From Blastococcus tunisiensis (GTDB lineage Bacteria; Actinomycetota; Actinomycetes; Mycobacteriales; Geodermatophilaceae), in NCBI RefSeq assembly GCF_900112815.1, contig NZ_FOND01000002.1, forward strand, positions 338,551-402,550: a stretch of DNA of 64,000 nt, read 5' to 3'. The position numbers were made by a program, and so were the translations under genes. The notes beneath the pieces are model-generated. The model saw only the letters and a list, made by a program, of their open reading frames with translations. It was not told the origin of the DNA and did not search any database. Positions 1 to 64,000 of the stretch are shown in pieces. Position 1 is the stretch's first letter, and each line of letters starts with the position of its first letter.

Positions 1-632
1 AGGCGATCCCCGCGGCGGCCGGGCTGGCCGGTGGCAGCGCCGACGCCGCGGCCGCGCTGGTCGCCCTCGACGCCCTGTGGGGCACGCGGGCCGGCCGCGA
101 GGACCTCGCGGCGATGGCCGCGCAGCTGGGCAGCGACGTGCCGTTCAGCCTGGTGGGCGGCGTGGCCCTGGGCGTCGGCCGCGGTGAGCAGGTCACGCCG
201 GTGCTCTCCCGCACCCGCTGGCACTGGGTCCTGGGCATCGCGGGGGAGGGGCTCTCGACGCCCGCCGTCTACGGCGAGCTCGACCGGATGCGGGCCGCCG
301 GCCGGATCCCGGACGGCGGCGACCTCACCACCCCGGAGCCGCTCCTCGCGGCGCTGCGCAGCGGCCCCGCGGACGCACTGGCCGCGGCGCTGGACAACGA
401 CCTGCAGGCGCCGGCGCTGGCGCTGCGGCCCGATCTGCGCCGCGCACTGCGGGCGGCCACCGAGGCGGGCGCCGTCGGGGCCCTGGTCAGCGGGAGCGGG
501 CCGACCGTCGCCGTCCTCGTCGCCGACGAGGCGGACGCGCACCGGCTGGCGGCGGAGCTGGCCGGCGCCGGTGTCTTCCGCACCGTCCGCGCGGTGCACG
601 GCCCCGTGGCGGGCGCCCGCCTGGCGGGCTGA
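1..632 (+). CDS. ispE: 4-diphosphocytidyl-2-C-methyl-D-erythritol kinase, 5'-truncated
   Basis: This is the C-terminal two thirds of IspE, the cytosolic GHMP-family kinase that phosphorylates the 2-hydroxyl of CDP-methylerythritol in the MEP isoprenoid pathway. The window opens inside the gene; the first whole codon is at 3 and 210 codons run to the TGA at 630-632. The ATP-binding GHMP motif (AGLAGGSADAAAAL) lies at the very start, and the late glycine motif SGSGPTVAV about 50 codons before the stop. Roughly the first 90-100 residues are missing, judged from the usual length near 300. In other actinobacteria ispE also lies upstream of the glmU-prs-rplY-pth group, as here. Confidence 0.93.
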   Translation, partial: AIPAAAGLAGGSADAAAALVALDALWGTRAGREDLAAMAAQLGSDVPFSLVGGVALGVGRGEQVTPVLSRTRWHWVLGIAGEGLSTPAVYGELDRMRAAGRIPDGGDLTTPEPLLAALRSGPADALAAALDNDLQAPALALRPDLRRALRAATEAGAVGALVSGSGPTVAVLVADEADAHRLAAELAGAGVFRTVRAVHGPVAGARLAG

Positions 633-699
633 GCAGCCGGCCAGGCCGGCGCCCGAGGACCGGAACCGACCACCGGGGGCCGGCTCTGCAGGCGGGCGG

Positions 700-1338
700 T
701 CACTCCTCCCGCGGAGCCGCGCCCAGACCCGGTCGCGGCTCCAGGTGCGCCAGTCCGTTGTAGGACAGGTTGACCAGGTGCGCGGCCACCTCGTGCTTGC
801 CCAGGGTCCGGTTGTCCAGCCACCACTCGCCGACCAGCGAGACCATGCCGACCAGCGCCTGGCTGTAGAGCTGCGCGAGGCGGGGGTCGTAGCCGCGGCC
901 CCCGAACTCGCGGCCGAGGATGTGCTCCACCTTGCGCGCCACCTCGCCGATCAGCGAGGAGAACGAGGTGCCGCCGCCGGTCCCGGGGGCGTCCCGGGTC
1001 AGCACCCGGAAGCCGTCGGTCTCCTCCTCGATGTAGTCGAGCAGGACCAGCGCGGCGCTCTCGAGCATCCCGCGCGGGTGGCCCGGGGTCGACAGCGCCG
1101 ACGTGAACCGCCCCAGCAGGGCCTGCATCTCCCGGTCGACGACCGCGCCGTACAGGCCCTCCTTGCCGCCGAAGTGCTCGTAGACGACGGGCTTGCTCAC
1201 CGCGGCGTGGGCGGCGAGCTCCTCGACCGAGGTGGCCTCGAACCCCCGCTGGGCGAACAGTTCGCGCCCGATGTCGAGCAGCTGCCGACGGCGCTGCTCA
1301 CCGGTCATCCGGACCCGGGGGTGCGTCGTACCGGTCAT
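700..1338 (-). CDS. TetR/AcrR-family transcriptional regulator
   Basis: A 212-residue TetR-type repressor. The N-terminal helix-turn-helix is clear: after GRELFAQRGFEATSVEELA comes AVSKPVVYEHFGGKEGLY, the typical recognition helix and its flank. The rest is a helical ligand-binding domain. I chose ATG 1338 because GAGAGAGGGA lies just upstream at good spacing; the frame stays open further upstream without a better start. It lies 146 bases downstream of the desaturase on the same strand, so control of membrane lipid unsaturation is a reasonable inference. From memory, M. tuberculosis also has a TetR gene (Rv1019) beside glmU and mfd, so this may be its counterpart. Confidence 0.85.
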   Translation of the reverse strand: MTGTTHPRVRMTGEQRRRQLLDIGRELFAQRGFEATSVEELAAHAAVSKPVVYEHFGGKEGLYGAVVDREMQALLGRFTSALSTPGHPRGMLESAALVLLDYIEEETDGFRVLTRDAPGTGGGTSFSSLIGEVARKVEHILGREFGGRGYDPRLAQLYSQALVGMVSLVGEWWLDNRTLGKHEVAAHLVNLSYNGLAHLEPRPGLGAAPREE

Positions 1339-1484
1339 GGGGCGTCCCTCTCTCGGTGGCATCGTGCCCTGCTCACGGCTCCGCCCGGGCGGTCCGCTGT
1401 CCGCGGATCGCCCGGGCGGGGGAGGCACCGGCCCCGTCGGAGGCTCGGCCGGGCCTGCGGCGGGGGAGGGGACGGGGTCTCCTC

Positions 1485-2474
1485 TCAGGCGGAGGCCGCC
1501 GCCGGCGCGGCGTCCCGGCGCTTGGCCGCGAGCCGGACCGGGTCGGGCCACTTCACGTCCCGGGCCCAGCCGAGCTTCTCGAACACCCAGATGAGCCGGG
1601 CGCTGATGTCGATCTGCCCCCGCAGCACGCCGTGCCGGGCGCAGGTCGGGTCGGCGTGGTGCAGGTTGTGCCAGGACTCGCCGCCGCTCAGGATCGCCAG
1701 CGGCCAGAAGTTGGTCGCCCGGTCCCGGGACACGAACGGGCGGTTGCCCACCACGTGGCACACCGAGTTGATCGACCAGGTCACGTGGTGCAGCAGGGCG
1801 ATGCGGACCAGGCCGGCCCAGAAGAACGCCGACCACGCGCCGGCCCAGGAGCCGGTCACCAGGCCGCCGATGACCGCCGGCGCGGCCAGGCTGAGGAACG
1901 CCCAGACGACGAACAGCTTGCTCGTCGTCACGAGGGCGCCGTCCTTGAGCAGGTCGGGGGCGTAGCGCTCCTGGCTGGTCTTGCGCCGGTCGAACAGCCA
2001 CCCGAGGTGGGCGTGGAACATCCCCTTGAGCAGCGAGCGCAGGTCGGTGCCGTAGCGCCACGGCGAGTGGGGGTCGCCCGCCCGGTCGGCGAAGGCGTGG
2101 TGCCGCCGGTGGTCGGCCACCCACTGGATGACGGGTCCCTGGATGGCCATCGAGCCCGCCGCGGCCAGGGCGAGCCGCAGCGGCCGCTTGGCCTTGAACG
2201 AGCCGTGCGTGAAGTGCCGGTGGTAGCCGACGGTCACCCCGAGCAGGGTGAGGTAGTAGAAGCCGACGCCGAGGCCGACGTCGAGCCAGGACATGCCCCA
2301 GCCCCAGACGGCGGGCACGACGACCGCCAGGGCGAGGAAGGGGACGGCCACGATCACGTAGAGCGTGACGATCTCGAGCGTGCTCTTGTGCCGGCCGATG
2401 GCGTTGGCGGGCAGTCCGGCGTACGGGTCCGCGAGCGGGGGAGCCGTGGGCCGGGTGAGAGCGGGAGCGGACAA
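1485..2474 (-). CDS. Acyl-CoA/acyl-lipid fatty-acid desaturase
   Basis: A 329-residue membrane-bound di-iron desaturase of the stearoyl-CoA (delta-9) type, which introduces a cis double bond into saturated acyl chains. All three histidine boxes are present: HRHFTH (about residues 85-90), HRRHH (122-126) and HNLHH (about 268-272). Hydrophobic pairs lie near 35-80 and 195-225. The start is taken as TTG 2474 because AGGAG sits six bases upstream on the minus strand and no in-frame ATG with a ribosome site exists; the open frame otherwise continues into unlikely sequence. The TetR gene follows on the same strand, and a perfect inverted repeat lies upstream at 2548-2563. Confidence 0.9.
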   Translation of the reverse strand: MSAPALTRPTAPPLADPYAGLPANAIGRHKSTLEIVTLYVIVAVPFLALAVVVPAVWGWGMSWLDVGLGVGFYYLTLLGVTVGYHRHFTHGSFKAKRPLRLALAAAGSMAIQGPVIQWVADHRRHHAFADRAGDPHSPWRYGTDLRSLLKGMFHAHLGWLFDRRKTSQERYAPDLLKDGALVTTSKLFVVWAFLSLAAPAVIGGLVTGSWAGAWSAFFWAGLVRIALLHHVTWSINSVCHVVGNRPFVSRDRATNFWPLAILSGGESWHNLHHADPTCARHGVLRGQIDISARLIWVFEKLGWARDVKWPDPVRLAAKRRDAAPAAASA

Positions 2475-2547
2475 GAAGAACTCCTGAGCGGTGTCTGGCC
2501 TCGCGCGGGGTCGATGACCGTCCGGCGCCGTGGCTACGTCCCCGTAA

Positions 2548-2563
2548 CCTACGGCAGCGTAGG
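2548..2563. promoter_or_regulatory. Inverted repeat upstream of desaturase, candidate TetR operator
   Basis: CCTACG-gcag-CGTAGG, a perfect 6-bp inverted repeat 74 bases upstream of the desaturase start, in the 212-base gap between that gene and the tRNA-Gln gene. TetR proteins bind palindromes of about this size, and the TetR gene lies just downstream of the desaturase. The assignment is inference. Confidence 0.4.
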
Positions 2564-2686
2564 GAGTCCGGCGACCCGGCCGCCCGGCTCCCGGTGGATG
2601 CCCGGACGGCCCGGCGGCCCTAGGCTCGCCTCGGGTGCCGGCGGTCCGCGGTGCCCCCGTGGGCCGCACCGACCGCGCCCTGCGGG

Positions 2687-2759
2687 TGGGGGATGGGGTA
2701 ATCGGCAGCCCGCCGGCCTTTGGAGCCGTGCAGTCTCGGTTCGAGTCCGAGTCCCCCAG
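2687..2759 (+). tRNA. tRNA-Gln (anticodon TTG)
   Basis: A full cloverleaf can be drawn. The acceptor stem TGGGGGA pairs perfectly with TCCCCCA. The D-stem is GGGT/GCCC. The anticodon loop CTTTGGA places TTG at 2720-2722, and the T-arm is CTCGG-TTCGAGT-CCGAG. The outermost anticodon-stem pair is a C-T mismatch. The discriminator base is G, and CCA is not encoded. It lies 30 bases upstream of glmU on the same strand, with no integrase or attachment-site signs nearby. Confidence 0.93.
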
Positions 2760-2789
2760 CGAGAACTCGCCGTCCGTCCGAGGAGATCC

Positions 2790-4301
2790 GTGACCCTGCA
2801 GGAGCCGTCCGCCGCCACACCGCCGTCCCCGTCGGTGGCCGCCGTCGTGGTGCTCGCCGCCGGCCAGGGCACCCGGATGCGATCAGCGACGCCGAAGGTG
2901 CTGCACACCCTGGGCGGGCGCAGCCTGCTCGGGCACGTGCTGGCCGCCGCCGAGCCACTGGGCGCGGGCACCACCGTGGTCGTCGTGGGCTCCGGCCGCG
3001 ACCAGGTCGAGGCCCACCTCGGCCAGATCGCGCCGAGCGCCCTGCCCGTCGTCCAGGAGGAGCAGCTCGGTTCCGGGCACGCCGCCGCGGTCGCGCTGGC
3101 CGCCGTCCCCGACCTGGAGGGCGCCGTCCTCGTCCTGAACGGCGACTCCCCGCTGTTGACCAGCGCGACGCTGGGCACGCTCGTGGCCGCGCACGACGCG
3201 GCCGGCAGCGTGTTCACCGTCCTCACCGCCGAGGTGGACGACCCGACGGGCCTGGGCCGGATCGTCCGCGACGAGCGGGGCGCCCCCCGGGCGATCGTCG
3301 AGGAGCGCGACGCCACCGCCGAGCAGCGCGCCATCCGCGAGGTCAACGCCGGCGTCTACGTCGCGAACGCGGGGACGCTCCGGCGGGTCCTGGCCGGGCT
3401 GGGCACCGGGAACGCGCAGGGCGAGCAGTACCTGACCGACGCCCTCGCCCCGCTGGTCGAGGGCGGCGCCCCCACGGCGGCCGTGCGGGCCGGTGACCCC
3501 GACGACGTCCTGGGCTGCAACGACCGGGTGGAGCTGGCCGAGCGCCGGCGCACCCTCAACGACCGCGTGCTGACCGACCTGATGCGCAGCGGGGTCACCG
3601 TGGTCGACCCGCTGACCACGTGGGTCGACGTCACCTGCTCGGTCGCGCCCGACGCCGTCCTGGAACCGGGCACCCAGCTGCGCGGCACGACCTCCGTCGG
3701 CACCGGCGCCGTGGTCGGTCCGGACAGCACCCTGGTCGACTGCCAGGTCGCCGAGGGGGCGAGCGTCGTCCGGTCGCACTGCCTGGGGGCGGTGATCGGG
3801 CCGGAGGCCGCGGTCGGCCCGTTCGGCTACCTGCGCCCGGGCACCCGCCTGGACCGCGACGCCAAGGTCGGGGCCTTCGTGGAGACGAAGAACGTCGAGG
3901 TGGGCGAGGGGTCCAAGGTGCCCCACCTGTCCTACGTGGGCGACGCGACCATCGGCCGGGGGAGCAACATCGGGGCGGCCACCGTGTTCGTGAACTACGA
4001 CGGCGTGGCCAAGCACCGCACGACGGTCGGCGACCACGTGCGGGTCGGCTCGGACACGATGCTCGTGGCGCCGGTCACCGTGGGCGACGGCGCCTACACC
4101 GCGGCGGGTTCGGTGATCACCTCGGACGTGCCTCCGGGTGCCATGGCCGTCGCACGGGCCCCCCAACGGAATGTGGCAGGCTGGGTGCGCCGCCGCCGCT
4201 CCGGAACGGCCGCCGCGGACGCCGCGGAGGCCGCCGAGAAGCGGGCGGAGGTACCTCCGGGAGGCCGCTCCGACGCCGCCCTGACGGACACCGAGCAGTA
4301 G
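2790..4301 (+). CDS. glmU: Bifunctional UDP-N-acetylglucosamine pyrophosphorylase / glucosamine-1-phosphate N-acetyltransferase
   Basis: GlmU makes UDP-GlcNAc for peptidoglycan and other glycans by acetylating glucosamine-1-phosphate and then uridylating it. The 503-residue product has the uridyltransferase signature LAAGQGTRMR at 22-31, with the TPK lysine at 36. A C-terminal left-handed beta-helix of hexapeptide repeats contains GPFGYLRPGTRL and the NYDG segment near the acetyltransferase site. GTG 2790 is chosen because AGGAG lies just before it; the long open frame upstream crosses the tRNA gene and is not coding. The Ala/Glu/Arg-rich tail after the helix is poorly conserved in actinobacterial GlmU. 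prs follows after 14 bases, so the two are probably co-transcribed. Confidence 0.97.
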   Translation: MTLQEPSAATPPSPSVAAVVVLAAGQGTRMRSATPKVLHTLGGRSLLGHVLAAAEPLGAGTTVVVVGSGRDQVEAHLGQIAPSALPVVQEEQLGSGHAAAVALAAVPDLEGAVLVLNGDSPLLTSATLGTLVAAHDAAGSVFTVLTAEVDDPTGLGRIVRDERGAPRAIVEERDATAEQRAIREVNAGVYVANAGTLRRVLAGLGTGNAQGEQYLTDALAPLVEGGAPTAAVRAGDPDDVLGCNDRVELAERRRTLNDRVLTDLMRSGVTVVDPLTTWVDVTCSVAPDAVLEPGTQLRGTTSVGTGAVVGPDSTLVDCQVAEGASVVRSHCLGAVIGPEAAVGPFGYLRPGTRLDRDAKVGAFVETKNVEVGEGSKVPHLSYVGDATIGRGSNIGAATVFVNYDGVAKHRTTVGDHVRVGSDTMLVAPVTVGDGAYTAAGSVITSDVPPGAMAVARAPQRNVAGWVRRRRSGTAAADAAEAAEKRAEVPPGGRSDAALTDTEQ

Positions 4302-4315
4302 GGACAGCAGAACCG

Positions 4316-5296
4316 ATGAGCGCGATCCGGCAGGCGAACAGCAAGAGCCTGATGCTCTTCTCCGGGCGGGCCTTCCCGGAACTCACCGACGAGATCGCCG
4401 GGCACCTCGGGGTCACGGCCACCCCGACCGCCGCCTACGAGTTCGCCAACGGCGAGCTGTTCGTCCGGTTCGAGGAGTCCGTCCGCGGCTGCGACGCGTT
4501 CGTCGTGCAGAGCCACACCGCACCGATCAACACCTGGCTCATGGAGCAGCTGATCATGGTCGACGCGCTCAAGCGCGCCTCGGCCAAGCGGATCACCGTC
4601 GTCGCCCCGTTCTTCCCCTACGCCCGCCAGGACAAGAAGCACCGCGGCCGGGAGCCGATCTCCGCGCGCCTGGTCGCCGACATGTTCAAGACCGCCGGCG
4701 CCGACCGGCTGATGACCGTCGACCTGCACACCGCCCAGATCCAGGGCTTCTTCGACGGTCCGGTCGACCACCTCTTCGCCCTCGACCTGCTGGTCGACCA
4801 CGTCTGCCAGCGCTGGGGCGACCGGGACATCACCGTCGTCTCGCCCGACTCCGGCCGGGTCCGCGTCGCCGAGCGGTGGACCGACAAGCTCGGTGGCACC
4901 CCGCTGGCGTTCATCCACAAGACCCGCGACCCGCTGCGGCCCAACGAGGTCAAGGCCAACCGCGTGGTGGGTGAGGTCGAGGGCCGGGTCTGCATCCTGG
5001 TCGACGACATGATCGACACCGGCGGCACGATCGTGAAAGCCGCGGAGACGCTGTTCGAGGCCGGCGCCGCCGACGTCATCGTCACCGCCACCCACGGCGT
5101 GCTGTCCGGGCCGGCCGTGGACCGGCTGAAGAACAGCAAGGTCAGCGAGGTCATCGTGACCAACACGCTGCCCATCGAGGCCGAGCGGCACTTCGACAAG
5201 CTCACCGTCCTCTCGATCGCCCCGCTGCTCGCGCGGGCCATCAAGGAGGTCTTCGAGGACGGCTCGGTCACCTCCTTGTTCGACGGGGCCAGCTAG
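4316..5296 (+). CDS. prs: Ribose-phosphate pyrophosphokinase (PRPP synthetase)
   Basis: Converts ribose-5-phosphate and ATP to PRPP, the precursor of nucleotides, histidine, tryptophan, NAD and decaprenyl-phosphoryl arabinose. The product is 326 residues, normal for class I enzymes. Visible motifs are the ATP-site segment FPYARQDKKHRGREP, DLHTAQIQGFFDGPVDHLFA, and the PRPP-binding loop VDDMIDTGGT at about 229-238. It starts at ATG 4316, 14 bases after glmU, and is followed by rplY after a 223-base gap. The glmU-prs-rplY-pth order is widely conserved in actinobacteria. Confidence 0.97.
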   Translation: MSAIRQANSKSLMLFSGRAFPELTDEIAGHLGVTATPTAAYEFANGELFVRFEESVRGCDAFVVQSHTAPINTWLMEQLIMVDALKRASAKRITVVAPFFPYARQDKKHRGREPISARLVADMFKTAGADRLMTVDLHTAQIQGFFDGPVDHLFALDLLVDHVCQRWGDRDITVVSPDSGRVRVAERWTDKLGGTPLAFIHKTRDPLRPNEVKANRVVGEVEGRVCILVDDMIDTGGTIVKAAETLFEAGAADVIVTATHGVLSGPAVDRLKNSKVSEVIVTNTLPIEAERHFDKLTVLSIAPLLARAIKEVFEDGSVTSLFDGAS

Positions 5297-5519
5297 GCGC
5301 CTCGCTCGAACGTCGTGCGCCGGTCAGCAGGAATCCGCCGCGGAACTGCCGACGAGCGCACACCCCACCGGGGCGCGACGGCGCTCGGGTACTCTCGACC
5401 CGTTGCCCGGCGAGGGAGCGCTCCGCGTTCCGTGATCGACGTGCGTTCGCCCTCAGGGGTGTGCCCGCGCTCGTGCGCCGGCCCGCAGACCCGATCCACC
5501 TCCTGAGGAGCACACCACC

Positions 5520-6224
5520 GTGGCCGACTACCGCCTCGAAGCCGAGACCCGCACCGAGTTCGGCAAGGGCAGCGCCCGCCGCACCCGCCGCGAGGGCCGC
5601 ATCCCCGCCGTCCTGTACGGGCACGGCCAGGACGTCGTCCACCTGTCGCTGCCCGCCCGCGAGTTCGCCGCGGCGCTGCGCAACGGCGGCACCAACGCCC
5701 TGTTGACCGTCGTGCTCGACGGCAAGGAGCAGCTGGCGCTGACCAAGGCCGTCCAGCGCGACCCCCTCAAGCGCACCCACGAGCACGTCGACCTGCTCGT
5801 CGTCCGCCGCGGTGAGAAGACCACCGTCGAGGTGCCGATCGTGATCGTCGGCGACGTCGCACCGGACACGATCACCAACCAGCAGCTCAACACCGTGCAG
5901 ATCGAGGCCGACGCCACGAAGCTGCCGGACAACATCGAGGTCGACGTCCAGGGCCGGTCCGCCGGTCAGGGCATCACCGCCGGCGACCTGGTGCTGCCGA
6001 AGGGCTCGACGCTGATCACCGACCCGGAGGCCCTGGTCATCGGCTTCCTGGGTGCCCCGACCGCGGAGGCGCTGGAGGCCGAGCTGGAGGAGCTCGAGGC
6101 CGAGGCCGGCATCGAGCGCGAGGAGTCCGGCGAGGCCGAGGAGGGTGCCGGTACCGGCGACGTCGTCCCCGAGCCGCAGGACCAGGGCAGCGGCGAGTCG
6201 ATGGACTCGGCCGGGAACAGCTGA
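5520..6224 (+). CDS. rplY: Large-subunit ribosomal protein L25 (TL5/CTC family)
   Basis: Binds 5S rRNA in the 50S subunit. The 234-residue product has the N-terminal L25 domain ([24 protein letters not shown] near 15-38), then the beta-rich CTC/TL5 domain to about 185. An acidic Glu/Ala tail follows (repeats such as [13 protein letters not shown]), as is common in actinobacteria. The GTG start at 5520 has TGAGGAG nine bases upstream. The 223-base gap before it probably holds its own promoter; a TACTCT hexamer at 5390-5395 is the best -10 candidate I see. A perfect hairpin follows the stop. Confidence 0.96.
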
Positions 6225-6251
6225 GGCATCCGCTGACCGATAGCACGACCC

Positions 6252-6282
6252 CCGGGGGCGCCGGCACTGCCGGCGCCCCCGG
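6252..6282 (+). terminator. Perfect 14-bp hairpin between rplY and pth
   Basis: Arms CCGGGGGCGCCGGC (6252-6265) and its exact complement (6269-6282) are separated by a 3-base loop. There is no T-tract, as is usual for actinobacterial terminators. It ends only seven bases before the pth start codon, so it could also mask the pth ribosome-binding region. Confidence 0.7.
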
Positions 6283-6289
6283 TCGTGGG

Positions 6290-6877
6290 GTGTCCGAGGG
6301 CCCGTTCCTCGTCGTCGGGCTCGGCAACCCCGGGCCCGGCTACGCCGGCAACCGGCACAACGTCGGCGCCATGGTGCTCGACGAGCTGGCGGACCGGGCC
6401 GGTCTCAAGCTCTCGGCCGGCAAGGGCGCCCGGTCCCGCGCGCTGGCCGGGGAGGGGCGGCTCGCCGGCCGCCGGGTGGTCCTGGCCCGGCCGCTGACCT
6501 ACATGAACGAGTCCGGCGGGCCGGTCCGTGGCCTGCTCGACTACCACCACCTGCCGGCCGAGGAGCTCGTCGTCGTGCACGACGAGCTCGACCTGCCCTT
6601 CGCCACGGTCCGCCTCAAGCGCGGTGGGGGCGAGGGCGGGCACAACGGCCTGCGCTCGATCACCCGCTCCACCGGCACCAAGGACTACCTGCGGGTGCGC
6701 GTGGGCATCGGCCGCCCGCCCGGCCGCCAGGACCCGGCCGACTACGTCCTCAAGGACTTCTCCGCCGTGGAACGCAAGGAGCTCGGCCTCCTCGTCGCCG
6801 AGGCCGCGGACGCCGTCGAGGAGCTCGTCGGCACCGGGCTCGAGGCCGCGCAGAACGTGGTCCACCCCCGCAGCTGA
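6290..6877 (+). CDS. pth: Peptidyl-tRNA hydrolase
   Basis: Releases tRNA from prematurely dropped peptidyl-tRNA, an essential recycling step in the cytosol. The product is 195 residues, normal for the family. The opening [11 protein letters not shown] and GNRHNVG motifs place the catalytic His at 23 and the substrate-binding Asn at 13; HDELDLP supplies the catalytic Asp at about 98; GGHNGLRSI is also present. The GTG at 6290 starts right after a strong hairpin and lacks a clear Shine-Dalgarno sequence, so translation may depend on how that hairpin folds. It is the last gene of the housekeeping block before the EPS locus. Confidence 0.95.
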
Positions 6878-7054
6878 TATCCGCCCACGGCTCCTTCGAT
6901 CGGTCGGAGCCGCCTCCACCCAACGGGTGAAGGTGCCCGTTCGAGCATTGACGCGTCCATCACTCTCCGTGAGCCTGGTCAGGACTACAGGAGTCGTGCG
7001 GGGAGGAACATCCTGATAGCAGGGTGTTCCGATGGAATTCCTGTGCGGCGTTCG

Positions 7055-7069
7055 ATCACATATCGTGAT
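7055..7069. promoter_or_regulatory. Inverted repeat ATCAC-N5-GTGAT upstream of the EPS priming enzyme
   Basis: ATCAC-atatc-GTGAT, 15 bases, lies 18 bases upstream of the preferred start of the sugar transferase in an unusually AT-rich stretch. It could be a regulator site for the first gene of the EPS locus. No regulator gene is adjacent, so this is only a candidate. Confidence 0.3.
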
Positions 7070-7087
7070 GCTTGCGCAGGGGGCGAC

Positions 7088-8596
7088 GTGCTGCTGGACC
7101 ACAACGGGCTGAAGTCGGGCCTGGAGCGAGTGCCGAGGCAGCGGGCAGCCGGGGATCCCTTCGACGGGCTGCCCGTGGCCGACGCGGTCGACCGGCACGG
7201 CCGCCTCCAGTGGGTCCGGCGCTACGCCGTCTCGCTCTTCGCCTTCGAAACGTTCGTCGCGGCCGTTGCGGGCGGCGGGGTGCTGCTCGCACGACCCGAG
7301 GCCATCAGCGCTTCCGACGCGCTCTTCTGGGCGTGCCTGTTGCTCATTCCGACCTGGCCGCTGCTGCTCAGTGCAACCGGCGCCCACTCCGAGCGAGTCT
7401 TCGGAACAGGCAGCGATGAATACCGCCGCGTCGGCCGCGCCGGCTTCACGCTGATCGCGCTAGCTGCGCTCACCTCCTACGTCGGAGGTCTCGACCTCAG
7501 CCGCGCGCTGGTCCTCGTCGCAGTTCCCGCGCTGATCCTCGCCACCCTGGCCGGACGCGTCGTCGCCCGCTGGCAGCTCCGCCACCTGCGCGCCCGCGGG
7601 CTGTGCACCAAGCGCGTCGTCGTCGTCGGCCGCGGTGGCTCGGTACTCGAGCTGAGCGGACTCCTGCAGCGCGAGAACTACGCCGGCCTCGACGTCGTGG
7701 CCCTGTGCGTACCGCCGGCCGACCGCGCCCGGGTCGCCGACGCGGCAGGCGTCCCCGTCGGCGGCCTCGATCAGGTCGTGGAACTGGCCACCCGACTGCG
7801 TGCCGACACCGTTGCCGTGACGTCGGCCAGCGAGACCGCGGCGCAGTACCTGCGCCAGCTCTCCTGGCAGCTCGAGGGCAGTGGGATGGAGTTGCTCGTC
7901 GCCCCCGGGCTGATCGAGGTCGCCGGCCCGCGCCTGCACATCCGCCCCTTCGAGGGTCTGCCGCTGCTCTCGGTGGAACAGCCGCGCTTCGAGGGATGGC
8001 AGCGCATGGTCAAGGGCGTCTTCGACCGCACCAGCGCCGCGCTCGCCCTACTCGTGCTGGCACCACTGCTGCTCGGTATCGGGCTCGCGGTGCGCCTCTC
8101 CAGCCCCGGTCCCGTGCTGTACCGCCAGGAGCGTGTGGGCATCAATGGTCACTCGTTCACGATGCTCAAGTTCCGCAGCATGGTCGTGGACGCCGACAAG
8201 GTGGTCGACGAGTTCCGCGACTCCAACATCTCCGACGGGCTGCTGTTCAAGCTGCGCAAGGACCCCCGAGTCACGCGTGTGGGTCGCTGGCTCCGCCGGT
8301 TGTCTCTCGACGAGCTGCCCCAGCTGCTCAACGTTCTGGGCGGCACCATGTCGTTGGTCGGTCCCCGCCCGCCGCTTCCGGGCGAGGTCGCGCGCTACGA
8401 CTCCTCGGTGAGCCGACGACTGCTCGTCAAGCCGGGGCTTACCGGGCTGTGGCAGATCTCCGGTCGCAGCGACCTCCCGTGGGAGGAAGCTGTGCGGCTG
8501 GACCTGCGCTACGTGGAGAACTGGTCGCTCGCGCTTGACACGAAGATCATCTGGAAGACGTTCGCGGCCGTCTCGCGGGCTCGCGGCGCCTACTGA
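7088..8596 (+). CDS. Exopolysaccharide polyprenyl-phosphate sugar-1-phosphate transferase (WbaP/CpsE type)
   Basis: The priming enzyme of the EPS pathway: it transfers a hexose-1-phosphate from a nucleotide sugar to undecaprenyl or decaprenyl phosphate at the inner membrane face. The order is four to five N-terminal membrane segments, a Rossmann-like CoA_binding_3 region starting KRVVVVGRGG, a membrane helix (ALALLVLAPLLLGIGLAV), and the catalytic Bac_transf domain. That domain has SPGPVLYRQERVG, FTMLKFRSM, LSLDELPQLLNVL, MSLVGPRPP and the ending KPGLTGLWQISGRSD. GTG 7088 has an AGGGGG site; an upstream GTG at 7043 would add 15 residues but has none. Sugar specificity cannot be read from sequence. 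The gene faces the fusion gene tail to tail. Confidence 0.92.
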   Translation: MLLDHNGLKSGLERVPRQRAAGDPFDGLPVADAVDRHGRLQWVRRYAVSLFAFETFVAAVAGGGVLLARPEAISASDALFWACLLLIPTWPLLLSATGAHSERVFGTGSDEYRRVGRAGFTLIALAALTSYVGGLDLSRALVLVAVPALILATLAGRVVARWQLRHLRARGLCTKRVVVVGRGGSVLELSGLLQRENYAGLDVVALCVPPADRARVADAAGVPVGGLDQVVELATRLRADTVAVTSASETAAQYLRQLSWQLEGSGMELLVAPGLIEVAGPRLHIRPFEGLPLLSVEQPRFEGWQRMVKGVFDRTSAALALLVLAPLLLGIGLAVRLSSPGPVLYRQERVGINGHSFTMLKFRSMVVDADKVVDEFRDSNISDGLLFKLRKDPRVTRVGRWLRRLSLDELPQLLNVLGGTMSLVGPRPPLPGEVARYDSSVSRRLLVKPGLTGLWQISGRSDLPWEEAVRLDLRYVENWSLALDTKIIWKTFAAVSRARGAY

Positions 8597-8698
8597 ACCG
8601 GCTCCGTACCGCCGGCGGCGGCGGAATGCTGGGCCCGCGCGCACTCGCCGTCGCCCGGCGGTCCCGCCGCCCCCCGCCGCGCTAGCAGGGTGGGTTGC

Positions 8699-11473
8699 TC
8701 AGTGGGGATCGACGATCTCGGAGGGGACGCCGAGGGCGACCCCTCCCGGCGCGACGTCCCGCAGGACGAAGGAACGGGCGCCGAGGAAGGCCCCGTCCCC
8801 GACGGTGATCGGCCCGAGCACCGTCGCGTGCGCTCCGAGGTAGACGCCGTCACCGATGACAGGGGCACCCGGGGTTGGGTATGCGGCGCCGACCGACGCG
8901 TACGGGGCCATGACGACGTCGTCCCCGAGCACCGCGTCGCGGACGATGATGATCCCGCGGCCGCCGTGGGCCAGCACGAGCCGCCGCCCGCAGGCCAGCT
9001 CGCCGGGGAGCTCGCAGTTCAGGCCGAGCCGGGCGAAGGCGACCAGCGGCAGGGACAGCACCCGCACCACCGAGGCCACCGGTCCGCGCCGGCGGGTGCC
9101 GTACTGATTGATCCGGAAGATGCCGGCGGCGAGCACGCTGAGCGTGCCACCCCCGCGCCGGCGGTTGACCTCGGCGTCCTCGGCCATCCAGCGGAGCAGC
9201 TCGCGGAAGGAGCCGGGGTGGGTCGGTGCCGCCGGCATGTCGACCGCTGCCCCGGGGGCTCCGGCGCCGGCCAGCCGGGTGAGCTCGCCCAGCGTTGGGG
9301 CGGTGATGAAGTCGGTGATCGGGACGTCCCGACCGACCTCGGTGCGCAGCCGGTGCAGCAGCCCCATCACCTGGCGCGACGTGCCGCCCAGGTCGAAGAA
9401 GTGGTCGTCGGGCTCGGCGGCGGCCAGCCCCAGCGTCTCGCGCCAGATGCGGGCCACGGCCCCCTGCAGGTCGCCGTCGGCGGACGGGCGGCGGGAGGGG
9501 ACGACAGCCGGCGCCGGGGGAGCCGGGAGCCGGCCGTCGAAGGCCAGGACGGCGGCGCGGATCGCGGTCAGGCTGTCGGGGTTGCGCAGGGCCGCCACGT
9601 TGACGACCGGATCACCGTTCACGGCGTCCCGCGCCGCCCGCTCCGAGCGCTTGCCGTTGTGCGTGAGAGGCAGCTCGGGGACGGCCACGACGAGCGACGG
9701 CACGTGCGCCGCCGAGGCCTTACGGCGCAGGGTGCGCCGGATCTCGCGCTCGAGTGTGCCGTCGAGACGGGCGCCGGCGGAGAGGACGAGGAGCAGCACC
9801 ATGCGCGTCGTCCCGGGCCGCGCCCCGTCCCGCTGCTCGACCGCCATCGCCTCGGTGACCGCGTCGATCCCGCGCAGCGCGGTGTAGACCTCGGCCGGAC
9901 CGATCCGGATGCCGTTGACGTTCAGGACGCCGTCGGAGCGCCCGTGCACCCGGGCTGAGCCGTCGGGCGCGAAGTCGATCAGGTCGCCGTGCGTCCAGAC
10001 ACCGGGGTGGTCGGCGAAGTAGGCGCTGTGGAACCGGCTGCCGTCCGGGTCGCGGAGGAAGTGGACCGGCCGCGACGGGAAGGGCGCGCGGCAGACGAGC
10101 TCGCCGACGGCGTCCACGACCTCCGCGCCGTCCTCGTCCACGGCGACGGTGTCCAGACCGAGGCTCCGCGCCTGGCTGCGGCCTCTGCGCACGGGCAGCT
10201 CGGGATGGCCCAGGACGAAGCAGCCGATGATGTCGGTGCCGCCGGAGATCGACTGCAGCGGCTGCGCGCCGACGGCCTCGGCGACCCAGTCGAACTGCCA
10301 GTCGTGCAGGACGGCGCCGGTCGAGAGCACCGACCGCAGCGCGCCGAGGTCGACCTCGTCGGCCGGCTGGTAGCCCTCGTCCTGGCACATCTGCAGGTAT
10401 GGCGGGCTGGTTCCGAGGACGTGCACCTTGTGGTCGGCGGCGAGCTCCCAGAGGGTCTGCGGGCCGGCGATCGGGCCGTCGTAGACCACGACGTGGGCGC
10501 CGACCGCCAGCGCCGACAGCTGCCAGTTCCACATCATCCAGGCGGTGGTCGTGTGGAAGTACAGCGTCTCGCCGGCGCGCAGGTCTCCGTGCAGGCGGTG
10601 CTCTTTCACGTGCTCGAGCAGCGTGCCGCCGGCGCCGTGGACCATCGCCTTGGGTGGACCAGTCGTGCCCGAGGAGAACATGACGAAGAGGGGGTGGTCG
10701 AAGGCTAGGCGCGGCCAGTCCACCGGGTCCCCCTCCTCCGCGGCGAGGTCGGCCCACCGCAGCACGGGGAGGTCACCGAGGTCGGGCAGCGGGCCGCCGT
10801 CCAGCACGACGAGGCGGCGCACCGTGGGTAGGCCGTCGAGCAGGGCCAGGGTGGCGTCCTCGGCGTCCTCCATGCCGGTGCGGTCCAGCAGGAGGAGCAC
10901 GGGCTCGACCTGCTCGAAGCGGCCGAGGAGCGCGGTCGTCCCCATGTCGGGGGTGGCCGTGGAGAGCGTCCCGCCCAGCGCGGCGACCGACAGCGCGGCG
11001 ATCGCCACCCCGGTGGTGTTCGGCGCAATGGCGACCACGCGCTCGCCGGCGGTAAGACCCAGGCGGGAGAGAGCGGCCGCGCCGCGCTGAACCGCCGTGC
11101 GGAGCTCACGGCGGGTCCAGGTCTCCGGCGGGCGGTCGGCGTGCACCCCGGTCAGCGCGGGTGCATCGTCGTCGGCGCCGTCGATCGGGCGCAGGAGCGC
11201 CTCGGCGTAGTTGAGCCGCACGTCCGGGAAGAAGCGCGCGGTCTCCACGTCGGAGCTGGTGCGGACGACGTCGGCCGAGCCGGACCAGGGCAGGCCGGTC
11301 CACTCCAGCAGGGTGCGCCAGAACAACTCCGGGGAGTCTACGGAGAACGCGTGCAGCGCGGAGGGGTCGCGTAGGTCCCGGCGGCTGAGCTCCTCGCAGC
11401 GGTTGCGGAAGTCCGCCAGTTGGGCAGCGGGGAACCGGCGCGCGGCCGCGGCCTCAGGAGTGGGCGTGACCAC
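8699..11473 (-). CDS. Three-domain fusion: acetoacetyl-CoA-synthetase-like adenylation domain, carrier protein, hexapeptide acyltransferase
   Basis: A 924-residue protein with an unusual architecture. Residues about 1-650 form an adenylate-forming enzyme closest to acetoacetyl-CoA synthetase: FSSGTTGPPKAMVHGAGG from 266, TTTAWMMWNWQLSALAVGA, and the late catalytic lysine in THNGKRSERAA. Residues about 655-735 are a phosphopantetheine carrier domain with DDHFFDLGGTS; the predicted attachment residue is Ser699. Residues about 750-924 are a serine-acetyltransferase-like left-handed beta-helix. The last part is strikingly similar to the stand-alone gene at 22995-23612. GTG 11473 has GGAG five bases upstream and overlaps the phosphopantetheinyl transferase gene by 20 bases. 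Inferred role: activates a short acid, holds it as a thioester, and transfers it to a sugar or lipid-linked intermediate. No condensation domain is present, so it is not a standard peptide synthetase. Confidence 0.88.
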   Translation of the reverse strand: MVTPTPEAAAARRFPAAQLADFRNRCEELSRRDLRDPSALHAFSVDSPELFWRTLLEWTGLPWSGSADVVRTSSDVETARFFPDVRLNYAEALLRPIDGADDDAPALTGVHADRPPETWTRRELRTAVQRGAAALSRLGLTAGERVVAIAPNTTGVAIAALSVAALGGTLSTATPDMGTTALLGRFEQVEPVLLLLDRTGMEDAEDATLALLDGLPTVRRLVVLDGGPLPDLGDLPVLRWADLAAEEGDPVDWPRLAFDHPLFVMFSSGTTGPPKAMVHGAGGTLLEHVKEHRLHGDLRAGETLYFHTTTAWMMWNWQLSALAVGAHVVVYDGPIAGPQTLWELAADHKVHVLGTSPPYLQMCQDEGYQPADEVDLGALRSVLSTGAVLHDWQFDWVAEAVGAQPLQSISGGTDIIGCFVLGHPELPVRRGRSQARSLGLDTVAVDEDGAEVVDAVGELVCRAPFPSRPVHFLRDPDGSRFHSAYFADHPGVWTHGDLIDFAPDGSARVHGRSDGVLNVNGIRIGPAEVYTALRGIDAVTEAMAVEQRDGARPGTTRMVLLLVLSAGARLDGTLEREIRRTLRRKASAAHVPSLVVAVPELPLTHNGKRSERAARDAVNGDPVVNVAALRNPDSLTAIRAAVLAFDGRLPAPPAPAVVPSRRPSADGDLQGAVARIWRETLGLAAAEPDDHFFDLGGTSRQVMGLLHRLRTEVGRDVPITDFITAPTLGELTRLAGAGAPGAAVDMPAAPTHPGSFRELLRWMAEDAEVNRRRGGGTLSVLAAGIFRINQYGTRRRGPVASVVRVLSLPLVAFARLGLNCELPGELACGRRLVLAHGGRGIIIVRDAVLGDDVVMAPYASVGAAYPTPGAPVIGDGVYLGAHATVLGPITVGDGAFLGARSFVLRDVAPGGVALGVPSEIVDPH

Positions 11474-12188
11474 GGGTGCTCCGCTCTGCTGCCGCCAGGG
11501 GGGCGGGGATGGAGTCGGGGAGGGTCGCGATGCTCGCGACGTGCCCCGGAGGCGCGAGCAGGGCGCGGATCCGCCAGCCCGCGACCAGTGTGTCGAACCT
11601 GCCGACACCGACGTCGAGATCGGCCAGCGTGTCGGTGAGCCCGGTGCCGAGCCCTTTGAGGAGGGACTCTTTGCGCGTCCAGCAGCGGGCGGCGGCGAGG
11701 CCGCGCGCCGCGGGCGGCAGGGCGACGAGCGCGCGGGTCTCGGCGGGGGAGAGCCAGCCCTCGGCCAGCACCTCGTCCCGCCAGTCGAGGACCGGCTCGG
11801 CGTCGATGCCGAGCCGCTGCCCGGTGCTGACGGCGACCAGCCCGACGCCCGCGCTGCGCGTGCAGCTGACGTCCGCACCCGGCACGTCGAGCTCCGGGCG
11901 GCCGTCCGCCCCCTCCCGCAGCGGTACCGCCTCCGGGAGGAGGCCCAGCACGTCGCCGGCCAGGCGGCGCAGGCCCGCCCGGGTCAGGATCCGCTGCCGG
12001 GCGACCACGGGAGCCGCGCGGTCGGCGTAGGCCAGTTCGGCAGGCGACAGCAGCAGCCGCGCGCGGGCGACGGCAGTGTCGTCCGCGTCCAGGCGCACGG
12101 TCGAAACAGCGGCCTCCCTCAGCCGCGCGGACCTGGGGACGATCGGCGGGGCGCGATGTCCTGCGACCGCGACCGACATGATGGACAT
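11454..12188 (-). CDS. 4'-phosphopantetheinyl transferase (Sfp/Gsp type)
   Basis: Transfers phosphopantetheine from CoA to the conserved serine of carrier proteins. The 244-residue product has the two family signatures, GIDAE at about 127-131 (Mg2+ ligands) and WTRKESLLK at about 170-178; the preceding motif reads SCTRSAG. ATG 12188 is the first plausible start; ATG 12179, three residues later, has better spacing to GGGAG and may be the true one. It overlaps the adenylation/carrier fusion by 20 bases on the same strand. The carrier domain of that fusion is therefore its likely dedicated substrate. The pair diverges from mfd. Confidence 0.9.
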   Translation of the reverse strand: MSIMSVAVAGHRAPPIVPRSARLREAAVSTVRLDADDTAVARARLLLSPAELAYADRAAPVVARQRILTRAGLRRLAGDVLGLLPEAVPLREGADGRPELDVPGADVSCTRSAGVGLVAVSTGQRLGIDAEPVLDWRDEVLAEGWLSPAETRALVALPPAARGLAAARCWTRKESLLKGLGTGLTDTLADLDVGVGRFDTLVAGWRIRALLAPPGHVASIATLPDSIPAPLAAAERSTRGHAHS

Positions 12189-12385
12189 GCTCCCACCGCG
12201 GGCCCGGCCCGACCTCCCCCCTTGGGGCGAAAGCACTGGTCGGCGCACCGGTTGGGGATGCGGCTGTCGCCCGCGGGCGCCGGTGGTCCGCCGACGCGGT
12301 CGCGCGACGCGGGCTAACCTCGACGGAGGCCCCTGCCGCAGACGGCGGTGTGCGCGGCCGCCAGATCTCCAGGAGTGGACCCCCC

Positions 12386-15300
12386 GTGACCTTGCGCGGC
12401 GTGCTCGACGTCGTCCTCACCGATCCCGGCATGGCGCGCGTCGTGGCCTCGGCCGGGCGCGCCTCGCTGGCGGTCACCGCGCCGCCGCCGGTCCAGCCGC
12501 TGGTCGCCGGCGCCCTCGCGGCCGCCGCGCCGGGCGCCGGGGTGCCGGTGCTCGTGGTCACCGCCGGGGAGCGGGACGCCGACCAGGTCGCCGACCTGCT
12601 CCGCTGCGTCGTCCCGGGACGCCGGGTCGAGACCTTCCCCGCGTGGGAGACGCTGCCGCACGAGCGGCTCAGCCCCCGGGCGGACACGGTCGGTCGCCGC
12701 CTCGCTGTGCTGCGCGACCTGACCCACCCCGGCGAGAACGGGACGATCGACGTCCTGGTCGCACCGGTGCGCAGCGCGCTGCAGCCGCTCGCGCCCGGGC
12801 TGGGCGACCTGGTCCCGGTCGAGCTGAAGCCCGGCGACAGCGCGGACCTCGACGACGTCGCCCGCGCCCTGGTCGACGCCGCCTACACCCGCGTGGAGCT
12901 GGTCGAGAAGCGTGGCGAGTTCGCGCTCCGCGGCGGCCTGCTGGACGTCTTCCCGCCGACCGAGCCGCACCCGGTGCGGGTGGAGTTCTGGGGCGACGAG
13001 GTCGACGAGCTGCGCTACTTCTCCGCCGCCGACCAGCGCTCGCTGGACGAGCGCCCCGAGCGGCTGTGGGCCCCGCCGTGCCGGGAGCTGCTGCTCTCGC
13101 CGGAGGTCCGTGAGCGGGCCGCCGCGCTGGCCGTCGAGCACCCGGAGCTGGCCGAGATCCTCGGCAAGCTGGCCGAGGGCATCGCGGTGGAGGGGATGGA
13201 GTCGCTGATCCCGGCGCTGGTGGCCGGCAAGATGCAGCTGCTCACCGACCTCGTGCCGAAGGGCACGCACGTGCTGGTGTGCGACCCCGAGCGGGTGCGC
13301 ACCCGCTCGGCCGACCTGGTGCGCACCGCCGAGGAGTTCCTCGCCGCGTCCTGGTCGACGGCCGCGGAGGCTGGCCAGGCGCCGATCGACCTCGGGGCGT
13401 CGTCGTTCAAGGACCTCGCCGAGGTGGAGACCGCGGCCCGGATCCGCGGGCTGCCGTGGTGGACCACCGGCGCCTTCACTCTCCAGGCCGAGGACGACGA
13501 CGAGCAGGTCACCCTCGACGCCACGACCGTCGACCGATTCTCCGGCGACGTGCCGAAGGCCGTCGAGCAGGTGCGCGCCTGGACCCGGGACGACTGGCGG
13601 GTCGTCGTCACCTTCGCCGGGCCGGGGCCGGCGCAGCGGGCCGCCGACCAGTTCGCCGAGGCCGACCTCGGCGTCCGGCTGGTGCCCGACATCGGCGCCG
13701 TCCCCGACGCGGGCCTCGCGCACGTCACCCAGGGCAACCTGGAGTCCGGCTTCGCCTTCCCCGGGATCGGGCTGGCGCTGCTCACCGAGCACGACCTCAC
13801 CGGCCAGCGCGGCACCTCGATGCGCGACACGGCGAAGATGCCGGCCCGCCGGCGCAACGCCGTCGACCTGGCCCAGCTGCAGCCCGGCGACCTCGTCGTC
13901 CACGAGCAGCACGGCATCGGCCGCTACATCGAGATGATCAGCCGCACGGTGAACGGCGGGCAGCGCGACTACCTGATCGTCGAGTACGCGCCGTCGCGGC
14001 GGAACCAGCCGCCGGACCGGCTGTTCGTGCCGACCGACGCCCTCGACCAGCTCACCCGCTACGTCGGCGGCGAGGCGCCGGCGCTGTCGAAGCTGGGCGG
14101 CGCGGACTGGCAGAAGACGAAGAACTCCGCGCGCAAGGCGGTCAAGCAGATCGCCGCGGAGCTGATCCGGCTGTACTCCGCGCGCATGGCGACGAAGGGC
14201 CACGCGTTCGGGCCGGACACCGTGTGGCAGCGCGAGCTCGAGGACGCCTTCCCGTTCCAGGAGACGCCCGACCAGCTCGGCGCGATCGACGAGGTCAAGG
14301 CCGACATGATGCAGCCGGTCCCGATGGACCGGATCATCTGCGGCGACGTCGGCTACGGGAAGACCGAGATCGCGGTGCGGGCGGCGTTCAAGGCGGTGCA
14401 GGACGGCAAGCAGGTCGCCGTCCTGGTGCCGACGACACTGCTGGCCAACCAGCATTTCAAGACCTTCTCGGAGCGATTCGCGCAGTTCCCGGTGACGGTC
14501 GCCGTGCTGTCCCGGTTCCAGTCGAAGACCGAGAGCGACGAGATCATCCGCAAGCTGGCCGCGGGGGAGATCGACGTGCTCGTCGGCACCCACCGGCTGC
14601 TGCAGCCGACCACCCGGTTCAAGGAGCTCGGCCTGGTGATCGTCGACGAGGAGCAGCGCTTCGGCGTCGAGCACAAGGAGTACCTGAAGAGCGTGCGGAC
14701 GGCGGTGGACGTGCTCTCGATGTCCGCGACGCCGATCCCGCGCACGCTGGAGATGTCGCTGACCGGCATCCGGGAGATGTCGACGATCCTCACCCCGCCC
14801 GAGGAGCGGCACCCGGTGCTGACCTACGTCGGCGCGTGGGAGGACAAGCAGATGGCGGCGGCGATCCGCCGCGAGCTGCTGCGCGACGGCCAGGTGTTCG
14901 TGATCCACAACCGGGTGCAGTCGATCGACAAGGCGGCGGCGAAGATCCGCAACCTGGTGCCCGAGGCCCGCGTGGCGGTCGGCCATGGGCAGATGAAGGA
15001 GCACGAGCTCGAGCGGATCATGGTCGGCTTCTGGGAGAAGGAGTACGACGTCCTGGTGGCGACGACGATCGTCGAGTCGGGCCTGGACATCCCGAACGCC
15101 AACACGCTGATCGTCGACCGCGCGGACACCTTCGGCCTCTCCCAGCTGCACCAGATCCGGGGCCGGGTGGGCCGCGGCCGCGAGCGGGCGTACGCCTACT
15201 TCACCTACGACCCGACCCGGCCGCTGACCGAGACTTCGGTCGACCGGCTGACCACGATCGCGCACAACACCGACCTCGGCGCCGGCATGGCGGTGGCGAT

Positions 15301-15955
15301 GAAGGACCTGGAGATCCGCGGGTCGGGCAACCTGCTGGGTGGCGAGCAGTCGGGGCACATCGCCGGCGTCGGGTTCGACCTCTACGTGCGGCTGGTGGGT
15401 GAGGCGGTGGCCGACTACCGGTCGCAGGTGACCGGCGAGTCCGCGCCGGTCGAGCCGCTGGAGGTGCGGGTGGACCTGCCGGTCGACGCCCACCTGCCGC
15501 ACGACTACGTGCCGGGGGAGCGGCTGCGGATGGAGGCCTACCGCAAGGTGGCCTCGGTGCAGACCGACGAGCAGGCGCAGGCCGTGCTCGACGAGCTGAC
15601 CGACCGCTACGGCGCCCCGCCGGCGCCGGTGCTCAACCTGCTCGCCGTGGCCCGCTTCCGGACGGCGATGCGCGCGCTGGGCATCACCGAGGTGTCGCTG
15701 CAGGGCCGGGCGATCCGGATCAGCCCGGTGTCGCTGCCGGAGTCCAAGCAGATGCGGCTGGCGCGCCTCGCCGACGGCGCCTCCTACAAGGCGGCCGTGG
15801 AGACGATCTCGCTCAAGGTGCCGGTCGGCCCCGACCGCCGGACCCCGCTGCGCGACGTCGCCCTGCTGGAGAACCTGCACTCGGTGCTGAAGGCCGTTCT
15901 CGAGCAACCGCAGCAGGCTCCGTCCGCACCCCTGGTCGGTGGTCCGCACCGTTGA
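12386..15955 (+). CDS. mfd: Transcription-repair coupling factor
   Basis: Mfd pushes stalled RNA polymerase off DNA lesions and recruits UvrA. The 1189-residue product is full length. It has a UvrB-like N-terminal module (FPAWETLPHERLSPRADT near 85-105), the CarD-like RNA-polymerase interaction domain from about 498 (QPGDLVVHEQHGIGRY), and a RecG-like helicase with Walker A GDVGYGKTEIA near 653, DEEQRFG near 754 and VATTIVESGLDIPNAN. The C-terminal TRCF domain (SYKAAVETISLKVPV) ends the protein. GTG 12386 has AGGAG ten bases upstream, and a TAACCT -10-like hexamer lies at 12315-12320. It is a housekeeping gene that sits inside the EPS locus. Confidence 0.97.
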   Translation: MTLRGVLDVVLTDPGMARVVASAGRASLAVTAPPPVQPLVAGALAAAAPGAGVPVLVVTAGERDADQVADLLRCVVPGRRVETFPAWETLPHERLSPRADTVGRRLAVLRDLTHPGENGTIDVLVAPVRSALQPLAPGLGDLVPVELKPGDSADLDDVARALVDAAYTRVELVEKRGEFALRGGLLDVFPPTEPHPVRVEFWGDEVDELRYFSAADQRSLDERPERLWAPPCRELLLSPEVRERAAALAVEHPELAEILGKLAEGIAVEGMESLIPALVAGKMQLLTDLVPKGTHVLVCDPERVRTRSADLVRTAEEFLAASWSTAAEAGQAPIDLGASSFKDLAEVETAARIRGLPWWTTGAFTLQAEDDDEQVTLDATTVDRFSGDVPKAVEQVRAWTRDDWRVVVTFAGPGPAQRAADQFAEADLGVRLVPDIGAVPDAGLAHVTQGNLESGFAFPGIGLALLTEHDLTGQRGTSMRDTAKMPARRRNAVDLAQLQPGDLVVHEQHGIGRYIEMISRTVNGGQRDYLIVEYAPSRRNQPPDRLFVPTDALDQLTRYVGGEAPALSKLGGADWQKTKNSARKAVKQIAAELIRLYSARMATKGHAFGPDTVWQRELEDAFPFQETPDQLGAIDEVKADMMQPVPMDRIICGDVGYGKTEIAVRAAFKAVQDGKQVAVLVPTTLLANQHFKTFSERFAQFPVTVAVLSRFQSKTESDEIIRKLAAGEIDVLVGTHRLLQPTTRFKELGLVIVDEEQRFGVEHKEYLKSVRTAVDVLSMSATPIPRTLEMSLTGIREMSTILTPPEERHPVLTYVGAWEDKQMAAAIRRELLRDGQVFVIHNRVQSIDKAAAKIRNLVPEARVAVGHGQMKEHELERIMVGFWEKEYDVLVATTIVESGLDIPNANTLIVDRADTFGLSQLHQIRGRVGRGRERAYAYFTYDPTRPLTETSVDRLTTIAHNTDLGAGMAVAMKDLEIRGSGNLLGGEQSGHIAGVGFDLYVRLVGEAVADYRSQVTGESAPVEPLEVRVDLPVDAHLPHDYVPGERLRMEAYRKVASVQTDEQAQAVLDELTDRYGAPPAPVLNLLAVARFRTAMRALGITEVSLQGRAIRISPVSLPESKQMRLARLADGASYKAAVETISLKVPVGPDRRTPLRDVALLENLHSVLKAVLEQPQQAPSAPLVGGPHR

Positions 15956-16194
15956 AAGTCGGGGGCAGGGCGCTGGATCGTCGGGGGAGGGTAGGACCGA
16001 GGGCGGGGCGTGCCGCCGTGGTGGACGCGCTCCGATTCCTGAGCCGCACCGAGCGTCGTCGCGGGCGCCGCGCCCTGGAGCCAGCGCCTCCGGCCTCCTC
16101 GACGTCCCTCGAATGCATGACGCGTCCCACTCGGATTGGGCAAGAGCCCTCGGTTCCGCCCGCCCGCCCTGAATCGGCTCGGACAATTGACGGC

Positions 16195-16821
16195 ATGGTG
16201 GCCCCCGATCCCTTCAGTGTGCTCGTGGTGTGCACGGGGAACGTCTGCCGTTCCCCGATGGCCGAACGCGTGGGCCGGGCGCACGTGGCCCCGTTGCTTC
16301 CCGACCCGGCCGTCCTCCGGCTCGAGAGCGCCGGAACTCGGGCCGTCGTCGGCGCGGGCATGGATCTGGCCAGCGCCCGCGTCCTGCAGTCACTGGGCGG
16401 GGACCCCGGCGGCTTCGTGGCACGTCAGCTGACCGACCAGATCGCGGGCTCGGCCGACCTCGCTCTGACGATGACCCGGGACCACCGCCGCGACGTCCTC
16501 GCCCGCGCCCCGCGCGCCCTGTCACGTACCTTCACCCTCGTCGAGGCGGCCTGCCTGCTCGACCTCCTCGGCCCCGACGTCGAGTTCCTGGACGCCGGTC
16601 CGGCCGACCGCGCCCGCGCCCTCGTCAAGCACATGGCCAAGGCCCGGGCCTTGCGCCCGAGCAGCGCCACAGACGACGTCGCCGACCCGATCGGCCAGCC
16701 CGACGAGGTCCACGCCACGGTGGGGGAGACCATCGCCGCCGCGATCCGTCCTGTCCTCGGCAGGTTCGCCGAACTCGTCAGCTCCCCGGCCGGAGCTCCG
16801 GCCGCGGACTGGCGGGCGTGA
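16195..16821 (+). CDS. Low-molecular-weight protein-tyrosine phosphatase
   Basis: Cytosolic phosphatase that probably removes phosphate from the Wzc-like tyrosine kinase encoded at 26891, controlling polymer length or export. The P-loop CTGNVCRSP is at 13-21 (nucleophile Cys13, Arg19), and the aspartate loop reads VADPIGQP near 163. At 208 residues it is some 50 longer than the typical 150-160. The extra part lies between the core and the DP loop and contains an Arg/Ala-rich stretch (DRARALVKHMAKARALR). The start at ATG 16195 lacks a good ribosome site. The stop overlaps the start of the next gene (GTGA), so the two are translationally coupled. Confidence 0.85.
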   Translation: MVAPDPFSVLVVCTGNVCRSPMAERVGRAHVAPLLPDPAVLRLESAGTRAVVGAGMDLASARVLQSLGGDPGGFVARQLTDQIAGSADLALTMTRDHRRDVLARAPRALSRTFTLVEAACLLDLLGPDVEFLDAGPADRARALVKHMAKARALRPSSATDDVADPIGQPDEVHATVGETIAAAIRPVLGRFAELVSSPAGAPAADWRA

Positions 16822-18365
16822 CGGTCCCTCCCGGCCCGCACTCCGCCGAGAGTTCGGATCCACCCGCAGTAGGACGGCGCGCCCTGGGCCGCCGCGGGTT
16901 CGTCGTCACCGCACTCGCCGGCGGCACCGTGGTCGGCGCGGCGGCGGCGGCCACCCAGCGTCCCGGCGGCCGCGGCGACGTGGCGACACCGGTCGACGCA
17001 CCCACCGGCGTCACGGTTCTCGCCGGCCCCGGGATCGACGTCTCCGGGACGCGCGACAGCACAGCCGCCCTCCAAGCCACCGTCGACGCCGCTGCCGAAG
17101 GCGCGCAGCTGTGGCTGCCCGGGGGGCTCTACCTGGTCGACGGGATCACCCTCCGGCGCGGGCAGGTCCTGACCGGGCCGTCGGGGCGCTCCTACACCGG
17201 CCGATCCGAGAGCGGGGCGCGGCTGCGGGCCCGCTCCGTCGACTCGGCCGGGCCGGTACTGACCGTCGGCGAACTCGGCGTCGTCACCGACATCGCCGTC
17301 GAGGGGGAGGGGCGGGCCCAGCCGGCAGTCCGCCCCGCCGGTATCGGCGTGGTCCTGGAGCGGGTCACCATGGCCGAGGCATCGGTCGGCTTCGACGCCG
17401 CCTACGTGAGCGGCAGCATCCTCACCGAGTGCCAGATCCACCAGAACGGGACCGGCATCAAGGACATCGTCGACTCCATCGTGCAAAGCACCGTCATCAA
17501 CGCCAACGAGGGCGACGGGATCTCCCTGGCCTCCGGCGCCAACGACAACACGTTCCTCGGCAACAAGGTCGAGTGGAACGACGGCTACGGGGTCCAGGCA
17601 TTTCAGGCCGAGCACAACGTGCTGATCGGTGGCGTCATCGACCGCAACGGCAAGGCCGGCGTGCGACTGGTCGAGTGCTCGCACAGCACGGTCGTGGGCG
17701 CGGTGCTGCGCCGCAACGGAAGGCTCGCCGAGGACACGCCGGACGACGACTGTCACCTCTTCCACGCCGGGTGCACCGGGTTGGTCGTCACCGGCCTCAG
17801 CACGAACTCCGGCAGGGACGACGGCGGGACGAGCGGCTACGACTCCCCGGCGGTCGCCCTTCGCGCTGACGGCGGCACCGATGTGACGATCACCGGCAAC
17901 GACCTGACCGGCTCGACGTCCGGGACCGCCATCGCGACTGCGGCACCCGGCGTCCGCGGGACGCACCTGCTCAACGCCGGGCCCGGCCTGCAGGCCGCGA
18001 CCGGGATCCAGCTGCGGGTCGGCGTCGCGGACCTCGCGGTGGCGGGTGGGTCCACCGAGCCGGCCGTGTTCGCCGTCGACGCCGGGGACGTGGACGGCCC
18101 GGGCCGCGTCTACCGGTTGCTGCTGTCGTACCGGAGCGGCGGGACAGGCACCCGCGGCGCGGCCGAGGCCTTGGTGCTGGTCGGCCGAGGGGACGCAGGG
18201 GCCGAGGCCACCCTCGGTGCAACCGACGACCGGATCGGTGTGGAGTTCGGGCCCACCGGACCGATGCGCGTGACCGCCGACGTCACCGCCGACGGGCGGG
18301 TACTGACCGTCTCGGTCACCAACACAGGTGCCGCCGCGCTCCGGATCCGGCTGGAACTCCTCTAA
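16818..18365 (+). CDS. Tat-exported right-handed beta-helix (pectate-lyase-like) protein
   Basis: A 515-residue secreted protein. The N-terminus carries twin arginines (RRALGRRGFVVTALAGG from residue 20) followed by an Ala-rich hydrophobic stretch, a Tat signal. From about 55 comes the pectate-lyase-superfamily opening (GIDVSGTRDSTAALQATVDAA, LWLPGGLYLVDG). It is followed by parallel beta-helix rungs with repeated Asn-rich turns such as NDNTFLGNKVEWNDGYGV and EHNVLIGGVIDRNGKAGV. A beta-sandwich-like C-terminus ends at 18365. Such proteins cleave or bind polysaccharides; here it probably acts on the EPS made by neighbouring genes. Catalytic residues cannot be assigned. The start overlaps the phosphatase stop. 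Confidence 0.82.
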   Translation: MTVPPGPHSAESSDPPAVGRRALGRRGFVVTALAGGTVVGAAAAATQRPGGRGDVATPVDAPTGVTVLAGPGIDVSGTRDSTAALQATVDAAAEGAQLWLPGGLYLVDGITLRRGQVLTGPSGRSYTGRSESGARLRARSVDSAGPVLTVGELGVVTDIAVEGEGRAQPAVRPAGIGVVLERVTMAEASVGFDAAYVSGSILTECQIHQNGTGIKDIVDSIVQSTVINANEGDGISLASGANDNTFLGNKVEWNDGYGVQAFQAEHNVLIGGVIDRNGKAGVRLVECSHSTVVGAVLRRNGRLAEDTPDDDCHLFHAGCTGLVVTGLSTNSGRDDGGTSGYDSPAVALRADGGTDVTITGNDLTGSTSGTAIATAAPGVRGTHLLNAGPGLQAATGIQLRVGVADLAVAGGSTEPAVFAVDAGDVDGPGRVYRLLLSYRSGGTGTRGAAEALVLVGRGDAGAEATLGATDDRIGVEFGPTGPMRVTADVTADGRVLTVSVTNTGAAALRIRLELL

Positions 18366-18459
18366 GGAACGTCGCCGCACCTGCCGATGAGAGGAGGTCG
18401 GGCACAGCTCCGCCCGACTGCTGCCTGCGCGACGACCGGGAAGGACACCGCAGATCACC

Positions 18460-19851
18460 GTGCCCGCATCGCTGAGCTCCCCTCACCCGGTGGACGCCCC
18501 GGCCGGACCCGGCCCCGAGGTGACCGCGGGGCTCGACGGCGGCCGCGGCAGGATCGCCCGGATTCGGCGGCGGGCCATGGGGGGTGCGGGGACGGCCGAC
18601 CGGGCGAGCTGGTCCGAACGGGTCCTCTACGGAGCACTGCTCCTGCTCGCCGTCACCGGCGTGGTCTCGCCCGGCGAGTACAACTACAACCTGCTGCCCG
18701 CCGCCTCCCTTCTCGAGCTGGCGCTGATCGGCTGCGCCGCACTCCTGGCCACCCGTCTCACGGCGGGTGCTTGGCCGGTCCTGGTTCTCGGCGGCCTGTA
18801 CGTCTTCGTAAAGACGCTGACCTGGTTCACCTACAGCTCGGCGAGCGTCGTCGACTTCGTACAGGCCTACAAGGCCTACATCTACCTCGTGGCGCTGGCC
18901 TTCTTCGTCGGGAAGAAGGTCTTCTCGGCCCGCCGCCTGGCGAACTTCACGACTGTGCTCGTCGGTGTCTTCCTGCTGAAGTACGGCTACTCCGTCGTCC
19001 TGGGCCTCGCGCAGCGCCCGGGCGTCTACATCGAGAACAACTTCGAGCTGATCCTGCTCATGGGCCTGGTCTACCTGGCCTGGCCTCACCTCGGCGACCG
19101 CCGGAACTGGGTCTTCCTCGCTCTGGCAGCCACCGTGCTGCTGTCCGGGTCCCGCAGCGCCGCGCTCGCGCTGCTCGTGGTCTACGTCTTCCTCTACGTC
19201 CGGACGAGCAACCGCACCTGGCCATTGCACATCGCGGGTGTCGCGGCGGTCGGCTACGCCGTCTTCGAAGTCATCACCAGCCGGCTCAGCCAGGACGGTG
19301 GTCTGTCGAGCCTGGACCGGCTCAACTTCCTCCAGGTGTATCTGGGCGACGTCGACAGCTGGCCGGTCTGGCAGTTCTTCACCGGCTCCGCCCCGCTGAC
19401 GCCGCTGTCCTCCGGCGCGTGCGCCGACCTGTCGTACTACGCACCGCTGTTCAGCTCCACCGACCCCGGTGTCTGTTACTCGGTCATTCTGCACTCGTTC
19501 GTGCTGCGCGCCCTGTTCGACCACGGGATCCTCGGCCTGGTCCTGCTGTACGCGCTCGTCTGGCTCGGCCTGCGCCTCTCGGGGGTCGGCGTCCGTGACG
19601 CGCTCGCGTTGCTGGCGCCCATCACCGCCAGCGCCTTCTCGGTCTCGGCCTTCAACAGCGTCTTTACCGCGATCCTGCTGGCCATCGCCATGGGCCTGGA
19701 CCGCAGCGGTCCTCCGGTCGCGACGTCGCCGCGACCGGAGCGCGGGCGCCGGCGTCGGTGGCCGGTCGATAAGGGAGAGGACCGTCGACGGCCGGGTGCA
19801 TCCCGCCGCGCTGCTGCTGTCCGGCGTCGGGTCGTCCGCGCCCTGCCGTAG
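18460..19851 (+). CDS. O-antigen/EPS polymerase-like integral membrane protein (Wzy type)
   Basis: A 463-residue protein with a cytosolic N-terminus of about 55 residues and roughly ten to twelve membrane helices. A long periplasmic loop between about 285 and 345 contains FFTGSAPLTPLSSGACADLSYY, the arrangement of Wzy/WaaL-type polymerases that join repeat units outside the membrane. VLLSGSRSAALALL resembles the O-antigen ligase/polymerase signature around a conserved arginine. The C-terminal 45 residues are Arg-rich and cytosolic. Start GTG 18460 follows the beta-helix gene by 94 bases. Assigned by topology and context; the family is too divergent for a symbol. Confidence 0.8.
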   Translation: MPASLSSPHPVDAPAGPGPEVTAGLDGGRGRIARIRRRAMGGAGTADRASWSERVLYGALLLLAVTGVVSPGEYNYNLLPAASLLELALIGCAALLATRLTAGAWPVLVLGGLYVFVKTLTWFTYSSASVVDFVQAYKAYIYLVALAFFVGKKVFSARRLANFTTVLVGVFLLKYGYSVVLGLAQRPGVYIENNFELILLMGLVYLAWPHLGDRRNWVFLALAATVLLSGSRSAALALLVVYVFLYVRTSNRTWPLHIAGVAAVGYAVFEVITSRLSQDGGLSSLDRLNFLQVYLGDVDSWPVWQFFTGSAPLTPLSSGACADLSYYAPLFSSTDPGVCYSVILHSFVLRALFDHGILGLVLLYALVWLGLRLSGVGVRDALALLAPITASAFSVSAFNSVFTAILLAIAMGLDRSGPPVATSPRPERGRRRRWPVDKGEDRRRPGASRRAAAVRRRVVRALP

Positions 19852-19908
19852 CCCGCCGGCCTCCGGGCCCGCGGGCCCCACCACCACGTACGTTCGTCAC
19901 GGCGGAGA

Positions 19909-19980
19909 CGTTCCCGCGAGGCTCACGGGAACGAACGGAGGGGGACGACGGCGAGCAGCCGTCTCCCCCTCCGTCCGTTC
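19909..19980. terminator. Two hairpins between convergent polymerase and deacetylase genes
   Basis: The first hairpin has arms CGTTCCCG (19909-19916) and CGGGAACG (19926-19933). The second has ACGGAGGGGGA plus CGACGGC (19935-19952) pairing with GCCGTC plus TCCCCCTCCGT (19958-19974) around a 5-base loop, with one bulged base. Lying between two convergent stops, they fit a bidirectional terminator. Confidence 0.65.
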
Positions 19981-19989
19981 AGGGGTGCG

Positions 19990-22572
19990 TCACTCCGGGA
20001 CGGGTGCGCTAGGAGGAGCGTTCGTTTCGCCCTGCGGCTCCCGGCCGGCATCGGCCCGGGGCTCGTCCACTGTTGCCACCTCCGGGGTGGGGGGCGGCTC
20101 GGTCGCCGAGGGCACCGCTGCCTCCGGAGCAGCGGCAGGGGCAGCGGGTGCGGTGACCGGGGGAGCGGGCGCAGCGGCCACCTCCGGAGTGACGTCGGCC
20201 GGCGCCGTCCAGGCCTGGACCTCCGACAGCCCGGCGTTGCCGGTCCACTCGCCGACCGAGGTCAGCGTGATGCGCACCCAGCTGACCGAGCGCGCAGGGA
20301 AGTCCACCGCGACCGCCTCGCCGGCGTTGTCGAGCGCCGGCACGGCGACGGTCGAGCCATCGGAGAACGTGAGGGTCCCCCCGGTCACGTGCTCCCACTC
20401 GTTCGGCCGGTTGTGCAGCACCACACGAGTCAGTTCGACCGGAGCGGTCCAGTCCAGCTGCAGCCAGGCACCGGCCCGCTCACCGCGGGAAGCCCATTCG
20501 GCGGTGTAGTCGCCGGGGTAGCCATCGATGACGCCGTCGATGGCCTTGGCCGCCGTCTGGCCGTGCTCGGTGGTCTCCGAGGACGCCGTCGCCGTCGCGG
20601 ACCGGGCGACGTTCGTTCCGAGAGCCGGTTCGGGCTGCGGCTCCGGTTCGGGCTGCGGCTCCGGCTCCGGCTCCGGTTCGGGCTGGGGCTGCGGCTCCGG
20701 GTCGGGCGTGCTCCCCGCAGTCCACGTCTGCACCTCGGACAGGCCGGCGTTCGACGTGTACGTGCTGACCGAGGTCAGGGTGACCCGCACCGAGGTGGTC
20801 GCACGGGCCGGAAAGTCGACCACCGCGGCCGAGCCGGCGTTGTCGAGCGCCGGGACGATCACCGTGGAGCCGTCGGAGAAGGTGATCGTGGCGCCGGTGA
20901 CCTGGTCGTACTCGTTCGGCCGGTCGTGGAGCACCAGCCGGGTGAGTGTCGCCGGCGAGGCCCAGGTCAGTTGGAGCCAGCTTCCTGCACCCTCACCCTG
21001 CGTCGCCCACTCCGCGGTGTGGTCGCCGGGGTAGCCGTCGATGACGCCGTCCACGGCCTTGACCGCAGTCTGGCCGGTCTCGGTGTTCTGCGACGACGCC
21101 GTCACAGCGGCAGACGCGGCCACGTTCGACCCGAAGGTCGGTTCAGGTTCCGGTTCCGGCTCCTGGACAGAGCCGTCGGTGAACGCCTCGACCTCGGACA
21201 GGCCGGCGTTCGCCGTGCTGCCGCTCACCGCGGTGAGGTCGATGCGCACCGAGGTGGTGGTGCGTGCGGTGAAGGTGATCGGGGTCGCGGCGCCGCTGTT
21301 CTCCAGCTTACCGGTGGTCGCCGTGGAGCCGTCGGAGAAGGTGATCGTCGCGGCGGTCACCTGGTCGGAGTCGTTGGGCCGGTCGTGCAGCACCAGGTGG
21401 TTGAGCGCGACGGGGGACGCCCAGGTCAGTTGCAGCCAGCTGCCCGCACCCTCACCCTGCGTCGCCCACTCGGCGGTGTGGTCACCGGGCCACCCGTCGA
21501 CGACGCCGTCCACGGCCTTGACCGCAGTCTGGCCGGTCTCGGTGTTCTGCGACGACGCCGTCACCGTGGCCCGCGACGCGACGTTGGTGCCCAGGCTCGG
21601 GGGCGGCTCGACCGCGCCCTCACCCGAGGCGAGGTATGAGCGCTGCAGCCATGCACCCTCGGCGCCCCACGCGCACTCCTGCACCGAGGTGCAGACGGCG
21701 GAGTCGGGGGCGGCATAGGCGAACAGCGCGGCACGCTTGGCGTCGAGGTCGGTGCCGACGACGTTGGCCGGCAGCTCCTCGCTGTCGTAGCCCATGTACC
21801 CGGTGAACGCGACCGAGGGGACGGAGACCGTGTGTGCCTCGGCCGCGAGGCGGCCCACTGCGTAGTGGTCGCTGTGGTCGCCCTCGCCGAAGTCGCCCAG
21901 GTGGTCCAGGGACCGGACCACCGAGGGGGAGGCCGAGGCCATGAGCTCGCCGAGCGTGCTCACCAGCTCGGCGCGGGTGTAGGTCTGCGTCGGGGAGCTC
22001 TCGACGGTGGCGAGGGCGGAGATCTCACCGGTGTAGAGCTGCTGCAGGCTGGTGTAGTCCGAACGGGGGCTGCCGGTCCCCTCGGGGTAGCCGTCGGGCA
22101 GCCGCATGAAGTACAGCTCGACGCTCGGCCGGCCCACGAGCTCGCTGCGCACGATCGACTTGCCCGCGACGGTGACGCGGGAGGTGGTCCAGTTGCTGGC
22201 GACGCCGGCCATCTGGGCGTACGCGGCGCGGGCGCCGACCTCGCGGCCTTGGTAGTAGGCGTCGGTGCCGCCCGCGTCGGCCGCGGTCACGTACACCGTC
22301 GTCGAGCACCGGCCGGCACGGATGTCCCTGAGGATCGACGGGTTGACGAAGAAGAAGTCGTCATCGGGGTGGGCCACGACGTTAACGGAACCTGCCCCGC
22401 ACGTGGCTGCGCCGGCTGGCCCGGCGGTGAGGAGGACCGCCGCGACCATCCCGACGAGGACGAGGAGGGCGCGGACGGCACCCGGCCGGCGGACCCCGAC
22501 CACGGAGGCGTCACCGCGCCGCTGACGACGCACTGCCTCGGTCGAGTTCCTTGCGAACAACGGGCCAGCCAC
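19990..22572 (-). CDS. Secreted PIG-L/LmbE-family deacetylase with three F5/8-type C domains
   Basis: An 860-residue exported enzyme. An Arg-containing signal region and hydrophobic helix (ALLVLVGMVAAVLLTAGPAGA) end near 54. The catalytic domain follows, with the zinc motif HPDD at 68-71 and a second ligand motif GDHSDHYAVGR, as in GlcNAc deacetylases. Three discoidin-like (F5/8 type C) domains of about 150 residues follow. They are separated by Pro-Glu linkers, the longest alternating PE/PQ over roughly 28 residues, and a Pro/Ala/Glu-rich tail ends the protein. The second and third domains share a perfect 63-base DNA repeat. GTG 22572 has GAGGGGGA upstream. Probably de-N-acetylates amino sugars of the EPS while bound to it. 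It is transcribed away from the acyltransferase gene. Confidence 0.87.
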   Translation of the reverse strand: MAGPLFARNSTEAVRRQRRGDASVVGVRRPGAVRALLVLVGMVAAVLLTAGPAGAATCGAGSVNVVAHPDDDFFFVNPSILRDIRAGRCSTTVYVTAADAGGTDAYYQGREVGARAAYAQMAGVASNWTTSRVTVAGKSIVRSELVGRPSVELYFMRLPDGYPEGTGSPRSDYTSLQQLYTGEISALATVESSPTQTYTRAELVSTLGELMASASPSVVRSLDHLGDFGEGDHSDHYAVGRLAAEAHTVSVPSVAFTGYMGYDSEELPANVVGTDLDAKRAALFAYAAPDSAVCTSVQECAWGAEGAWLQRSYLASGEGAVEPPPSLGTNVASRATVTASSQNTETGQTAVKAVDGVVDGWPGDHTAEWATQGEGAGSWLQLTWASPVALNHLVLHDRPNDSDQVTAATITFSDGSTATTGKLENSGAATPITFTARTTTSVRIDLTAVSGSTANAGLSEVEAFTDGSVQEPEPEPEPTFGSNVAASAAVTASSQNTETGQTAVKAVDGVIDGYPGDHTAEWATQGEGAGSWLQLTWASPATLTRLVLHDRPNEYDQVTGATITFSDGSTVIVPALDNAGSAAVVDFPARATTSVRVTLTSVSTYTSNAGLSEVQTWTAGSTPDPEPQPQPEPEPEPEPQPEPEPQPEPALGTNVARSATATASSETTEHGQTAAKAIDGVIDGYPGDYTAEWASRGERAGAWLQLDWTAPVELTRVVLHNRPNEWEHVTGGTLTFSDGSTVAVPALDNAGEAVAVDFPARSVSWVRITLTSVGEWTGNAGLSEVQAWTAPADVTPEVAAAPAPPVTAPAAPAAAPEAAVPSATEPPPTPEVATVDEPRADAGREPQGETNAPPSAPVPE
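21043..21564. repeat. 63-bp perfect direct repeat inside the deacetylase gene
   Basis: Bases 21043-21105 recur exactly at 21502-21564, a spacing of 459 bases (153 codons), which equals one F5/8-type domain plus linker. The flanking sequence is also similar, so the domain was duplicated recently or is kept alike by gene conversion. Confidence 0.85.
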
Positions 22573-22994
22573 GTAAGTCCCCCTCGGTGCATCTGATCTC
22601 GCGATGAGACCACGGACGGTAAGCGAGTTTCGGCCGGATTCGGCCGCCTGCCTGCGGTTTCTCCGTCCATGGAGTGAGGCCAAGGAGTCACTTGATCACT
22701 CTGCGTGTTTGGGCCGCTGCGCCCCGCTGCAGGAGCGGGATGGCGCTGGGCGGGGCGGTCCACCCCGCGGTGCCCGGCCCGTCGTTGGTCGTCGTCCGGG
22801 AGAAGAGGGTCGGGAATGCATCCAGGTGACGCTCGTTCGCCTGTTCGCCGTTGCGGGGGCCATCCCCCAAGGGAGTGACGGAGGGCTCCGAACAAAGGCT
22901 TTTCCGTCCGAGATGAATTTAGCTCTAGTTGCTTCTCGTGATGTGCGACTCGTGCTTTCCGGGTCGTATACGGAAACGACGACAAAGGATCCCT
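22573..22994. promoter_or_regulatory. 422-base divergent intergenic region of the EPS locus
   Basis: No convincing gene is present. The right end (about 22890-22990) is far more AT-rich than the surroundings and carries TTTCCG (22956-22961) and CGGAAA (22971-22976) around GTCGTATA, an inverted repeat that covers a possible -10 element just before the acyltransferase. It must contain promoters for the deacetylase (minus strand) and for the acyltransferase to flippase genes (plus strand). Exact promoters are uncertain. Confidence 0.5.
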
Positions 22995-23612
22995 ATGGCG
23001 GCGACGCATCCGGCCTCTCTCAAGGAACTCCTCGAGTGGATGGCCGAGGACATCGAGGTAAACCGCCGTCGCGGTGGCCTGCTGAGTGTCGTCGCAGTCG
23101 TGGCGTTCCGGCTGAACCAGTTCGGCGTGCGCGTCTCCGGGCCCGCCTCCGCCCTTGCCCGCGTGGTCTCCCTGCCCCTCGTCGCGTTCGCGCGGCTGGG
23201 CATCGGCGTGGAGATCCCCGGTGGCCTGGCGTGCGGTCGGCGCCTGGTCCTCGCGCACGGTGGTCGCGGGGTCATCTTCCACCCCGACGCCGTCCTGGGG
23301 GACGACGTCGCTGTCGCCTCCGGCTGCGGTGCCGGTGTCGCCTTCCCGCACCCGGGAGCGCCGGTAATCGGCGATCGGGTCTACTTCGGCGCCAACTCGA
23401 GCATCATCGGGGACGTCACGGTCGGCGACGACGCGGTCATCGGCGCCCACACGCTGGTCACCAGGTCCGTGCCCGCCGGCATGGTGGCCGTCGGCGTCCC
23501 GGCGAAGATCCTGGGCCCCGCGCCCGAGCGTGCCGCCCCGACCATCCCCGCGCAGGCGGACGGGGCCGCCGACGACGCCGCGGTCGGCACCCTCCGGCGG
23601 TCCTCGTGGTGA
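22995..23612 (+). CDS. Hexapeptide-repeat acyltransferase, serine-acetyltransferase-like
   Basis: A 205-residue left-handed beta-helix transferase that most likely acetylates a sugar of the EPS repeat unit from acetyl-CoA. It begins with a helical segment (ELLEWMAEDIEVNRRRGG) and then the helix core with LACGRRLVLAHGGRGV, the catalytic-type histidine motif, and GVAFPHPGAPVIGD. It closes with MVAVGVPAKI. The whole protein is closely similar, region by region, to the C-terminal domain of the fusion at 8699-11473. ATG 22995 has AAAGGA five bases upstream. It overlaps the next gene by four bases and heads a tightly packed four-gene set. Confidence 0.85.
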   Translation: MAATHPASLKELLEWMAEDIEVNRRRGGLLSVVAVVAFRLNQFGVRVSGPASALARVVSLPLVAFARLGIGVEIPGGLACGRRLVLAHGGRGVIFHPDAVLGDDVAVASGCGAGVAFPHPGAPVIGDRVYFGANSSIIGDVTVGDDAVIGAHTLVTRSVPAGMVAVGVPAKILGPAPERAAPTIPAQADGAADDAAVGTLRRSSW

Positions 23613-24367
23613 CGGCTGTCCCCGCCGAGCCCGCCCAGGCGGCCGAGTGGTTCGCCCAGTTGCTCGCCGACAACCTGACGGCAGGGACCGGCGGCACCCT
23701 CACCTGGCTCAACCACTACACCGCCCTGCAGTCCATGCGGGCCGGGGTGCCGATCGACCGGTTCGACTACCTGGGCCTCGACGGGCTCCTGCTGTGCCGC
23801 CTGGTCCGGACCGAGTGCGAGCGGACCAGCGCCGACCTGCTCATACCGGCGTTGCTCTCCCGGACGAGTGGCCTGCGGATCGCGCTGATCGGCTCCACGG
23901 CGGAGACCCTGCGCACCGTGGCCGAGAAGATCGAGGGGCAGAACGAGCACCGGGTGGTCCTCGTCCGCGACGGTTACGACGGACTGCCGGAACCGACGGA
24001 CCTTCGGCGGCAACTGCGGGTGGCCCGGGCACAGGTCGTCGTCGTGGGTCTCGGTGCCCCGCGCCAGGACTTCTACGTGCTCGACATCGCAATGCCCGGC
24101 ATGCTGGTCTTGACCTGCGGCGGCTGGCTGGACCAGTTCGCCGGGGACCGTGACTACTACCCGGCCTGGGCCTACCCGCTGCACCTGAACTGGCTCGTCC
24201 GGCTGGCCCGTGAGCCGAAGCGGCTCTGGAGGCGGTACACCGTCGAAGCGGTCCGGGCGGTCGCCGAGAGGTCGGCGTTGACCGAGTACGTCACCGGTCT
24301 CGGTGGCGAGTCCCTGCGAGCGGCCGGCGGCGCCTCGGTGCACATCGCCGACCGGCCCGCTGCCTGA
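23609..24367 (+). CDS. WecG/TagA/CpsF-family glycosyltransferase (GT26)
   Basis: A 252-residue cytosolic glycosyltransferase that adds an N-acetyl-mannosamine-type or related sugar to the lipid-linked primer. Family marks are LTWLNHYTALQSM with DYLGLDG near the N-terminus, IALIGSTAETLRTVAEKI, VVVVGLGAPRQDFYV and the late CGGWLDQFAGDRDYYPAW. The GTG start at 23609 (or 23606) overlaps the preceding stop as GTGA, indicating translational coupling. The ending, with Trp, Leu and Arg-rich helices (LARE, RLWRRY), matches the family's membrane-associating tail. Donor sugar is not predictable. Confidence 0.85.
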   Translation: MTAVPAEPAQAAEWFAQLLADNLTAGTGGTLTWLNHYTALQSMRAGVPIDRFDYLGLDGLLLCRLVRTECERTSADLLIPALLSRTSGLRIALIGSTAETLRTVAEKIEGQNEHRVVLVRDGYDGLPEPTDLRRQLRVARAQVVVVGLGAPRQDFYVLDIAMPGMLVLTCGGWLDQFAGDRDYYPAWAYPLHLNWLVRLAREPKRLWRRYTVEAVRAVAERSALTEYVTGLGGESLRAAGGASVHIADRPAA

Positions 24368-24377
24368 TGGGGGAACC

Positions 24378-25493
24378 GTGCTGATCAGCGTGCAACCGCA
24401 CCTCCGCTTCGGGGGTGCGGAACGGCAGACCGTCCTGCTCGCCAACGCCCTGCAGCGGCGGGGGAATCGCACCGCCGTCGTGCTCCACGAGAAGGTCGGC
24501 GGCCTCCTGCCCGAGCTGCACCCTGACGTCCCGGTCGAGGAGCTCGGCCTGGACAACCACCTGCTCACGCCGGTGGTCGCCCGGCGGCTGCGGTCGATGC
24601 TGGACCGCAGGTTCCGGGACGGCGAGAAGTCGATGGTCTCGCTGCACCTGTGGGGCAGCGTCCTCGCCGGCGCCCTGGCCGAGCGGCGCCGGGACGACGA
24701 CTTCACCTTCGTCTACTACGAGGACCTCGATCCCTCCGAGCATGCCCGGTTCATCCGGCTCGGCGGGCTCAAGCAGCGGCTGGTGCGCCGCGTCTACCGC
24801 CGCAGCGACGTGGTCGTGGCGAACACCGAGCGGGTGGCCGACGCGATGGTGCGCGTCTACGGCCTCGAGCGCCGTCCTAGGGTCATCAGCCCCGCCGTGG
24901 ACCTGCTCGCCCTCCGCGCCGCCGCGGAGGCGCGGGCCCCGGCCGCGGAGCGCGTGCGACCGCTCAAGGTCGTCACAGTCGGCTCGCTGGTGCCCCTCAA
25001 GGGCCTCGACGTCGTCTACGCGGGGCTGCTCGCATCCGGGCTGGAGTGCGAGTGGCACGTCGTCGGCGAGGGATCGCTGGGCGGCTGGCTGGACTCCCTG
25101 CCCACCGACGGTCCCGTCGTCGTCCGGGCCCACGGTGGAACCCCCCGGCCCTACGAGCTGGTCCGGGACGCCGACCTGCTGGTCCACGGCTCGCACTCCG
25201 AGGCGCTCGGACTCGTCCTGCTCGAGGCGATCGGGGTGGGTGTGCCCGTGGTGAGCGCAGCCGCCCTGGGCCCCGCGGAGCTCGCTGCGACGCTGGGCGA
25301 CCGGCCTGAGATCCTCAGCCTGTTCCCGGTGGGCCAGGCCGATGCGCTCGCCGTCCTGCTGAAGGAGCGCGCCGCGGAGCTGGACGAGACGCCAAGCCTC
25401 GACGAGATGCAGCGCCACATCGCCCGCTTCTCCATCGAGGCGACCGCCGACGCATGGACGGAGCTGGCCGACGAGCATGGCTGCTCCCTCTAG
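24378..25493 (+). CDS. Glycosyltransferase family 4-type enzyme
   Basis: A 371-residue GT-B fold retaining glycosyltransferase. The N-terminal domain starts VLISVQPHLRFGGAERQTVLLA, the typical GGAE donor/acceptor loop of GT4 enzymes. The C-terminal domain has the EX7E-type region HGSHSEALGLVLLEAIGVGVPVV. GTG 24378 lies ten bases after the previous stop behind GGGGGAA, and the 3' end overlaps the flippase gene by 17 bases. It presumably adds one sugar of the EPS repeat unit on the cytosolic membrane face. Confidence 0.86.
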   Translation: MLISVQPHLRFGGAERQTVLLANALQRRGNRTAVVLHEKVGGLLPELHPDVPVEELGLDNHLLTPVVARRLRSMLDRRFRDGEKSMVSLHLWGSVLAGALAERRRDDDFTFVYYEDLDPSEHARFIRLGGLKQRLVRRVYRRSDVVVANTERVADAMVRVYGLERRPRVISPAVDLLALRAAAEARAPAAERVRPLKVVTVGSLVPLKGLDVVYAGLLASGLECEWHVVGEGSLGGWLDSLPTDGPVVVRAHGGTPRPYELVRDADLLVHGSHSEALGLVLLEAIGVGVPVVSAAALGPAELAATLGDRPEILSLFPVGQADALAVLLKERAAELDETPSLDEMQRHIARFSIEATADAWTELADEHGCSL

Positions 25494-26760
25494 CGACGGC
25501 GCGCCGGCGCCCCGCACGACGCTGCCCTGGCGGCGGCTCGCGTCCTTCGCCAGCCTGCCGATGATCTCGCTGGTCTCCTCGGTTGTGATCATCCCGGTCA
25601 TCGCCTCGGTCGCCGGCGCCCAGGGCTGGGCTGCGGTCGCGCTCGGTCAGGCCCTCGGCGCGGGTGCGGCGACCGTCCTCCAGTACGGCTGGGGGTTCAC
25701 CGGGCCGACCCTGCTGGCGCCCCTCGGCCCCACCGAACGGGCCCGTCTGCTGTGGGTCAGCATCCTGTCGCGGCTGATGCTCGCCGTGATCCTCATTCCT
25801 GCGGCAGCCGGTGTCGCCGCCTTCCTGGCGCCGGACGGCCGGGTGCTGCTCGCCGCGCTCACGACTGTGGCGACGGCGACCTTCGGGCTCTCGGCCTTCT
25901 GGTTCTTCGTCGGCACGGGGCGGGCAAGTGACGCCGCGCGGTACGAGACGGTGCCGCGGCTGCTGGCCGTCTCGTCTTCCGCCGCGCTGGTCCTCGCGAC
26001 CGGCGATCCCCTCTACTACCCGGTGGTGTTCCTGGCCGGCCAGATGCTGGCCCTGGGCTGGCTCACGGTGAAGCTGGCGTCGATCTCGTTCTCCGGGCAG
26101 ACCTGGTCGCAGGCGTTCGCTGCCTTCCGCACCCAGCGCTACGCGGCCGGAAGCGACGTCGTCGTCGCCGTCTCCCAGTCGGTGCCCACCAGCATCGTGG
26201 CCGGAGTCGCGCACGACGCGCTCGCTGTTTTCGCCGCGGGGGACCGGCTGCAGAAGCTCGCCCAGTCGGCGATCCAACCGCTGTTCAACGCCTTCCAGGG
26301 CTGGGTGTCGGAGTCGCCCCGAGAGAGCCGGGCGAGCCGGATGAAGCTCTCCGTCCTCGCCACCTCGGTCTCCGGGGTGCTCGTGGGCGCCGTCCTCGCA
26401 GTCGGGCTGCCACTCGTCGACTACGTGCTCTTCGCCGGTGAGGTGGAGGTTCGCTACGACGTCGCCATCCCGGTCGGCATCGCGTTGGCGCTGTACTCGT
26501 TGACGTCCTCCATCAACTTCAACGTCCTGGCACCGGCAGGGCACACCGCGCACATCTTCCGCAGCACCGCTGCCGGTGCCGTCGTCTCCGTCGTCGCCGT
26601 CAGTCTCCTGGCGCACGAGTTCGCTGCCCCGGGCGGCGCGTGGGCGATCGTCCTGGCGCAGCTGACCGTGCTCGTGGTCCAGCTCTCCGGACGTCGCCGT
26701 CCGCAGCGCGCCGGCGCTCCCGCGCCGGCCGAGGTCGCCGGCGGGGTGCCGGTCGCCTAG
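25477..26760 (+). CDS. Polysaccharide flippase-like membrane protein (Wzx/MATE-like)
   Basis: A 427-residue protein with about ten to twelve hydrophobic segments and few charged loops, in the topology of lipid-linked oligosaccharide flippases. FASLPMISLVSSVVIIPVIA opens the first helices, and FAAGDRLQKLAQSAIQPLFNAFQGW resembles the polysaccharide-synthesis family motif between helices 7 and 8. ATG 25477 lies within the end of the glycosyltransferase gene, so the two are co-translated. It would move finished repeat units outward for the polymerase at 18460. Assigned from topology, motif and context. Confidence 0.83.
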   Translation: MAAPSSDGAPAPRTTLPWRRLASFASLPMISLVSSVVIIPVIASVAGAQGWAAVALGQALGAGAATVLQYGWGFTGPTLLAPLGPTERARLLWVSILSRLMLAVILIPAAAGVAAFLAPDGRVLLAALTTVATATFGLSAFWFFVGTGRASDAARYETVPRLLAVSSSAALVLATGDPLYYPVVFLAGQMLALGWLTVKLASISFSGQTWSQAFAAFRTQRYAAGSDVVVAVSQSVPTSIVAGVAHDALAVFAAGDRLQKLAQSAIQPLFNAFQGWVSESPRESRASRMKLSVLATSVSGVLVGAVLAVGLPLVDYVLFAGEVEVRYDVAIPVGIALALYSLTSSINFNVLAPAGHTAHIFRSTAAGAVVSVVAVSLLAHEFAAPGGAWAIVLAQLTVLVVQLSGRRRPQRAGAPAPAEVAGGVPVA

Positions 26761-26890
26761 ACATCACCCGAATGGTGCAGGCGTTCCCCGGATCGGGGGA
26801 CGCGCGCATTGCAGCCGTGACACGCTATGTCCAACAGAGGAATTCGTACGGCAGAGGCCTTTCCGGCCAATTCACACATGGGGGTAATTC

Positions 26891-28468
26891 GTGGATCCGA
26901 GGGCTGTATGGTCCGCCCTGCGGCAGGGCTGGAAATACTCCGTCGCGGGTCTGGTCCTCGGCGCCCTCCTCGGTTTCGGTGTGGGCTTCGTCGTGGGCCC
27001 CAGCTATTCGACGAGCATGCAGTTCTTCGTCTCCACAACGGAATCGGCCTCGACGTCCGAGGCCTTCCAGGGTTCTCAGCTCGCTCAGCAGCGGGTGGCG
27101 TCCTACGCCGACCTGCTGACCGGCAAGGAGCTGGGTGAGCGCGTCGCGCGGCGGCTGGACTCGGACATGGCTCCGGAGGAACTGGCGAGCAAGGTCTCCG
27201 CCTCGACGGTCACCGGCACCATCCTCATCGACGTGACGGTCAGCGACTCCACCCCGGACCGGGCAGAGGAGATCGCCGAGGCGATCGGCATCGAGTTCCC
27301 CGAGCTCGTCGCCGACCTGGAGAACCCCACCGGTGACGCGCAGTCCCCGGTGTACGTCGCCCAGACCGACAAGCCGGGCGCCGCCTTCTCCCCTTCGCCT
27401 CCGCTGACGGTGCGCAACGCGCTGTTCGGCGGCGTCCTCGGGCTCCTGGCGGGTGCCGCTCTCGCTATCACCCGGGTGCTCCTCGACCGCTCGGTCACCA
27501 ACCAGGAGGACGTCGAGGAACTCACCGGCGCCCCGGTGATCGGCGTCGTCTTCCGGGACGACGCCCTGGACGAGCGGCACACGTTCGAGCAGGTGGAGAG
27601 CCGCACCGCCGAGCACTATCGGCAATTGCGCACCAATCTGCAGTTCCTCAGCGTCGACGACCCTCCCGAGGTCATCATGGTGTCGAGTTCCGTTCCCGCC
27701 GAGGGCAAGACCACCATGGCGATCAACCTCGCCATGGCGCTCGCCGACGCCGGCCGCCGCGTCACCGTGGTAGAGGCCGATCTGCGTCGCCCCAAGGTGA
27801 CCGAGTACCTGCAGCTGGTCTCCGGCGTCGGCCTGACCAACCTGCTGGCGGGGACCGCCGACCTCGACGACGTCGCCCAGCAGGTCGGCGACCGCGACCT
27901 GTACGTCATCGCTGCGGGCCCCACGCCGCCGAACCCGAGCGAGCTGCTCGGCTCGAGCAGCATGGCGACGCTGCTGGAGAAGCTGCGCAGCGAGAACGAC
28001 TACGTCATCGTCGACGCCGCGCCGCTGCTGCCGGTCGCCGACTCCTGGGGCCTGGCCGCGCACACCGACGGTGTCCTCCTCTCCGTGCGCCACGGCAGCA
28101 CCCGGATGGAGCAGCTCGCGGAGGCCGGCGTAGCGATCGCGAGGGTGGGGGCCAAGCTGCTCGGCGTCGTACTGAACATGGTCCCGCTCAAGGGGGAGCT
28201 GGCCGCCGCGCACGCTCAGGGCTACGACTACGGCTATGCCGCCGACCGGCTGCCGACCGGGTCGGCTACCCCGTCTTCGTCGGCCGAGGCGGCGCGCTCC
28301 GGGGTGTCCGGCGGCGCGGTCGCGAAGATTCCCACCTCGGCAGAGCGCCCGCCGGCCGGAAGCGGGCGGAACCTCATGGAGCCGGCCGGCCAGCGCTCGG
28401 CTCCGGTGCCGCCGGTCCCTGCTATCCCGAGGACCAACCGCGTCAAACCGCGCAGGTTCCCGAAGTAG
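26891..28468 (+). CDS. Wzz/Wzc-type polysaccharide co-polymerase and tyrosine kinase
   Basis: A 525-residue inner-membrane protein that controls EPS chain length and export. Residues 1-190 form a Wzz domain between two membrane helices (about 16-35 and 178-196). A cytosolic BY-kinase follows, with Walker A SSVPAEGKTT at 265-274 (Lys273), Walker A' VVEADLRRPK and Walker B YVIVDAAPLL near 373. The tyrosine cluster is short (GYDYGY near 445), then a Pro/Ser-rich basic tail of about 70 residues. GTG 26891 has GGGGG six bases upstream. The 130-base gap before it suggests its own promoter. Partner phosphatase: 16195-16821. Confidence 0.9.
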   Translation: MDPRAVWSALRQGWKYSVAGLVLGALLGFGVGFVVGPSYSTSMQFFVSTTESASTSEAFQGSQLAQQRVASYADLLTGKELGERVARRLDSDMAPEELASKVSASTVTGTILIDVTVSDSTPDRAEEIAEAIGIEFPELVADLENPTGDAQSPVYVAQTDKPGAAFSPSPPLTVRNALFGGVLGLLAGAALAITRVLLDRSVTNQEDVEELTGAPVIGVVFRDDALDERHTFEQVESRTAEHYRQLRTNLQFLSVDDPPEVIMVSSSVPAEGKTTMAINLAMALADAGRRVTVVEADLRRPKVTEYLQLVSGVGLTNLLAGTADLDDVAQQVGDRDLYVIAAGPTPPNPSELLGSSSMATLLEKLRSENDYVIVDAAPLLPVADSWGLAAHTDGVLLSVRHGSTRMEQLAEAGVAIARVGAKLLGVVLNMVPLKGELAAAHAQGYDYGYAADRLPTGSATPSSSAEAARSGVSGGAVAKIPTSAERPPAGSGRNLMEPAGQRSAPVPPVPAIPRTNRVKPRRFPK

Positions 28469-28813
28469 GGCTCACGCCTCGATCCGCCGGCTATCTCGAT
28501 GCTCCTGATCTTGGTCGGGGCGGTGCGGGGAGGGGCATGAGTGGTCGGCCGGTCGTGTCCGGCTGCTTCATCTGGGGTCGTTCCTCGCACCGCTCTGCGG
28601 CTGGAGCAGTCATGTGGTGGCTGTGCCGGGGCGGCCGGGTGGCATCCGTTCGTCACGAGCCACCGGCGATCCCCGCTCGACCGGCGGATCGAGGCGGAGA
28701 CGTCGGACACGGTTGGACCCTCTGACCCCGAGGAGCTAGTTGCGTCCACATACCCGGCGAAACGACCTAGCGTGGGCGCCTGCTGCTTCGGCCGACCGGG
28801 CCGTCGCCGAGTC
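28469..28813. other. 345-base intergenic region without a supported gene
   Basis: Open frames here have no homology that I recognise and poor codon structure; one merely extends the lipoprotein frame upstream. I see no clear hairpin after the kinase stop. A promoter for the lipoprotein is expected in the last 100 bases, but I cannot pick one confidently. Confidence 0.4.
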
Positions 28814-29659
28814 ATGGGAAGTGGAGGAATGGGCACTCGGTCTCGATGGAAACTCGTAGCTCTCGGGGCGGCCGTGTGCGTCCTCGTCACGGCGTCGTGC
28901 TCGTCGTCCGAGGCGCCGGATGGCCTCGCTGCCAGCAGCCCGCGCACCAATGGCACGTACCTGGCGTTGGGCGATTCAGTTCCTTTCGGGTCGTACGACG
29001 GCGCAGGGGACGCGTACGAGGACGCCGACAACTTCGTCGGTTATCCGCAGTTGGTCGGGGCGCAGCTCGGTCTCGCCGTGAGCAACGCGGCGTGTCCTGG
29101 AGAGACGACGGTGTCCTTCCGGGACGGCGGATGCGGCTATCGGGAGTCCTACCCGCTGCACGTGTCGTACGGGTCGGCCGGCCAGCCGCAACTGGACTTC
29201 GCCCTGGAGAAGCTGGCCGAGCTTGACGACGTGGAGTTGGTGACGGTGCAGCTCGGTGCGAACGACGCATTCGAGTGCCAGCGGTCCACCCGAAGTCGCT
29301 GCACTGACGCAACGGACGTGCAGGCATTCGCGCGGTCGGTGCAGTCGAACCTGGACTCGATCTTGTCGGCGCTGCGTGAGAAGGCGGGTTACGGGGGGCA
29401 GCTCGTCGTCGTGACGTACTACGTCCCCAACTCAGATGAAGCGTTCGGGCAGGCGCTCCGGACGTTGGACGAAGTGATCGACACGGTGGCCAGGGCCCAC
29501 GACGCTGCCGTCGCGGACGGCTACGAGGCCTTTCGCGAGAAGGCCGAGACGACCGCTGGCGATACGGTCGAGGCGGGACTGGTCTACCCGAACGACGTGC
29601 ACCCGACCGACGCGGGGCAGCGGGTGCTCGCCGACGCGGTGCTCGCCGTCGTCGACTGA
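28814..29659 (+). CDS. SGNH/GDSL-type hydrolase lipoprotein
   Basis: A 281-residue exported esterase. The signal peptide ends in the lipobox VTASC, giving lipidated Cys29. SGNH blocks are visible: ALGDSVPFG (nucleophile Ser), QLGANDAF (block III Asn) and NDVHPTDAG (catalytic Asp-His near the C-terminus). Such enzymes remove acyl groups from glycans or lipids. Placed at the end of the EPS locus it could trim acyl decorations of the polymer. ATG 28814 or 28829 may be the start; the GGAGG motif at 28823-28827 is too close to the second to decide. Confidence 0.8.
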   Translation: MGSGGMGTRSRWKLVALGAAVCVLVTASCSSSEAPDGLAASSPRTNGTYLALGDSVPFGSYDGAGDAYEDADNFVGYPQLVGAQLGLAVSNAACPGETTVSFRDGGCGYRESYPLHVSYGSAGQPQLDFALEKLAELDDVELVTVQLGANDAFECQRSTRSRCTDATDVQAFARSVQSNLDSILSALREKAGYGGQLVVVTYYVPNSDEAFGQALRTLDEVIDTVARAHDAAVADGYEAFREKAETTAGDTVEAGLVYPNDVHPTDAGQRVLADAVLAVVD

Positions 29660-29734
29660 GCTGAGGCGCGCACGAACTCGCCGCAACCGTCGGCGCGGTG
29701 CGTTGTCTCACACCGGGTGTGGCAACCTGCGGGC

Positions 29735-30733
29735 GTGCTGAAGCGTCGAGTTCGCCGGGTGGTCGTGTCCGGGTTCCTCCTTGCCGTCGCGGTGACCGGC
29801 CTCACGGCCTGCCGGACCTCGCCCAGCGTCGCCGCCTACGTGGGCGACGAGCAGATCTCGGTGAGCGAGCTGGAATCGGCCGTCGACGACCGGCTCGCCG
29901 AGCCCGAGGTCGCCGCCTTCGCCGAGGGCCAGGAGGACGAGTTCACCCGGCGTGTGCTCGGCCTGCTCGTGCAGGAGGAGGTCTACGACGCCGCCGCCGA
30001 GCGCTACGACGTGCGGGTCACCGACGCCCAGGTGCGCGCCCGCATCGACGAGCTGCTCGGTGGCGAGGACGAGGACGACGTGTTCGGCCAGCTCGCCGAG
30101 CAGGGCATCGGCCGCGCCGACGTCCTGGAGAACGTCCGCCAGCAGCTCGTGCGGCGGGAGATCGCCGAGGCCGAGGGCGGAGCCGACGCGCTCAGCCAGC
30201 AGGCCCTGCGGGCCCGCTACGAGGAGGTCCGGGAGACCCTCGGCCAGGTCTCCTTCGGCTACATCACCGTGCCCGACGACGCGACGGCGCAGGCCGTCGT
30301 CGCCCAGCTGAACGCCGACCCGGCCGCCTACCCGGCCCTCGCCGCGCAGTACCCCGGCGCCGCCACGACCCCCGCGCTGGAGTCGCGCGCACCCGGTGAG
30401 CTGCCGGCGGTCCTCGCCGAGGGGATCCAGGCGGCCGAGCCCGGCACCGCGTTCGCGACCCCGGTGCCCGAGGCCGGCGGCGTCGTCGTCACGTTCGTGG
30501 AGGGCGTCGTCTACCCGTCGTTCGAGGAGGTCCGCCCGCAGCTGGAGGACGAGGCCGCCCAGGCGGTCGAGGCGGTGGGCGACGAGCTGATCGGCACCGT
30601 CCGCGAGGACCTCGGCGTGACCGTGAACCCGCGCTACGGGGTGCTCGAGGAGGGCCGCCTGGTGCCCGCCGACGGCGGCGTGGTCGACATCCTCGGCGAC
30701 GACGACCCCGAGCTGGCGGCCCCCGCCGAGTAG
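29735..30733 (+). CDS. SurA-like peptidyl-prolyl isomerase-domain lipoprotein
   Basis: A 332-residue lipoprotein with signal sequence VVVSGFLLAVAVTGLTAC (lipidated Cys26). A SurA_N-type helical domain follows (GDEQISVSELESAVDDRL, FTRRVLGLLVQEEVYD). The middle segment FGYITVPDDATAQAVVAQL is a degenerate rotamase-like domain. It probably chaperones exported proteins. GTG 29735 is preceded by CAACCT six bases upstream, a leaderless arrangement; GTG 29717 would add six residues. In many actinobacteria this gene sits between mfd and mazG; here the EPS genes separate it from mfd. Confidence 0.83.
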   Translation: MLKRRVRRVVVSGFLLAVAVTGLTACRTSPSVAAYVGDEQISVSELESAVDDRLAEPEVAAFAEGQEDEFTRRVLGLLVQEEVYDAAAERYDVRVTDAQVRARIDELLGGEDEDDVFGQLAEQGIGRADVLENVRQQLVRREIAEAEGGADALSQQALRARYEEVRETLGQVSFGYITVPDDATAQAVVAQLNADPAAYPALAAQYPGAATTPALESRAPGELPAVLAEGIQAAEPGTAFATPVPEAGGVVVTFVEGVVYPSFEEVRPQLEDEAAQAVEAVGDELIGTVREDLGVTVNPRYGVLEEGRLVPADGGVVDILGDDDPELAAPAE

Positions 30734-30763
30734 CCCGTCGGCACCGCTCGCGAGACTGGCCGG

Positions 30764-31711
30764 GTGCCCGTCGCCCTCGTCGTCCGCGTCGACCCCCGTC
30801 TCCCCGCGCTGCTCGGGGCGGCCGGGTGGCAGGCCGTGACCGGGCCCCGGGCCGTGGTCGCCCTCCCCGGGGCCGACGCGGACGCGGCGATGCTGCGGGC
30901 GGCCGGCGTCGCGGTGCAGGACCTGCCCGACGCCGTGGCGGCGGCGGAGCGGGCCGACGACGTCGTCTGCCTGGCATCGCCCGCCGAGGCCGCCGCCTTC
31001 TCCGGTGTCCCGGTCGTCGTCGGAGCGCCGGAGCCGCCCGGCGCGCGGCTGCTCGACGTCGTCGCCGTCATGGACCGGCTCCGGTCACCGGGCGGCTGCC
31101 CCTGGGACGCCGAGCAGACGCACTCCTCGCTGCGCGGCTACCTGCTCGAGGAGGCGCACGAGGCCTACGACGCGATCGTCGACGACGACCCGGTGGCCAT
31201 GCGGGAGGAGCTGGGCGACGTCCTGCTCCAGGTGGCCTTCCACGCGCGGGTGGCCGCCGAGGCCGCACCGGAGCGCCGGTTCGACATCGACGACGTCGCC
31301 GGCGACCTGGTCGACAAGCTGGTCCGGCGGCACCCGCACGTCTTCGGGAACGCCGGCCCGCGCGACGTGGCGCAGGTCGAGGCCGGCTGGGAGGAGATCA
31401 AGAAGGCGGAGAAGCAGCGGCGGTCGCCCACCGAGGGGGTCTCGCGGTCGCAGCCGGCGGCCGCGTGGGGAGCCGCCCTGGTGCGGCGGGCGGGGCGGGC
31501 CGGGCTGAGCATCCCCACGCCGGCCGAGCTGTCGGCGCGTAGTCCCGAGGAGCTGGGGGAGCGGCTGCTCGCCGTCGTCACCGCCGCCGAGCAGCGCGGC
31601 TGGGACGTCGAGGACGCCCTCCGCGAGGCGGTCCGCCGCTACGCCGGCGAGCTCGACGCCGAGGCGGAGGAGCGCGGCACCGTCGACTCACCCGAAGGAG
31701 ACCGGCCCTGA
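30764..31711 (+). CDS. mazG: Nucleoside triphosphate pyrophosphohydrolase
   Basis: Hydrolyses aberrant (d)NTPs to monophosphates, limiting mutagenic nucleotides. The 315-residue product has an N-terminal 90-residue tetrapyrrole-methylase-like remnant, then the catalytic helical core with metal ligands in LLEEAHEAYDAI and REELGDVLLQVAFH. Also present are GGCPWDAEQTHSSLRGYL and the HPHVFG motif with the EIKKAEK segment of MazG. GTG 30764 lies 30 bases after the lipoprotein. Its stop overlaps a possible CTG start of the following MscS gene. Confidence 0.93.
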   Translation: MPVALVVRVDPRLPALLGAAGWQAVTGPRAVVALPGADADAAMLRAAGVAVQDLPDAVAAAERADDVVCLASPAEAAAFSGVPVVVGAPEPPGARLLDVVAVMDRLRSPGGCPWDAEQTHSSLRGYLLEEAHEAYDAIVDDDPVAMREELGDVLLQVAFHARVAAEAAPERRFDIDDVAGDLVDKLVRRHPHVFGNAGPRDVAQVEAGWEEIKKAEKQRRSPTEGVSRSQPAAAWGAALVRRAGRAGLSIPTPAELSARSPEELGERLLAVVTAAEQRGWDVEDALREAVRRYAGELDAEAEERGTVDSPEGDRP

Positions 31712-31755
31712 TCGCCGAACCGCTCGACATCCCGTCCCTGACCGCTGCCGAGGAC

Positions 31756-32997
31756 GTGGCGGACCTGGTGCCCGACGAGACCTGGCAGCTCGTCGCCCTG
31801 CTGGCCGTCGCCGCGTTGGCGGCCTGGCTGGTCGGCGTGCTGATCGGGGTCCTGGTGCGCCGGCTGGCCCGCACGTCGGTGGTCGCGGCCGACCTGTCCC
31901 GTCGCGGCCGGGCGCCGCTGCGGACGCTGCTGGTGCTGATCGCCGTCACGGTCGTGCTCGACGCCGGGCCCGCCCTCGGCGGCTGGCGGGACCCGGTGGT
32001 GCGGGTGCTCGGGCTGGCCCTGATCGCCACCGTCGGCTGGCTGCTGGCGGTCGCGGTGCAGGTGGCCGCGGACATGGCGCTGGCCCGGTACGACGTCGAC
32101 GTCGTCGACAACCGGCACGCCCGCCGGGTCCGCACGCAGATCTCGCTGCTGCGCCGGCTGGCGATCGTGCTCGTCGTCGTCCTGACGATCGCGGCGATGC
32201 TGCTGACCTTCCCCGCGGCGCGGGCCGCCGGCGCCGGCATCCTGGCCAGCGCGGGGGTCATCTCCATCGTCGCCGGCCTGGCCGCCCAGACGTCGCTGGC
32301 CAACGTCTTCGCCGGGCTGCAACTGGCCTTCACCGACGCGATCCGGGTCGACGACGTGGTGGTGGTCGAGGACGAGTGGGGGCGGATCGAGGAGATCACG
32401 CTGACCTACGTCGTCGTCCACATCTGGGACGACCGCCGGCTGGTGCTGCCCTCGACGTACTTCACGACCACGCCGTTCGAGAACTGGACCCGCAAGGAGT
32501 CCGCCGTCCTGGGCTCGGTCGAGCTGGACGTCGACTGGACGGTGCCCTTCGACGAGATGCGCACCGAGCTGCACCGGCTGCTGGAGGACGAGGGCGGTCG
32601 GGGCCCCGAGCTCTGGGACGGCCGGGTGGGCGTGCTGCAGGTGACCGACGCGGTCGGCTCGGTGGTGCGGGCCAGGGTGCTGGTCAGCGCCCAGGACGCC
32701 GGGACGCTGTTCGACCTGCGCTGCCACGTCCGCGAGCACCTGGTCGGCTGGCTCCAGCGCGAGCACCCCGAGGGTCTGCCGCACGTGCGCGTCGAGGGCG
32801 CCTCCATCGCGCCGAGCGCGGTCCGGGCGGGCCGGCGCCCGCTCGCGCCGTCGTCGTCCGACAGCTCGCTGTTCACCGGCAGCACCCAGGCGCGCGAGCG
32901 CTCACGGGCGTTCGCCGGGCCCAGCCAGGAGGAGGTCGCCGACCGCGACACGGCTCCCGGACCCCCGGAGGACGACCGCCCGGAGCGCGGCAGCTGA
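31756..32997 (+). CDS. MscS-family mechanosensitive ion channel
   Basis: A 413-residue small-conductance channel protecting against osmotic downshock. About four membrane helices are visible; the pore-lining helix and following segment read SAGVISIVAGLAAQTSLANVFAGLQLAFTD in two stretches, typical of MscS. The beta domain follows (VDDVVVVEDEWGRIEEITLTYV, LVLPSTYFTTTPFENW). A Ser/Pro-rich disordered tail ends the protein. GTG 31756 has only weak ribosome-site support; in-frame CTG 31708 has AAGGAG seven bases upstream and overlaps the mazG stop, so translation may begin there. Confidence 0.9.
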   Translation: MADLVPDETWQLVALLAVAALAAWLVGVLIGVLVRRLARTSVVAADLSRRGRAPLRTLLVLIAVTVVLDAGPALGGWRDPVVRVLGLALIATVGWLLAVAVQVAADMALARYDVDVVDNRHARRVRTQISLLRRLAIVLVVVLTIAAMLLTFPAARAAGAGILASAGVISIVAGLAAQTSLANVFAGLQLAFTDAIRVDDVVVVEDEWGRIEEITLTYVVVHIWDDRRLVLPSTYFTTTPFENWTRKESAVLGSVELDVDWTVPFDEMRTELHRLLEDEGGRGPELWDGRVGVLQVTDAVGSVVRARVLVSAQDAGTLFDLRCHVREHLVGWLQREHPEGLPHVRVEGASIAPSAVRAGRRPLAPSSSDSSLFTGSTQARERSRAFAGPSQEEVADRDTAPGPPEDDRPERGS

Positions 32998-33017
32998 GCG
33001 GGTCTGGCGCGGCTGGT

Positions 33018-34307
<1,290 letters not shown>

Positions 34308-34332
34308 GCCGCCCAGCGATGAGCGCGAGCGG

Positions 34333-34890
34333 ATGAGCAACGTCCGTGCCCGGCGCGGCGGGTCGCCGGGCGACAGCCGGCGCACCGGCCGGGCCCCCCG
34401 GGTGCACTCCACCCGGCCGGTCCCGGCCGGGCTGCGCAGCAGCGCCACCAGCCGGCCGGGCGCCCGCCGGGGGATGCGCCGGTCGGTCCGGTCCACGACC
34501 GCGACGGCGCCCCGCCGGCGGCCGATGGTCACCGGCCGGGCGGTGCTGCTGGGCGGCCTCGTGCTGCTGCTCGCGCTGACCCTGGCCGGGCCGATCCGCC
34601 AGTACCTGGCCGGGCAGGCCGAGCTGGAGCAGCTCGCCGCCGAGGGCCGGGAGCTGGACCAGCGGGCGGTGGAGCTGGGCGAGCAGCTCGAACGGCAGTC
34701 CGACCCCGTCTACGCCCAGCGGCAGGCCCGCGAGCGGCTCACCTACGTGCTGCCCGGCGACCGGCTGGTCGTCGTCGTCGACGGCGAGGCGGTGGAGGGC
34801 GACGCCGGCACGCTGGCCTCGGCCGGCCCGGACGAGCAGCTGCCCTGGTACGAGGGCCTGATGCAGTCACTGGCCGACGCCGACGGCTGA
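34333..34890 (+). CDS. Septum formation initiator protein (FtsB/DivIC type)
   Basis: A 185-residue bitopic membrane protein of the divisome. About 65 basic cytosolic residues precede one membrane helix (AVLLGGLVLLLALTLAG, about 70-86). An extracellular coiled coil follows (LAGQAELEQLAAEGRELDQR), then the family's ARERLTYVLPGDRLVVV motif. Such proteins link FtsL and FtsQ during septation. It follows eno by 25 bases. The basic, Arg/Ser/Pro-rich N-terminus is longer than in E. coli FtsB but common in actinobacteria. Confidence 0.9.
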   Translation: MSNVRARRGGSPGDSRRTGRAPRVHSTRPVPAGLRSSATSRPGARRGMRRSVRSTTATAPRRRPMVTGRAVLLGGLVLLLALTLAGPIRQYLAGQAELEQLAAEGRELDQRAVELGEQLERQSDPVYAQRQARERLTYVLPGDRLVVVVDGEAVEGDAGTLASAGPDEQLPWYEGLMQSLADADG

Positions 34891-34892
34891 TC

Positions 34893-34952
34893 AAGGACCC
34901 CCTCCTCCCCGCCCCTCGCAAGCTCGGGGCGGTGCCCTGGAGGGGGCCGTTC
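34893..34952. repeat. Palindromic intergenic repeat, copy A
   Basis: Begins AAGGACCCCCTCC directly after the FtsB-like stop and ends GCCGTTC. The core CCCCTCGCAAGCTCGGGG is an imperfect palindrome, and the outer arms CCCCCTCC/GGAGGGGG pair. The same layout recurs at 39263, 50649 and, degenerate, 43898. Likely doubles as a terminator. Confidence 0.75.
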
Positions 34953-34986
34953 GCGCCCGGCCAACGCCCTCCCGCACACTCGTCGG

Positions 34987-35490
34987 GTGGACGAACGCGT
35001 GACCGACGTCGAGCGGGAGATCGTCGCCCGGCAGCTCGGCCGGCCGCCGCGGGCCCTGGTCGCGGTGGCGCACCGCTGCCCGTGCGGTCAGCCCGACGTC
35101 GTCGAGACGGCACCGCGGCTCGAGGACGGCACGCCGTTCCCGACGCTGTACTACCTGACCTGCCCGCGGGCCACGGCCGCGGCCAGCCGGCTGGAGTCGG
35201 CCGGCCGGATGCGCGACTGGCAGGACGAGCTGGCCACCGATCCCGAACTCGCCGCCGGTTACCAGCGGGCGCACGAGGCCTACCTCGCCACCCGGGACGA
35301 GCGGGACGTGCTGCCGACGCGGATGACCGCCGGTGGCATGCCCGACCGGGTGAAGTGCCTGCACGCGCTCGCCGGGCACGCCCTCGCCGCCGGCCCGGGC
35401 GTCAACCCGATCGGCGACCGGGCGGTCGAGGAGATGGGGGAGTGGTGGGCCGCAGGCCCCTGCGCCCGCCCTGCCGAGGGAACCCCGTGA
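34987..35490 (+). CDS. DUF501 family protein
   Basis: A 167-residue cytosolic protein of unknown function. Conserved features are the Cys-containing motif AHRCPCGQPDVVET, FPTLYYLTCPR, and the late segment MPDRVKCLHALAGHALA with paired Cys/His. These suggest a metal site, but no biochemical function is known to me. It is nearly always found between the FtsB/DivIC and Ppx/GppA genes in actinobacteria, as here. GTG 34987 or 34999 may be the start. Its stop lies inside an imperfect hairpin that precedes the next gene. Confidence 0.88.
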   Translation: MDERVTDVEREIVARQLGRPPRALVAVAHRCPCGQPDVVETAPRLEDGTPFPTLYYLTCPRATAAASRLESAGRMRDWQDELATDPELAAGYQRAHEAYLATRDERDVLPTRMTAGGMPDRVKCLHALAGHALAAGPGVNPIGDRAVEEMGEWWAAGPCARPAEGTP

Positions 35491-35563
35491 GCGAGCGTGC
35501 GAGCTCACGCGGGGGTACAGCACCCTGGGGCACGTGCTCGACGAGCGTCAGCGAGGCGAGCGC

Positions 35564-36514
35564 GTGACCCGGGTCGCGGCCATCGACTGCGGCACCAACT
35601 CCATCCGGCTGCTGGTCGCCGACGTGCCCGAGGACGGCGCGCACACCGACCTGACCCGCCGGATGGAGGTCGTCCGCCTCGGTCAGGGAGTCGACGCCAC
35701 CGGCCGGCTCGCCCCGGAGGCGATCGAGCGCACCCGGCTCGCCCTCGCCGGGTACACCGACGCCGCCCGGGACCTGGGTGCCACGGCGATCCGGATGGCC
35801 GCCACCAGCGCCAGCCGGGACGCGGCCAACCGCGCGGACTTCGAGCAGATGGTGCTCAGCACGCTGGGCCGGCTGCCGGACGTGATCACCGGGCGCGAGG
35901 AGGCCGAGCTCTCCTTCCTCGGCGCCACCGCCTCGCTCGACGCGGCGGCCGTCGCGCACGGTGCGCCGCCGCCCCGCCCGCCGTTCCTGGTGGTCGACAT
36001 CGGCGGGGGGTCGACGGAGTTCGTGCTCGGCGACGACGCCGGCGTGCGGGCGGCCCGGTCGGTCGACATCGGTTGCGTCCGGCTCACCGAGCGGCACCTG
36101 CACGGCGACCCGCCGTCCGCCGAGGAGATCCGCCGGGCCGTGGACGACGTCCGCGCCGCCCTGGCGCAGGTGACCGCCGAGGTGCCGGTGGCCGAGGCGG
36201 GCACCCTGGTCGGCGTCGCCGGCTCGGTGACCACCGTCGCCGCGATCGCCCTCGGGCTGCCGGCCTACGACCCGGTCGCCATCCACGGGTCCCGCATCCC
36301 CGTGGCGACGGTGCGGGAGGTGTCCGAGGACCTGCTGGCCGCGACCCGGGAACGGCGCGCCGCAATGCCGGTCATGCACCCGGGGCGGGTCGACGTCATC
36401 GGCGCCGGCGCGCTGATCCTCCGGGTGCTGATGGACGAGTTCGGGCTCGCCGAGGTCGTGGTGAGCGAGCACGACATCCTCGACGGCATCGCCCTGCGCC
36501 TCGCCCGCGGCTGA
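35564..36514 (+). CDS. Ppx/GppA-family exopolyphosphatase
   Basis: Hydrolyses terminal phosphate of polyphosphate or pppGpp, linking phosphate storage with the stringent response. The 316-residue product has the ASKHA fold: [18 protein letters not shown] at the N-terminus (phosphate 1 loop), [12 protein letters not shown] and [15 protein letters not shown] (phosphate 2 loop). It lacks the extra C-terminal domains of E. coli Ppx, like mycobacterial Ppx proteins. GTG 35564 has GAGG seven bases upstream; an upstream GTG at 35534 is less likely. The next gene starts six bases after the stop. Confidence 0.92.
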
Positions 36515-36519
36515 CGGCC

Positions 36520-37296
36520 GTGGCTCTCGACGCCGGCGGCTACCCCGTCACCCGCAGCGCCGGCGGTGTCATCCGGTCCGCGGCGGGTGCCCGCGATCTC
36601 GCCGTCCTGGAGACGCGGATCTCCGGCTGCCGCGCCTGCCCGCGGCTCGTCGCCTGGCGCGAGGAGGTCGCGCGGGTCAAGCGGGCGTCGTTCCGGGACG
36701 AGGAGTACTGGGGCCGCCCGGTGCCGGGCCTCGGGCCGGCCGACGCGCGCATCGCCGTCGTCGGCCTGGCGCCGGCCGCGCACGGCGGGAACCGCACCGG
36801 CCGGGTGTTCACCGGCGACCGCAGCGGGGACTGGATCTTCGCCGCCCTCTGGCGGGCGGGGCTGGCCAACCAGCCGACCTCGACGCACCTCGGCGACGGG
36901 CTGGAGCTGACCGGCGTCCGGGTCGCCGCCGCCGTCCGCTGCGCGCCCCCGGACAACGCGCCGACCCCGCAGGAGCGCGACACCTGCAACCCGTGGCTGG
37001 CCCGGGAGCTGGCGCTCCTGCCGGACCTGCGGGTGGCCGTGGTGCTCGGTGGCTTCGGCTGGACGGCGCTGTGGCCGGTCCTGGCTGCCGCGGGCTACCG
37101 GATCCCGCGGCCCCGGCCGGCGTTCGGCCACGGCGTCGAGGTGCGGCTCGAGGGCCCGCGCGGCCCGCTGACCCTGCTGGGCAGCTACCACGTCAGCCAG
37201 CAGAACACCTTCACCGGCCGCCTCACCGAGCCCATGCTGGACGCCGTGCTCGGCCGGGCCACCGCGCTGGCCGGGTACCCACCGCTCACCCCGTGA
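36520..37296 (+). CDS. Uracil-DNA glycosylase, family 5 (UdgB-like)
   Basis: Removes uracil and other deaminated bases from DNA. The 258-residue product has the iron-sulfur cysteines (CRACPR near 34-39, then [10 protein letters not shown] and DTCNPW). It also has the family-5 active-site motif [20 protein letters not shown], which lacks the usual catalytic Asp/Asn of families 1-4, and ends with the [15 protein letters not shown] loop. It starts at GTG 36520, six bases after the Ppx gene. Its 3' end overlaps the convergent esterase gene by 11 bases. Confidence 0.9.
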
Positions 37297-38203
37297 CCGG
37301 CCGGTCCTCCCGGTCGGCCAGGTGCGCACCGAGGGAGGCGCCGAGGGAGGTGACCGCCGCCGTCGACGCCGTCACCAGCCCGGCCGAGGCGTGCGCGACG
37401 TGCCAGAGGCCGTCCAGCCGGCGCAGGTCCACCGGCACCCCGGCCGCGCGGGCGCGGTGGGCCAGGCGGACGGCGTCGTCGAGCAGGATCTCCTCGCTGC
37501 CGACGTGCATCGTGATCGGCGGCAGGCCGGCCAGGTCGGCCTCCAGCGGGGCGAGCTCCGCGGGGTCGGCGTCCCGCCCGAAGTCGCGGGCGCACCGGCG
37601 CAGCCACGAGGGCCGGAGCATCGCGTCCGTGCGGTCGGCGGGCCACGTGCCGGCCAGGTCGAGCCAGGGGGAGATGAGCCCCAGCGCGGCGGGTGCGGGG
37701 TCACCGCTGTCGCGCAGCCACAGCGCGGCGGTCAGCGCCAGCCAGCCGCCCGCGGAGTCGCCCGCCACCGCGGTGCGCGCCGGCGTGGCCCCCCGGTCGA
37801 GCAGCTCCCAGTAGGCGGCCAGCACGTCCTCCAGCGCCGCCGGGTAGGGGTGCTCCGGAGCCAGGCGGTAGTCCAGCACGTGCACGGTGGCGCCGCTGGC
37901 CGCCGCGAGGTGGCCGGCCAGCGCCCGGTGCGTGGCGGGCGAGCCGGTGGTGAACCCGCCGCCGTGCAGGTAGAGGATCGCGGCGCCGGGATCGCCCCCG
38001 TCCGGGACGTGCGTCTCGGCCGGCCGCCTGCCCAGGCGGCCGGGACGGATCGTCACGTCCTCGGCCAGCGGCGTGTGCGCGGTGACCAGGGTCATCCACC
38101 GGCGCTGCACGCCGACCGGCACGCGCGGGCCGAGCACCGGGCGGAGGAGTCCGCGCACACCCGCGCGCATGATCCGTACGGGCACCTGGGGACGGCGGTT
38201 CAC
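37286..38203 (-). CDS. Alpha/beta-hydrolase, hormone-sensitive-lipase (HSL) family
   Basis: A 305-residue carboxylesterase. The oxyanion motif [13 protein letters not shown] and the nucleophile motif AGDSAGG are both present, with the late Asp region ([11 protein letters not shown]) and catalytic His (LWHVAHA). Substrates of this family are short acyl esters. GTG 38203 is chosen because TACGGT lies six bases upstream on the minus strand (leaderless pattern); the open frame upstream runs through a tRNA gene and cannot all be coding. The 3' end overlaps the uracil-DNA glycosylase gene tail to tail. Confidence 0.88.
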
Positions 38204-38209
38204 GGCGGA

Positions 38210-38215
38210 ACCGTA
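38210..38215 (-). promoter_or_regulatory. -10-like TACGGT before the HSL-family esterase
   Basis: Read on the minus strand, TACGGT is followed by TCCGCC and then the GTG start at 38203, a six-base leaderless spacing. Confidence 0.5.
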
Positions 38216-38254
38216 CGACAGACCCGGGCGCCGCACCGCTAGCGTGCGCAGGAC

Positions 38255-38328
38255 GCCCCCGTAGCCCAATCGGCAGAGGCAGGCCCCTTAAAAGGGTCCC
38301 AGTGTCGGTTCGATCCCGACCGGGGGCA
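38255..38328 (+). tRNA. tRNA with anticodon TAA (Leu codon UUA) but a short variable loop
   Basis: The acceptor GCCCCCG pairs fully with CGGGGGC. The T-arm GTCGG-TTCGATC-CCGAC is perfect. The anticodon stem GGCCC/GGGTC encloses loop CTTAAAA, placing TAA at positions 34-36. The D-arm has only three good pairs. The variable region is five bases (CCAGT). Bacterial leucine tRNAs are class II with a long variable arm, so amino-acid identity is uncertain. CCA is not encoded; the base after the acceptor stem is A, the leucine-type discriminator. Confidence 0.75.
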
Positions 38329-38458
38329 CGTCCGGGCGCCCGTCCGGGGGAACCCGCGACACGCCGGAACGTCCTGGGGACCTCGGGCGTTGACCTGACC
38401 GAGTGGAGTGCAGCACCGTGAGCTCCACGGACCGACCAGTCACCTCAGGGAGATGACG

Positions 38459-39262
38459 ATGCCCAGCAGCAACCCGGCGTTCAGCCGGCTCGGTGGCGCC
38501 GGTAACGGCCAGCAGAGCGCCGGCTGGGGCGCACAGCCCCAGCAGTACGGTGCTCCCACCCAGCACGACCCCTACGCCGCACCGTCGCCGTACGCGGCGA
38601 CGACCACGCAGTACATGACGATGGACGACGTCGTCGCCAAGACCGGGATCACCTTCCTGGTGACGGTGGCCACCGCCGCCGCCACCTGGGCGCTGCCCGG
38701 CCAGACCGGCTGGGGCTTCGCGCTCCCGGCGGTGCTGATCGCGTTCGTGCTCGGCCTGGTGATCGCCTTCAAGCAGATCGCCAACCCGGCCGCGACGCTG
38801 TCCTACGGCGCGCTCTACGGTGTCGCGCTCGGCGCCATCAGCGAGGCGTTCAACGACATCTACCCGGGCATCGTCATGCAGGCGCTGATCGGCACCTTCG
38901 GTGTCTTCGCCGGCATGCTGGTGATCTACAAGACCGGCGCAATCCGGGTCACCCCGAAGCTCACCCGCTGGGTCGTCGCGGCCGCCATCGGCGCGTTCGT
39001 GCTCATGCTGGCCAACCTGGTCGCCGGCTTCTTCGGCGCCTCGCTCGGCATCCGGGACGGCGGCCCGCTCGCGATCGGGTTCAGCCTGCTCGTCATCGGC
39101 ATCGCCGCGTTCTTCCTGCTGCTCGACTTCGACATGGCCGACGAGGCCATCCGTCGCGGGGCGCCGGCGAAGTTCGCCTGGTACATCGCCTTCGGCCTGC
39201 TGGTCACCGTGATCTGGCTCTACATCGAGATCCTGCGGCTGCTCAGCTACTTCCGCGAGTAG
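38459..39262 (+). CDS. Bax inhibitor-1/YccA family membrane protein
   Basis: A 267-residue integral membrane protein. About 60 cytosolic residues rich in Gly, Gln, Tyr and Pro (AGWGAQPQQYGAPTQ) precede seven hydrophobic segments. The closing pattern FFLLLDFDMADEAIRRGAP then WYIAFGLLVTVIWLYIEILRLL is diagnostic of the family (DUF4190/Bax1-I actinobacterial branch). Proposed roles are ion, possibly calcium, leak and stress tolerance; not established here. ATG 38459 has AGGGAG six bases upstream; ATG 38453 touches that site and is rejected. Confidence 0.9.
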   Translation: MPSSNPAFSRLGGAGNGQQSAGWGAQPQQYGAPTQHDPYAAPSPYAATTTQYMTMDDVVAKTGITFLVTVATAAATWALPGQTGWGFALPAVLIAFVLGLVIAFKQIANPAATLSYGALYGVALGAISEAFNDIYPGIVMQALIGTFGVFAGMLVIYKTGAIRVTPKLTRWVVAAAIGAFVLMLANLVAGFFGASLGIRDGGPLAIGFSLLVIGIAAFFLLLDFDMADEAIRRGAPAKFAWYIAFGLLVTVIWLYIEILRLLSYFRE

Positions 39263-39323
39263 AAGGACCCCCTGCCCCCCCACCGCTCGCAGGCTCGCGG
39301 CGGGGCCCTGCAGGGAGCCGTTC
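39263..39323. repeat. Palindromic intergenic repeat, copy B
   Basis: Starts AAGGACCCCCTGCCCCC immediately after the preceding stop and ends GGGAGCCGTTC; the core is CCGCTCGCAGGCTCGCGG. Same family as 34893 and 50649. Confidence 0.75.
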
Positions 39324-39330
39324 CAGCACG

Positions 39331-39370
39331 GACGAAGGCCCGGTCCCCGCGAGGGGGCCGGGCCTTCGTC
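39331..39370. terminator. Strong hairpin with 13-bp perfect arms
   Basis: Arms GACGAAGGCCCGG (39331-39343) and CCGGGCCTTCGTC (39358-39370); the interior TCCCC/GGGG pairs further around GCGA. Terminates the Bax-inhibitor gene. Confidence 0.8.
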
Positions 39371-39388
39371 GTGTGCGCCGCCACCGGC

Positions 39389-39451
39389 GGTGACCATCGG
39401 CGGATGGCTGCAGCCGACGGCGTGTCGGACAGCCATCCGCCGATGATCACC
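39389..39451. terminator. 22-bp near-perfect inverted repeat after the thiolase gene
   Basis: Arms 39389-39410 and 39430-39451 match at 21 of 22 positions; the core ATCGGCGGATGGCTG is perfect. The 19-base loop contains a small CCGAC/GTCGG stem. It lies 16 bases beyond the thiolase stop and is its probable terminator. Confidence 0.75.
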
Positions 39452-39466
39452 GCGAGGTGGCCTCCA

Positions 39467-40687
39467 TCAGGAAAGGCGCTCGAGCACCATCGCCATGCCC
39501 ATGCCGCCGCCGACGCACATGGTCTCCAGGCCGAACGTCTCGTCCCGGGTCTGCAGGCCGTTGAGCAGCGTGCCGGTGATGCGGGCGCCGGTCATGCCGA
39601 ACGGGTGGCCGACGGCGATCGCGCCGCCGTGCACGTTCAGCTTGTCGATGTCGATGCCCAGGTCGCGGTAGCTGGGGATGACCTGGGCGGCGAACGCCTC
39701 GTTGATCTCCACGAGGTCGATGTCGCCGATGGTCATGCCGGCCCGCTGCAGCGCGAGCTTCGAGGCGTCGACCGGGCCGTAGCCCATGATCTCCGGCGAC
39801 AGGCCGGTGACCGCGGTGGAGACGATCCGGGCCAGCGGGGTCAGCCCCAGCTCGGCGGCCTTGGTGTCGCTCATGACCACCACGGCGGCCGCGCCGTCGT
39901 TGAGCGGGCAGGCGTTGCCGGCCGTCGCGCGGCCGTCGGGGCGGAAGACCGGCTTGAGCTGGGAGAGCGCCTCGACGGTGGTGCCGGCGCGCGGGCCGTC
40001 GTCCTTGCTGACGACGGTGCCGTCGGGCGTGGTGACCGGGGTGATCTCCCGCTCCCAGAAGCCGTTGTTGATGGCTTCCTCGGCCAGGTTCTGGCTGCGG
40101 GCGGCGAACTCGTCCATCTCCTGGCGGCTCACGTCCTTGATCAGCGCCAGGTTCTCCGCTGTCTGCCCCATGGCGATGTAGATGTCGGGGATGTCGCCGT
40201 TCTCGCGGGGGTCGGTCCAGGAGTCGCCGCCGCTCTCGGCGACCTTGGCCGTCCGGGCCTGGGCCTCGGCGAAGGCGGGGTTCTGCGTGTCCGGCAGCGA
40301 GTCGCTGTTGCCCTTCACGAACCGGGACACCATCTCCACGCCGGCGGAGATGAACACGTCGCCCTCGCCGGCCTTGATGGCGTGCATCGCCATGCGGGTG
40401 GTCTGCAGCGACGAGGAGCAGTAGCGGGTGATCGTCGTCCCCGGCAGGTGGTCCATGCCGAGGAGGGTGGCGACGACGCGGCCCATGTTGTGGCCCTGCT
40501 CGCCGCCGGGCAGGCCGCAGCCGAGCATCAGGTCGTCGATGTCCCGCGGGTCCAGCGCCGGGACCTTGTCCAGCGCGGCCCGGACGATGGTCGCGGTCAG
40601 GTCGTCGGGGCGCAGGTCCTTCAGCGACCCCTTGAACGCGCGGCCGATGGGGGAGCGGGCGGTCGCGACGATGACGGCTTCGGGCAT
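39467..40687 (-). CDS. Acetyl-CoA C-acyltransferase (thiolase)
   Basis: A 406-residue degradative or biosynthetic thiolase that cleaves 3-ketoacyl-CoA or condenses acetyl-CoA. The acyl-accepting Cys90 is in [15 protein letters not shown] and [16 protein letters not shown] supply the His site; [13 protein letters not shown] carries the second Cys. ATG 40687 has GTGGAGGA upstream at good spacing. It is monocistronic: an SGNH hydrolase lies upstream on the same strand and a hairpin lies after the stop. Chain-length preference cannot be told from sequence. Confidence 0.95.
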
Positions 40688-40795
40688 GGGTCCTCCACGA
40701 TGAGGTGGGCGCCGGGCGCGGGTGCGCGGGCGACGGGTCGACCCCGAAACTACCCCGCGGTAACGGGGGTGGGCGTGCCCCGCCCGCGACCGCGC

Positions 40796-41806
40796 TCAGG
40801 CGGTGCTGTCGGTGAGCTCCTGGGCCTCGTCCGGCGTCGGGATCTCGGGACGGCGCCGACGACGGAGCAGCGCCCACGGTCCCCACGGCCCGGTGTCGGA
40901 GCCCCGGACCTCGGCGGGCTGCACCTCGGTGCCGGTCCGGCTCGCCGCACGGGCAGCGGCCTGGGCGATCGGCTTGACCGTCCCGCGCCGGATGGGCCGG
41001 CGGCCCCGGTCGGCCGAGGCGGGCCAGGCGCCGACCGCGTCGGCGACGGAGGGGAGCAGCACGGCGGCGGCCTGCGCGTAGCCGTGCGCGCTCGGGTGGA
41101 ACTCGTCCACGCTGAACATGTCCCGGTCGGTGGCGAAGGCCGGGCCGAGGACCGAGCCCAGCGACACGGTGCGGCCGCCGGCCTCCACCACCGCGACGGT
41201 CTGCGCGGCGGCCATCTGCCGGCTCCACCGCCGGGCCAGCGTGCGCAGCGGCTGGGCGATGGGGCGGATCGTGCCGAGGTCCGGGCAGGTGCCCACGACG
41301 ACCTCGCAGCCGGCCTCGCTCAGCCGCCGCACGGCGTCGGCGAGGTGGCGGACGGAGTCGGCCGGGCGGGTCCGGCTCGTGACGTCGTTGGCGCCGATCA
41401 TGATCAGCGCGACGTCGGGCCGCTCGGCGAGCGCCTGGTCGACCTGCTGGTCCAGCTGCGCCGAGCGGGCGCCCGAGACGGCGAGCCGGATCAGCCGCAC
41501 GGGGCGCTCGGCGAGCTCGGTGAGGGCGGCGGCGATGAGGGCGCCGGGGGTCTGGGAGGCGTGCTCCACCCCGAGGCCGACGGCGCTGGAGTCGCCGAGC
41601 ACGGTGAACACCAGCGGCTTCCCGCGGCCACGGCCGTACACGCCGTCGGGGGACGGCGGTCCGCCCTTGTCGGTGCGGGACTCGATGTTGCGGCGGGCGG
41701 CGCGGGCCTCCTCGCGGAGCAGCGCGACCAGGGCGGCGCTGCCGAGGGCGACGCTCCCGCCGCCGTAGGCCGTGGCGGCAGCAAGCCGTCTCGCCGTCCG
41801 CGTCAC
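40796..41806 (-). CDS. SGNH/GDSL-type hydrolase
   Basis: A 336-residue esterase with a hydrophobic N-terminal segment (ATAYGGGSVALGSAALVALL) that may anchor it or act as signal. The SGNH blocks are TVLGDSSAVGLGV (nucleophile Ser), LAVSGARSAQL (Gly block), MIGANDVTS (Asn) and VDEFHPSAHGY (Asp-His). A basic C-terminal tail with RRPIRRG follows. GTG 41806 has GGAGG a few bases upstream. Substrate is unknown; actinobacterial relatives act on lipids or acetylated cell-wall sugars. Confidence 0.87.
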   Translation of the reverse strand: MTRTARRLAAATAYGGGSVALGSAALVALLREEARAARRNIESRTDKGGPPSPDGVYGRGRGKPLVFTVLGDSSAVGLGVEHASQTPGALIAAALTELAERPVRLIRLAVSGARSAQLDQQVDQALAERPDVALIMIGANDVTSRTRPADSVRHLADAVRRLSEAGCEVVVGTCPDLGTIRPIAQPLRTLARRWSRQMAAAQTVAVVEAGGRTVSLGSVLGPAFATDRDMFSVDEFHPSAHGYAQAAAVLLPSVADAVGAWPASADRGRRPIRRGTVKPIAQAAARAASRTGTEVQPAEVRGSDTGPWGPWALLRRRRRPEIPTPDEAQELTDSTA

Positions 41807-41876
41807 GGTGCCTCCGCTCCGGTGCTCTGCGTTGGTGCTGGTCCGCCTCGTGTGTCCACCGAGGTTATCGGCCCCC

Positions 41877-41882
41877 TACCGT
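41877..41882 (+). promoter_or_regulatory. -10-like TACCGT before the DUF2252 gene
   Basis: TACCGT lies seven bases before GTG 41890; leaderless pattern. Confidence 0.5.
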
Positions 41883-41889
41883 GGCTCCT

Positions 41890-43236
41890 GTGGCCCACTC
41901 ACCCGCTGGTGTGACCGTTTCCCCGGACCCGTCGGACCGGACCGATGTCATCGTCGGCGTCCTGACCGAGGCGTTCGCCGACCTCATGGCCGCCGACCCC
42001 GCCGCGTTCCGGACCAAGTTCCGCAAGATGGCCGCCGACCCCTTCGCGTTCTACCGCGGCAGTGCCTGCCTGTTCTACGCCGACATGGCGACAGCGGAGG
42101 ACCGCTGGTGTGACGAGCGGACGTCGAGGGTGTGGATCCACGGTGACCTGCACGCCGAGAACTTCGGCACCTACATGGACGCCGACGGGCGCATCGTGTT
42201 CGACGTCAACGACTTCGACGAGGCCTACCTCGGCCACGTCAGCTGGGACCTGCGGCGCTTCGCGGCCAGCTTCGCGCTGATGTCCTGGGGCAAGGCGTTC
42301 TCCGACGAGGTGATCAGCGACCTGCTGACCGGCTACCTGAACGCCTGGCTGGACCAGGTGGAGGCCTTCGGCCGGTCCGACGCCGACCGGGACTTCGCGC
42401 TCACCGTGCACAACACCCGCGGGGCGGTGCAGGAGCTCATCCGGAGGACGGCCACCCGCACCCGGCTCGGACTGCTCGACCGGATGACCGTGGTGGAGCG
42501 GCACGAGCGGCGCTTCGCCGACTCCCCGCGCAACCGGCGGCTCGAGGACGCCGAGCGCGACGAGGTGCTGGCGGCGCTCGCCCGGTACGAGGCGACGCTG
42601 CCGCCCCGGCCCTGGCGGCGGGAGGTCGCCTACGACGTGAAGGACCTCGTCGGCACCGGCGGGTTCGGCATCGGCAGCGCCGGGCTGCCCGCCTACAACG
42701 TGCTGCTGGAGGGCTACGACGAGGCGCTGGAGAACGACGTCGTCCTGTCGCTGAAGCAGGGCAACGTCCCCGCGCCCAGCCGGATCGTCGACGACTCGCA
42801 GATCCGGCAGTACTTCGAGCACGAGGGTCACCGGACGGCGGTGAGCCGGCGGGCGCTGCAGTCGCACGCCTCGCAGTTCCTCGGCTACACCGACGTCCGC
42901 GGCACCGGCTTCGTCGTCGCCGAGCTGTCGCCGTACGAGCTCGACCTGGACTGGGAGGACCTCACCGAGCCGGCCGACATCCGGCCGGTCCTGGAGCAGC
43001 TCGGGCAGGCGACGGCGAAGCTGCACTGCGTGGGCGACGCCGACAGCGACCACACGCTCGTCCCGTTCCAGACCGAGGACGCCATCGCGACGATGCTCGA
43101 CGGCCGGCGCCAGGAGTTCGTCGACGACCTCGTCGGGTTCGCGCACTCCTACGCCCGGCGCACCCAGGAGGACTTCCGGTTGTTCGTCGACGCCTTCCGG
43201 GCCGGCGCCATCCCGGGCATCAGCTCGAGCGGCTGA
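41890..43236 (+). CDS. DUF2252 family protein (kinase-like fold)
   Basis: A protein of about 448 residues. Kinase-like features are VWIHGDLHAENFGTY (catalytic-loop-like HGDLHxxN) and VFDVNDFDEAYLGHVSWDLRRFA (DFD metal-binding motif), both typical of aminoglycoside-phosphotransferase-like folds. VGTGGFGIGSAGLPAYNVLLEG is a conserved loop of DUF2252. Function unknown to me. GTG 41890 is preferred over GTG 41881, because the latter falls within the putative -10 hexamer. A toxin-antitoxin pair follows convergently after 22 bases. Confidence 0.87.
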   Translation: MAHSPAGVTVSPDPSDRTDVIVGVLTEAFADLMAADPAAFRTKFRKMAADPFAFYRGSACLFYADMATAEDRWCDERTSRVWIHGDLHAENFGTYMDADGRIVFDVNDFDEAYLGHVSWDLRRFAASFALMSWGKAFSDEVISDLLTGYLNAWLDQVEAFGRSDADRDFALTVHNTRGAVQELIRRTATRTRLGLLDRMTVVERHERRFADSPRNRRLEDAERDEVLAALARYEATLPPRPWRREVAYDVKDLVGTGGFGIGSAGLPAYNVLLEGYDEALENDVVLSLKQGNVPAPSRIVDDSQIRQYFEHEGHRTAVSRRALQSHASQFLGYTDVRGTGFVVAELSPYELDLDWEDLTEPADIRPVLEQLGQATAKLHCVGDADSDHTLVPFQTEDAIATMLDGRRQEFVDDLVGFAHSYARRTQEDFRLFVDAFRAGAIPGISSSG

Positions 43237-43258
43237 CCGCCGTCGCCTGCGGCAGGTG

Positions 43259-43546
43259 TCAGCGCGTCGTCCGGTGGGCGTCGCGACGGTGCGCGACATC
43301 GACGACGGTGACCGCCCGGGCGTCGTCGTCGATCCGGTAGATCACCCGGTAGGTACCGCGACGCGCGCTGTGCCGATCGTCCAGCGGGGCGCGGAGCCGC
43401 TTTCCGACCCGGTGGGGGCTCTCCAGAAGGGGGCCGACGATGAAGTCGTGGGCGGCGACCGCGACGGCCCCGGGCAGGTGCTCCGTCAGCTGTCGTCGTG
43501 CGGTCGGGGTGATCGCGAGACGGTAGGCCTCCGACGCCTCGCTCAC
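43259..43546 (-). CDS. RelE/ParE-family toxin
   Basis: A 95-residue type II toxin. Family features are YRLAITPTARRQLTEHLP at the start, the basic LLESPHRVGKRLRAPLDD and the strand RRGTYRVIYRIDDDARAVTVVDVAHRRD seen in RelE ribonucleases. It would cleave mRNA at the ribosome when free of antitoxin. The GTG start overlaps the antitoxin stop by four bases (GTGA), the usual antitoxin-first operon. Confidence 0.92.
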   Translation of the reverse strand: MSEASEAYRLAITPTARRQLTEHLPGAVAVAAHDFIVGPLLESPHRVGKRLRAPLDDRHSARRGTYRVIYRIDDDARAVTVVDVAHRRDAHRTTR

Positions 43547-43827
43547 GGACGCGGTCCGCGCCGCCCGTCCATGGCCGCATCGAGTTGCTGCCGGGTCTCG
43601 GCTTCGCCTCGCGCCAGCTCGGCGTCAGAGCTGTGGAGCCGCCGCATCGCGTCCGCGTCGGCCAGGATCTCGATGGTCTCCTCGAGGGACTCCAGGTCCT
43701 CCTGGGCGATGAGCACCGCCGACGGCTTGCCGTGAACGGTCACGTGCACGCGCTCGTGGTGCCCGCTGACGCGCGCCACCACCTGCGACAGGCGCGCCTT
43801 CACATCCGCCAACGACATCGTGCTCAT
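43543..43827 (-). CDS. Phd/YefM-family antitoxin
   Basis: A 94-residue antitoxin that binds its operon's operator with the N-terminal domain (MSLADVKARLSQVVARV, VTVHGKPSAVLIAQEDLESLEETIEIL) and neutralises the toxin with its flexible charged C-terminus. ATG 43827 is the first reasonable start; ATG 43818 is possible. No Shine-Dalgarno is visible. Direct repeats at the start could be its operator. Confidence 0.9.
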   Translation of the reverse strand: MSTMSLADVKARLSQVVARVSGHHERVHVTVHGKPSAVLIAQEDLESLEETIEILADADAMRRLHSSDAELARGEAETRQQLDAAMDGRRGPRP

Positions 43828-43846
43828 GACCAGAAGTATGACCAGA
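43826..43846. promoter_or_regulatory. Direct repeats ATGACCAGA x2 at the toxin-antitoxin promoter
   Basis: ATGACCAGA at 43826-43834 and again at 43838-43846, three bases apart, overlapping the antitoxin start. A fitting autoregulatory operator, not proven. Confidence 0.45.
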
Positions 43847-43897
43847 GTGGTCCGCGGTGTCCAGTGGTCAGCGGCTCCGGGGGGTGCGGACTGGAGG

Positions 43898-43950
43898 GGC
43901 CTGCTCCTCCCCATCCCTCGCGAGCTCGGGCCGGGCCCGCGGGAGCAGGC
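43898..43950. repeat. Palindromic intergenic repeat, degenerate copy
   Basis: Outer arms CCTGCTCC and GGAGCAGG enclose CCCTCGCGAGCTCGGG, resembling the core of the 34893/39263/50649 family. Lies just after the VWA gene stop (minus strand) and may terminate it. Confidence 0.5.
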
Positions 43951-43951
43951 G

Positions 43952-45937
43952 TCAACGAGCTCGCCGCCCCCTCCGGGTGCGCAGGTAGTCGGCGACCACG
44001 TACTCGCCCAGCCGCTCGGCATCGGGCTGGAACACCCGGCCGCCCGCGCGCTGGGTGAGGTCGTGCACGAAGTGGATCAGGCCCGGGTCGGGGTCGAGGG
44101 CGAACACGTTCACCGTGGCACCGGTCCGGGCGACACGTTCCATCTCGGCCACCGTGCGGGCGATCGTCTCGGGCATCGGCGGCCAGCAGAAGAACGGCGT
44201 CCCGTCGTCCTCCAGGTGGGCGGTCGGCTCGCCGTCGGTGACCACGAGCACCACCGGCTCGGCGTCCCGGTGGTGGGCGAGGAACCGGCGGGCGAGCATC
44301 AGGCCGTGCTGCAGGTTGGTGCCCTGCAGGGTGTCCACCGACAGCTCGGCGAGGGTCTCCGGCCGCAGCACCTGGGCGGTGGAGGAGAAGCCGATGATCT
44401 GGATCGCGTCCTGCGGGAAGCGGGTCGTGACCAACGAGTGCAGCGCCATCGCCGTCGACTTGGCCGCGCCCCAGGTGCCGCGCAGCGCCATCGAGTAGGA
44501 GAGGTCCACCAGCAGGGCCACCGCGGCGCCGGTGCGGCGCTCGGTCTCGACGACCTCGAAGTCCTCGACGGCGATGCGGACCTGCCGCTGGCGGTCCGTC
44601 CGCGGCTCGCCCGCCGTCCGCAGGACGGCGTTCCTCACGGTGCGGACGACGTCCAGCGGCTGCTCGTCGCCGAAGTGCCACTCCCGGGAGCTGCCGGTGA
44701 GCTCCCCGGCGGCACCGGCGTCGGCGACGTCGTGCTCGCCGCGGCCGGTGGCGTCCAGCTTCGCGAAGACGCGGCGCAGCGCCGTGGCGCCGAGCCGGCG
44801 GACCGCCTTGGGCGAGAGCTCCAGCCGACCGTCGGAGCGGTTGAGGAAGCCCTGCCGTTCCAGCTCGCGCTCCAGCTGGCGCAGGGCCGCCAGGTCGTCG
44901 ACGGCCGGCCGGCCGAGCGCGCGCTCGAGCAGCTCCTCGTCGACGTCGGCCAGGGAGGCGCCGGCGTACCCCTGCGACAGCTGGCTGGACAGCGCCTCCA
45001 GGTCGGCCAGCTCGGCGACCGCGCTGGTGGCATCGCCCATGCCGAGCGCCTGCTCGCCGTCGGGCACCTGGCCGCGCTGCCCCCAGGGGAGGTCCGGGCG
45101 GGCCTGGCGCAGCGCGTCGGAGAGGTGGGCCATCTCGCTGGCCAGCCCCATGTCCGACATCGTCTGCGCCATCAGGTCCTGCAGCTCCGCCCGCTGCTCG
45201 GCGGACAGGCCGGCCATCATGCGCTCCTGGGCGGCCGCCCGGCGGGCGAGGGAGTCGATCAGCTCCTCGACCGACTGCGGGTCGTCCGGGAAGAACTGGC
45301 CGTGCTTGTCCATGAAGTCGCTGAACCGCTGGTCGGTGTCCTCGCCGCGGTTGTGCGCGTCGATCAGCTGCGACAGGTCGGCCACCATGTCCTTGACCGC
45401 CTGGATGTCCTGCTCCCCGGCGTTCTCCAGGGCCTGCTTCATGTTCGCGAACGAGCTGTCGAGCACCTCCCGACGCAGCAGGTCCTGGATCTGCTCGTAG
45501 GCCTGCCGCGCCTCCGCCGAGCGCCACGGGTAGTCCTTCAGCGCCCGCACCGCGCCGGCGGTGTCCTCCGGGACGGCGTCGAGCTCCGCCTCGGCCAGGC
45601 GCGCAGAGTCGTCCGGATCGGGGAACAGCTCGCGCTTCTCGGCGTCCAGCGCCCGGTCCAGCAGCTCCCGGACCTCCTCCAGCGTGCCGTCCATCCGGCC
45701 GGCGGTGCGCGCCTGGCGCAGCCGCTCGCGCACCGAGCGGCGCAGCTCGTCCAGCCCGCGCCGTCCCTCGGTGCCGCGGCGGAGCAGCTCGCGCAACGCC
45801 TCCCGCACGCCGCTGCCGCCGAGGACGGAGTCCCCGATCTCGTCGACGGCGTTGCCGAGGTCGTAGGGCGGGGCCAGCGGGTCCGGCCCGCCGTGCCACT
45901 TCCCGTACCGGTAGCCCCGCGGGCGTCGGCCGCTCAC
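43952..45937 (-). CDS. VWA-domain protein, partner of MoxR ATPase
   Basis: A 661-residue cytosolic protein. The first 430 residues are mostly charged helices (for example DLSQLIDAHNRGEDTDQRF). The last 200 form a von Willebrand factor A domain with MIDAS motif VDLSYSMAL (DxSxS) and the later VVTDGEPTAH. The pair MoxR ATPase plus VWA protein is thought to act as a metal-dependent chaperone. From memory it resembles M. tuberculosis Rv0958/Rv0959. GTG 45937 begins one base after the MoxR stop, so the two genes form an operon. Confidence 0.9.
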   Translation of the reverse strand: MSGRRPRGYRYGKWHGGPDPLAPPYDLGNAVDEIGDSVLGGSGVREALRELLRRGTEGRRGLDELRRSVRERLRQARTAGRMDGTLEEVRELLDRALDAEKRELFPDPDDSARLAEAELDAVPEDTAGAVRALKDYPWRSAEARQAYEQIQDLLRREVLDSSFANMKQALENAGEQDIQAVKDMVADLSQLIDAHNRGEDTDQRFSDFMDKHGQFFPDDPQSVEELIDSLARRAAAQERMMAGLSAEQRAELQDLMAQTMSDMGLASEMAHLSDALRQARPDLPWGQRGQVPDGEQALGMGDATSAVAELADLEALSSQLSQGYAGASLADVDEELLERALGRPAVDDLAALRQLERELERQGFLNRSDGRLELSPKAVRRLGATALRRVFAKLDATGRGEHDVADAGAAGELTGSSREWHFGDEQPLDVVRTVRNAVLRTAGEPRTDRQRQVRIAVEDFEVVETERRTGAAVALLVDLSYSMALRGTWGAAKSTAMALHSLVTTRFPQDAIQIIGFSSTAQVLRPETLAELSVDTLQGTNLQHGLMLARRFLAHHRDAEPVVLVVTDGEPTAHLEDDGTPFFCWPPMPETIARTVAEMERVARTGATVNVFALDPDPGLIHFVHDLTQRAGGRVFQPDAERLGEYVVADYLRTRRGRRAR

Positions 45938-45938
45938 G

Positions 45939-47393
45939 TCAGGCCCCGTACACCGTGCGGGCGCCGTCGGTGTCCTTGGCCAGCCGGCGGGTGAGGTACA
46001 GCCCCTCGAGGGCGAACTCCACGGCGGCCGCCGCCTGCTCGGCCGACTGCTCGCCCTCGGGTACGCCGAGCCGGCCGAGCAGCTCGGCGAGCTTCGGGAT
46101 GGTGCCGAGCTGCCCGAGCAGGGCCGGTGCCGGCACCAGCTCGCCCGACTCCACGGTCTCGCCGCCGGTGAAGTGCTCCTGCAGGCCGGTCAGGTCCAGG
46201 CCGGCGCAGCGGGCGCGGAACGTCTGGGCGGTCGCCTGGCGCAGCAGGTGCTCCAGCACCTCCATCTCCCGCTCGTCGTCGGGATCGGAGCCGGCGTCGG
46301 CGAACTCCACCTTGCCCCGGCTCGCCGGGACGACGCTCGGCAGGTCGACGACGCGGGCGACCGGCCGGGTCTCCCCGGCGATCGCGGCCCGGCGCACGGC
46401 GGAGGCGGTGACGGTCTCCAGGCCGGCGATCGCGAATCGGGCGCTGACGCCGGAACGCTGGTCGACGTGGGAGGACTCGCGGACCAGCCGGGTGAACCGG
46501 GCGATGATCTCCACCAGGTGCTCCGGGACGACGGGCATGCCGAACGTCCCGTCACCGGTCCAGCTGGTCTGCGCCTCCTGGTGCAGCAGCCGGATCTCGT
46601 CGGTGAGCTCGAGCGGGTAGTGGGTGCGCACCTCCGCGCCGAAGCGGTCCTTCAGCGGGGTGATGATCCGGCCGCGGTTGGTGTAGTCCTCGGGGTTGGC
46701 GCTGGCCACCAGCAGCAGGTCCAGCGGCAGCCGGACGCGGTAGCCGCGGATCTGGATGTCGCGCTCCTCCAGCACGTTCAGCAGTGCCACCTGGATGCGC
46801 TCGGCCAGGTCGGGCAGCTCGTTGACGCTGAAGATGCCGCGGTTGGTGCGCGGCACCAGGCCGTAGTGCACCGTCTCGGGGTCGCCCAGGGTGCGGCCCT
46901 CGGCCACCTTGATCGGGTCGACGTCGCCGATCAGGTCACCGACGCTGGTGTCGGGAGTGGCCAGCTTCTCGCCGAAGCGCTCGCTGCGGTGCAGCCATCC
47001 GACCGGGGTGGCGTCGCCGTGCTCGGCGATCTGCCGGTGCGCCCACACCGAGATCGGGTGCAGCGGGTGCTCGTTGAGCTCGCTGCCGACCAGCACGGGC
47101 GTCCACTCGTCGAGCAGGCCGACGAGGGTGCGGATCAGCCGGGTCTTGCCCTGCCCGCGCTCGCCGAGCAGCACCAGGTCGTGGCCGGCGATGAGGGCGC
47201 GCTCGACCTCGGGCAGCACGGTGTCCTCGAAGCCGACCATGCCCGGCAGGCTGGGCTGCCCGGCACCGAGCCGGGCGAGCAGGTTGGCCCGCAGTTCGGC
47301 CTTGACAGGGTGGAAGCGGGCGCCGGTCGCGCGCAGCTCGCCGAGGGTCGTGGGGGCGGGGGAAGGGCTGCCTGGGGCGGCAAGATCCGTCAC
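45939..47393 (-). CDS. MoxR-type AAA+ ATPase (magnesium-chelatase-like)
   Basis: A 484-residue AAA+ protein. Visible parts are Walker A LVLLGERGQGKTRLIRTL, the sensor-containing GIFSVNELPDLAERIQVALLNVLEER (Walker B region), IRGYRVRLPLDLLLVASANPEDYTNRGRI and the lid with RFGAEV. It works with the VWA protein encoded next. GTG 47393 is chosen because TACCGT lies seven bases upstream. It diverges from ilvA over 70 bases, so both promoters are packed in that gap. Confidence 0.9.
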   Translation of the reverse strand: MTDLAAPGSPSPAPTTLGELRATGARFHPVKAELRANLLARLGAGQPSLPGMVGFEDTVLPEVERALIAGHDLVLLGERGQGKTRLIRTLVGLLDEWTPVLVGSELNEHPLHPISVWAHRQIAEHGDATPVGWLHRSERFGEKLATPDTSVGDLIGDVDPIKVAEGRTLGDPETVHYGLVPRTNRGIFSVNELPDLAERIQVALLNVLEERDIQIRGYRVRLPLDLLLVASANPEDYTNRGRIITPLKDRFGAEVRTHYPLELTDEIRLLHQEAQTSWTGDGTFGMPVVPEHLVEIIARFTRLVRESSHVDQRSGVSARFAIAGLETVTASAVRRAAIAGETRPVARVVDLPSVVPASRGKVEFADAGSDPDDEREMEVLEHLLRQATAQTFRARCAGLDLTGLQEHFTGGETVESGELVPAPALLGQLGTIPKLAELLGRLGVPEGEQSAEQAAAAVEFALEGLYLTRRLAKDTDGARTVYGA

Positions 47394-47400
47394 CCCCACC

Positions 47401-47406
47401 ACGGTA
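47401..47406 (-). promoter_or_regulatory. -10-like TACCGT before the MoxR gene
   Basis: On the minus strand TACCGT is followed by seven bases and the GTG start at 47393; leaderless pattern. The ilvA promoter lies back to back with it. Confidence 0.5.
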
Positions 47407-47463
47407 CGACGAGGAGCGCGGGTCCGGGCGTCCGTCGAGCGCCCGGCCTGCGAGGATCGCGTC

Positions 47464-48687
47464 ATGGCCGACCCGGAGGTTCCCCTCGTCAGCGGTGCCG
47501 ACGTCGAGGCCGCCGCCGCACTGCTCCACGACGTCGTCCGCCACACGCCCCTGTGGCACTCCCGCGGGCTGGCCGACCGGGTCGGCGGCCCGGTCTGGCT
47601 CAAGTGCGAGAACCTGCAGCGCACCGGGTCGTTCAAGATCCGCGGCGCGTACACCCGCATCTCCCGCCTCACCGACGCCGAGCGGGCGCGCGGGGTGGTC
47701 GCGGCGAGCGCGGGCAACCACGCCCAGGGAGTGGCGCTTGCGGCGCGGCTGCTCGGCTGCACGGCGACCGTCTTCATGCCCGAGACCGCGCCGCTGCCCA
47801 AGGTCGCCGCGACGCGGGCCTACGGGGCGGAGATCCGGCTCGGCGGCCCCACGCTGACCGAGGCGCTCGCGGCCGCGGCCGAGCACGCCGAGCGGACCGG
47901 CTCCGTGCTCATCCACCCGTTCGACCACCCCGACGTCGTCGCCGGCCAGGGCACGGTGGGCCTGGAGATCCTCGACCAGTGCCCCGACGTCGCCACCGTC
48001 CTCGTCTGCGCCGGTGGCGGGGGCCTGGTCTCGGGCGTGGCCGCCGCGGTGAAGTCCCGCCGGCCCGACGTCCGGGTGGTCGCGGTCCAGGCGGAGGGGG
48101 CCGCAGCCCTCCCCGGATCGCTGGCCGCCGGCCGGCCGGTGCCGTTGCCCGCGATGGCCACCATGGCCGACGGGATCGCCGTCGCGTCGCCGACCGACAT
48201 CACCCTCGCGCACGTCCAGGGCCTGGTCGACGAGGTGCGGACGGTGACCGAGGAGGACCTCTCCCGGGCGCTGCTGTTCTGCCTCGAGCGGGCCAAGCTC
48301 GTCGTGGAGCCGGCCGGGGTCGCCGCCGTGGCCGCGGTCCTCGCCGACCCGGAGGCGTTCGCCCCGCCGGTCGTGGCCGTCGTCTCCGGCGGCAACGTCG
48401 ACCCGGTGCTGCTGCTCAAGGTCGTCCAGCACGGCATGGCCGCGGCGGGCCGGTACCTCTCGCTGCGCCTGCGGGTGCCCGACCGGCCCGGATCGCTGGC
48501 CGGGGTGCTGGCCGCGCTCGCCGCCGCGGGCGCGAACGTGCTGGAGGTGGAGCACGAGCGGACGTCCACCCGGCTCGACATCGGGGACGTCGAGGTGTTC
48601 GTCGTCCTCGAGACGCGCGGGCCCGACCACGCCACCGACGTCGTCGCCGCCCTGACGCAGGCGGGCTACGCGGTCACCCGGGAGTGA
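47464..48687 (+). CDS. ilvA: Threonine ammonia-lyase (threonine deaminase)
   Basis: A PLP enzyme converting threonine to 2-oxobutyrate, the entry to isoleucine synthesis. The 407-residue product has the PLP lysine in TGSFKIRGAY (about 57-66), the phosphate loop CAGGGGLVSG and the substrate loop ASAGNHAQGVA. A single C-terminal ACT-type domain starts YLSLRLRVPDRPGSLAGVL. The length matches the one-ACT-domain enzymes. ATG 47464 has GAGGAT six bases upstream (leaderless-like). Confidence 0.93.
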   Translation: MADPEVPLVSGADVEAAAALLHDVVRHTPLWHSRGLADRVGGPVWLKCENLQRTGSFKIRGAYTRISRLTDAERARGVVAASAGNHAQGVALAARLLGCTATVFMPETAPLPKVAATRAYGAEIRLGGPTLTEALAAAAEHAERTGSVLIHPFDHPDVVAGQGTVGLEILDQCPDVATVLVCAGGGGLVSGVAAAVKSRRPDVRVVAVQAEGAAALPGSLAAGRPVPLPAMATMADGIAVASPTDITLAHVQGLVDEVRTVTEEDLSRALLFCLERAKLVVEPAGVAAVAAVLADPEAFAPPVVAVVSGGNVDPVLLLKVVQHGMAAAGRYLSLRLRVPDRPGSLAGVLAALAAAGANVLEVEHERTSTRLDIGDVEVFVVLETRGPDHATDVVAALTQAGYAVTRE

Positions 48688-48828
48688 ACGTCGGGGGCCT
48701 GCCCGCAGCCGCTCGACCGGGGCGGCACCGATGAGTTCGGCAGGCCGGCGCCGTCCTGACTGCCGTGAATCCGATGAACTCTGTGCGCCGGCTGCGAAAT
48801 GCGGTCGGGAACTGTCACCGTCGCGGCC

Positions 48829-48834
48829 TAGCGT
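48829..48834 (+). promoter_or_regulatory. -10-like TAGCGT before the ABC exporter operon
   Basis: TAGCGT lies seven bases before ATG 48842; no Shine-Dalgarno is present. Confidence 0.55.
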
Positions 48835-48841
48835 GGCCCGC

Positions 48842-49843
48842 ATGACCGACGCGATCGTCGTCGAGGGGCTGGTCAAGCGCTACGGCGCCACCACCGCCCT
48901 CGACGGAGTGGACCTGACCGTGGCCGAGGGCTCGGTGCTCGGGCTCCTGGGCCCGAACGGAGCGGGGAAGACGACGGTGGTGCGGATCCTCACCACGCTG
49001 CTCCTCGCCGACGCCGGGCGGGCGGAGGTGATGGGCCTGGACGTGGTGCGCGACGCGGACGCCGTCCGCGCCTCGATCGGCCTGACCGGCCAGTACGCGG
49101 CCGTGGACGAGTACCTGACCGGCTTCGAGAACCTCGAGATGGTGGGCCGGCTCTACCACCTGCCCAAGGCCGAGGCCCGCACCCGGTCGGGGGAGCTCCT
49201 GGAGCGGTTCGACCTCGTCGACGCCGCGCACCGCCCCGCGAAGACGTACTCGGGCGGCATGCGCCGCCGGCTGGACATCGCGGCCTCGCTGATCAACCGC
49301 CCCCGGATCCTGTTCCTCGACGAGCCCACCACCGGGCTGGACCCGCGCAGCCGACTGGCCATGTGGGAGTTCATCGCCGAGCTCGCCGACGGCGGGACGA
49401 CGATCCTGCTGACCACCCAGTACCTGGAGGAGGCCGACCGCCTCGCCGACCGGATGGTGGTGATCGACCGCGGCCAGGTCATCGCCCGCGGCACCGGGGA
49501 CGACCTCAAGGCGCAGGTCGGCGGGCAGCGGCTGGAGTTCACCCTCGCCCGCGCGGTCGACCTGGCCGAGGTGGCGCAGCGGCTGCGGCCGCTGGCGCTC
49601 GAGGACGCCCGCACCGACGAGCAGACCCGGCGGCTGAGCCTGCCGGTGCGCGGCGGCACCGAGGCGCTGGCCGAGGCGCTGCGCCTGCTGGAGGGCAGCG
49701 GGATCGAGGTGCTCGACGTCGGGCTGCGCCGCCCCGACCTGGACGACGTGTTCCTCACCCTCACCGGGCACGCGGCCGAGGACGCCGCACCCGCCGACGA
49801 TGCCCACGCCGAGCCGGTCGCGACCGCAGGAGAAGCACGATGA
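48842..49843 (+). CDS. ABC exporter ATP-binding protein, DrrA type
   Basis: A 333-residue ATPase of daunorubicin-resistance-type exporters. Walker A GPNGAGKTT has Lys43; the signature YSGGMRRRLDIA is at about 136; Walker B LFLDEPTTGLDPRSR has Asp160/Glu161. The C-terminal domain ends LRRPDLDDVFLTLTGHAAE, the DrrA-type conserved tail. It overlaps the permease gene by four bases (ATGA). The exported substrate, lipid or toxic compound, is unknown. Confidence 0.93.
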   Translation: MTDAIVVEGLVKRYGATTALDGVDLTVAEGSVLGLLGPNGAGKTTVVRILTTLLLADAGRAEVMGLDVVRDADAVRASIGLTGQYAAVDEYLTGFENLEMVGRLYHLPKAEARTRSGELLERFDLVDAAHRPAKTYSGGMRRRLDIAASLINRPRILFLDEPTTGLDPRSRLAMWEFIAELADGGTTILLTTQYLEEADRLADRMVVIDRGQVIARGTGDDLKAQVGGQRLEFTLARAVDLAEVAQRLRPLALEDARTDEQTRRLSLPVRGGTEALAEALRLLEGSGIEVLDVGLRRPDLDDVFLTLTGHAAEDAAPADDAHAEPVATAGEAR

Positions 49844-50646
49844 CCACGCTGGCCATGACCGTCTCCGACAGCCTGACCATCACCCGGCGCAACCTGATCA
49901 AGGTCAAGCGGGTGCCCGACCTGCTCGTGTTCGCGACGCTGTCGCCGATCATGTTCGTGCTGCTGTTCCGCTACGTCTTCGGCAGCGCGATCCCGGTCCC
50001 CGGCGGGCTGAGCTACGCCGAGTTCCTGCTGCCGGGGATCTTCGCCCAGACGGTGATCTTCGGCAGCACCATCACCGGCGCCAGCCTGGCCGAGGACCTG
50101 CAGAAGGGGCTCATCGACCGGTTCCGGTCCCTGCCCATGGCGCCGTCGGCGGTGCTCATCGGCCGCACCGTCTCCGACCTGCTGCTCAACGTGATCACCA
50201 TCGCGGTCATGATGATCACCGGCTTCGCGGTCGGGTGGCGGATCCACACCTCCATCGGCGAGGCCGTCCTCGGGGTGCTCCTGCTGCTGACCTTCGCCTA
50301 CGCGATGTCCTGGGTGATGGCCCTGGTCGGTCTGATCGTGCGCACGCCGGAGGTGGTGAACAACGCCAGCTTCATCGTGATCTTCCCGATCACCTTCATC
50401 GCCAACACCTTCGTGCCGATCGACAACTTCCCGTCCGTGCTCAAGACGTTCGCGGAGTGGAACCCGGTGTCCGCGGTGGTCCAGGGCGCCCGGGAGCTCT
50501 TCGGCAACGTGGTGCCGGGCGCTCCGGCGCCGAACGGGTGGGCGCTGCAGAAGCCGGTGCTCTACGTGTTCATCTGGGTGGCGGTGTTCCTGGCGATCTT
50601 CGTGCCGCTGGCCGTCCGGACGTACCGCCGCTCCGCCGGCCGCTGA
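49840..50646 (+). CDS. ABC-2 type permease, DrrB type
   Basis: A 268-residue membrane protein with six hydrophobic segments. The ABC-2 signature is visible: LPGIFAQTVIFGSTITGASLAEDLQKGLIDRFRSLPMAPSA spans positions about 65-105, including the coupling helix (DLQKGLIDRFRSLPM). The late helix sequence VFPIDNFP-like FVPIDNFPSVLKTFAEWNP follows. GGAG lies upstream of ATG 49840. It forms the transporter with the upstream ATPase. Confidence 0.92.
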   Translation: MTTLAMTVSDSLTITRRNLIKVKRVPDLLVFATLSPIMFVLLFRYVFGSAIPVPGGLSYAEFLLPGIFAQTVIFGSTITGASLAEDLQKGLIDRFRSLPMAPSAVLIGRTVSDLLLNVITIAVMMITGFAVGWRIHTSIGEAVLGVLLLLTFAYAMSWVMALVGLIVRTPEVVNNASFIVIFPITFIANTFVPIDNFPSVLKTFAEWNPVSAVVQGARELFGNVVPGAPAPNGWALQKPVLYVFIWVAVFLAIFVPLAVRTYRRSAGR

Positions 50647-50648
50647 GC

Positions 50649-50706
50649 AAGGACCCGCTGCCCCCACGCCTCGCAGGCTCGGGCGCGGGCCCCTGCAGCG
50701 CGGCCG
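50649..50706. repeat. Palindromic intergenic repeat, copy C
   Basis: AAGGACCCGCTGCCCCC after the permease stop, core CGCCTCGCAGGCTCGGGCG, right arm GGGCCCCTGCAGCG. Same family as 34893 and 39263. Confidence 0.7.
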
Positions 50707-50731
50707 GGCGGGGGGCGCAGGATGGCATCCG

Positions 50732-52804
50732 ATGACTGCACCCGCGCCCCCCGCACTGTCCGCCGACAACCCGCTCGCGACCGTGTCGGAGCTGCCGTTC
50801 CGGCTGCCGCCGTTCGCCGACATCACCGCCGAGCACTGCCGGGAGGCGCTGCTGGCGGGGATGGCCGGGCAGCGGGCCGAGATCGCGGCGATCGTCGGCA
50901 CGGTCGAGCCGCCCACGTTCGAGAACACGATCGTGGCCATGGAGCGCTCCGGCGCCCTGCTGGTCCGCGCGTGGAGCGTCTTCGGCAACCTCACCTCGTC
51001 GGTGTCGACGCCGCGGTTGCGCGAGATCGAGCGGGAGATCGCCCCGCTCGAGGCCGCGCACGACGACGCCATCCGGCTCGACCCGGGGCTGTTCGCCCGC
51101 ATCGACGCGGTGCACACCGCCCGCCACGACAGCGGTCTCGACGCGGAGGCGGTCCGGCTCGTCGAGCGCTACCACCTGGACGTCGTGCTGGCCGGCGCCC
51201 AGCTGGACGAGGCCGGCCGAGCCCGGCTGACCGAGCTGAACCAGGAGCTGTCCACCCGTTCGACCACGTTCGGGCAGAACCTGCAGCTGGCCACCGAGGC
51301 CGCCGCCGTCCGGGTGGCCGACCGGGCCGAGCTGGACGGCCTGTCCGACCAGGAGATCGCCGGCGCCGCGACCGCCGCCGCCGACCGCGGGCTCGACGGC
51401 TACCTGCTCGCGCTGCTGCTGCCCACCGGTCAGCCGCTGCTGGTGAAGCTGCGGAACCGGGAGCTGCGCCGGCGGGTGTTCGAGGCCTCGGTCGCACGCG
51501 CCTCCTCGGGCGAGCACGACAACGGCCCGGTGGCCGTGCGCATCGCCACGCTGCGCGCCGAGCGCGCCCGGCTGCTCGGCTTCGCCACGCACGCCGACCT
51601 GGTGCTCGCCGACTCGACCGCGCGGACCACCGCGGCCGTCGACGCGATGCTGTCCTCCATGGTGCCGGCCTCGGTGGCCAACGCCGAGGCCGAGGCGGCG
51701 GTCCTGCGGGAGGCGGCCGCACGGGACGGCGTCGAGCTCGCCGCCTGGGACTGGGCGTTCTACAGCGAGCAGGTGCGGGCCGAGCGCTACGCCGTCGACA
51801 CCGCCGCGCTGCGGCCGTACTTCGAGCTGGACCGGGTGCTCGTCGACGGCGTCTTCTCCGCCGCCGAGCGGCTGTACGGGTTCCGGTTCACCCCGCGGCC
51901 CGACCTCGCCGGGTACCACCCCGACGTGCGGGTGTGGGAGGTCAGCGACGCGGACGGCACCGCGGTCGGCCTCTACCTGGGCGACTTCTTCGCCCGCGAG
52001 GGCAAGCGCGGCGGGGCGTGGATGAGCTCCTTCGTCCGCCAGTCCCGGCTGCTCGGGACGACGCCGGTGGTCGTCAACAACCTCAACGTGTCCCGCGGCC
52101 CGGACGGCCGGCCGACGCTGCTGACCCTCGACGAGGTGAACACCCTCTTCCACGAGTTCGGCCACGCCCTGCACGGCCTGAGCTCCGCGGTCACCTACCC
52201 GCGGTTCGCCGGCACCGCGGTGCCACGGGACTTCGTCGAGTTCCCCAGCCAGGTCAACGAGATGTGGGCGCTGTGGCCGGAGGTCCTCGGCGGCTACGCC
52301 CGGCACGTCGAGACCGGCGAGCCGCTGCCGCAGGCCACCGTGGAGGCGATCGACGCCGCCCGGCTGTGGGGGGAGGGGTTCGCGACGCTGGAGTACCTGG
52401 CCGCGACCCTGCTGGACCAGGCCTGGCACCGGATCCCGCCCGGCGCCGAGATCGGCGACCCGATCGCCTTCGAGCAGCGTGCCCTGGCCGACGCCGGGGT
52501 CGCGTCCGACCTCGTGCTTCCGCGCTACCGCACGACCTACTTCCAGCACGTCTTCGCCGGCGGGTACGCCGCCGGGTACTACTCCTACATCTGGTCGGAG
52601 GTCCTCGACGCGGACACGGTGGAGTGGTTCACGGAGAACGGTGGCCTGCGCCGGGAGAACGGCGACGTCTTCCGCACGAGGCTGCTGGCGGTCGGTGGCT
52701 CGGTCGACCCTCTGGACGCCTTCCGAGCCGTCCGCGGCCGCGACGCCGACCCCGAGCCGCTGCTGCGCCGCCGCGGCCTGCACCGACCTGGCGAACGGCC
52801 ATGA
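50732..52804 (+). CDS. M3-family oligopeptidase (dipeptidyl carboxypeptidase/oligopeptidase A type)
   Basis: A 690-residue zinc metallopeptidase that degrades short peptides in the cytosol. The catalytic motif is LFHEFGHALHGL (His474, Glu475, His478), with the third ligand in EFPSQVNEMW. The late FAGGYAAGYYSYIWSEVLD is the substrate-tyrosine loop of M3 peptidases. Normal length for the family. ATG 50732. The stop lies inside a long palindrome. Confidence 0.95.
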   Translation: MTAPAPPALSADNPLATVSELPFRLPPFADITAEHCREALLAGMAGQRAEIAAIVGTVEPPTFENTIVAMERSGALLVRAWSVFGNLTSSVSTPRLREIEREIAPLEAAHDDAIRLDPGLFARIDAVHTARHDSGLDAEAVRLVERYHLDVVLAGAQLDEAGRARLTELNQELSTRSTTFGQNLQLATEAAAVRVADRAELDGLSDQEIAGAATAAADRGLDGYLLALLLPTGQPLLVKLRNRELRRRVFEASVARASSGEHDNGPVAVRIATLRAERARLLGFATHADLVLADSTARTTAAVDAMLSSMVPASVANAEAEAAVLREAAARDGVELAAWDWAFYSEQVRAERYAVDTAALRPYFELDRVLVDGVFSAAERLYGFRFTPRPDLAGYHPDVRVWEVSDADGTAVGLYLGDFFAREGKRGGAWMSSFVRQSRLLGTTPVVVNNLNVSRGPDGRPTLLTLDEVNTLFHEFGHALHGLSSAVTYPRFAGTAVPRDFVEFPSQVNEMWALWPEVLGGYARHVETGEPLPQATVEAIDAARLWGEGFATLEYLAATLLDQAWHRIPPGAEIGDPIAFEQRALADAGVASDLVLPRYRTTYFQHVFAGGYAAGYYSYIWSEVLDADTVEWFTENGGLRRENGDVFRTRLLAVGGSVDPLDAFRAVRGRDADPEPLLRRRGLHRPGERP

Positions 52805-52824
52805 TCAGGTGACCTGATCATGGC
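52798..52824. repeat. 27-base palindrome after the M3 peptidase gene
   Basis: GCCATGATCAGGT, one central G, then the exact reverse complement ACCTGATCATGGC. It overlaps the peptidase stop codon (TGA 52802-52804), so one arm is coding. Confidence 0.85.
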
Positions 52825-52879
52825 GCGTCCTCCCTCACGGTGTGCGGTGAGGGAGGACGCGCTGGGGTGAGGGAGGACG
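52825..52879. terminator. Hairpin with extra arm copy
   Basis: Arms GCGTCCTCCCTCAC (52825-52838) and GTGAGGGAGGACGC (52847-52860) are perfect, with loop GGTGTGCG. A third copy GTGAGGGAGGACG follows at 52867-52879. It lies between convergent genes. Confidence 0.7.
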
Positions 52880-52910
52880 TCGCTTCTGGCCGGTCCGGAG
52901 GATCCCGGTG

Positions 52911-53234
52911 TCACAGCCAGGGCAGGCCGAGCACCAGGTCCAGGTCGTCGGGGCTCTCGCCGTCGCGCACCAGCCGGTTGGGCTGGCGGTGGCCGCACGC
53001 CGTGCAGCGGTGCACCACCTGCCAGCCCTTGCCCGACTTCTCCACCAGCCCGATCGGCTCCATCGGCTGCCGGCACTCGCTCGCCCGGTCGCCGGGCAGC
53101 TCGTCGACGTGCAGCGACCACAGGCAGAACGGGCAGTGGTTGCGGTAGTGCCCGTCGGTGTTGGCCGGCACGGGTGCCGTGCAGTGCACGCAGGCGAAGC
53201 CGGTGTTCTCCGCCTGCCGGGACCGGGCACCCAC
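52911..53234 (-). CDS. RNHCP domain zinc-ribbon protein
   Basis: A 107-residue protein with the signature HYRNHCPFC and two CxxC pairs (CVHC near 15, CTAC near 79), probably a structural zinc ribbon. The RNHCP family has no known function. GTG 53234 lies eight bases downstream of the greA stop, so it is co-transcribed with greA. Confidence 0.88.
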   Translation of the reverse strand: MGARSRQAENTGFACVHCTAPVPANTDGHYRNHCPFCLWSLHVDELPGDRASECRQPMEPIGLVEKSGKGWQVVHRCTACGHRQPNRLVRDGESPDDLDLVLGLPWL

Positions 53235-53242
53235 GGCGGAGC

Positions 53243-53746
53243 TCAGGGGGTGAACGGCTCGACGGCGACGACCTCGACGCTGATGTCGCGGCCGTTGGGT
53301 GCCTGGTAGGTCACCGTGCTGCCGGGGGCCGCGCCCATGATGGCGGCGCCCATGGCCGACTCGGGGGAGTAGACGGTGAGCTCCGTCGTCCCGGCGATCT
53401 CCCGCGAGCCGAGCAGGAACTTCTCGGTGTCGTCGTCGCCGGTGAACTTGATGGTGATGACGGTGCCGAGCGCGGCGTTGGTCACCGTCTTCGGGGCGTC
53501 ACCCACCCGCGCCTTGCGCAGCAGGTCGGTCAGCTGCCGGATGCGAGCCTCCTGCTTGCCCTGCTCGTCCTTGGCCGCGTGGTAGCCGCCGTTCTCCTTG
53601 AGGTCGCCCTCCTCGCGGCGGGCGTTGATCTCCGCCGCCATCGCGGGCCGGCCGGCCACCAACTGGTCGAGCTCGGCCTTGAGCCGGTCGTGGGCCTCCT
53701 GCGTCAGCCAGACGCCCTGGTCCTGCTCGTCAGTGGGGGTGGACAC
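53243..53746 (-). CDS. greA: Transcription elongation factor GreA
   Basis: Inserts its coiled coil into RNA polymerase to trigger cleavage of backtracked RNA. The 167-residue product has the N-terminal coiled coil LTQEAHDRLKAELDQLVAGR with the acidic loop EEGDLKENGGYHAAKDEQG at its tip. The FKBP-like C-terminal domain contains YSPESAMGAAIMGA. GTG 53746 has AGGAG about ten bases upstream. greA divergent from mca with a small membrane gene is also the order in M. tuberculosis (Rv1080c-Rv1082). Confidence 0.96.
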   Translation of the reverse strand: MSTPTDEQDQGVWLTQEAHDRLKAELDQLVAGRPAMAAEINARREEGDLKENGGYHAAKDEQGKQEARIRQLTDLLRKARVGDAPKTVTNAALGTVITIKFTGDDDTEKFLLGSREIAGTTELTVYSPESAMGAAIMGAAPGSTVTYQAPNGRDISVEVVAVEPFTP

Positions 53747-53995
53747 GTAGGGGTACTCCTGAGACTCGGGTGGCCGGCCCCGGCTGGGGACGGCCGCTTG
53801 TCGATCCGCCAAGCTAACACCGGGCGGAACGCCGACGCACGGACGCGGACACCCCCCGGAGATGCGGAACCGTACAGGACCGTCCGGTGATCCCGGACAC
53901 AGGTTCCCCCGGTCGGGGCATCCGACCAGGCCGGTCGCGCCCGGCGCCGTGCGGGCGTGCGCCGGTCCCCGCCGCGCGCGGTGGACAATGTCCGG

Positions 53996-54883
53996 GTGAC
54001 CTCTCCCGACCAGCTGCGCCTGCTCGCGGTGCACGCCCACCCGGACGACGAGTCGAGCAAGGGCGCGGCCACCATGGCGAAGTACGTCGCCGAGGGCGCA
54101 CGCGTGCTCGTGGCGACCTGCACCGGTGGCGAGCGCGGCTCCGTGCTCAACCCCGCGATGGACCGTCCCGACGTGTGGGAGCGGCTGCCGCAGATCCGGG
54201 TCGAGGAGATGGCCCGCGCACGCGAGATCCTCGGCGTCGAGCAGGAGTTCCTCGGGTTCGTCGACTCCGGGCTCCCGGAGGGCGATCCGCTGCCGCCGCT
54301 CCCGGACGGCTGCTTCGCGCTCGTCCCCGTGGAGGAGGCCGCGGCCCCGCTGGTCGAGCTCATCCGCCGGTTCAAGCCGCAGGTGATCACCACCTACGAC
54401 GAGCGCGGTGGCTACCCGCACCCCGACCACATCAAGACCCACGAGATCTCGGTCCACGCATTCGACGCCGCCGGTGACCCCGACCGCTACCCGGAGCTGG
54501 GTGACCCCTGGCAGCCGAGCAAGCTCTACTTCCACATGAGCTTCACGCTGCCCCGCACGAAGGCGCTGCACGAGGCGATCCTCGCCACGGGTGTGGAGTC
54601 GCCCTACACCGAGTGGCTGGCCAACTGGGACCCGGCGCACGACATCTCCCACCGGGTCACCACCCGCGTGCCGTGCGCCGAGTACTTCCCGGTCCGCGAC
54701 GCCGCGCTGATCGCCCATGCCACGCAGATCGACCCGGAGGGGCGGTGGTTCGCCTGCCCGCCGGAGACCCAGCAGCGGGTCTGGCCGACCGAGGACTACG
54801 AGCTGGCCCGCTCCCTGGTCGACGTCCCGCTTCCCGAGGACGATCTGTTCACCGGGATCCGCACTGAGGTAGGTGTCCGATGA
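53996..54883 (+). CDS. mca: Mycothiol S-conjugate amidase
   Basis: Cleaves mycothiol conjugates of toxins into a mercapturic acid and glucosamine-inositol, a detoxification step specific to actinobacteria. The 295-residue product has the zinc motif LLAVHAHPDDESSKGAAT, TCTGGERGSVLNPAM and the late HPDHIKTHEIS with the third ligand. Length and sequence fit Mca rather than MshB. GTG 53996 has GACAAT six bases upstream (leaderless-like). The next gene overlaps by four bases. Confidence 0.95.
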   Translation: MTSPDQLRLLAVHAHPDDESSKGAATMAKYVAEGARVLVATCTGGERGSVLNPAMDRPDVWERLPQIRVEEMARAREILGVEQEFLGFVDSGLPEGDPLPPLPDGCFALVPVEEAAAPLVELIRRFKPQVITTYDERGGYPHPDHIKTHEISVHAFDAAGDPDRYPELGDPWQPSKLYFHMSFTLPRTKALHEAILATGVESPYTEWLANWDPAHDISHRVTTRVPCAEYFPVRDAALIAHATQIDPEGRWFACPPETQQRVWPTEDYELARSLVDVPLPEDDLFTGIRTEVGVR

Positions 54884-55197
54884 CCGAGCTCTCCACCGTG
54901 CTGGCCCAGCAGGCCCCCGAGGACGTCGGCAAGGCCGGTCCGCTGGGGTTGCTGCTCATCGTCGTCCTGCTCATCGCCGTCTTCCTGCTGGTCCGCTCGA
55001 TGAGCACGCACATCAAGCGGATCCCGGTCAGCTTCGACCCCGACGAGCGCGGCCCGGAGATCCCGGACACCCCGGAGGAGCTCTTCGCGCCGAAGCCGGG
55101 TCAGCAGGTGCTCGACGAGCTCCGCCGTGCCCCGCTGGCCATCGAGCCGCCCCGCGAGGGCCAGGACCGGCCGGACGGCCCGGCGGCGCGGGGCTGA
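54880..55197 (+). CDS. Small single-pass membrane protein coupled to mca
   Basis: A 105-residue protein. One membrane helix (LGLLLIVVLLIAVFLLV, about 22-38) is followed by a basic segment (RSMSTHIKRIP) and a Pro/acidic C-terminal tail in the cytosol. The ATG overlaps the mca stop (ATGA). Equivalent small genes follow mca in mycobacteria (Rv1081c by memory). Function unknown; it may anchor Mca to the membrane. Confidence 0.85.
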   Translation: MTELSTVLAQQAPEDVGKAGPLGLLLIVVLLIAVFLLVRSMSTHIKRIPVSFDPDERGPEIPDTPEELFAPKPGQQVLDELRRAPLAIEPPREGQDRPDGPAARG

Positions 55198-55246
55198 GCC
55201 GACGACGGCCCGGCGGCGCGCAGCCGAGCCGGCCCGGTCGCCGGCG

Positions 55247-55834
55247 TCACCAGAGGTGGCCGACGTCGACGACCAGCCGGAACGCCCGGTCGCTGCCGGG
55301 CTCGCCGGCCAGCGTGAAGACGCGGAACGGCAGGCGGGCGCGGGTGCCGATGCCCAGGCTGGTCTGCCCCTCGAACGACCCGGCCCAGGCGACCTGCCGG
55401 AACGTCTCGAAGGCTGCCACGTCGACGACCTCACCCTGGTCGGCCGGCAGGTAGGTGGGCTGGTACTGCTGGTCGTACGCGGCCGCGCCGACCAGGATGC
55501 GCAGCGTCGCGCCGCCCCGCAGCGGGATCTCCGCGCCGGAGCCCTGCGCCGCCAGGGCCGGGACGTAGCGGACGTCGTAGGTCGGTGTCGCGCCGGCGGG
55601 CCCCCGCAGGTCGATGACCAGGCGATCGAAGCAGACGTGCCGGCCGGCGCGCACGTCGGTGACCACCGAGGCGGACGTGGACAGCTCCTGCCCCTCGGCC
55701 AGCGACCCCCAGACCTGCCCGCAGAACGGCTCGTCGCCGTACCGCGTGGGTGAGGCGTGGGCCGGCCCGGCGATCAGACCCGCGCCCAGGGCAACTCCGG
55801 CGAGCAGCGGCAGGATGCGGGAACGCCGGGTCAT
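55247..55834 (-). CDS. Secreted AMIN-like domain protein, paralogue 1
   Basis: A 195-residue exported protein. The signal peptide RILPLLAGVALGAGLIAGPAHA is cleaved near 26. Then come FCGQVWGSLAEGQ, VTDVRAGRHVCFDRLVIDLRG and DVRYVPALAAQGSGAEIPLRGGATLRI, ending FRVFTLAGEPGSDRAFRLVVDVGHLW. This is an actinobacterial AMIN-like domain, thought to bind cell-wall glycans. The two cysteines may form a disulfide. GGAGG lies five bases before ATG 55834. A close paralogue is at 57623-58192. Confidence 0.85.
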   Translation of the reverse strand: MTRRSRILPLLAGVALGAGLIAGPAHASPTRYGDEPFCGQVWGSLAEGQELSTSASVVTDVRAGRHVCFDRLVIDLRGPAGATPTYDVRYVPALAAQGSGAEIPLRGGATLRILVGAAAYDQQYQPTYLPADQGEVVDVAAFETFRQVAWAGSFEGQTSLGIGTRARLPFRVFTLAGEPGSDRAFRLVVDVGHLW

Positions 55835-55984
55835 GATCGCCTCCGTCGGCAGGGGTGCCGGTCTTCCTACCCCGGTCGAGTCCGGCGCTCCCGGCGACCG
55901 CGTGATCGTCACGGGGTCGTCACGGGCCGGCCGTGCGGCCGTTTCGGGAGCGTGCACGGCGGCCGGCGAGGGCGGCCGGATCGG

Positions 55985-55990
55985 TAGGGT
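55985..55990 (+). promoter_or_regulatory. -10-like TAGGGT before the GAF-ANTAR gene
   Basis: TAGGGT, six bases (CCGAGG), then ATG 55997; leaderless pattern. Confidence 0.55.
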
Positions 55991-55996
55991 CCGAGG

Positions 55997-56737
55997 ATGA
56001 CGGCGGCACGGAGACGCGAGAGCCAGGTCGCACAGCCCACCCAGCTCCTCGGCGACGTCATGAGCCGCGTCGCCCGGCAGCTGCAGGAGGAGCACGGCGA
56101 CGTCGAGGGCATGCTCCAGGCCATCACGGCCGCGGCCGTCCGGACCGTTCCGCACGCCGACGAGTGCGGGATCACCTACGTGATCGGCCGGGCGAAGGTG
56201 GAGTCGCGGGCGTGGACCAGCGAGCTGGCCAGGACGCTGGACTCGCTCCAGGAGCGGCTGGGGCAGGGGCCGTGCATGGACGCGGTATGGGAGGAGCAGG
56301 TCGTCCGCGTGGACGACGTCGCGTCGGACCCGCGATGGCCGGAGTTCGCGCGGGAGGCCGCCGCCCTGGGGGTCCGGAGCATGCTGTGCTTCCAGCTGTT
56401 CGTCGAGGGGGACCAGCTGGGGGCCCTGAACCTGTACTCGCGCGGGCGCGCCGCGTTCGACGCGGACAGCCAGGACATCGGCCTGCTCTTCGCCAGTCAC
56501 GCCGCCGTCGCGCTGGCCGGTGCCGAGCACGAGACGAACCTGCGGGCCGGGATGAACAACCGGGACGTCATCGGCCAGGCCAAGGGCATCCTCATGGAAC
56601 GGCACCGGCTCACCGCCGAGCAGGCCTTCGGCGTGCTCGCCCGGGTCTCCCAGGAGCTGAACCGGAAGCTCGTCGACGTCGCCCGGGAGCTCGCCGAGAC
56701 CGGCGGAGTGCCCGAGGGGCGGCACCGCCGGGACTGA
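55997..56737 (+). CDS. GAF-ANTAR domain response regulator
   Basis: A 246-residue cytosolic regulator. A GAF sensor domain (about 20-165; QERLGQGPCMDAVWEE, VRSMLCFQLFVEGDQLGALNLYS) is followed by an ANTAR RNA-binding domain (RDVIGQAKGILMERHRLTAEQAF). ANTAR proteins bind dual stem-loops in nascent RNA and prevent termination. The target transcript is unknown; I see no obvious dual-hexaloop site next to it. It diverges from AMIN-like paralogue 1. Confidence 0.92.
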   Translation: MTAARRRESQVAQPTQLLGDVMSRVARQLQEEHGDVEGMLQAITAAAVRTVPHADECGITYVIGRAKVESRAWTSELARTLDSLQERLGQGPCMDAVWEEQVVRVDDVASDPRWPEFAREAAALGVRSMLCFQLFVEGDQLGALNLYSRGRAAFDADSQDIGLLFASHAAVALAGAEHETNLRAGMNNRDVIGQAKGILMERHRLTAEQAFGVLARVSQELNRKLVDVARELAETGGVPEGRHRRD

Positions 56738-56810
56738 TCCGCCCGACGCCGTCATCGGCGTCCGCTCTCGGCGTAGCGCCGGCCCGTGCCGATCCCGCAC
56801 ACCCAGGCTT

Positions 56811-56837
56811 ACCGTGTAATCACGTAATCAACACGGT
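56811..56837. promoter_or_regulatory. Palindrome and direct repeat upstream of the RHH-like gene
   Basis: ACCGTGT (56811-56817) and ACACGGT (56831-56837) are perfect inverted arms; between them GTAATCA occurs twice (56816-56822, 56824-56830), an eight-base period. It looks like an autoregulatory operator; AT-rich for this genome. Confidence 0.5.
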
Positions 56838-56852
56838 TCTCGGGAGGTCGCC

Positions 56853-57452
56853 ATGCATGCCCACCGATTCGCCGACGCCGCCTTCGGCCCGGGCTTCCGC
56901 CGCGGACGCGGCCGGGGTCCGGGTGGCCGGGGCGCCGATCCGGCACCGCCCGTGGAGCGCGCGGAGGTGGCCGGCTGGTTCGCCGGCCGGCTGCCGGAGG
57001 GCTGGTTCACCGGTCCGGTCGAGCTGACCATCGACCGGGACGAGATCACGGTCGTCGGCGCGCTGCCGGAGCCGGACGCCGGCGAGGGCGATCCGGGGGC
57101 GGCCCGAGCGGGGCGGATCGCGCGGTTCCGCGAGGAGACCCGTCAACAGCGCATGGCCATCGCCGACGCGGCCCAGGAGCGCTACGGCCGGTCCGTGGCC
57201 TGGGGTGCGGCCTGCGGCGACGAGCGGGAGGTGTTCACCAACCTCTCCGTGCCGGTGATGACCCGGCTGCGCCAGCGGGAGCGCCTGGTGCTCGACACCC
57301 TCGTCGACGCCGGGGTGGCCCGGTCGCGCTCCGAGGCGCTGGCCTGGGCCGTCCGGCTGGTGGGGCAGCACACCGAGGACTGGCTGACCGAGCTCCGGAA
57401 CGCGATGGCCTCGGTGGAGGAGGTCCGCGGCCGCGGCCCGGACGTCGGCTGA
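56853..57452 (+). CDS. Possible ribbon-helix-helix DNA-binding protein
   Basis: A 199-residue protein that I do not recognise by family. The N-terminal 35 residues are Gly/Arg/His-rich (FGPGFRRGRGRGPGG), like those of some actinobacterial PadR proteins. The C-terminal segment VPVMTRLRQRERLVLDTLVDAGVARSRSEALAWAV in two parts resembles a ribbon-helix-helix fold. GGGAGG lies six bases before the ATG. A striking palindrome just upstream suggests it regulates itself. Confidence 0.65.
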   Translation: MHAHRFADAAFGPGFRRGRGRGPGGRGADPAPPVERAEVAGWFAGRLPEGWFTGPVELTIDRDEITVVGALPEPDAGEGDPGAARAGRIARFREETRQQRMAIADAAQERYGRSVAWGAACGDEREVFTNLSVPVMTRLRQRERLVLDTLVDAGVARSRSEALAWAVRLVGQHTEDWLTELRNAMASVEEVRGRGPDVG

Positions 57453-57559
57453 GGTCGTCCGGGCTCGGGCCGTGGGCGAGTCGATCGGCCTGCCCGGCAC
57501 CGGTGGCTCCTGGACGACCTCGGCCATGCCGCGCCGGTCATCGAGCCGCCGCGCGACGA

Positions 57560-57598
57560 CCGGTCGGTCGGCCCGGGATCACGGGGCCGACCGACCGG
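57560..57598. terminator. 15-bp perfect hairpin between convergent genes
   Basis: Arms CCGGTCGGTCGGCCC (57560-57574) and GGGCCGACCGACCGG (57584-57598), nine-base loop; bidirectional terminator for the RHH-like gene and AMIN-like paralogue 2. Confidence 0.8.
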
Positions 57599-57622
57599 CC
57601 GCCGAGGGCACGGCCGGCTGCG

Positions 57623-58192
57623 CTACCAGCTGTGCGCGACGTCGATGACCAGTCGCGGCCCCTGGTCGGACGCGGGCGTCCCGGCGAGCGTGAACACCCG
57701 GAACGGCAGATGCGCCCGCACACCCAGCGCGAGGGTGGTGCGGCCTTCGAAGCTCCCGGCCCAGGCCACCTGTCGGAACGTCGTCCAGCCGGCCACGTCC
57801 ACGACCTGGCTCCGGTCGCCCGGCGTGAAGGTGGCGTTGCCGTACTGGTCGTACGCGGGTGCGGCCAGTAGTACCCGGATATCCGCCCCGCCGCGGACGG
57901 GGACCTGGCGGCCCGAGCCGTCCTCGGAGACCACGCGCACGTATCGGACGTCGTAGGACCCGAAGGTGGTGTCCTGGCCGCCGAGGTCGACGACCAGCCG
58001 ATCGAAGCAGGCGTGCCGACCGGCTCGGATCCCGTTGACCATCTCGGTATCCCAGGCGGTGGCGACCTGAGGGAGCGAACCCCAGCGGATGCCGCAGTAG
58101 GGATCCGCGGCCGAGGCGGGGACAGCGGAGACGACGAGTCCGGTCACCGCGGCGAGGCTGAGGACGAGGAGACGGGCGGGCTTACGGGTCAT
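57623..58192 (-). CDS. Secreted AMIN-like domain protein, paralogue 2
   Basis: A 189-residue exported protein. The signal peptide LLVLSLAAVTGLVVSAVPASA is followed by YCGIRWGSLPQV, IRAGRHACFDRLVVDLGGQ, YDVRYVRVVSEDGSGRQVPVRGG and FRVFTLAGTPASDQGPRLVIDV. Region by region it matches paralogue 1 (55247-55834), including both cysteines. AGGAGG lies eight bases before ATG 58192. The pair flanks the GAF-ANTAR and RHH-like genes. Confidence 0.85.
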   Translation of the reverse strand: MTRKPARLLVLSLAAVTGLVVSAVPASAADPYCGIRWGSLPQVATAWDTEMVNGIRAGRHACFDRLVVDLGGQDTTFGSYDVRYVRVVSEDGSGRQVPVRGGADIRVLLAAPAYDQYGNATFTPGDRSQVVDVAGWTTFRQVAWAGSFEGRTTLALGVRAHLPFRVFTLAGTPASDQGPRLVIDVAHSW

Positions 58193-58560
58193 GGCAGTGC
58201 CTCCTGGCGGGGAGCGCCGGAACGTGGCGCTGCAGCAGAGGATCCGCCGACACGCCCGATTACCACCAGATGGCGTTGATGTCCAATACCGCTGACGATA
58301 TGGCGTGTCGTATGGCAGATGTCGGAGCGGGAGGCGCTCCGGGGTCGCCGCTGGGCGTGGCGTCCGCGCGAGAGTGTGCAAGCGGGCACCGGCGGTCATG
58401 ACGATGCGCGGAACGCCGTTGGATTCCGGTGTGGTGGCCGCCGTCCGCCGCGCTCGCTCGGGAGCTGAGATCGCCGTGCGATGGCGTCCGTGGAGGAGCT
58501 CTGCAGGCGGGGTCCCCGCGTCGGCCGAGATCCGCGGCGCCGTCTGCCAGGCTCTGGACC

Positions 58561-59223
58561 GTGCCCGATCCTCTCGGCCTGCTGCGGACCGCCTACGGCG
58601 ACCTCTCCGGCACCCTGTCCTCGCTGACCGTCGAGGAAGGCTGGGTGCCCACCGGCTGCGCCGGCTGGACGCCGGTCGACCTGGGGTTCCACCTGCTCAG
58701 CGATGCCCGGCGTGCCCTCGTCGCCCTGAACACCCCGTCGCCGGCGCGGGCGGACACCACCGCCGTCGACTACTGGACGGCGTGGCGGCCGCCGGCCCCG
58801 GGGGACGACGAAGAGCTGTGGAGCACACGGATAGCGGCGTCGGTGCACGGCGGCCTGCCGGGGATCGCCGCGCGGTACGCCGAGACGTCGGCGGCGGTGC
58901 TCGTGGCGGCGGAGCGGGTGCGCGCGGACGACCTGGTGCGGACCCAGGGTCGGGTGCTGACCGTGGCCGACCTCCTGTCCACGCTCACCGTCGAAGCCGC
59001 CGTCCACCACCTGGACCTGGTCGCGCACCTGGACCGGCCCGGGCCGGCAGCCGAGCCGTTGGGCGAGGTGCGCCTGGTTCTCGAGGGGCTCCTCGGTCGG
59101 CGGCTGCCGGCCGGATGGGGCGACGTCACGGCCGCCCGGCGGGGGACCGGCCGGGAGCCGCTGACCGACGCCGACCGGGCGGGGCTCGGGAAGGACGCCG
59201 GCGCCTTTCCGCTGTTCGGCTGA
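58561..59223 (+). CDS. Maleylpyruvate-isomerase/DinB-fold family protein
   Basis: A 220-residue protein of the TIGR03083-type group with a mycothiol-dependent maleylpyruvate isomerase N-terminal fold: GCAGWTPVDLGFHLLSDARR with a metal-ligand His, and VEAAVHHLDLVAHLDR with the other His residues. Reactions of this branch are mostly unknown; mycothiol or another thiol is a likely cofactor, which fits nearby mca. GTG 58561 has CAGGCT seven bases upstream. Confidence 0.82.
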   Translation: MPDPLGLLRTAYGDLSGTLSSLTVEEGWVPTGCAGWTPVDLGFHLLSDARRALVALNTPSPARADTTAVDYWTAWRPPAPGDDEELWSTRIAASVHGGLPGIAARYAETSAAVLVAAERVRADDLVRTQGRVLTVADLLSTLTVEAAVHHLDLVAHLDRPGPAAEPLGEVRLVLEGLLGRRLPAGWGDVTAARRGTGREPLTDADRAGLGKDAGAFPLFG

Positions 59224-59254
59224 CCTGCGACATCGACCTGGGACACTGGGCCTC

Positions 59255-60505
59255 GTGCCCGCCGATCCCGTCCCCGTCGCGACCGACGTCCTCGTGATCG
59301 GCGCCGGCCCCGCGGGCTCGGCCGCGGCTGCCTGGGCGGCCCGGGCCGGGCGGGACGTCGTCCTCGCCGACGCGCAGGTCTTCCCCCGGGACAAGACCTG
59401 CGGGGACGGGCTGACGCCCCGGGCGATCGCCGAGCTGGACCGCCTCGGGCTGGGGGAGTGGGTGCGCGGGCACGCCCGCAACCGTGGGCTGCGGGCGGCC
59501 GGCTTCGGCCGGCAGTGGGAGCTGCCCTGGCCCGGCGGGGAGTTCCCCGACCACGGCAGCGCGGTGCCGCGCACCGAGCTCGACGCCCGCATCCGCCAGG
59601 TGGCGCTCGACGCGGGCGCCACGGCGCTGGACGGCGCCCGCGCGGTCGGTGTCGAGCGGGACGGCGAGCGGGTCAGCGGGGTCGTCCTCGAGCTCGACGA
59701 CGACCACCGGGTCTCCGTCGCCTGCCGGCACCTGGTGGTGGCGGACGGCGTGCGGTCCCCGCTGGGGCGGCTGCTCGGCCGGGAGTGGCACCGCGACACC
59801 GCGTACGGCGTGGCCGCGCGGAGCTACGTCCGCTCCGGTCGCAGCGACGACGAGTGGATCTCCTCCCACCTCGAGCTGCGGGGGACCGAGGGCGAGCTGC
59901 TGTCCGGCTACGGGTGGGTCTTCCCGCTGGGCGCCGCTGCCGGGGAGGTCAACCTCGGCGTCGGCACGCTGGCGACCGCCCGCCGGCCGGCCGGGGTGCA
60001 GCTCAAGCCGCTGCTGGAGTACTACGCCGAGGCACGGCGGGAGGAGTGGCAGCTGGACGGACCGGTGCGGGACGTCGCGTCGGCGCTGCTGCCCATGGGT
60101 GGTGCCGTCTCCGGGGTGGCCGGCCGGAACTGGGCGTTGATCGGGGACGCCGCCGGATGCGTCAACCCGCTCAACGGCGAGGGCATCGACTACGGCCTGG
60201 AGACCGGCCGCACCATCGCGGCGATGCTGGCCGACGACGACTGGACGACGGCGTGGCCGGCCACGCTGCGCCGCCACTACGGCGAGGCGTTCTCCATCGC
60301 CCGCCGCCTGGCCGGTCTGCTCACCGTCCCTCGCTTCCTGCCGGCGGCCGGCCCGGTGGGCATGCGGTCCGCGGCGCTGATGACCGTGGCCCTGCGGGTC
60401 ATGGGCAACCTCGTCACCGACGCCGACCGCGACCTCGTCGCCCGCGCCTGGCGTACGGCGGGCAAGGCCTCTCTGAAGCTGGATGACCGCCCACCCTTCA
60501 CCTGA
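59255..60505 (+). CDS. Geranylgeranyl-reductase-family FAD oxidoreductase (MenJ-like)
   Basis: A 416-residue flavoprotein that reduces isoprenoid double bonds. The FAD-binding motif VLVIGAGPAGSAAAA is at about 13-27; KTCGDGLTPRAI is the family's cysteine segment; GDAAGCVNPLNGEGIDYGLE closes the FAD site. Size and features match mycobacterial MenJ (about 400 residues), which reduces one isoprene unit of menaquinone, so that substrate is likely. GTG 59255 follows the previous gene by 31 bases. Confidence 0.9.
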   Translation: MPADPVPVATDVLVIGAGPAGSAAAAWAARAGRDVVLADAQVFPRDKTCGDGLTPRAIAELDRLGLGEWVRGHARNRGLRAAGFGRQWELPWPGGEFPDHGSAVPRTELDARIRQVALDAGATALDGARAVGVERDGERVSGVVLELDDDHRVSVACRHLVVADGVRSPLGRLLGREWHRDTAYGVAARSYVRSGRSDDEWISSHLELRGTEGELLSGYGWVFPLGAAAGEVNLGVGTLATARRPAGVQLKPLLEYYAEARREEWQLDGPVRDVASALLPMGGAVSGVAGRNWALIGDAAGCVNPLNGEGIDYGLETGRTIAAMLADDDWTTAWPATLRRHYGEAFSIARRLAGLLTVPRFLPAAGPVGMRSAALMTVALRVMGNLVTDADRDLVARAWRTAGKASLKLDDRPPFT

Positions 60506-60550
60506 CCCGGTCAGAAGGAGGGGGCTTCCCATCCCACGGGACGGAGGCCC

Positions 60551-60708
60551 GGGAGGAACCCGCGGCGCAGCCGCGGTCGTGAGGAGCGGAGGCCCGGAGG
60601 GTCCTCCGAGCGCGGACGGGAGGTGAGCCGAGGAGGGAACCCGGCGGAGCCGGGTCCGGGAGAGCGGGGGCCCGGAGGGCTCCCGCTCTCCCGGACGGGA
60701 AGCGGCTC
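60551..60708. repeat. Tandem pair of hairpin-rich repeat units in the gap before the hemolysin-III gene
   Basis: Unit 1 (60551-60630) and unit 2 (60631-60708) share the order GAGG(G)AACCCG, a short hairpin (CCGCGG/CCGCGG in unit 1; ACCCGGC/GCCGGGT in unit 2), GAGCGG/GAGCGGG and GGCCCGGAGGG. Unit 2 ends in a perfect 14-bp hairpin: TCCGGGAGAGCGGG at 60655-60668 and its complement at 60682-60695. The 259-base gap 60506-60764 contains nothing else that I recognise. Confidence 0.75.
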
Positions 60709-60764
60709 AACGCAGCCGGGGAACGGCACCTGGCCGCGGTGCGGTCCGGAGGACGACAGACAAC

Positions 60765-61577
60765 TCAGACGAAAGGAGAGTTGTACATCGCGAAGTAGAC
60801 GGCGATGTAGTGGCAGATCGCGGCCACGATGGTCATGGCGTGGAAGACCTCGTGGTAGCCGAACGTGCCCGGCCAGGGGTTGGGCTTCTTGATCCCGTAG
60901 GCGATGCCGCCCACCGTGTACAGCAGGCCGCCGGCCGCGAGCAGCACCATCGCGGCGACGCCGGCGAAGTGCAGGATGTCGGTGAGCACGAAGACGGCGA
61001 CCCAGCCCAGCCCGATGTAGAGCGGCACGCCGACCCAGCGGGGCGCGGTCGGCCAGCTGAGCTTGAGGACGACGCCCCCCAGCGCGGCGGCCCAGACCCC
61101 GGCGAGCACCCAGAACCCGGTCGGCTGGTCGACCGCCAGCAGGGCGAACGGCGTGTACGTGCCGGCGATGAACAGGAAGATCATGGAGTGGTCGAGCCGC
61201 TTCATGACCTTCCAGCCGCGCGGTGACCAGCGGCGCCGGTGGTAGAGGGCGCTGATCCCGAACAGGCCGAGGATGGTCAGGCAGTAGACGGCGACGGAGA
61301 AGCCGGCCCGCGCGCCGAGCACCGAGGCGAGGGGGATGAGGACCGCGCCGGCGATGATGGCGCCGAAGAAGGCGAACAGGTGCAGCCATCCGCGCATGCG
61401 CGGCCGGGTGTCGGGATGCTCCCAGTCGCTGTCGGCGAAGTCGGACTCCGTCCACGCCTGTTCGACCCGTTCGCCCTCGTCCAGGACTGCGGCCACGGCC
61501 TGTGCCCGGGGGGCCTCGAGCTCGGCGCTGTCGGCCTGCACCCGGACCTGTTCGCGATCGTCGGGAGCGGTACTCAT
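60765..61577 (-). CDS. Hemolysin III/PAQR-family membrane protein (TrhA-like)
   Basis: A 270-residue protein. About 65 acidic cytosolic residues precede seven membrane helices. Family residues are SALYHRRRW in helix 2-3 and the zinc-type motif HEVFHAMTIVAAICHYIAV in helix 7. Bacterial homologues (TrhA) regulate membrane-lipid homeostasis. ATG 61577 has TAACCT six bases upstream on the minus strand. It diverges from the prenyltransferase gene as Rv1085c/Rv1086 do in M. tuberculosis. Confidence 0.93.
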   Translation of the reverse strand: MSTAPDDREQVRVQADSAELEAPRAQAVAAVLDEGERVEQAWTESDFADSDWEHPDTRPRMRGWLHLFAFFGAIIAGAVLIPLASVLGARAGFSVAVYCLTILGLFGISALYHRRRWSPRGWKVMKRLDHSMIFLFIAGTYTPFALLAVDQPTGFWVLAGVWAAALGGVVLKLSWPTAPRWVGVPLYIGLGWVAVFVLTDILHFAGVAAMVLLAAGGLLYTVGGIAYGIKKPNPWPGTFGYHEVFHAMTIVAAICHYIAVYFAMYNSPFV

Positions 61578-61583
61578 GCTCCG

Positions 61584-61589
61584 AGGTTA
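61584..61589 (-). promoter_or_regulatory. -10-like TAACCT before the hemolysin-III gene
   Basis: On the minus strand TAACCT, six bases CGGAGC, then ATG 61577. Confidence 0.55.
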
Positions 61590-61699
61590 CGGACCCGTAG
61601 GTAGGGCGTCACCCCGAGCGGCCTGTGACTTCGCTGGGTGCCCCGGTCGACGTCCGTGCGACGTGGCGTGGGCGTCCGGCCGCCGCCCCAGGAGGGGCC

Positions 61700-61705
61700 T
61701 AGGGT
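61700..61705 (+). promoter_or_regulatory. -10-like TAGGGT before the prenyltransferase gene
   Basis: TAGGGT, six bases GACCGC, then GTG 61712; leaderless pattern. Confidence 0.6.
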
Positions 61706-61711
61706 GACCGC

Positions 61712-62491
61712 GTGGGGGCGCGCCAGAAGGTTCGCGAAGCAGTCGTGCAGGTCTACGAGCGGCGTCTGGCACGGGCGCTGGAGGGTGCCGACGTCCCCCG
61801 CCACGTCGGCGTCATCATGGACGGCAACCGGCGCTGGGCCCGGGCGATCGGGCTCGAGGACGTCGCCCACGGCCACCGCCGGGGAGCGGACAAGATCGTC
61901 GACCTGCTCGGCTGGTGCGACGACGCCGGGGTCTCCGTCGTCACCCTGTTCATGCTCTCGACCGACAACCTCAACCGGCCGGAGCCGGAGCTGCAGGCGC
62001 TGCTACAGATCATCGAGGACGTCGCCGTCGACCTGTCCCGCCCCGGCCGGCCGTGGCAGGTGCGGTCGATGGGGGCGCCGGAGGTGCTGCCGCCGGAGAC
62101 CGTCGCCGTGCTCAAGCAGGCCGAGGAGGACACCCGCGACCGGTCCGGGGCCACGGTGAACCTGGCCGTCGGCTACGGCGGACGGCAGGAGATCGCCGAC
62201 GCCGTCCGTTCGCTGCTGGCCGAGCACGCCGCCCGCGGGACGTCCCTGGAGGAGCTGGTGCAGGCCCTGGAGGTCGAGCACATCGCCGAGCACCTCTACA
62301 CCCGCGGCCAGCCAGATCCCGATCTGGTCATCCGCACCAGTGGCGAGCAGCGGCTGTCCGGGTTCCTCCTCTGGCAGACGGCGAACACCGAGTTCCACTT
62401 CACCGACGTGTACTGGCCGGACTTCCGGCGGGTGGACTTCCTGCGCGCGCTGCGGGACTACTCCGCCCGGCACCGCCGGTTCGGCAGCTGA
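61712..62491 (+). CDS. uppS: Isoprenyl transferase (cis-prenyl diphosphate synthase)
   Basis: Adds isopentenyl units in cis to an allylic diphosphate to build polyprenyl carriers. The 259-residue product has VGVIMDGNRRWAR (Mg2+ Asp37), the substrate region VVTLFMLSTDNLNRPEPE and the closing IRTSGEQRLSGFLLWQ. Context next to a hemolysin-III gene and mca matches M. tuberculosis Rv1086, the short-chain Z-farnesyl diphosphate synthase, so it may make the C15 intermediate rather than the full carrier. It could supply the lipid used by the EPS pathway. Confidence 0.93.
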   Translation: MGARQKVREAVVQVYERRLARALEGADVPRHVGVIMDGNRRWARAIGLEDVAHGHRRGADKIVDLLGWCDDAGVSVVTLFMLSTDNLNRPEPELQALLQIIEDVAVDLSRPGRPWQVRSMGAPEVLPPETVAVLKQAEEDTRDRSGATVNLAVGYGGRQEIADAVRSLLAEHAARGTSLEELVQALEVEHIAEHLYTRGQPDPDLVIRTSGEQRLSGFLLWQTANTEFHFTDVYWPDFRRVDFLRALRDYSARHRRFGS

Positions 62492-62540
62492 GGGCCTGCC
62501 GGTTCCCGGTCGGTCGTGCGCGGCTGCGAAACTGCGGGCC

Positions 62541-63758
62541 ATGTCGGCGCTCCCTCTCGACCTCCCCCTCGAGTACGTGCGGCTCGGGTTGCGGTTCGAC
62601 CGGCTGGAGGCCGGCTTCGTGGATGCCTACACCGGCGACCCGGCGCTGCGCGCCCGGGTCGCCGACGAGCCGGCGCCCACGCCGGCCGGTCTGCGGGACC
62701 AGGCGCGTGCCCTGCTCGGCGAGCTGGACTCCGCCGGCCTGCCGGCCGACCGCACCGACTACCTGCGCGGGCAGCTGACCGGGCTGGAGTGCAGCGCCCG
62801 CGCGATGAGCGGCGAGCCGGTGCGGTTCGTCGAGCAGGTTCGGGCGTACTTCCAGGTCGACGTGGTGCTCGGGGACCCGGCGCAGTACGCGGCCGCGCAC
62901 GCCGAGCTGGACACCCTGCTGCCGGGCGGCGGCACGCTGGCCGAGCGGTACGCCGCGCACCGCCGTCGCGAGGAGTGCCCGCCGGCCCGGCTGGAGTCCG
63001 CGGTGCACGCCCTGTCCAGCGCGCTGCGCGACCGGGTGCGCGGGCAGTACGGCCTGCCGGAGGTGGAGACGGTCCGGTACGAGGTGGTCACCGACAAGCC
63101 GTGGTCGGGCTTCAACTACTACGAGGGCGACTACCGCTCCCGCGTGGCGATCAACGCCGACCTCCCGCACCGGCTCTCCCAGCTGCCGCACCTGGTGGCC
63201 CACGAGTCCTACCCGGGGCACCACACCGAGCACTGCCGCAAGGAGCGCGGGCTGGTGGAGCGCGCCGACCGGGCCGAGCACACCGTCTTCCTGGTGAACA
63301 CCCCCGAGTGCCTGATGGCGGAGGGGCTGGCCGACCTCGGCGTCCAGGCGTCGATCGGGGAGGGCTGGGGACCGTGGGCGGCCGAGATCCTGGGCGACCT
63401 CGGGCTGCGCTTCGACGGGCACCTCGCCGAGCGGATCGCCGCGGCGGCGGCGCCGCTGAACCGGGTGCGGCAGGACGCCGCTGTCCTGCTGCACGACCGC
63501 GGCGCCGACGAGTCCGAGGTGAGCGCGTACCTGCAGCGCTGGTCGCTGGTCAGCCCCGAGTGGGCCGCCCAGCAGATCCGCTTCCTCACCGACCCCCTGT
63601 GGCGGGCCTACATCTCCACCTACGTCGAGGGCTTCGACCTGCTGTCCCGGTGGCTCGCCGCCCGGCCGGAGGCGCAGTCGGTGGCCGACCGTTTCGTCCG
63701 CCTGCTCGACGAGCCCCTCACGCCGCACGCCGTGGCCGACGAGCTGCGGGGCAGCTGA
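62541..63758 (+). CDS. DUF885-family protein, putative zinc hydrolase
   Basis: A 405-residue protein. The motif VAHESYPGHHTEHCRKE (His221, Glu222, His227) looks like an extended HExxxxH metal site shared by the DUF885 family; YVEGFDLLSRWL is the conserved C-terminus. Members are thought to be metallopeptidases or related hydrolases but activity is unproven. ATG 62541 has a weak -10-like element (GAAACT) seven bases upstream. Four bases separate its stop region from the next gene. Confidence 0.85.
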   Translation: MSALPLDLPLEYVRLGLRFDRLEAGFVDAYTGDPALRARVADEPAPTPAGLRDQARALLGELDSAGLPADRTDYLRGQLTGLECSARAMSGEPVRFVEQVRAYFQVDVVLGDPAQYAAAHAELDTLLPGGGTLAERYAAHRRREECPPARLESAVHALSSALRDRVRGQYGLPEVETVRYEVVTDKPWSGFNYYEGDYRSRVAINADLPHRLSQLPHLVAHESYPGHHTEHCRKERGLVERADRAEHTVFLVNTPECLMAEGLADLGVQASIGEGWGPWAAEILGDLGLRFDGHLAERIAAAAAPLNRVRQDAAVLLHDRGADESEVSAYLQRWSLVSPEWAAQQIRFLTDPLWRAYISTYVEGFDLLSRWLAARPEAQSVADRFVRLLDEPLTPHAVADELRGS

Positions 63759-63761
63759 CCC

Positions 63762-64000
63762 ATGAGCGGCCGGTACGACGACCGGGAGGCGCGCCTGCTC
63801 GGGCTGTGGACGGCTGCCTGGCTCGGTGGGCTCCTGCTGGCCGGGCTGCTGTGGGTGGGCGACCTGTCCCTGCAGTGGCCGGTGCTGCTCGTGCCGGTGC
63901 TCTGGGCGCTGGTCGCGGTCCGGCCGCGGCGGTCCCGGACGCCGAACTCCCGGGACCCGGGCTCCTCGGACCCGGACTCCTCGGACCCGGACTCCTCGGA
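63762..64000 (+). CDS. Putative small membrane protein, 3'-truncated
   Basis: Begins ATG 63762, three bases after the DUF885 stop, and runs off the window. The N-terminus is hydrophilic (MSGRYDDREARL), followed by two hydrophobic segments (LWTAAWLGGLLLAGLLWVG and WPVLLVPVLWALVAV), a basic turn (RPRRSRTP) and the start of an SDPDS repeat. Family not recognised. Likely an actinobacterial small integral membrane protein. Confidence 0.6.
   Translation, partial: MSGRYDDREARLLGLWTAAWLGGLLLAGLLWVGDLSLQWPVLLVPVLWALVAVRPRRSRTPNSRDPGSSDPDSSDPDSS
63962..64000. repeat. 15-bp tandem repeat at the window end
   Basis: CTCCTCGGACCCGGA occurs at 63962 and 63977, with a third partial copy to 64000. It is in frame and encodes repeated SDPDS in the putative membrane protein's tail. 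Confidence 0.8.

Follow-up and report, generated by a model that had tools for sequence, protein, structure and literature searches.

A candidate self-loading, carrier-tethered acyltransferase beside an EPS cluster of Blastococcus tunisiensis

Described systems closest to the fusion

The gene considered here encodes a single protein in which an adenylation (A) domain and a carrier (T) domain are followed by a left-handed beta-helix (LbH) transferase. Dlt D-alanylation likewise joins adenylation, a carrier and transfer to an envelope polymer, however, its carrier is a separate protein and its transferase a membrane enzyme of the DltB type. LpxA and LpxD are themselves LbH transferases and draw on free ACP, whereas the fusion has its own, predictedly self-loading carrier. 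Most LbH enzymes of the CysE/WcaB type use acetyl-CoA, and transferases of this type are trimers. LpxA is described as taking its acyl chain off a carrier protein and placing it on a sugar nucleotide (PMC6408518).

Within the O-antigen cluster of V. cholerae O1, an account of the tetronate pathway names RfbL as the adenylating enzyme and RfbK as the carrier, citing Morona 1995 (PMC12208996). In that account they are separate proteins whose carrier attachment is only proposed, whereas the fusion is a single chain. The Pls/PosA poly-amino-acid synthetases are A-T proteins with a C-terminal part modelled as three left-handed beta-helices whose packing resembles that of sugar-nucleotide acyltransferases (PMC10522769). 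As described there, this part has ~730 residues and six transmembrane helices and follows a polymerising amino-acid A domain, whereas ~190 residues follow the carrier of the fusion; no terminal-domain family of the Pls/PosA type was among those matched in domain searches of the fusion. The NRPS-like A-T-TE enzymes of the quinone/furanone synthetase type also carry A, a carrier and one terminal domain per chain. The non-reducing fungal members carry a C-terminal thioesterase (TE), and those named in the source use aromatic alpha-keto acids (PMC9047271), in contrast to the terminal LbH and AACS-like A domain of the fusion. The formation of O-acyl-serine in azaserine biosynthesis was dropped as a precedent, being assigned to a Cy domain instead of an LbH (PMC10445470). 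A literature search at the level of titles and abstract openings, covering open-licence papers, found no A-T-LbH enzyme for polysaccharide acylation. Nonetheless, RfbL/RfbK and PosA/Pls are partial precedents, and the original prediction that such an acylation route was not known as a described system was too strong.

Architecture of the fusion and its surroundings

The window is the whole stretch of 64,000 nt that was analysed. Its relevant features are as follows:

7088..8596, plus strand: sugar-1-phosphate transferase, presumably of the WcaJ type (Bac_transf 4.7e-66)
8699..11473, minus strand: A-T-LbH fusion of 924 aa, a single open frame with a GTG start
8705..9238, minus strand: LbH (CysE/WcaB-like) transferase, residues 746-923, His836 codon at 8966-8968
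9275..9457, minus strand: carrier (T) domain, residues 673-733, Ser699 codon at 9377-9379 (Pfam and AlphaFold model)
9554..11443, minus strand: AACS-like adenylation (A) domain, residues 11-640, P-loop FSSGTTG at 266-272, THNGKRSE at 604-611 (AlphaFold model)
11454..12188, minus strand (start 12188 or 12098): 4'-phosphopantetheinyl transferase (PPTase; ACPS 5.6e-11)
16195..16821, plus strand: protein that we take to be low-molecular-weight phosphatase-like, sequence CTGNVCRSPMAE; adjoins exopolysaccharide (EPS) genes in relatives
16929..18365, plus strand: right-handed beta-helix protein of the EPS cluster (Beta_helix 2.2e-12)
18490..19851, plus strand: Wzy/O-antigen-ligase-like protein (Wzy_C 0.00026, under the gathering score)
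19990..22503, minus strand: PIG-L deacetylase with F5/8 type C domains (domain search)
22989..23612, plus strand (gene-finder start 23040): paralogous LbH gene standing alone (copy b), with 62% identity to the fused domain
23606..24367, plus strand: WecG/TagA/CpsF glycosyltransferase (domain search)
24378..25493, plus strand: GT4 glycosyltransferase (domain search)
25561..26760, plus strand: putative Wzx-like flippase, labelled from context, with no Pfam match
26891..28468, plus strand: Wzz-like chain-length protein, presumably also BY-kinase-like (CbiA and AAA_31 matches; Wzz 24.3 bits, cut-off 25.5)

As originally predicted, open reading frame and domain searches place A, carrier and LbH in one 924-residue frame, with Pfam matches to AMP-binding (103-464, 3.4e-39), AMP-binding_C (531-608), PP-binding (673-733, 2.1e-14) and Hexapep (871-903, 1.4e-08). 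The motif LGGTS occupies residues 695-699, and Ser699 had therefore been correctly named as the carrier serine. In an AlphaFold model built from a 35-row alignment Ser699 begins the helix 699-713 of the carrier; the A and T domains are good (A mostly above pLDDT 85), and residues 788-924, the beta-helix region, fall below 50. A single-sequence structure model (mean pLDDT 34.8) was of no use. The loading motifs of A and T are intact, as are the motifs of the PPTase, whose gene lies upstream and, with its stop at 11454, overlaps the first 20 nt of the fusion gene, which bears out the predicted overlap. The PPTase start proposed at 12188 is possible, however, a codon-usage gene finder, which was written for this analysis, trained on the window and performs poorly on lower-GC loci, favours 12098. 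Counting of PPTase genes covered the 55 loci at which this program called an A-T gene.

The fusion reaches the curated score of the NCBIfam acetoacetate--CoA ligase model TIGR01217 (572.8 bits, cut-off 520.9) and falls narrowly below that of the broader subfamily model NF002937 (636.5 against 639). When residues 1-640 were compared with five annotated acetoacetate--CoA ligases, a 90%/100% criterion told the groups apart at five positions. Considering that a carrier domain is fused to the AACS-like part, the enzyme perhaps does not release a free CoA ester. The A and T domains of an NRPS-like A-T-TE enzyme are both present, and a C-terminal thioesterase with Ser and His is absent; the C-terminal end scores 1.5 bits with a TE profile and 287.3 bits with an LbH profile that includes the fusion sequence itself.

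The nearest models to the LbH domain are EpsC (75.5 against a curated cut-off of 150), CysE (61 against 210.65), NeuD and WcaB (39.5 against 194.65), with none at cut-off, and LpxD models score 25 against 242.5. In alignment, its His836 (LAHGG) matches the LDHATG His of solved serine acetyltransferases, which we take to be their catalytic residue, and all ten LbH copies detected in the family keep it; loss of this catalytic-type His would have spoken against the original prediction. The positions that we assume to bind serine in CysE (D157, R192, H193) are not kept. A role as serine acetyltransferase was rejected on account of these losses and of scores far under cut-off.

Exit domains and their link to one EPS cluster

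In Geodermatophilaceae the A-T protein is present as 42 copies in 35 of 112 genomes. The genome-wide search suggested for the A-T-LbH order did recover the full architecture in Blastococcus xanthinilyticus (G023) at 82% identity, however, this species and the present genome (G000) hold the only two LbH-ended copies among the 42. The closest relatives of the fusion end in a Pfam Thioesterase domain. Among 39 aligned A-T-TE copies, TE Ser and His are kept in 36 and both are lost in three (G014, G092 and G080); in G091, outside this alignment, the TE motif GYSFGG is intact in another frame. A-T-thioesterase is the common form of this protein and probably the ancestral one too, with the LbH as an alternative terminal domain in two genomes, both new points. 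The original prediction had missed this common form. Beyond the family, the A-T core spans actinobacteria to proteobacteria, and a GNAT-like end is found on it in Methylobacterium and Bradyrhizobium. The A-domain motifs are nearly identical among TE, GNAT-like and LbH forms, therefore the acid is probably unchanged while the exit differs. The genome scan retained 80 of 253 relatives, and exit domains were read in these 80. The class and phylum searches scored two and eight candidates per genome, respectively, so rare distant forms could be overlooked.

The rarity of the fusion (2/112 family genomes), with no A-T-X match at E 1e-140 in the 392 other genomes of the class sample at two candidates each, would suit a decaying or neutral fusion without function, as would a fast-evolving linker (dN/dS 0.50 between G000 and G023) and PPTase (58% identity, dN/dS 0.54). 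We consider this highly improbable. The same comparison gives 0.115 for LbH, the most constrained of the three domains, 0.149 for A and 0.28 for T at a dS of ~0.5-0.7, indicating that all three are under purifying selection, and the fusion is retained in two genomes assigned to different genera. Such constraint, together with the recurrence of the full architecture, speaks against a chance joining.

The LbH family, searched at E 1e-30, occurs in 5/112 family genomes with two copies each. These are exactly the three dead-TE genomes and the two fusion genomes, and they have one EPS cluster in common; the chance overlap of two such sets of five among 42 copies is 1.2e-6 with kinship ignored. In G092 and G080 a free LbH copy a directly adjoins the dead-TE A-T gene, with Wzy next, and in G014 the same EPS cluster contains copy a, while the A-T gene has the BY-kinase gene as its neighbour. 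The fused LbH of G000 and G023 is complete and begins at its own THP... start. By comparison, G029 and G065 have the same EPS cluster without LbH, and their A-T-TE, located away from it (on another contig or 35-38 kb off), has an intact TE. With the TE dead or gone where the LbH pair is present and intact in the two genomes whose cluster lacks LbH, it seems that one loaded carrier can be served by either LbH or TE as its exit. The Wzy-like gene is present in 7/112 family genomes, all seven of which have an A-T-X gene compared with 35/112 overall (1.9e-4, uncorrected).

Proximity to EPS genes is a separate matter. The mfd gene stands between the fusion and most EPS genes of the window, and intact A-T-TE copies often adjoin mfd too, with EPS-type genes of other kinds nearby, therefore EPS proximity alone is little proof. 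It could be that the protein makes a diffusible small molecule, such as an O- or N-acyl amino acid or an acyl sugar, with the EPS neighbourhood a matter of position, since EPS genes are often found near mfd in this family. This is in keeping with mfd lying within the stretch at 14/21 family loci examined whatever the EPS type, with the CysE-like LbH, and with two annotated Burkholderiales plasmids in which A-T-TE is an isolated gene with no EPS neighbours. We regard it as distinctly unlikely, as the presumed CysE serine-binding positions are lost, one EPS cluster is common to all five LbH genomes, and next to the A-T gene stands the BY-kinase gene (G014) or copy a, followed by Wzy (G092, G080). 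The predicted association with EPS genes thus holds, and it goes further than mere closeness, given that a decayed or lost TE, the LbH and membership of the EPS cluster coincide in 5/5 genomes.

The A-T tree tempers the weight of this coincidence. Its best topology has two separate TE losses, however, the AU test does not reject a single shared origin (p 0.274), therefore the TE/LbH association may rest on one event. Two independent losses were dropped as proof of function, since a single origin fits and at most two independent pairs are too few for a sign test. In the best LbH tree the fused LbH stands beside the b branch (85/91), and the AU test does not reject a tree that groups it with copy a (p 0.354). 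The b copies fall into a branch of their own (96/95) with the fused pair outside, on which ground copy b was dropped as the source of the fused domain.

Alternatively, the chain may hold two enzymes, the LbH being an ordinary acetyl-CoA-dependent EPS O-acetyltransferase and A-T either loading an acid for another partner or having lost its role. The under-cut-off kinship to EpsC, CysE, NeuD and WcaB and the stand-alone copy b in the same locus would fit. It is rather unlikely in our judgement, considering that A and T are under purifying selection with their loading motifs intact, and it offers no reason for the strict match between a dead or missing TE and the presence of the LbH pair.

Proposed reaction and its meaning

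Our preferred reading, to which we give an even chance, is that the fusion arose from an NRPS-like A-T-TE enzyme and works as a self-loading, carrier-tethered acyltransferase on an EPS precursor. The PPTase would prime Ser699, and the AACS-like A domain would adenylate a short carboxylic acid and load it onto the phosphopantetheine arm. Resemblance of the A domain to the acetoacetyl-CoA synthetase family is our one ground for suggesting a short keto or hydroxy acid; our guess would be a beta-keto or beta-hydroxy acid of the C4 size. The fused LbH would stand in for the thioesterase, with His836 as general base, and a hydroxyl (or amine) on a precursor of the neighbouring EPS would receive the acyl group. 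We infer the passage from carrier to LbH from the exchange of TE and LbH, and a sugar is the presumed acceptor. Where the genes are separate, LbH copy a, and perhaps b, would serve the same carrier in trans.

More tentatively, and short of an even prospect, the A-T core may be a portable acid-activating cartridge with swappable exits. One EPS cluster would have captured it in five Geodermatophilaceae, where an LbH pair, possibly as mixed trimers, replaced a decaying TE and was finally fused, giving one-protein, CoA-independent acylation of a surface polysaccharide.

If true, an NRPS-like enzyme has been converted to polysaccharide decoration through an exit-domain swap whose intermediates are still seen in living relatives (intact TE; dead TE with free LbH; fusion). 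It would also offer a direct test of an LbH taking acyl groups from an NRPS-type carrier, and possibly a module for the CoA-free placing of chosen acyl groups on glycans. Both Burkholderiales A-T-TE genes carry the name 'acetoacetate--CoA ligase', a caution that some genes so named (two found) probably encode carrier-loading NRPS-like enzymes.

Ends of the A-T protein

The protein of interest joins an adenylation domain (A), a carrier (T) and a left-handed beta-helix transferase (LbH).

8699-11473, minus strand: A-T-LbH fusion, 924 aa, a single protein

Its adenylation domain scores 572.8 bits with the NCBIfam acetoacetate--CoA ligase equivalog, above the cut-off of 520.9, the PP-binding carrier spans residues 673-733 with LGGTS at 695-699, and the C-terminal part is a hexapeptide-repeat transferase. 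An AlphaFold model from a 35-row alignment is good for A and T, with Ser699 heading a helix (699-713), and falls below pLDDT 50 in the LbH (788-924); it speaks neither for nor against the proposed acyl transfer.

Across the family, 42 copies of the A-T protein were found in 35 of 112 genomes (E below 1e-260; next match 1.9e-125). Setting aside the two LbH fusions leaves 40 copies, 39 of which were aligned, all with a thioesterase-type (TE) tail; the gene in genome G091 (loci L028, L053) has an assembly frame-shift between A and T. Pfam Thioesterase was named in all six A-T-TE copies scanned, including the three dead ones. From 253 relatives, 80 named loci were retained and scored for TE by a purpose-built profile: the end is TE in 74, LbH in one (Blastococcus xanthinilyticus) and of a third type in four, while the frame of L097, from a metagenome contig, stops just past the carrier serine beside an unread base. 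The third type, of ~300 aa, occurs in three Methylobacterium (two identical, L136 = L135) and one Bradyrhizobium (loci L115, L135, L136 and L123); three of these proteins were scanned, and one of them matches GNAT weakly (20.9 bits, cut-off 20.7). As judged from these sequences, the thioesterase end is the usual form of this protein. In two plasmid copies (L167, Cupriavidus; L168, Caballeronia) the A-T-TE protein is annotated 'acetoacetate--CoA ligase', the carrier and thioesterase domains going unmentioned.

Thioesterase decay and the LbH family

The TE Ser and His are kept in 36 of the 39 aligned copies, both being lost in Blastococcus sp. TF02A-30, Geodermatophilaceae URHA0031 and Klenkia sp. 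PcliD-1-E; similarly, G-x-S-x-G-(G/A) is kept in 71 of 74 TE-bearing named loci, the remaining three belonging to these same genomes. The LbH family of the fused domain occurs in five of the 112 family genomes (E 1e-30), namely these three, B. tunisiensis and B. xanthinilyticus, and in no further genome of a 396-genome phylum sample (E 1e-35, eight candidates scored per genome). Each of the five holds two copies. Copy a adjoins the dead-TE A-T gene in URHA0031 and Klenkia, lies in the same exopolysaccharide (EPS) cluster in TF02A-30 and is fused whole in the remaining two; copy b is a separate gene in each of the five, close to a WecG-type transferase gene. By this pattern the thioesterase decays where LbH appears. 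The chance of the two sets of five coinciding is 1.2e-6 assuming independent copies, an assumption that does not hold: in the A-T tree, URHA0031 and Klenkia (100/94) stand apart from TF02A-30 with the two fusion genomes (100/99), giving two changes, but the data do not reject a single origin (AU p 0.274); the LbH tree is compatible with the fused copy being a true copy a and with its not being one.

Between B. tunisiensis and B. xanthinilyticus dN/dS is 0.149 for A, 0.28 for T, 0.115 for LbH and 0.50 for the linker. His836 of the fusion aligns with the histidine that serves catalysis in solved serine acetyltransferases and is kept in 10 of 10 LbH copies, whereas the second His of CysE (HP pair) is not kept.

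Whether the protein ends in TE, LbH or the GNAT-like domain, its A-domain core motifs are almost alike. Under a 90%/100% rule, just five positions within residues 1-640 divide 21 A-T proteins of any end from five annotated acetoacetate--CoA ligases. We therefore read the forms as probably sharing one acid, with the exits changing. (R)-3-Hydroxybutanoyl groups are found on bacterial surface polysaccharides (PMC3726653), which makes a C4 acid plausible as the substrate, though not more than that.

The adjoining PPTase

The fusion gene starts 20 nt within the end of a 4'-phosphopantetheinyl transferase (PPTase) gene. A PPTase adjoins the A-T gene in 38 of 55 loci where the gene finder called the latter (at least two places counted twice, from two collections; one of the 38 on the other strand), and the gene ends overlap in 30 of these 38 pairs. 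The window PPTase carries LGIDAEP and WTRKESLLKG, which belong to the PPTase signature, with LGIDVEA and WTRKEAVLKG as counterparts in B. xanthinilyticus. Between these two species the PPTase (11454-12098) has 58% identity and a dN/dS of 0.54; its partner protein has 82% identity.

The probable exopolysaccharide link

EPS locus of the window: WcaJ-type transferase, right-handed beta-helix, Wzy-like, PIG-L, LbH copy b, WecG, GT4
Further genes of the locus: probable flippase, Wzz/BY-kinase-like protein

The Wzy-like gene occurs in seven of 112 family genomes, and all seven have an A-T gene. In five, the LbH pair is present and the A-T gene borders the EPS cluster or lies within it, whereas in Blastococcus sp. 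CT_GayMR19 and Goekera deserti the cluster lacks LbH and an A-T-TE gene with intact TE lies on another contig or 35-38 kb off. Of all the evidence, this comparison argues most strongly for joint action of A-T and LbH on EPS. Against the link, A-T-TE copies with an intact TE are likewise found next to mfd in the vicinity of EPS-type genes of other kinds, and two copies from annotated Burkholderiales records have no EPS neighbors.

The original prediction was that the fusion loads a short keto or hydroxy acid on its own carrier and passes it to a sugar of the EPS repeat unit. We consider that LbH probably unloads the carrier and, if it does, that EPS is quite likely the acceptor; for both together the chances are about even. 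RfbL/RfbK (PMC12208996) and PosA/Pls (PMC10522769) each have part of the idea in common with the fusion. The combination of an A-T enzyme with an EPS-type LbH exit was not found described in the open-licence literature searched, and we regard the fusion as a variant form of NRPS-like A-T enzyme in which an EPS-type LbH transferase took the place of the thioesterase exit.

Also inside the EPS locus (19990-22503) is a PIG-L deacetylase that carries F5/8 type C (DUF7402) repeats; in the stretches inspected, the PIG-L gene was seen in six of the seven Wzy-like genomes and not in that of CT_GayMR19. Between B. tunisiensis and B. xanthinilyticus, dS is 0.13-0.29 for the Wzy-like, GT4, Wzx-like and BY-kinase-like genes (18490-19851, 24378-28468), 0.68-0.70 for WcaJ and the fusion and 0.31-0.60 for other genes up to 18365. 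The lower dS of these four genes suggests that the EPS core was perhaps exchanged recently.
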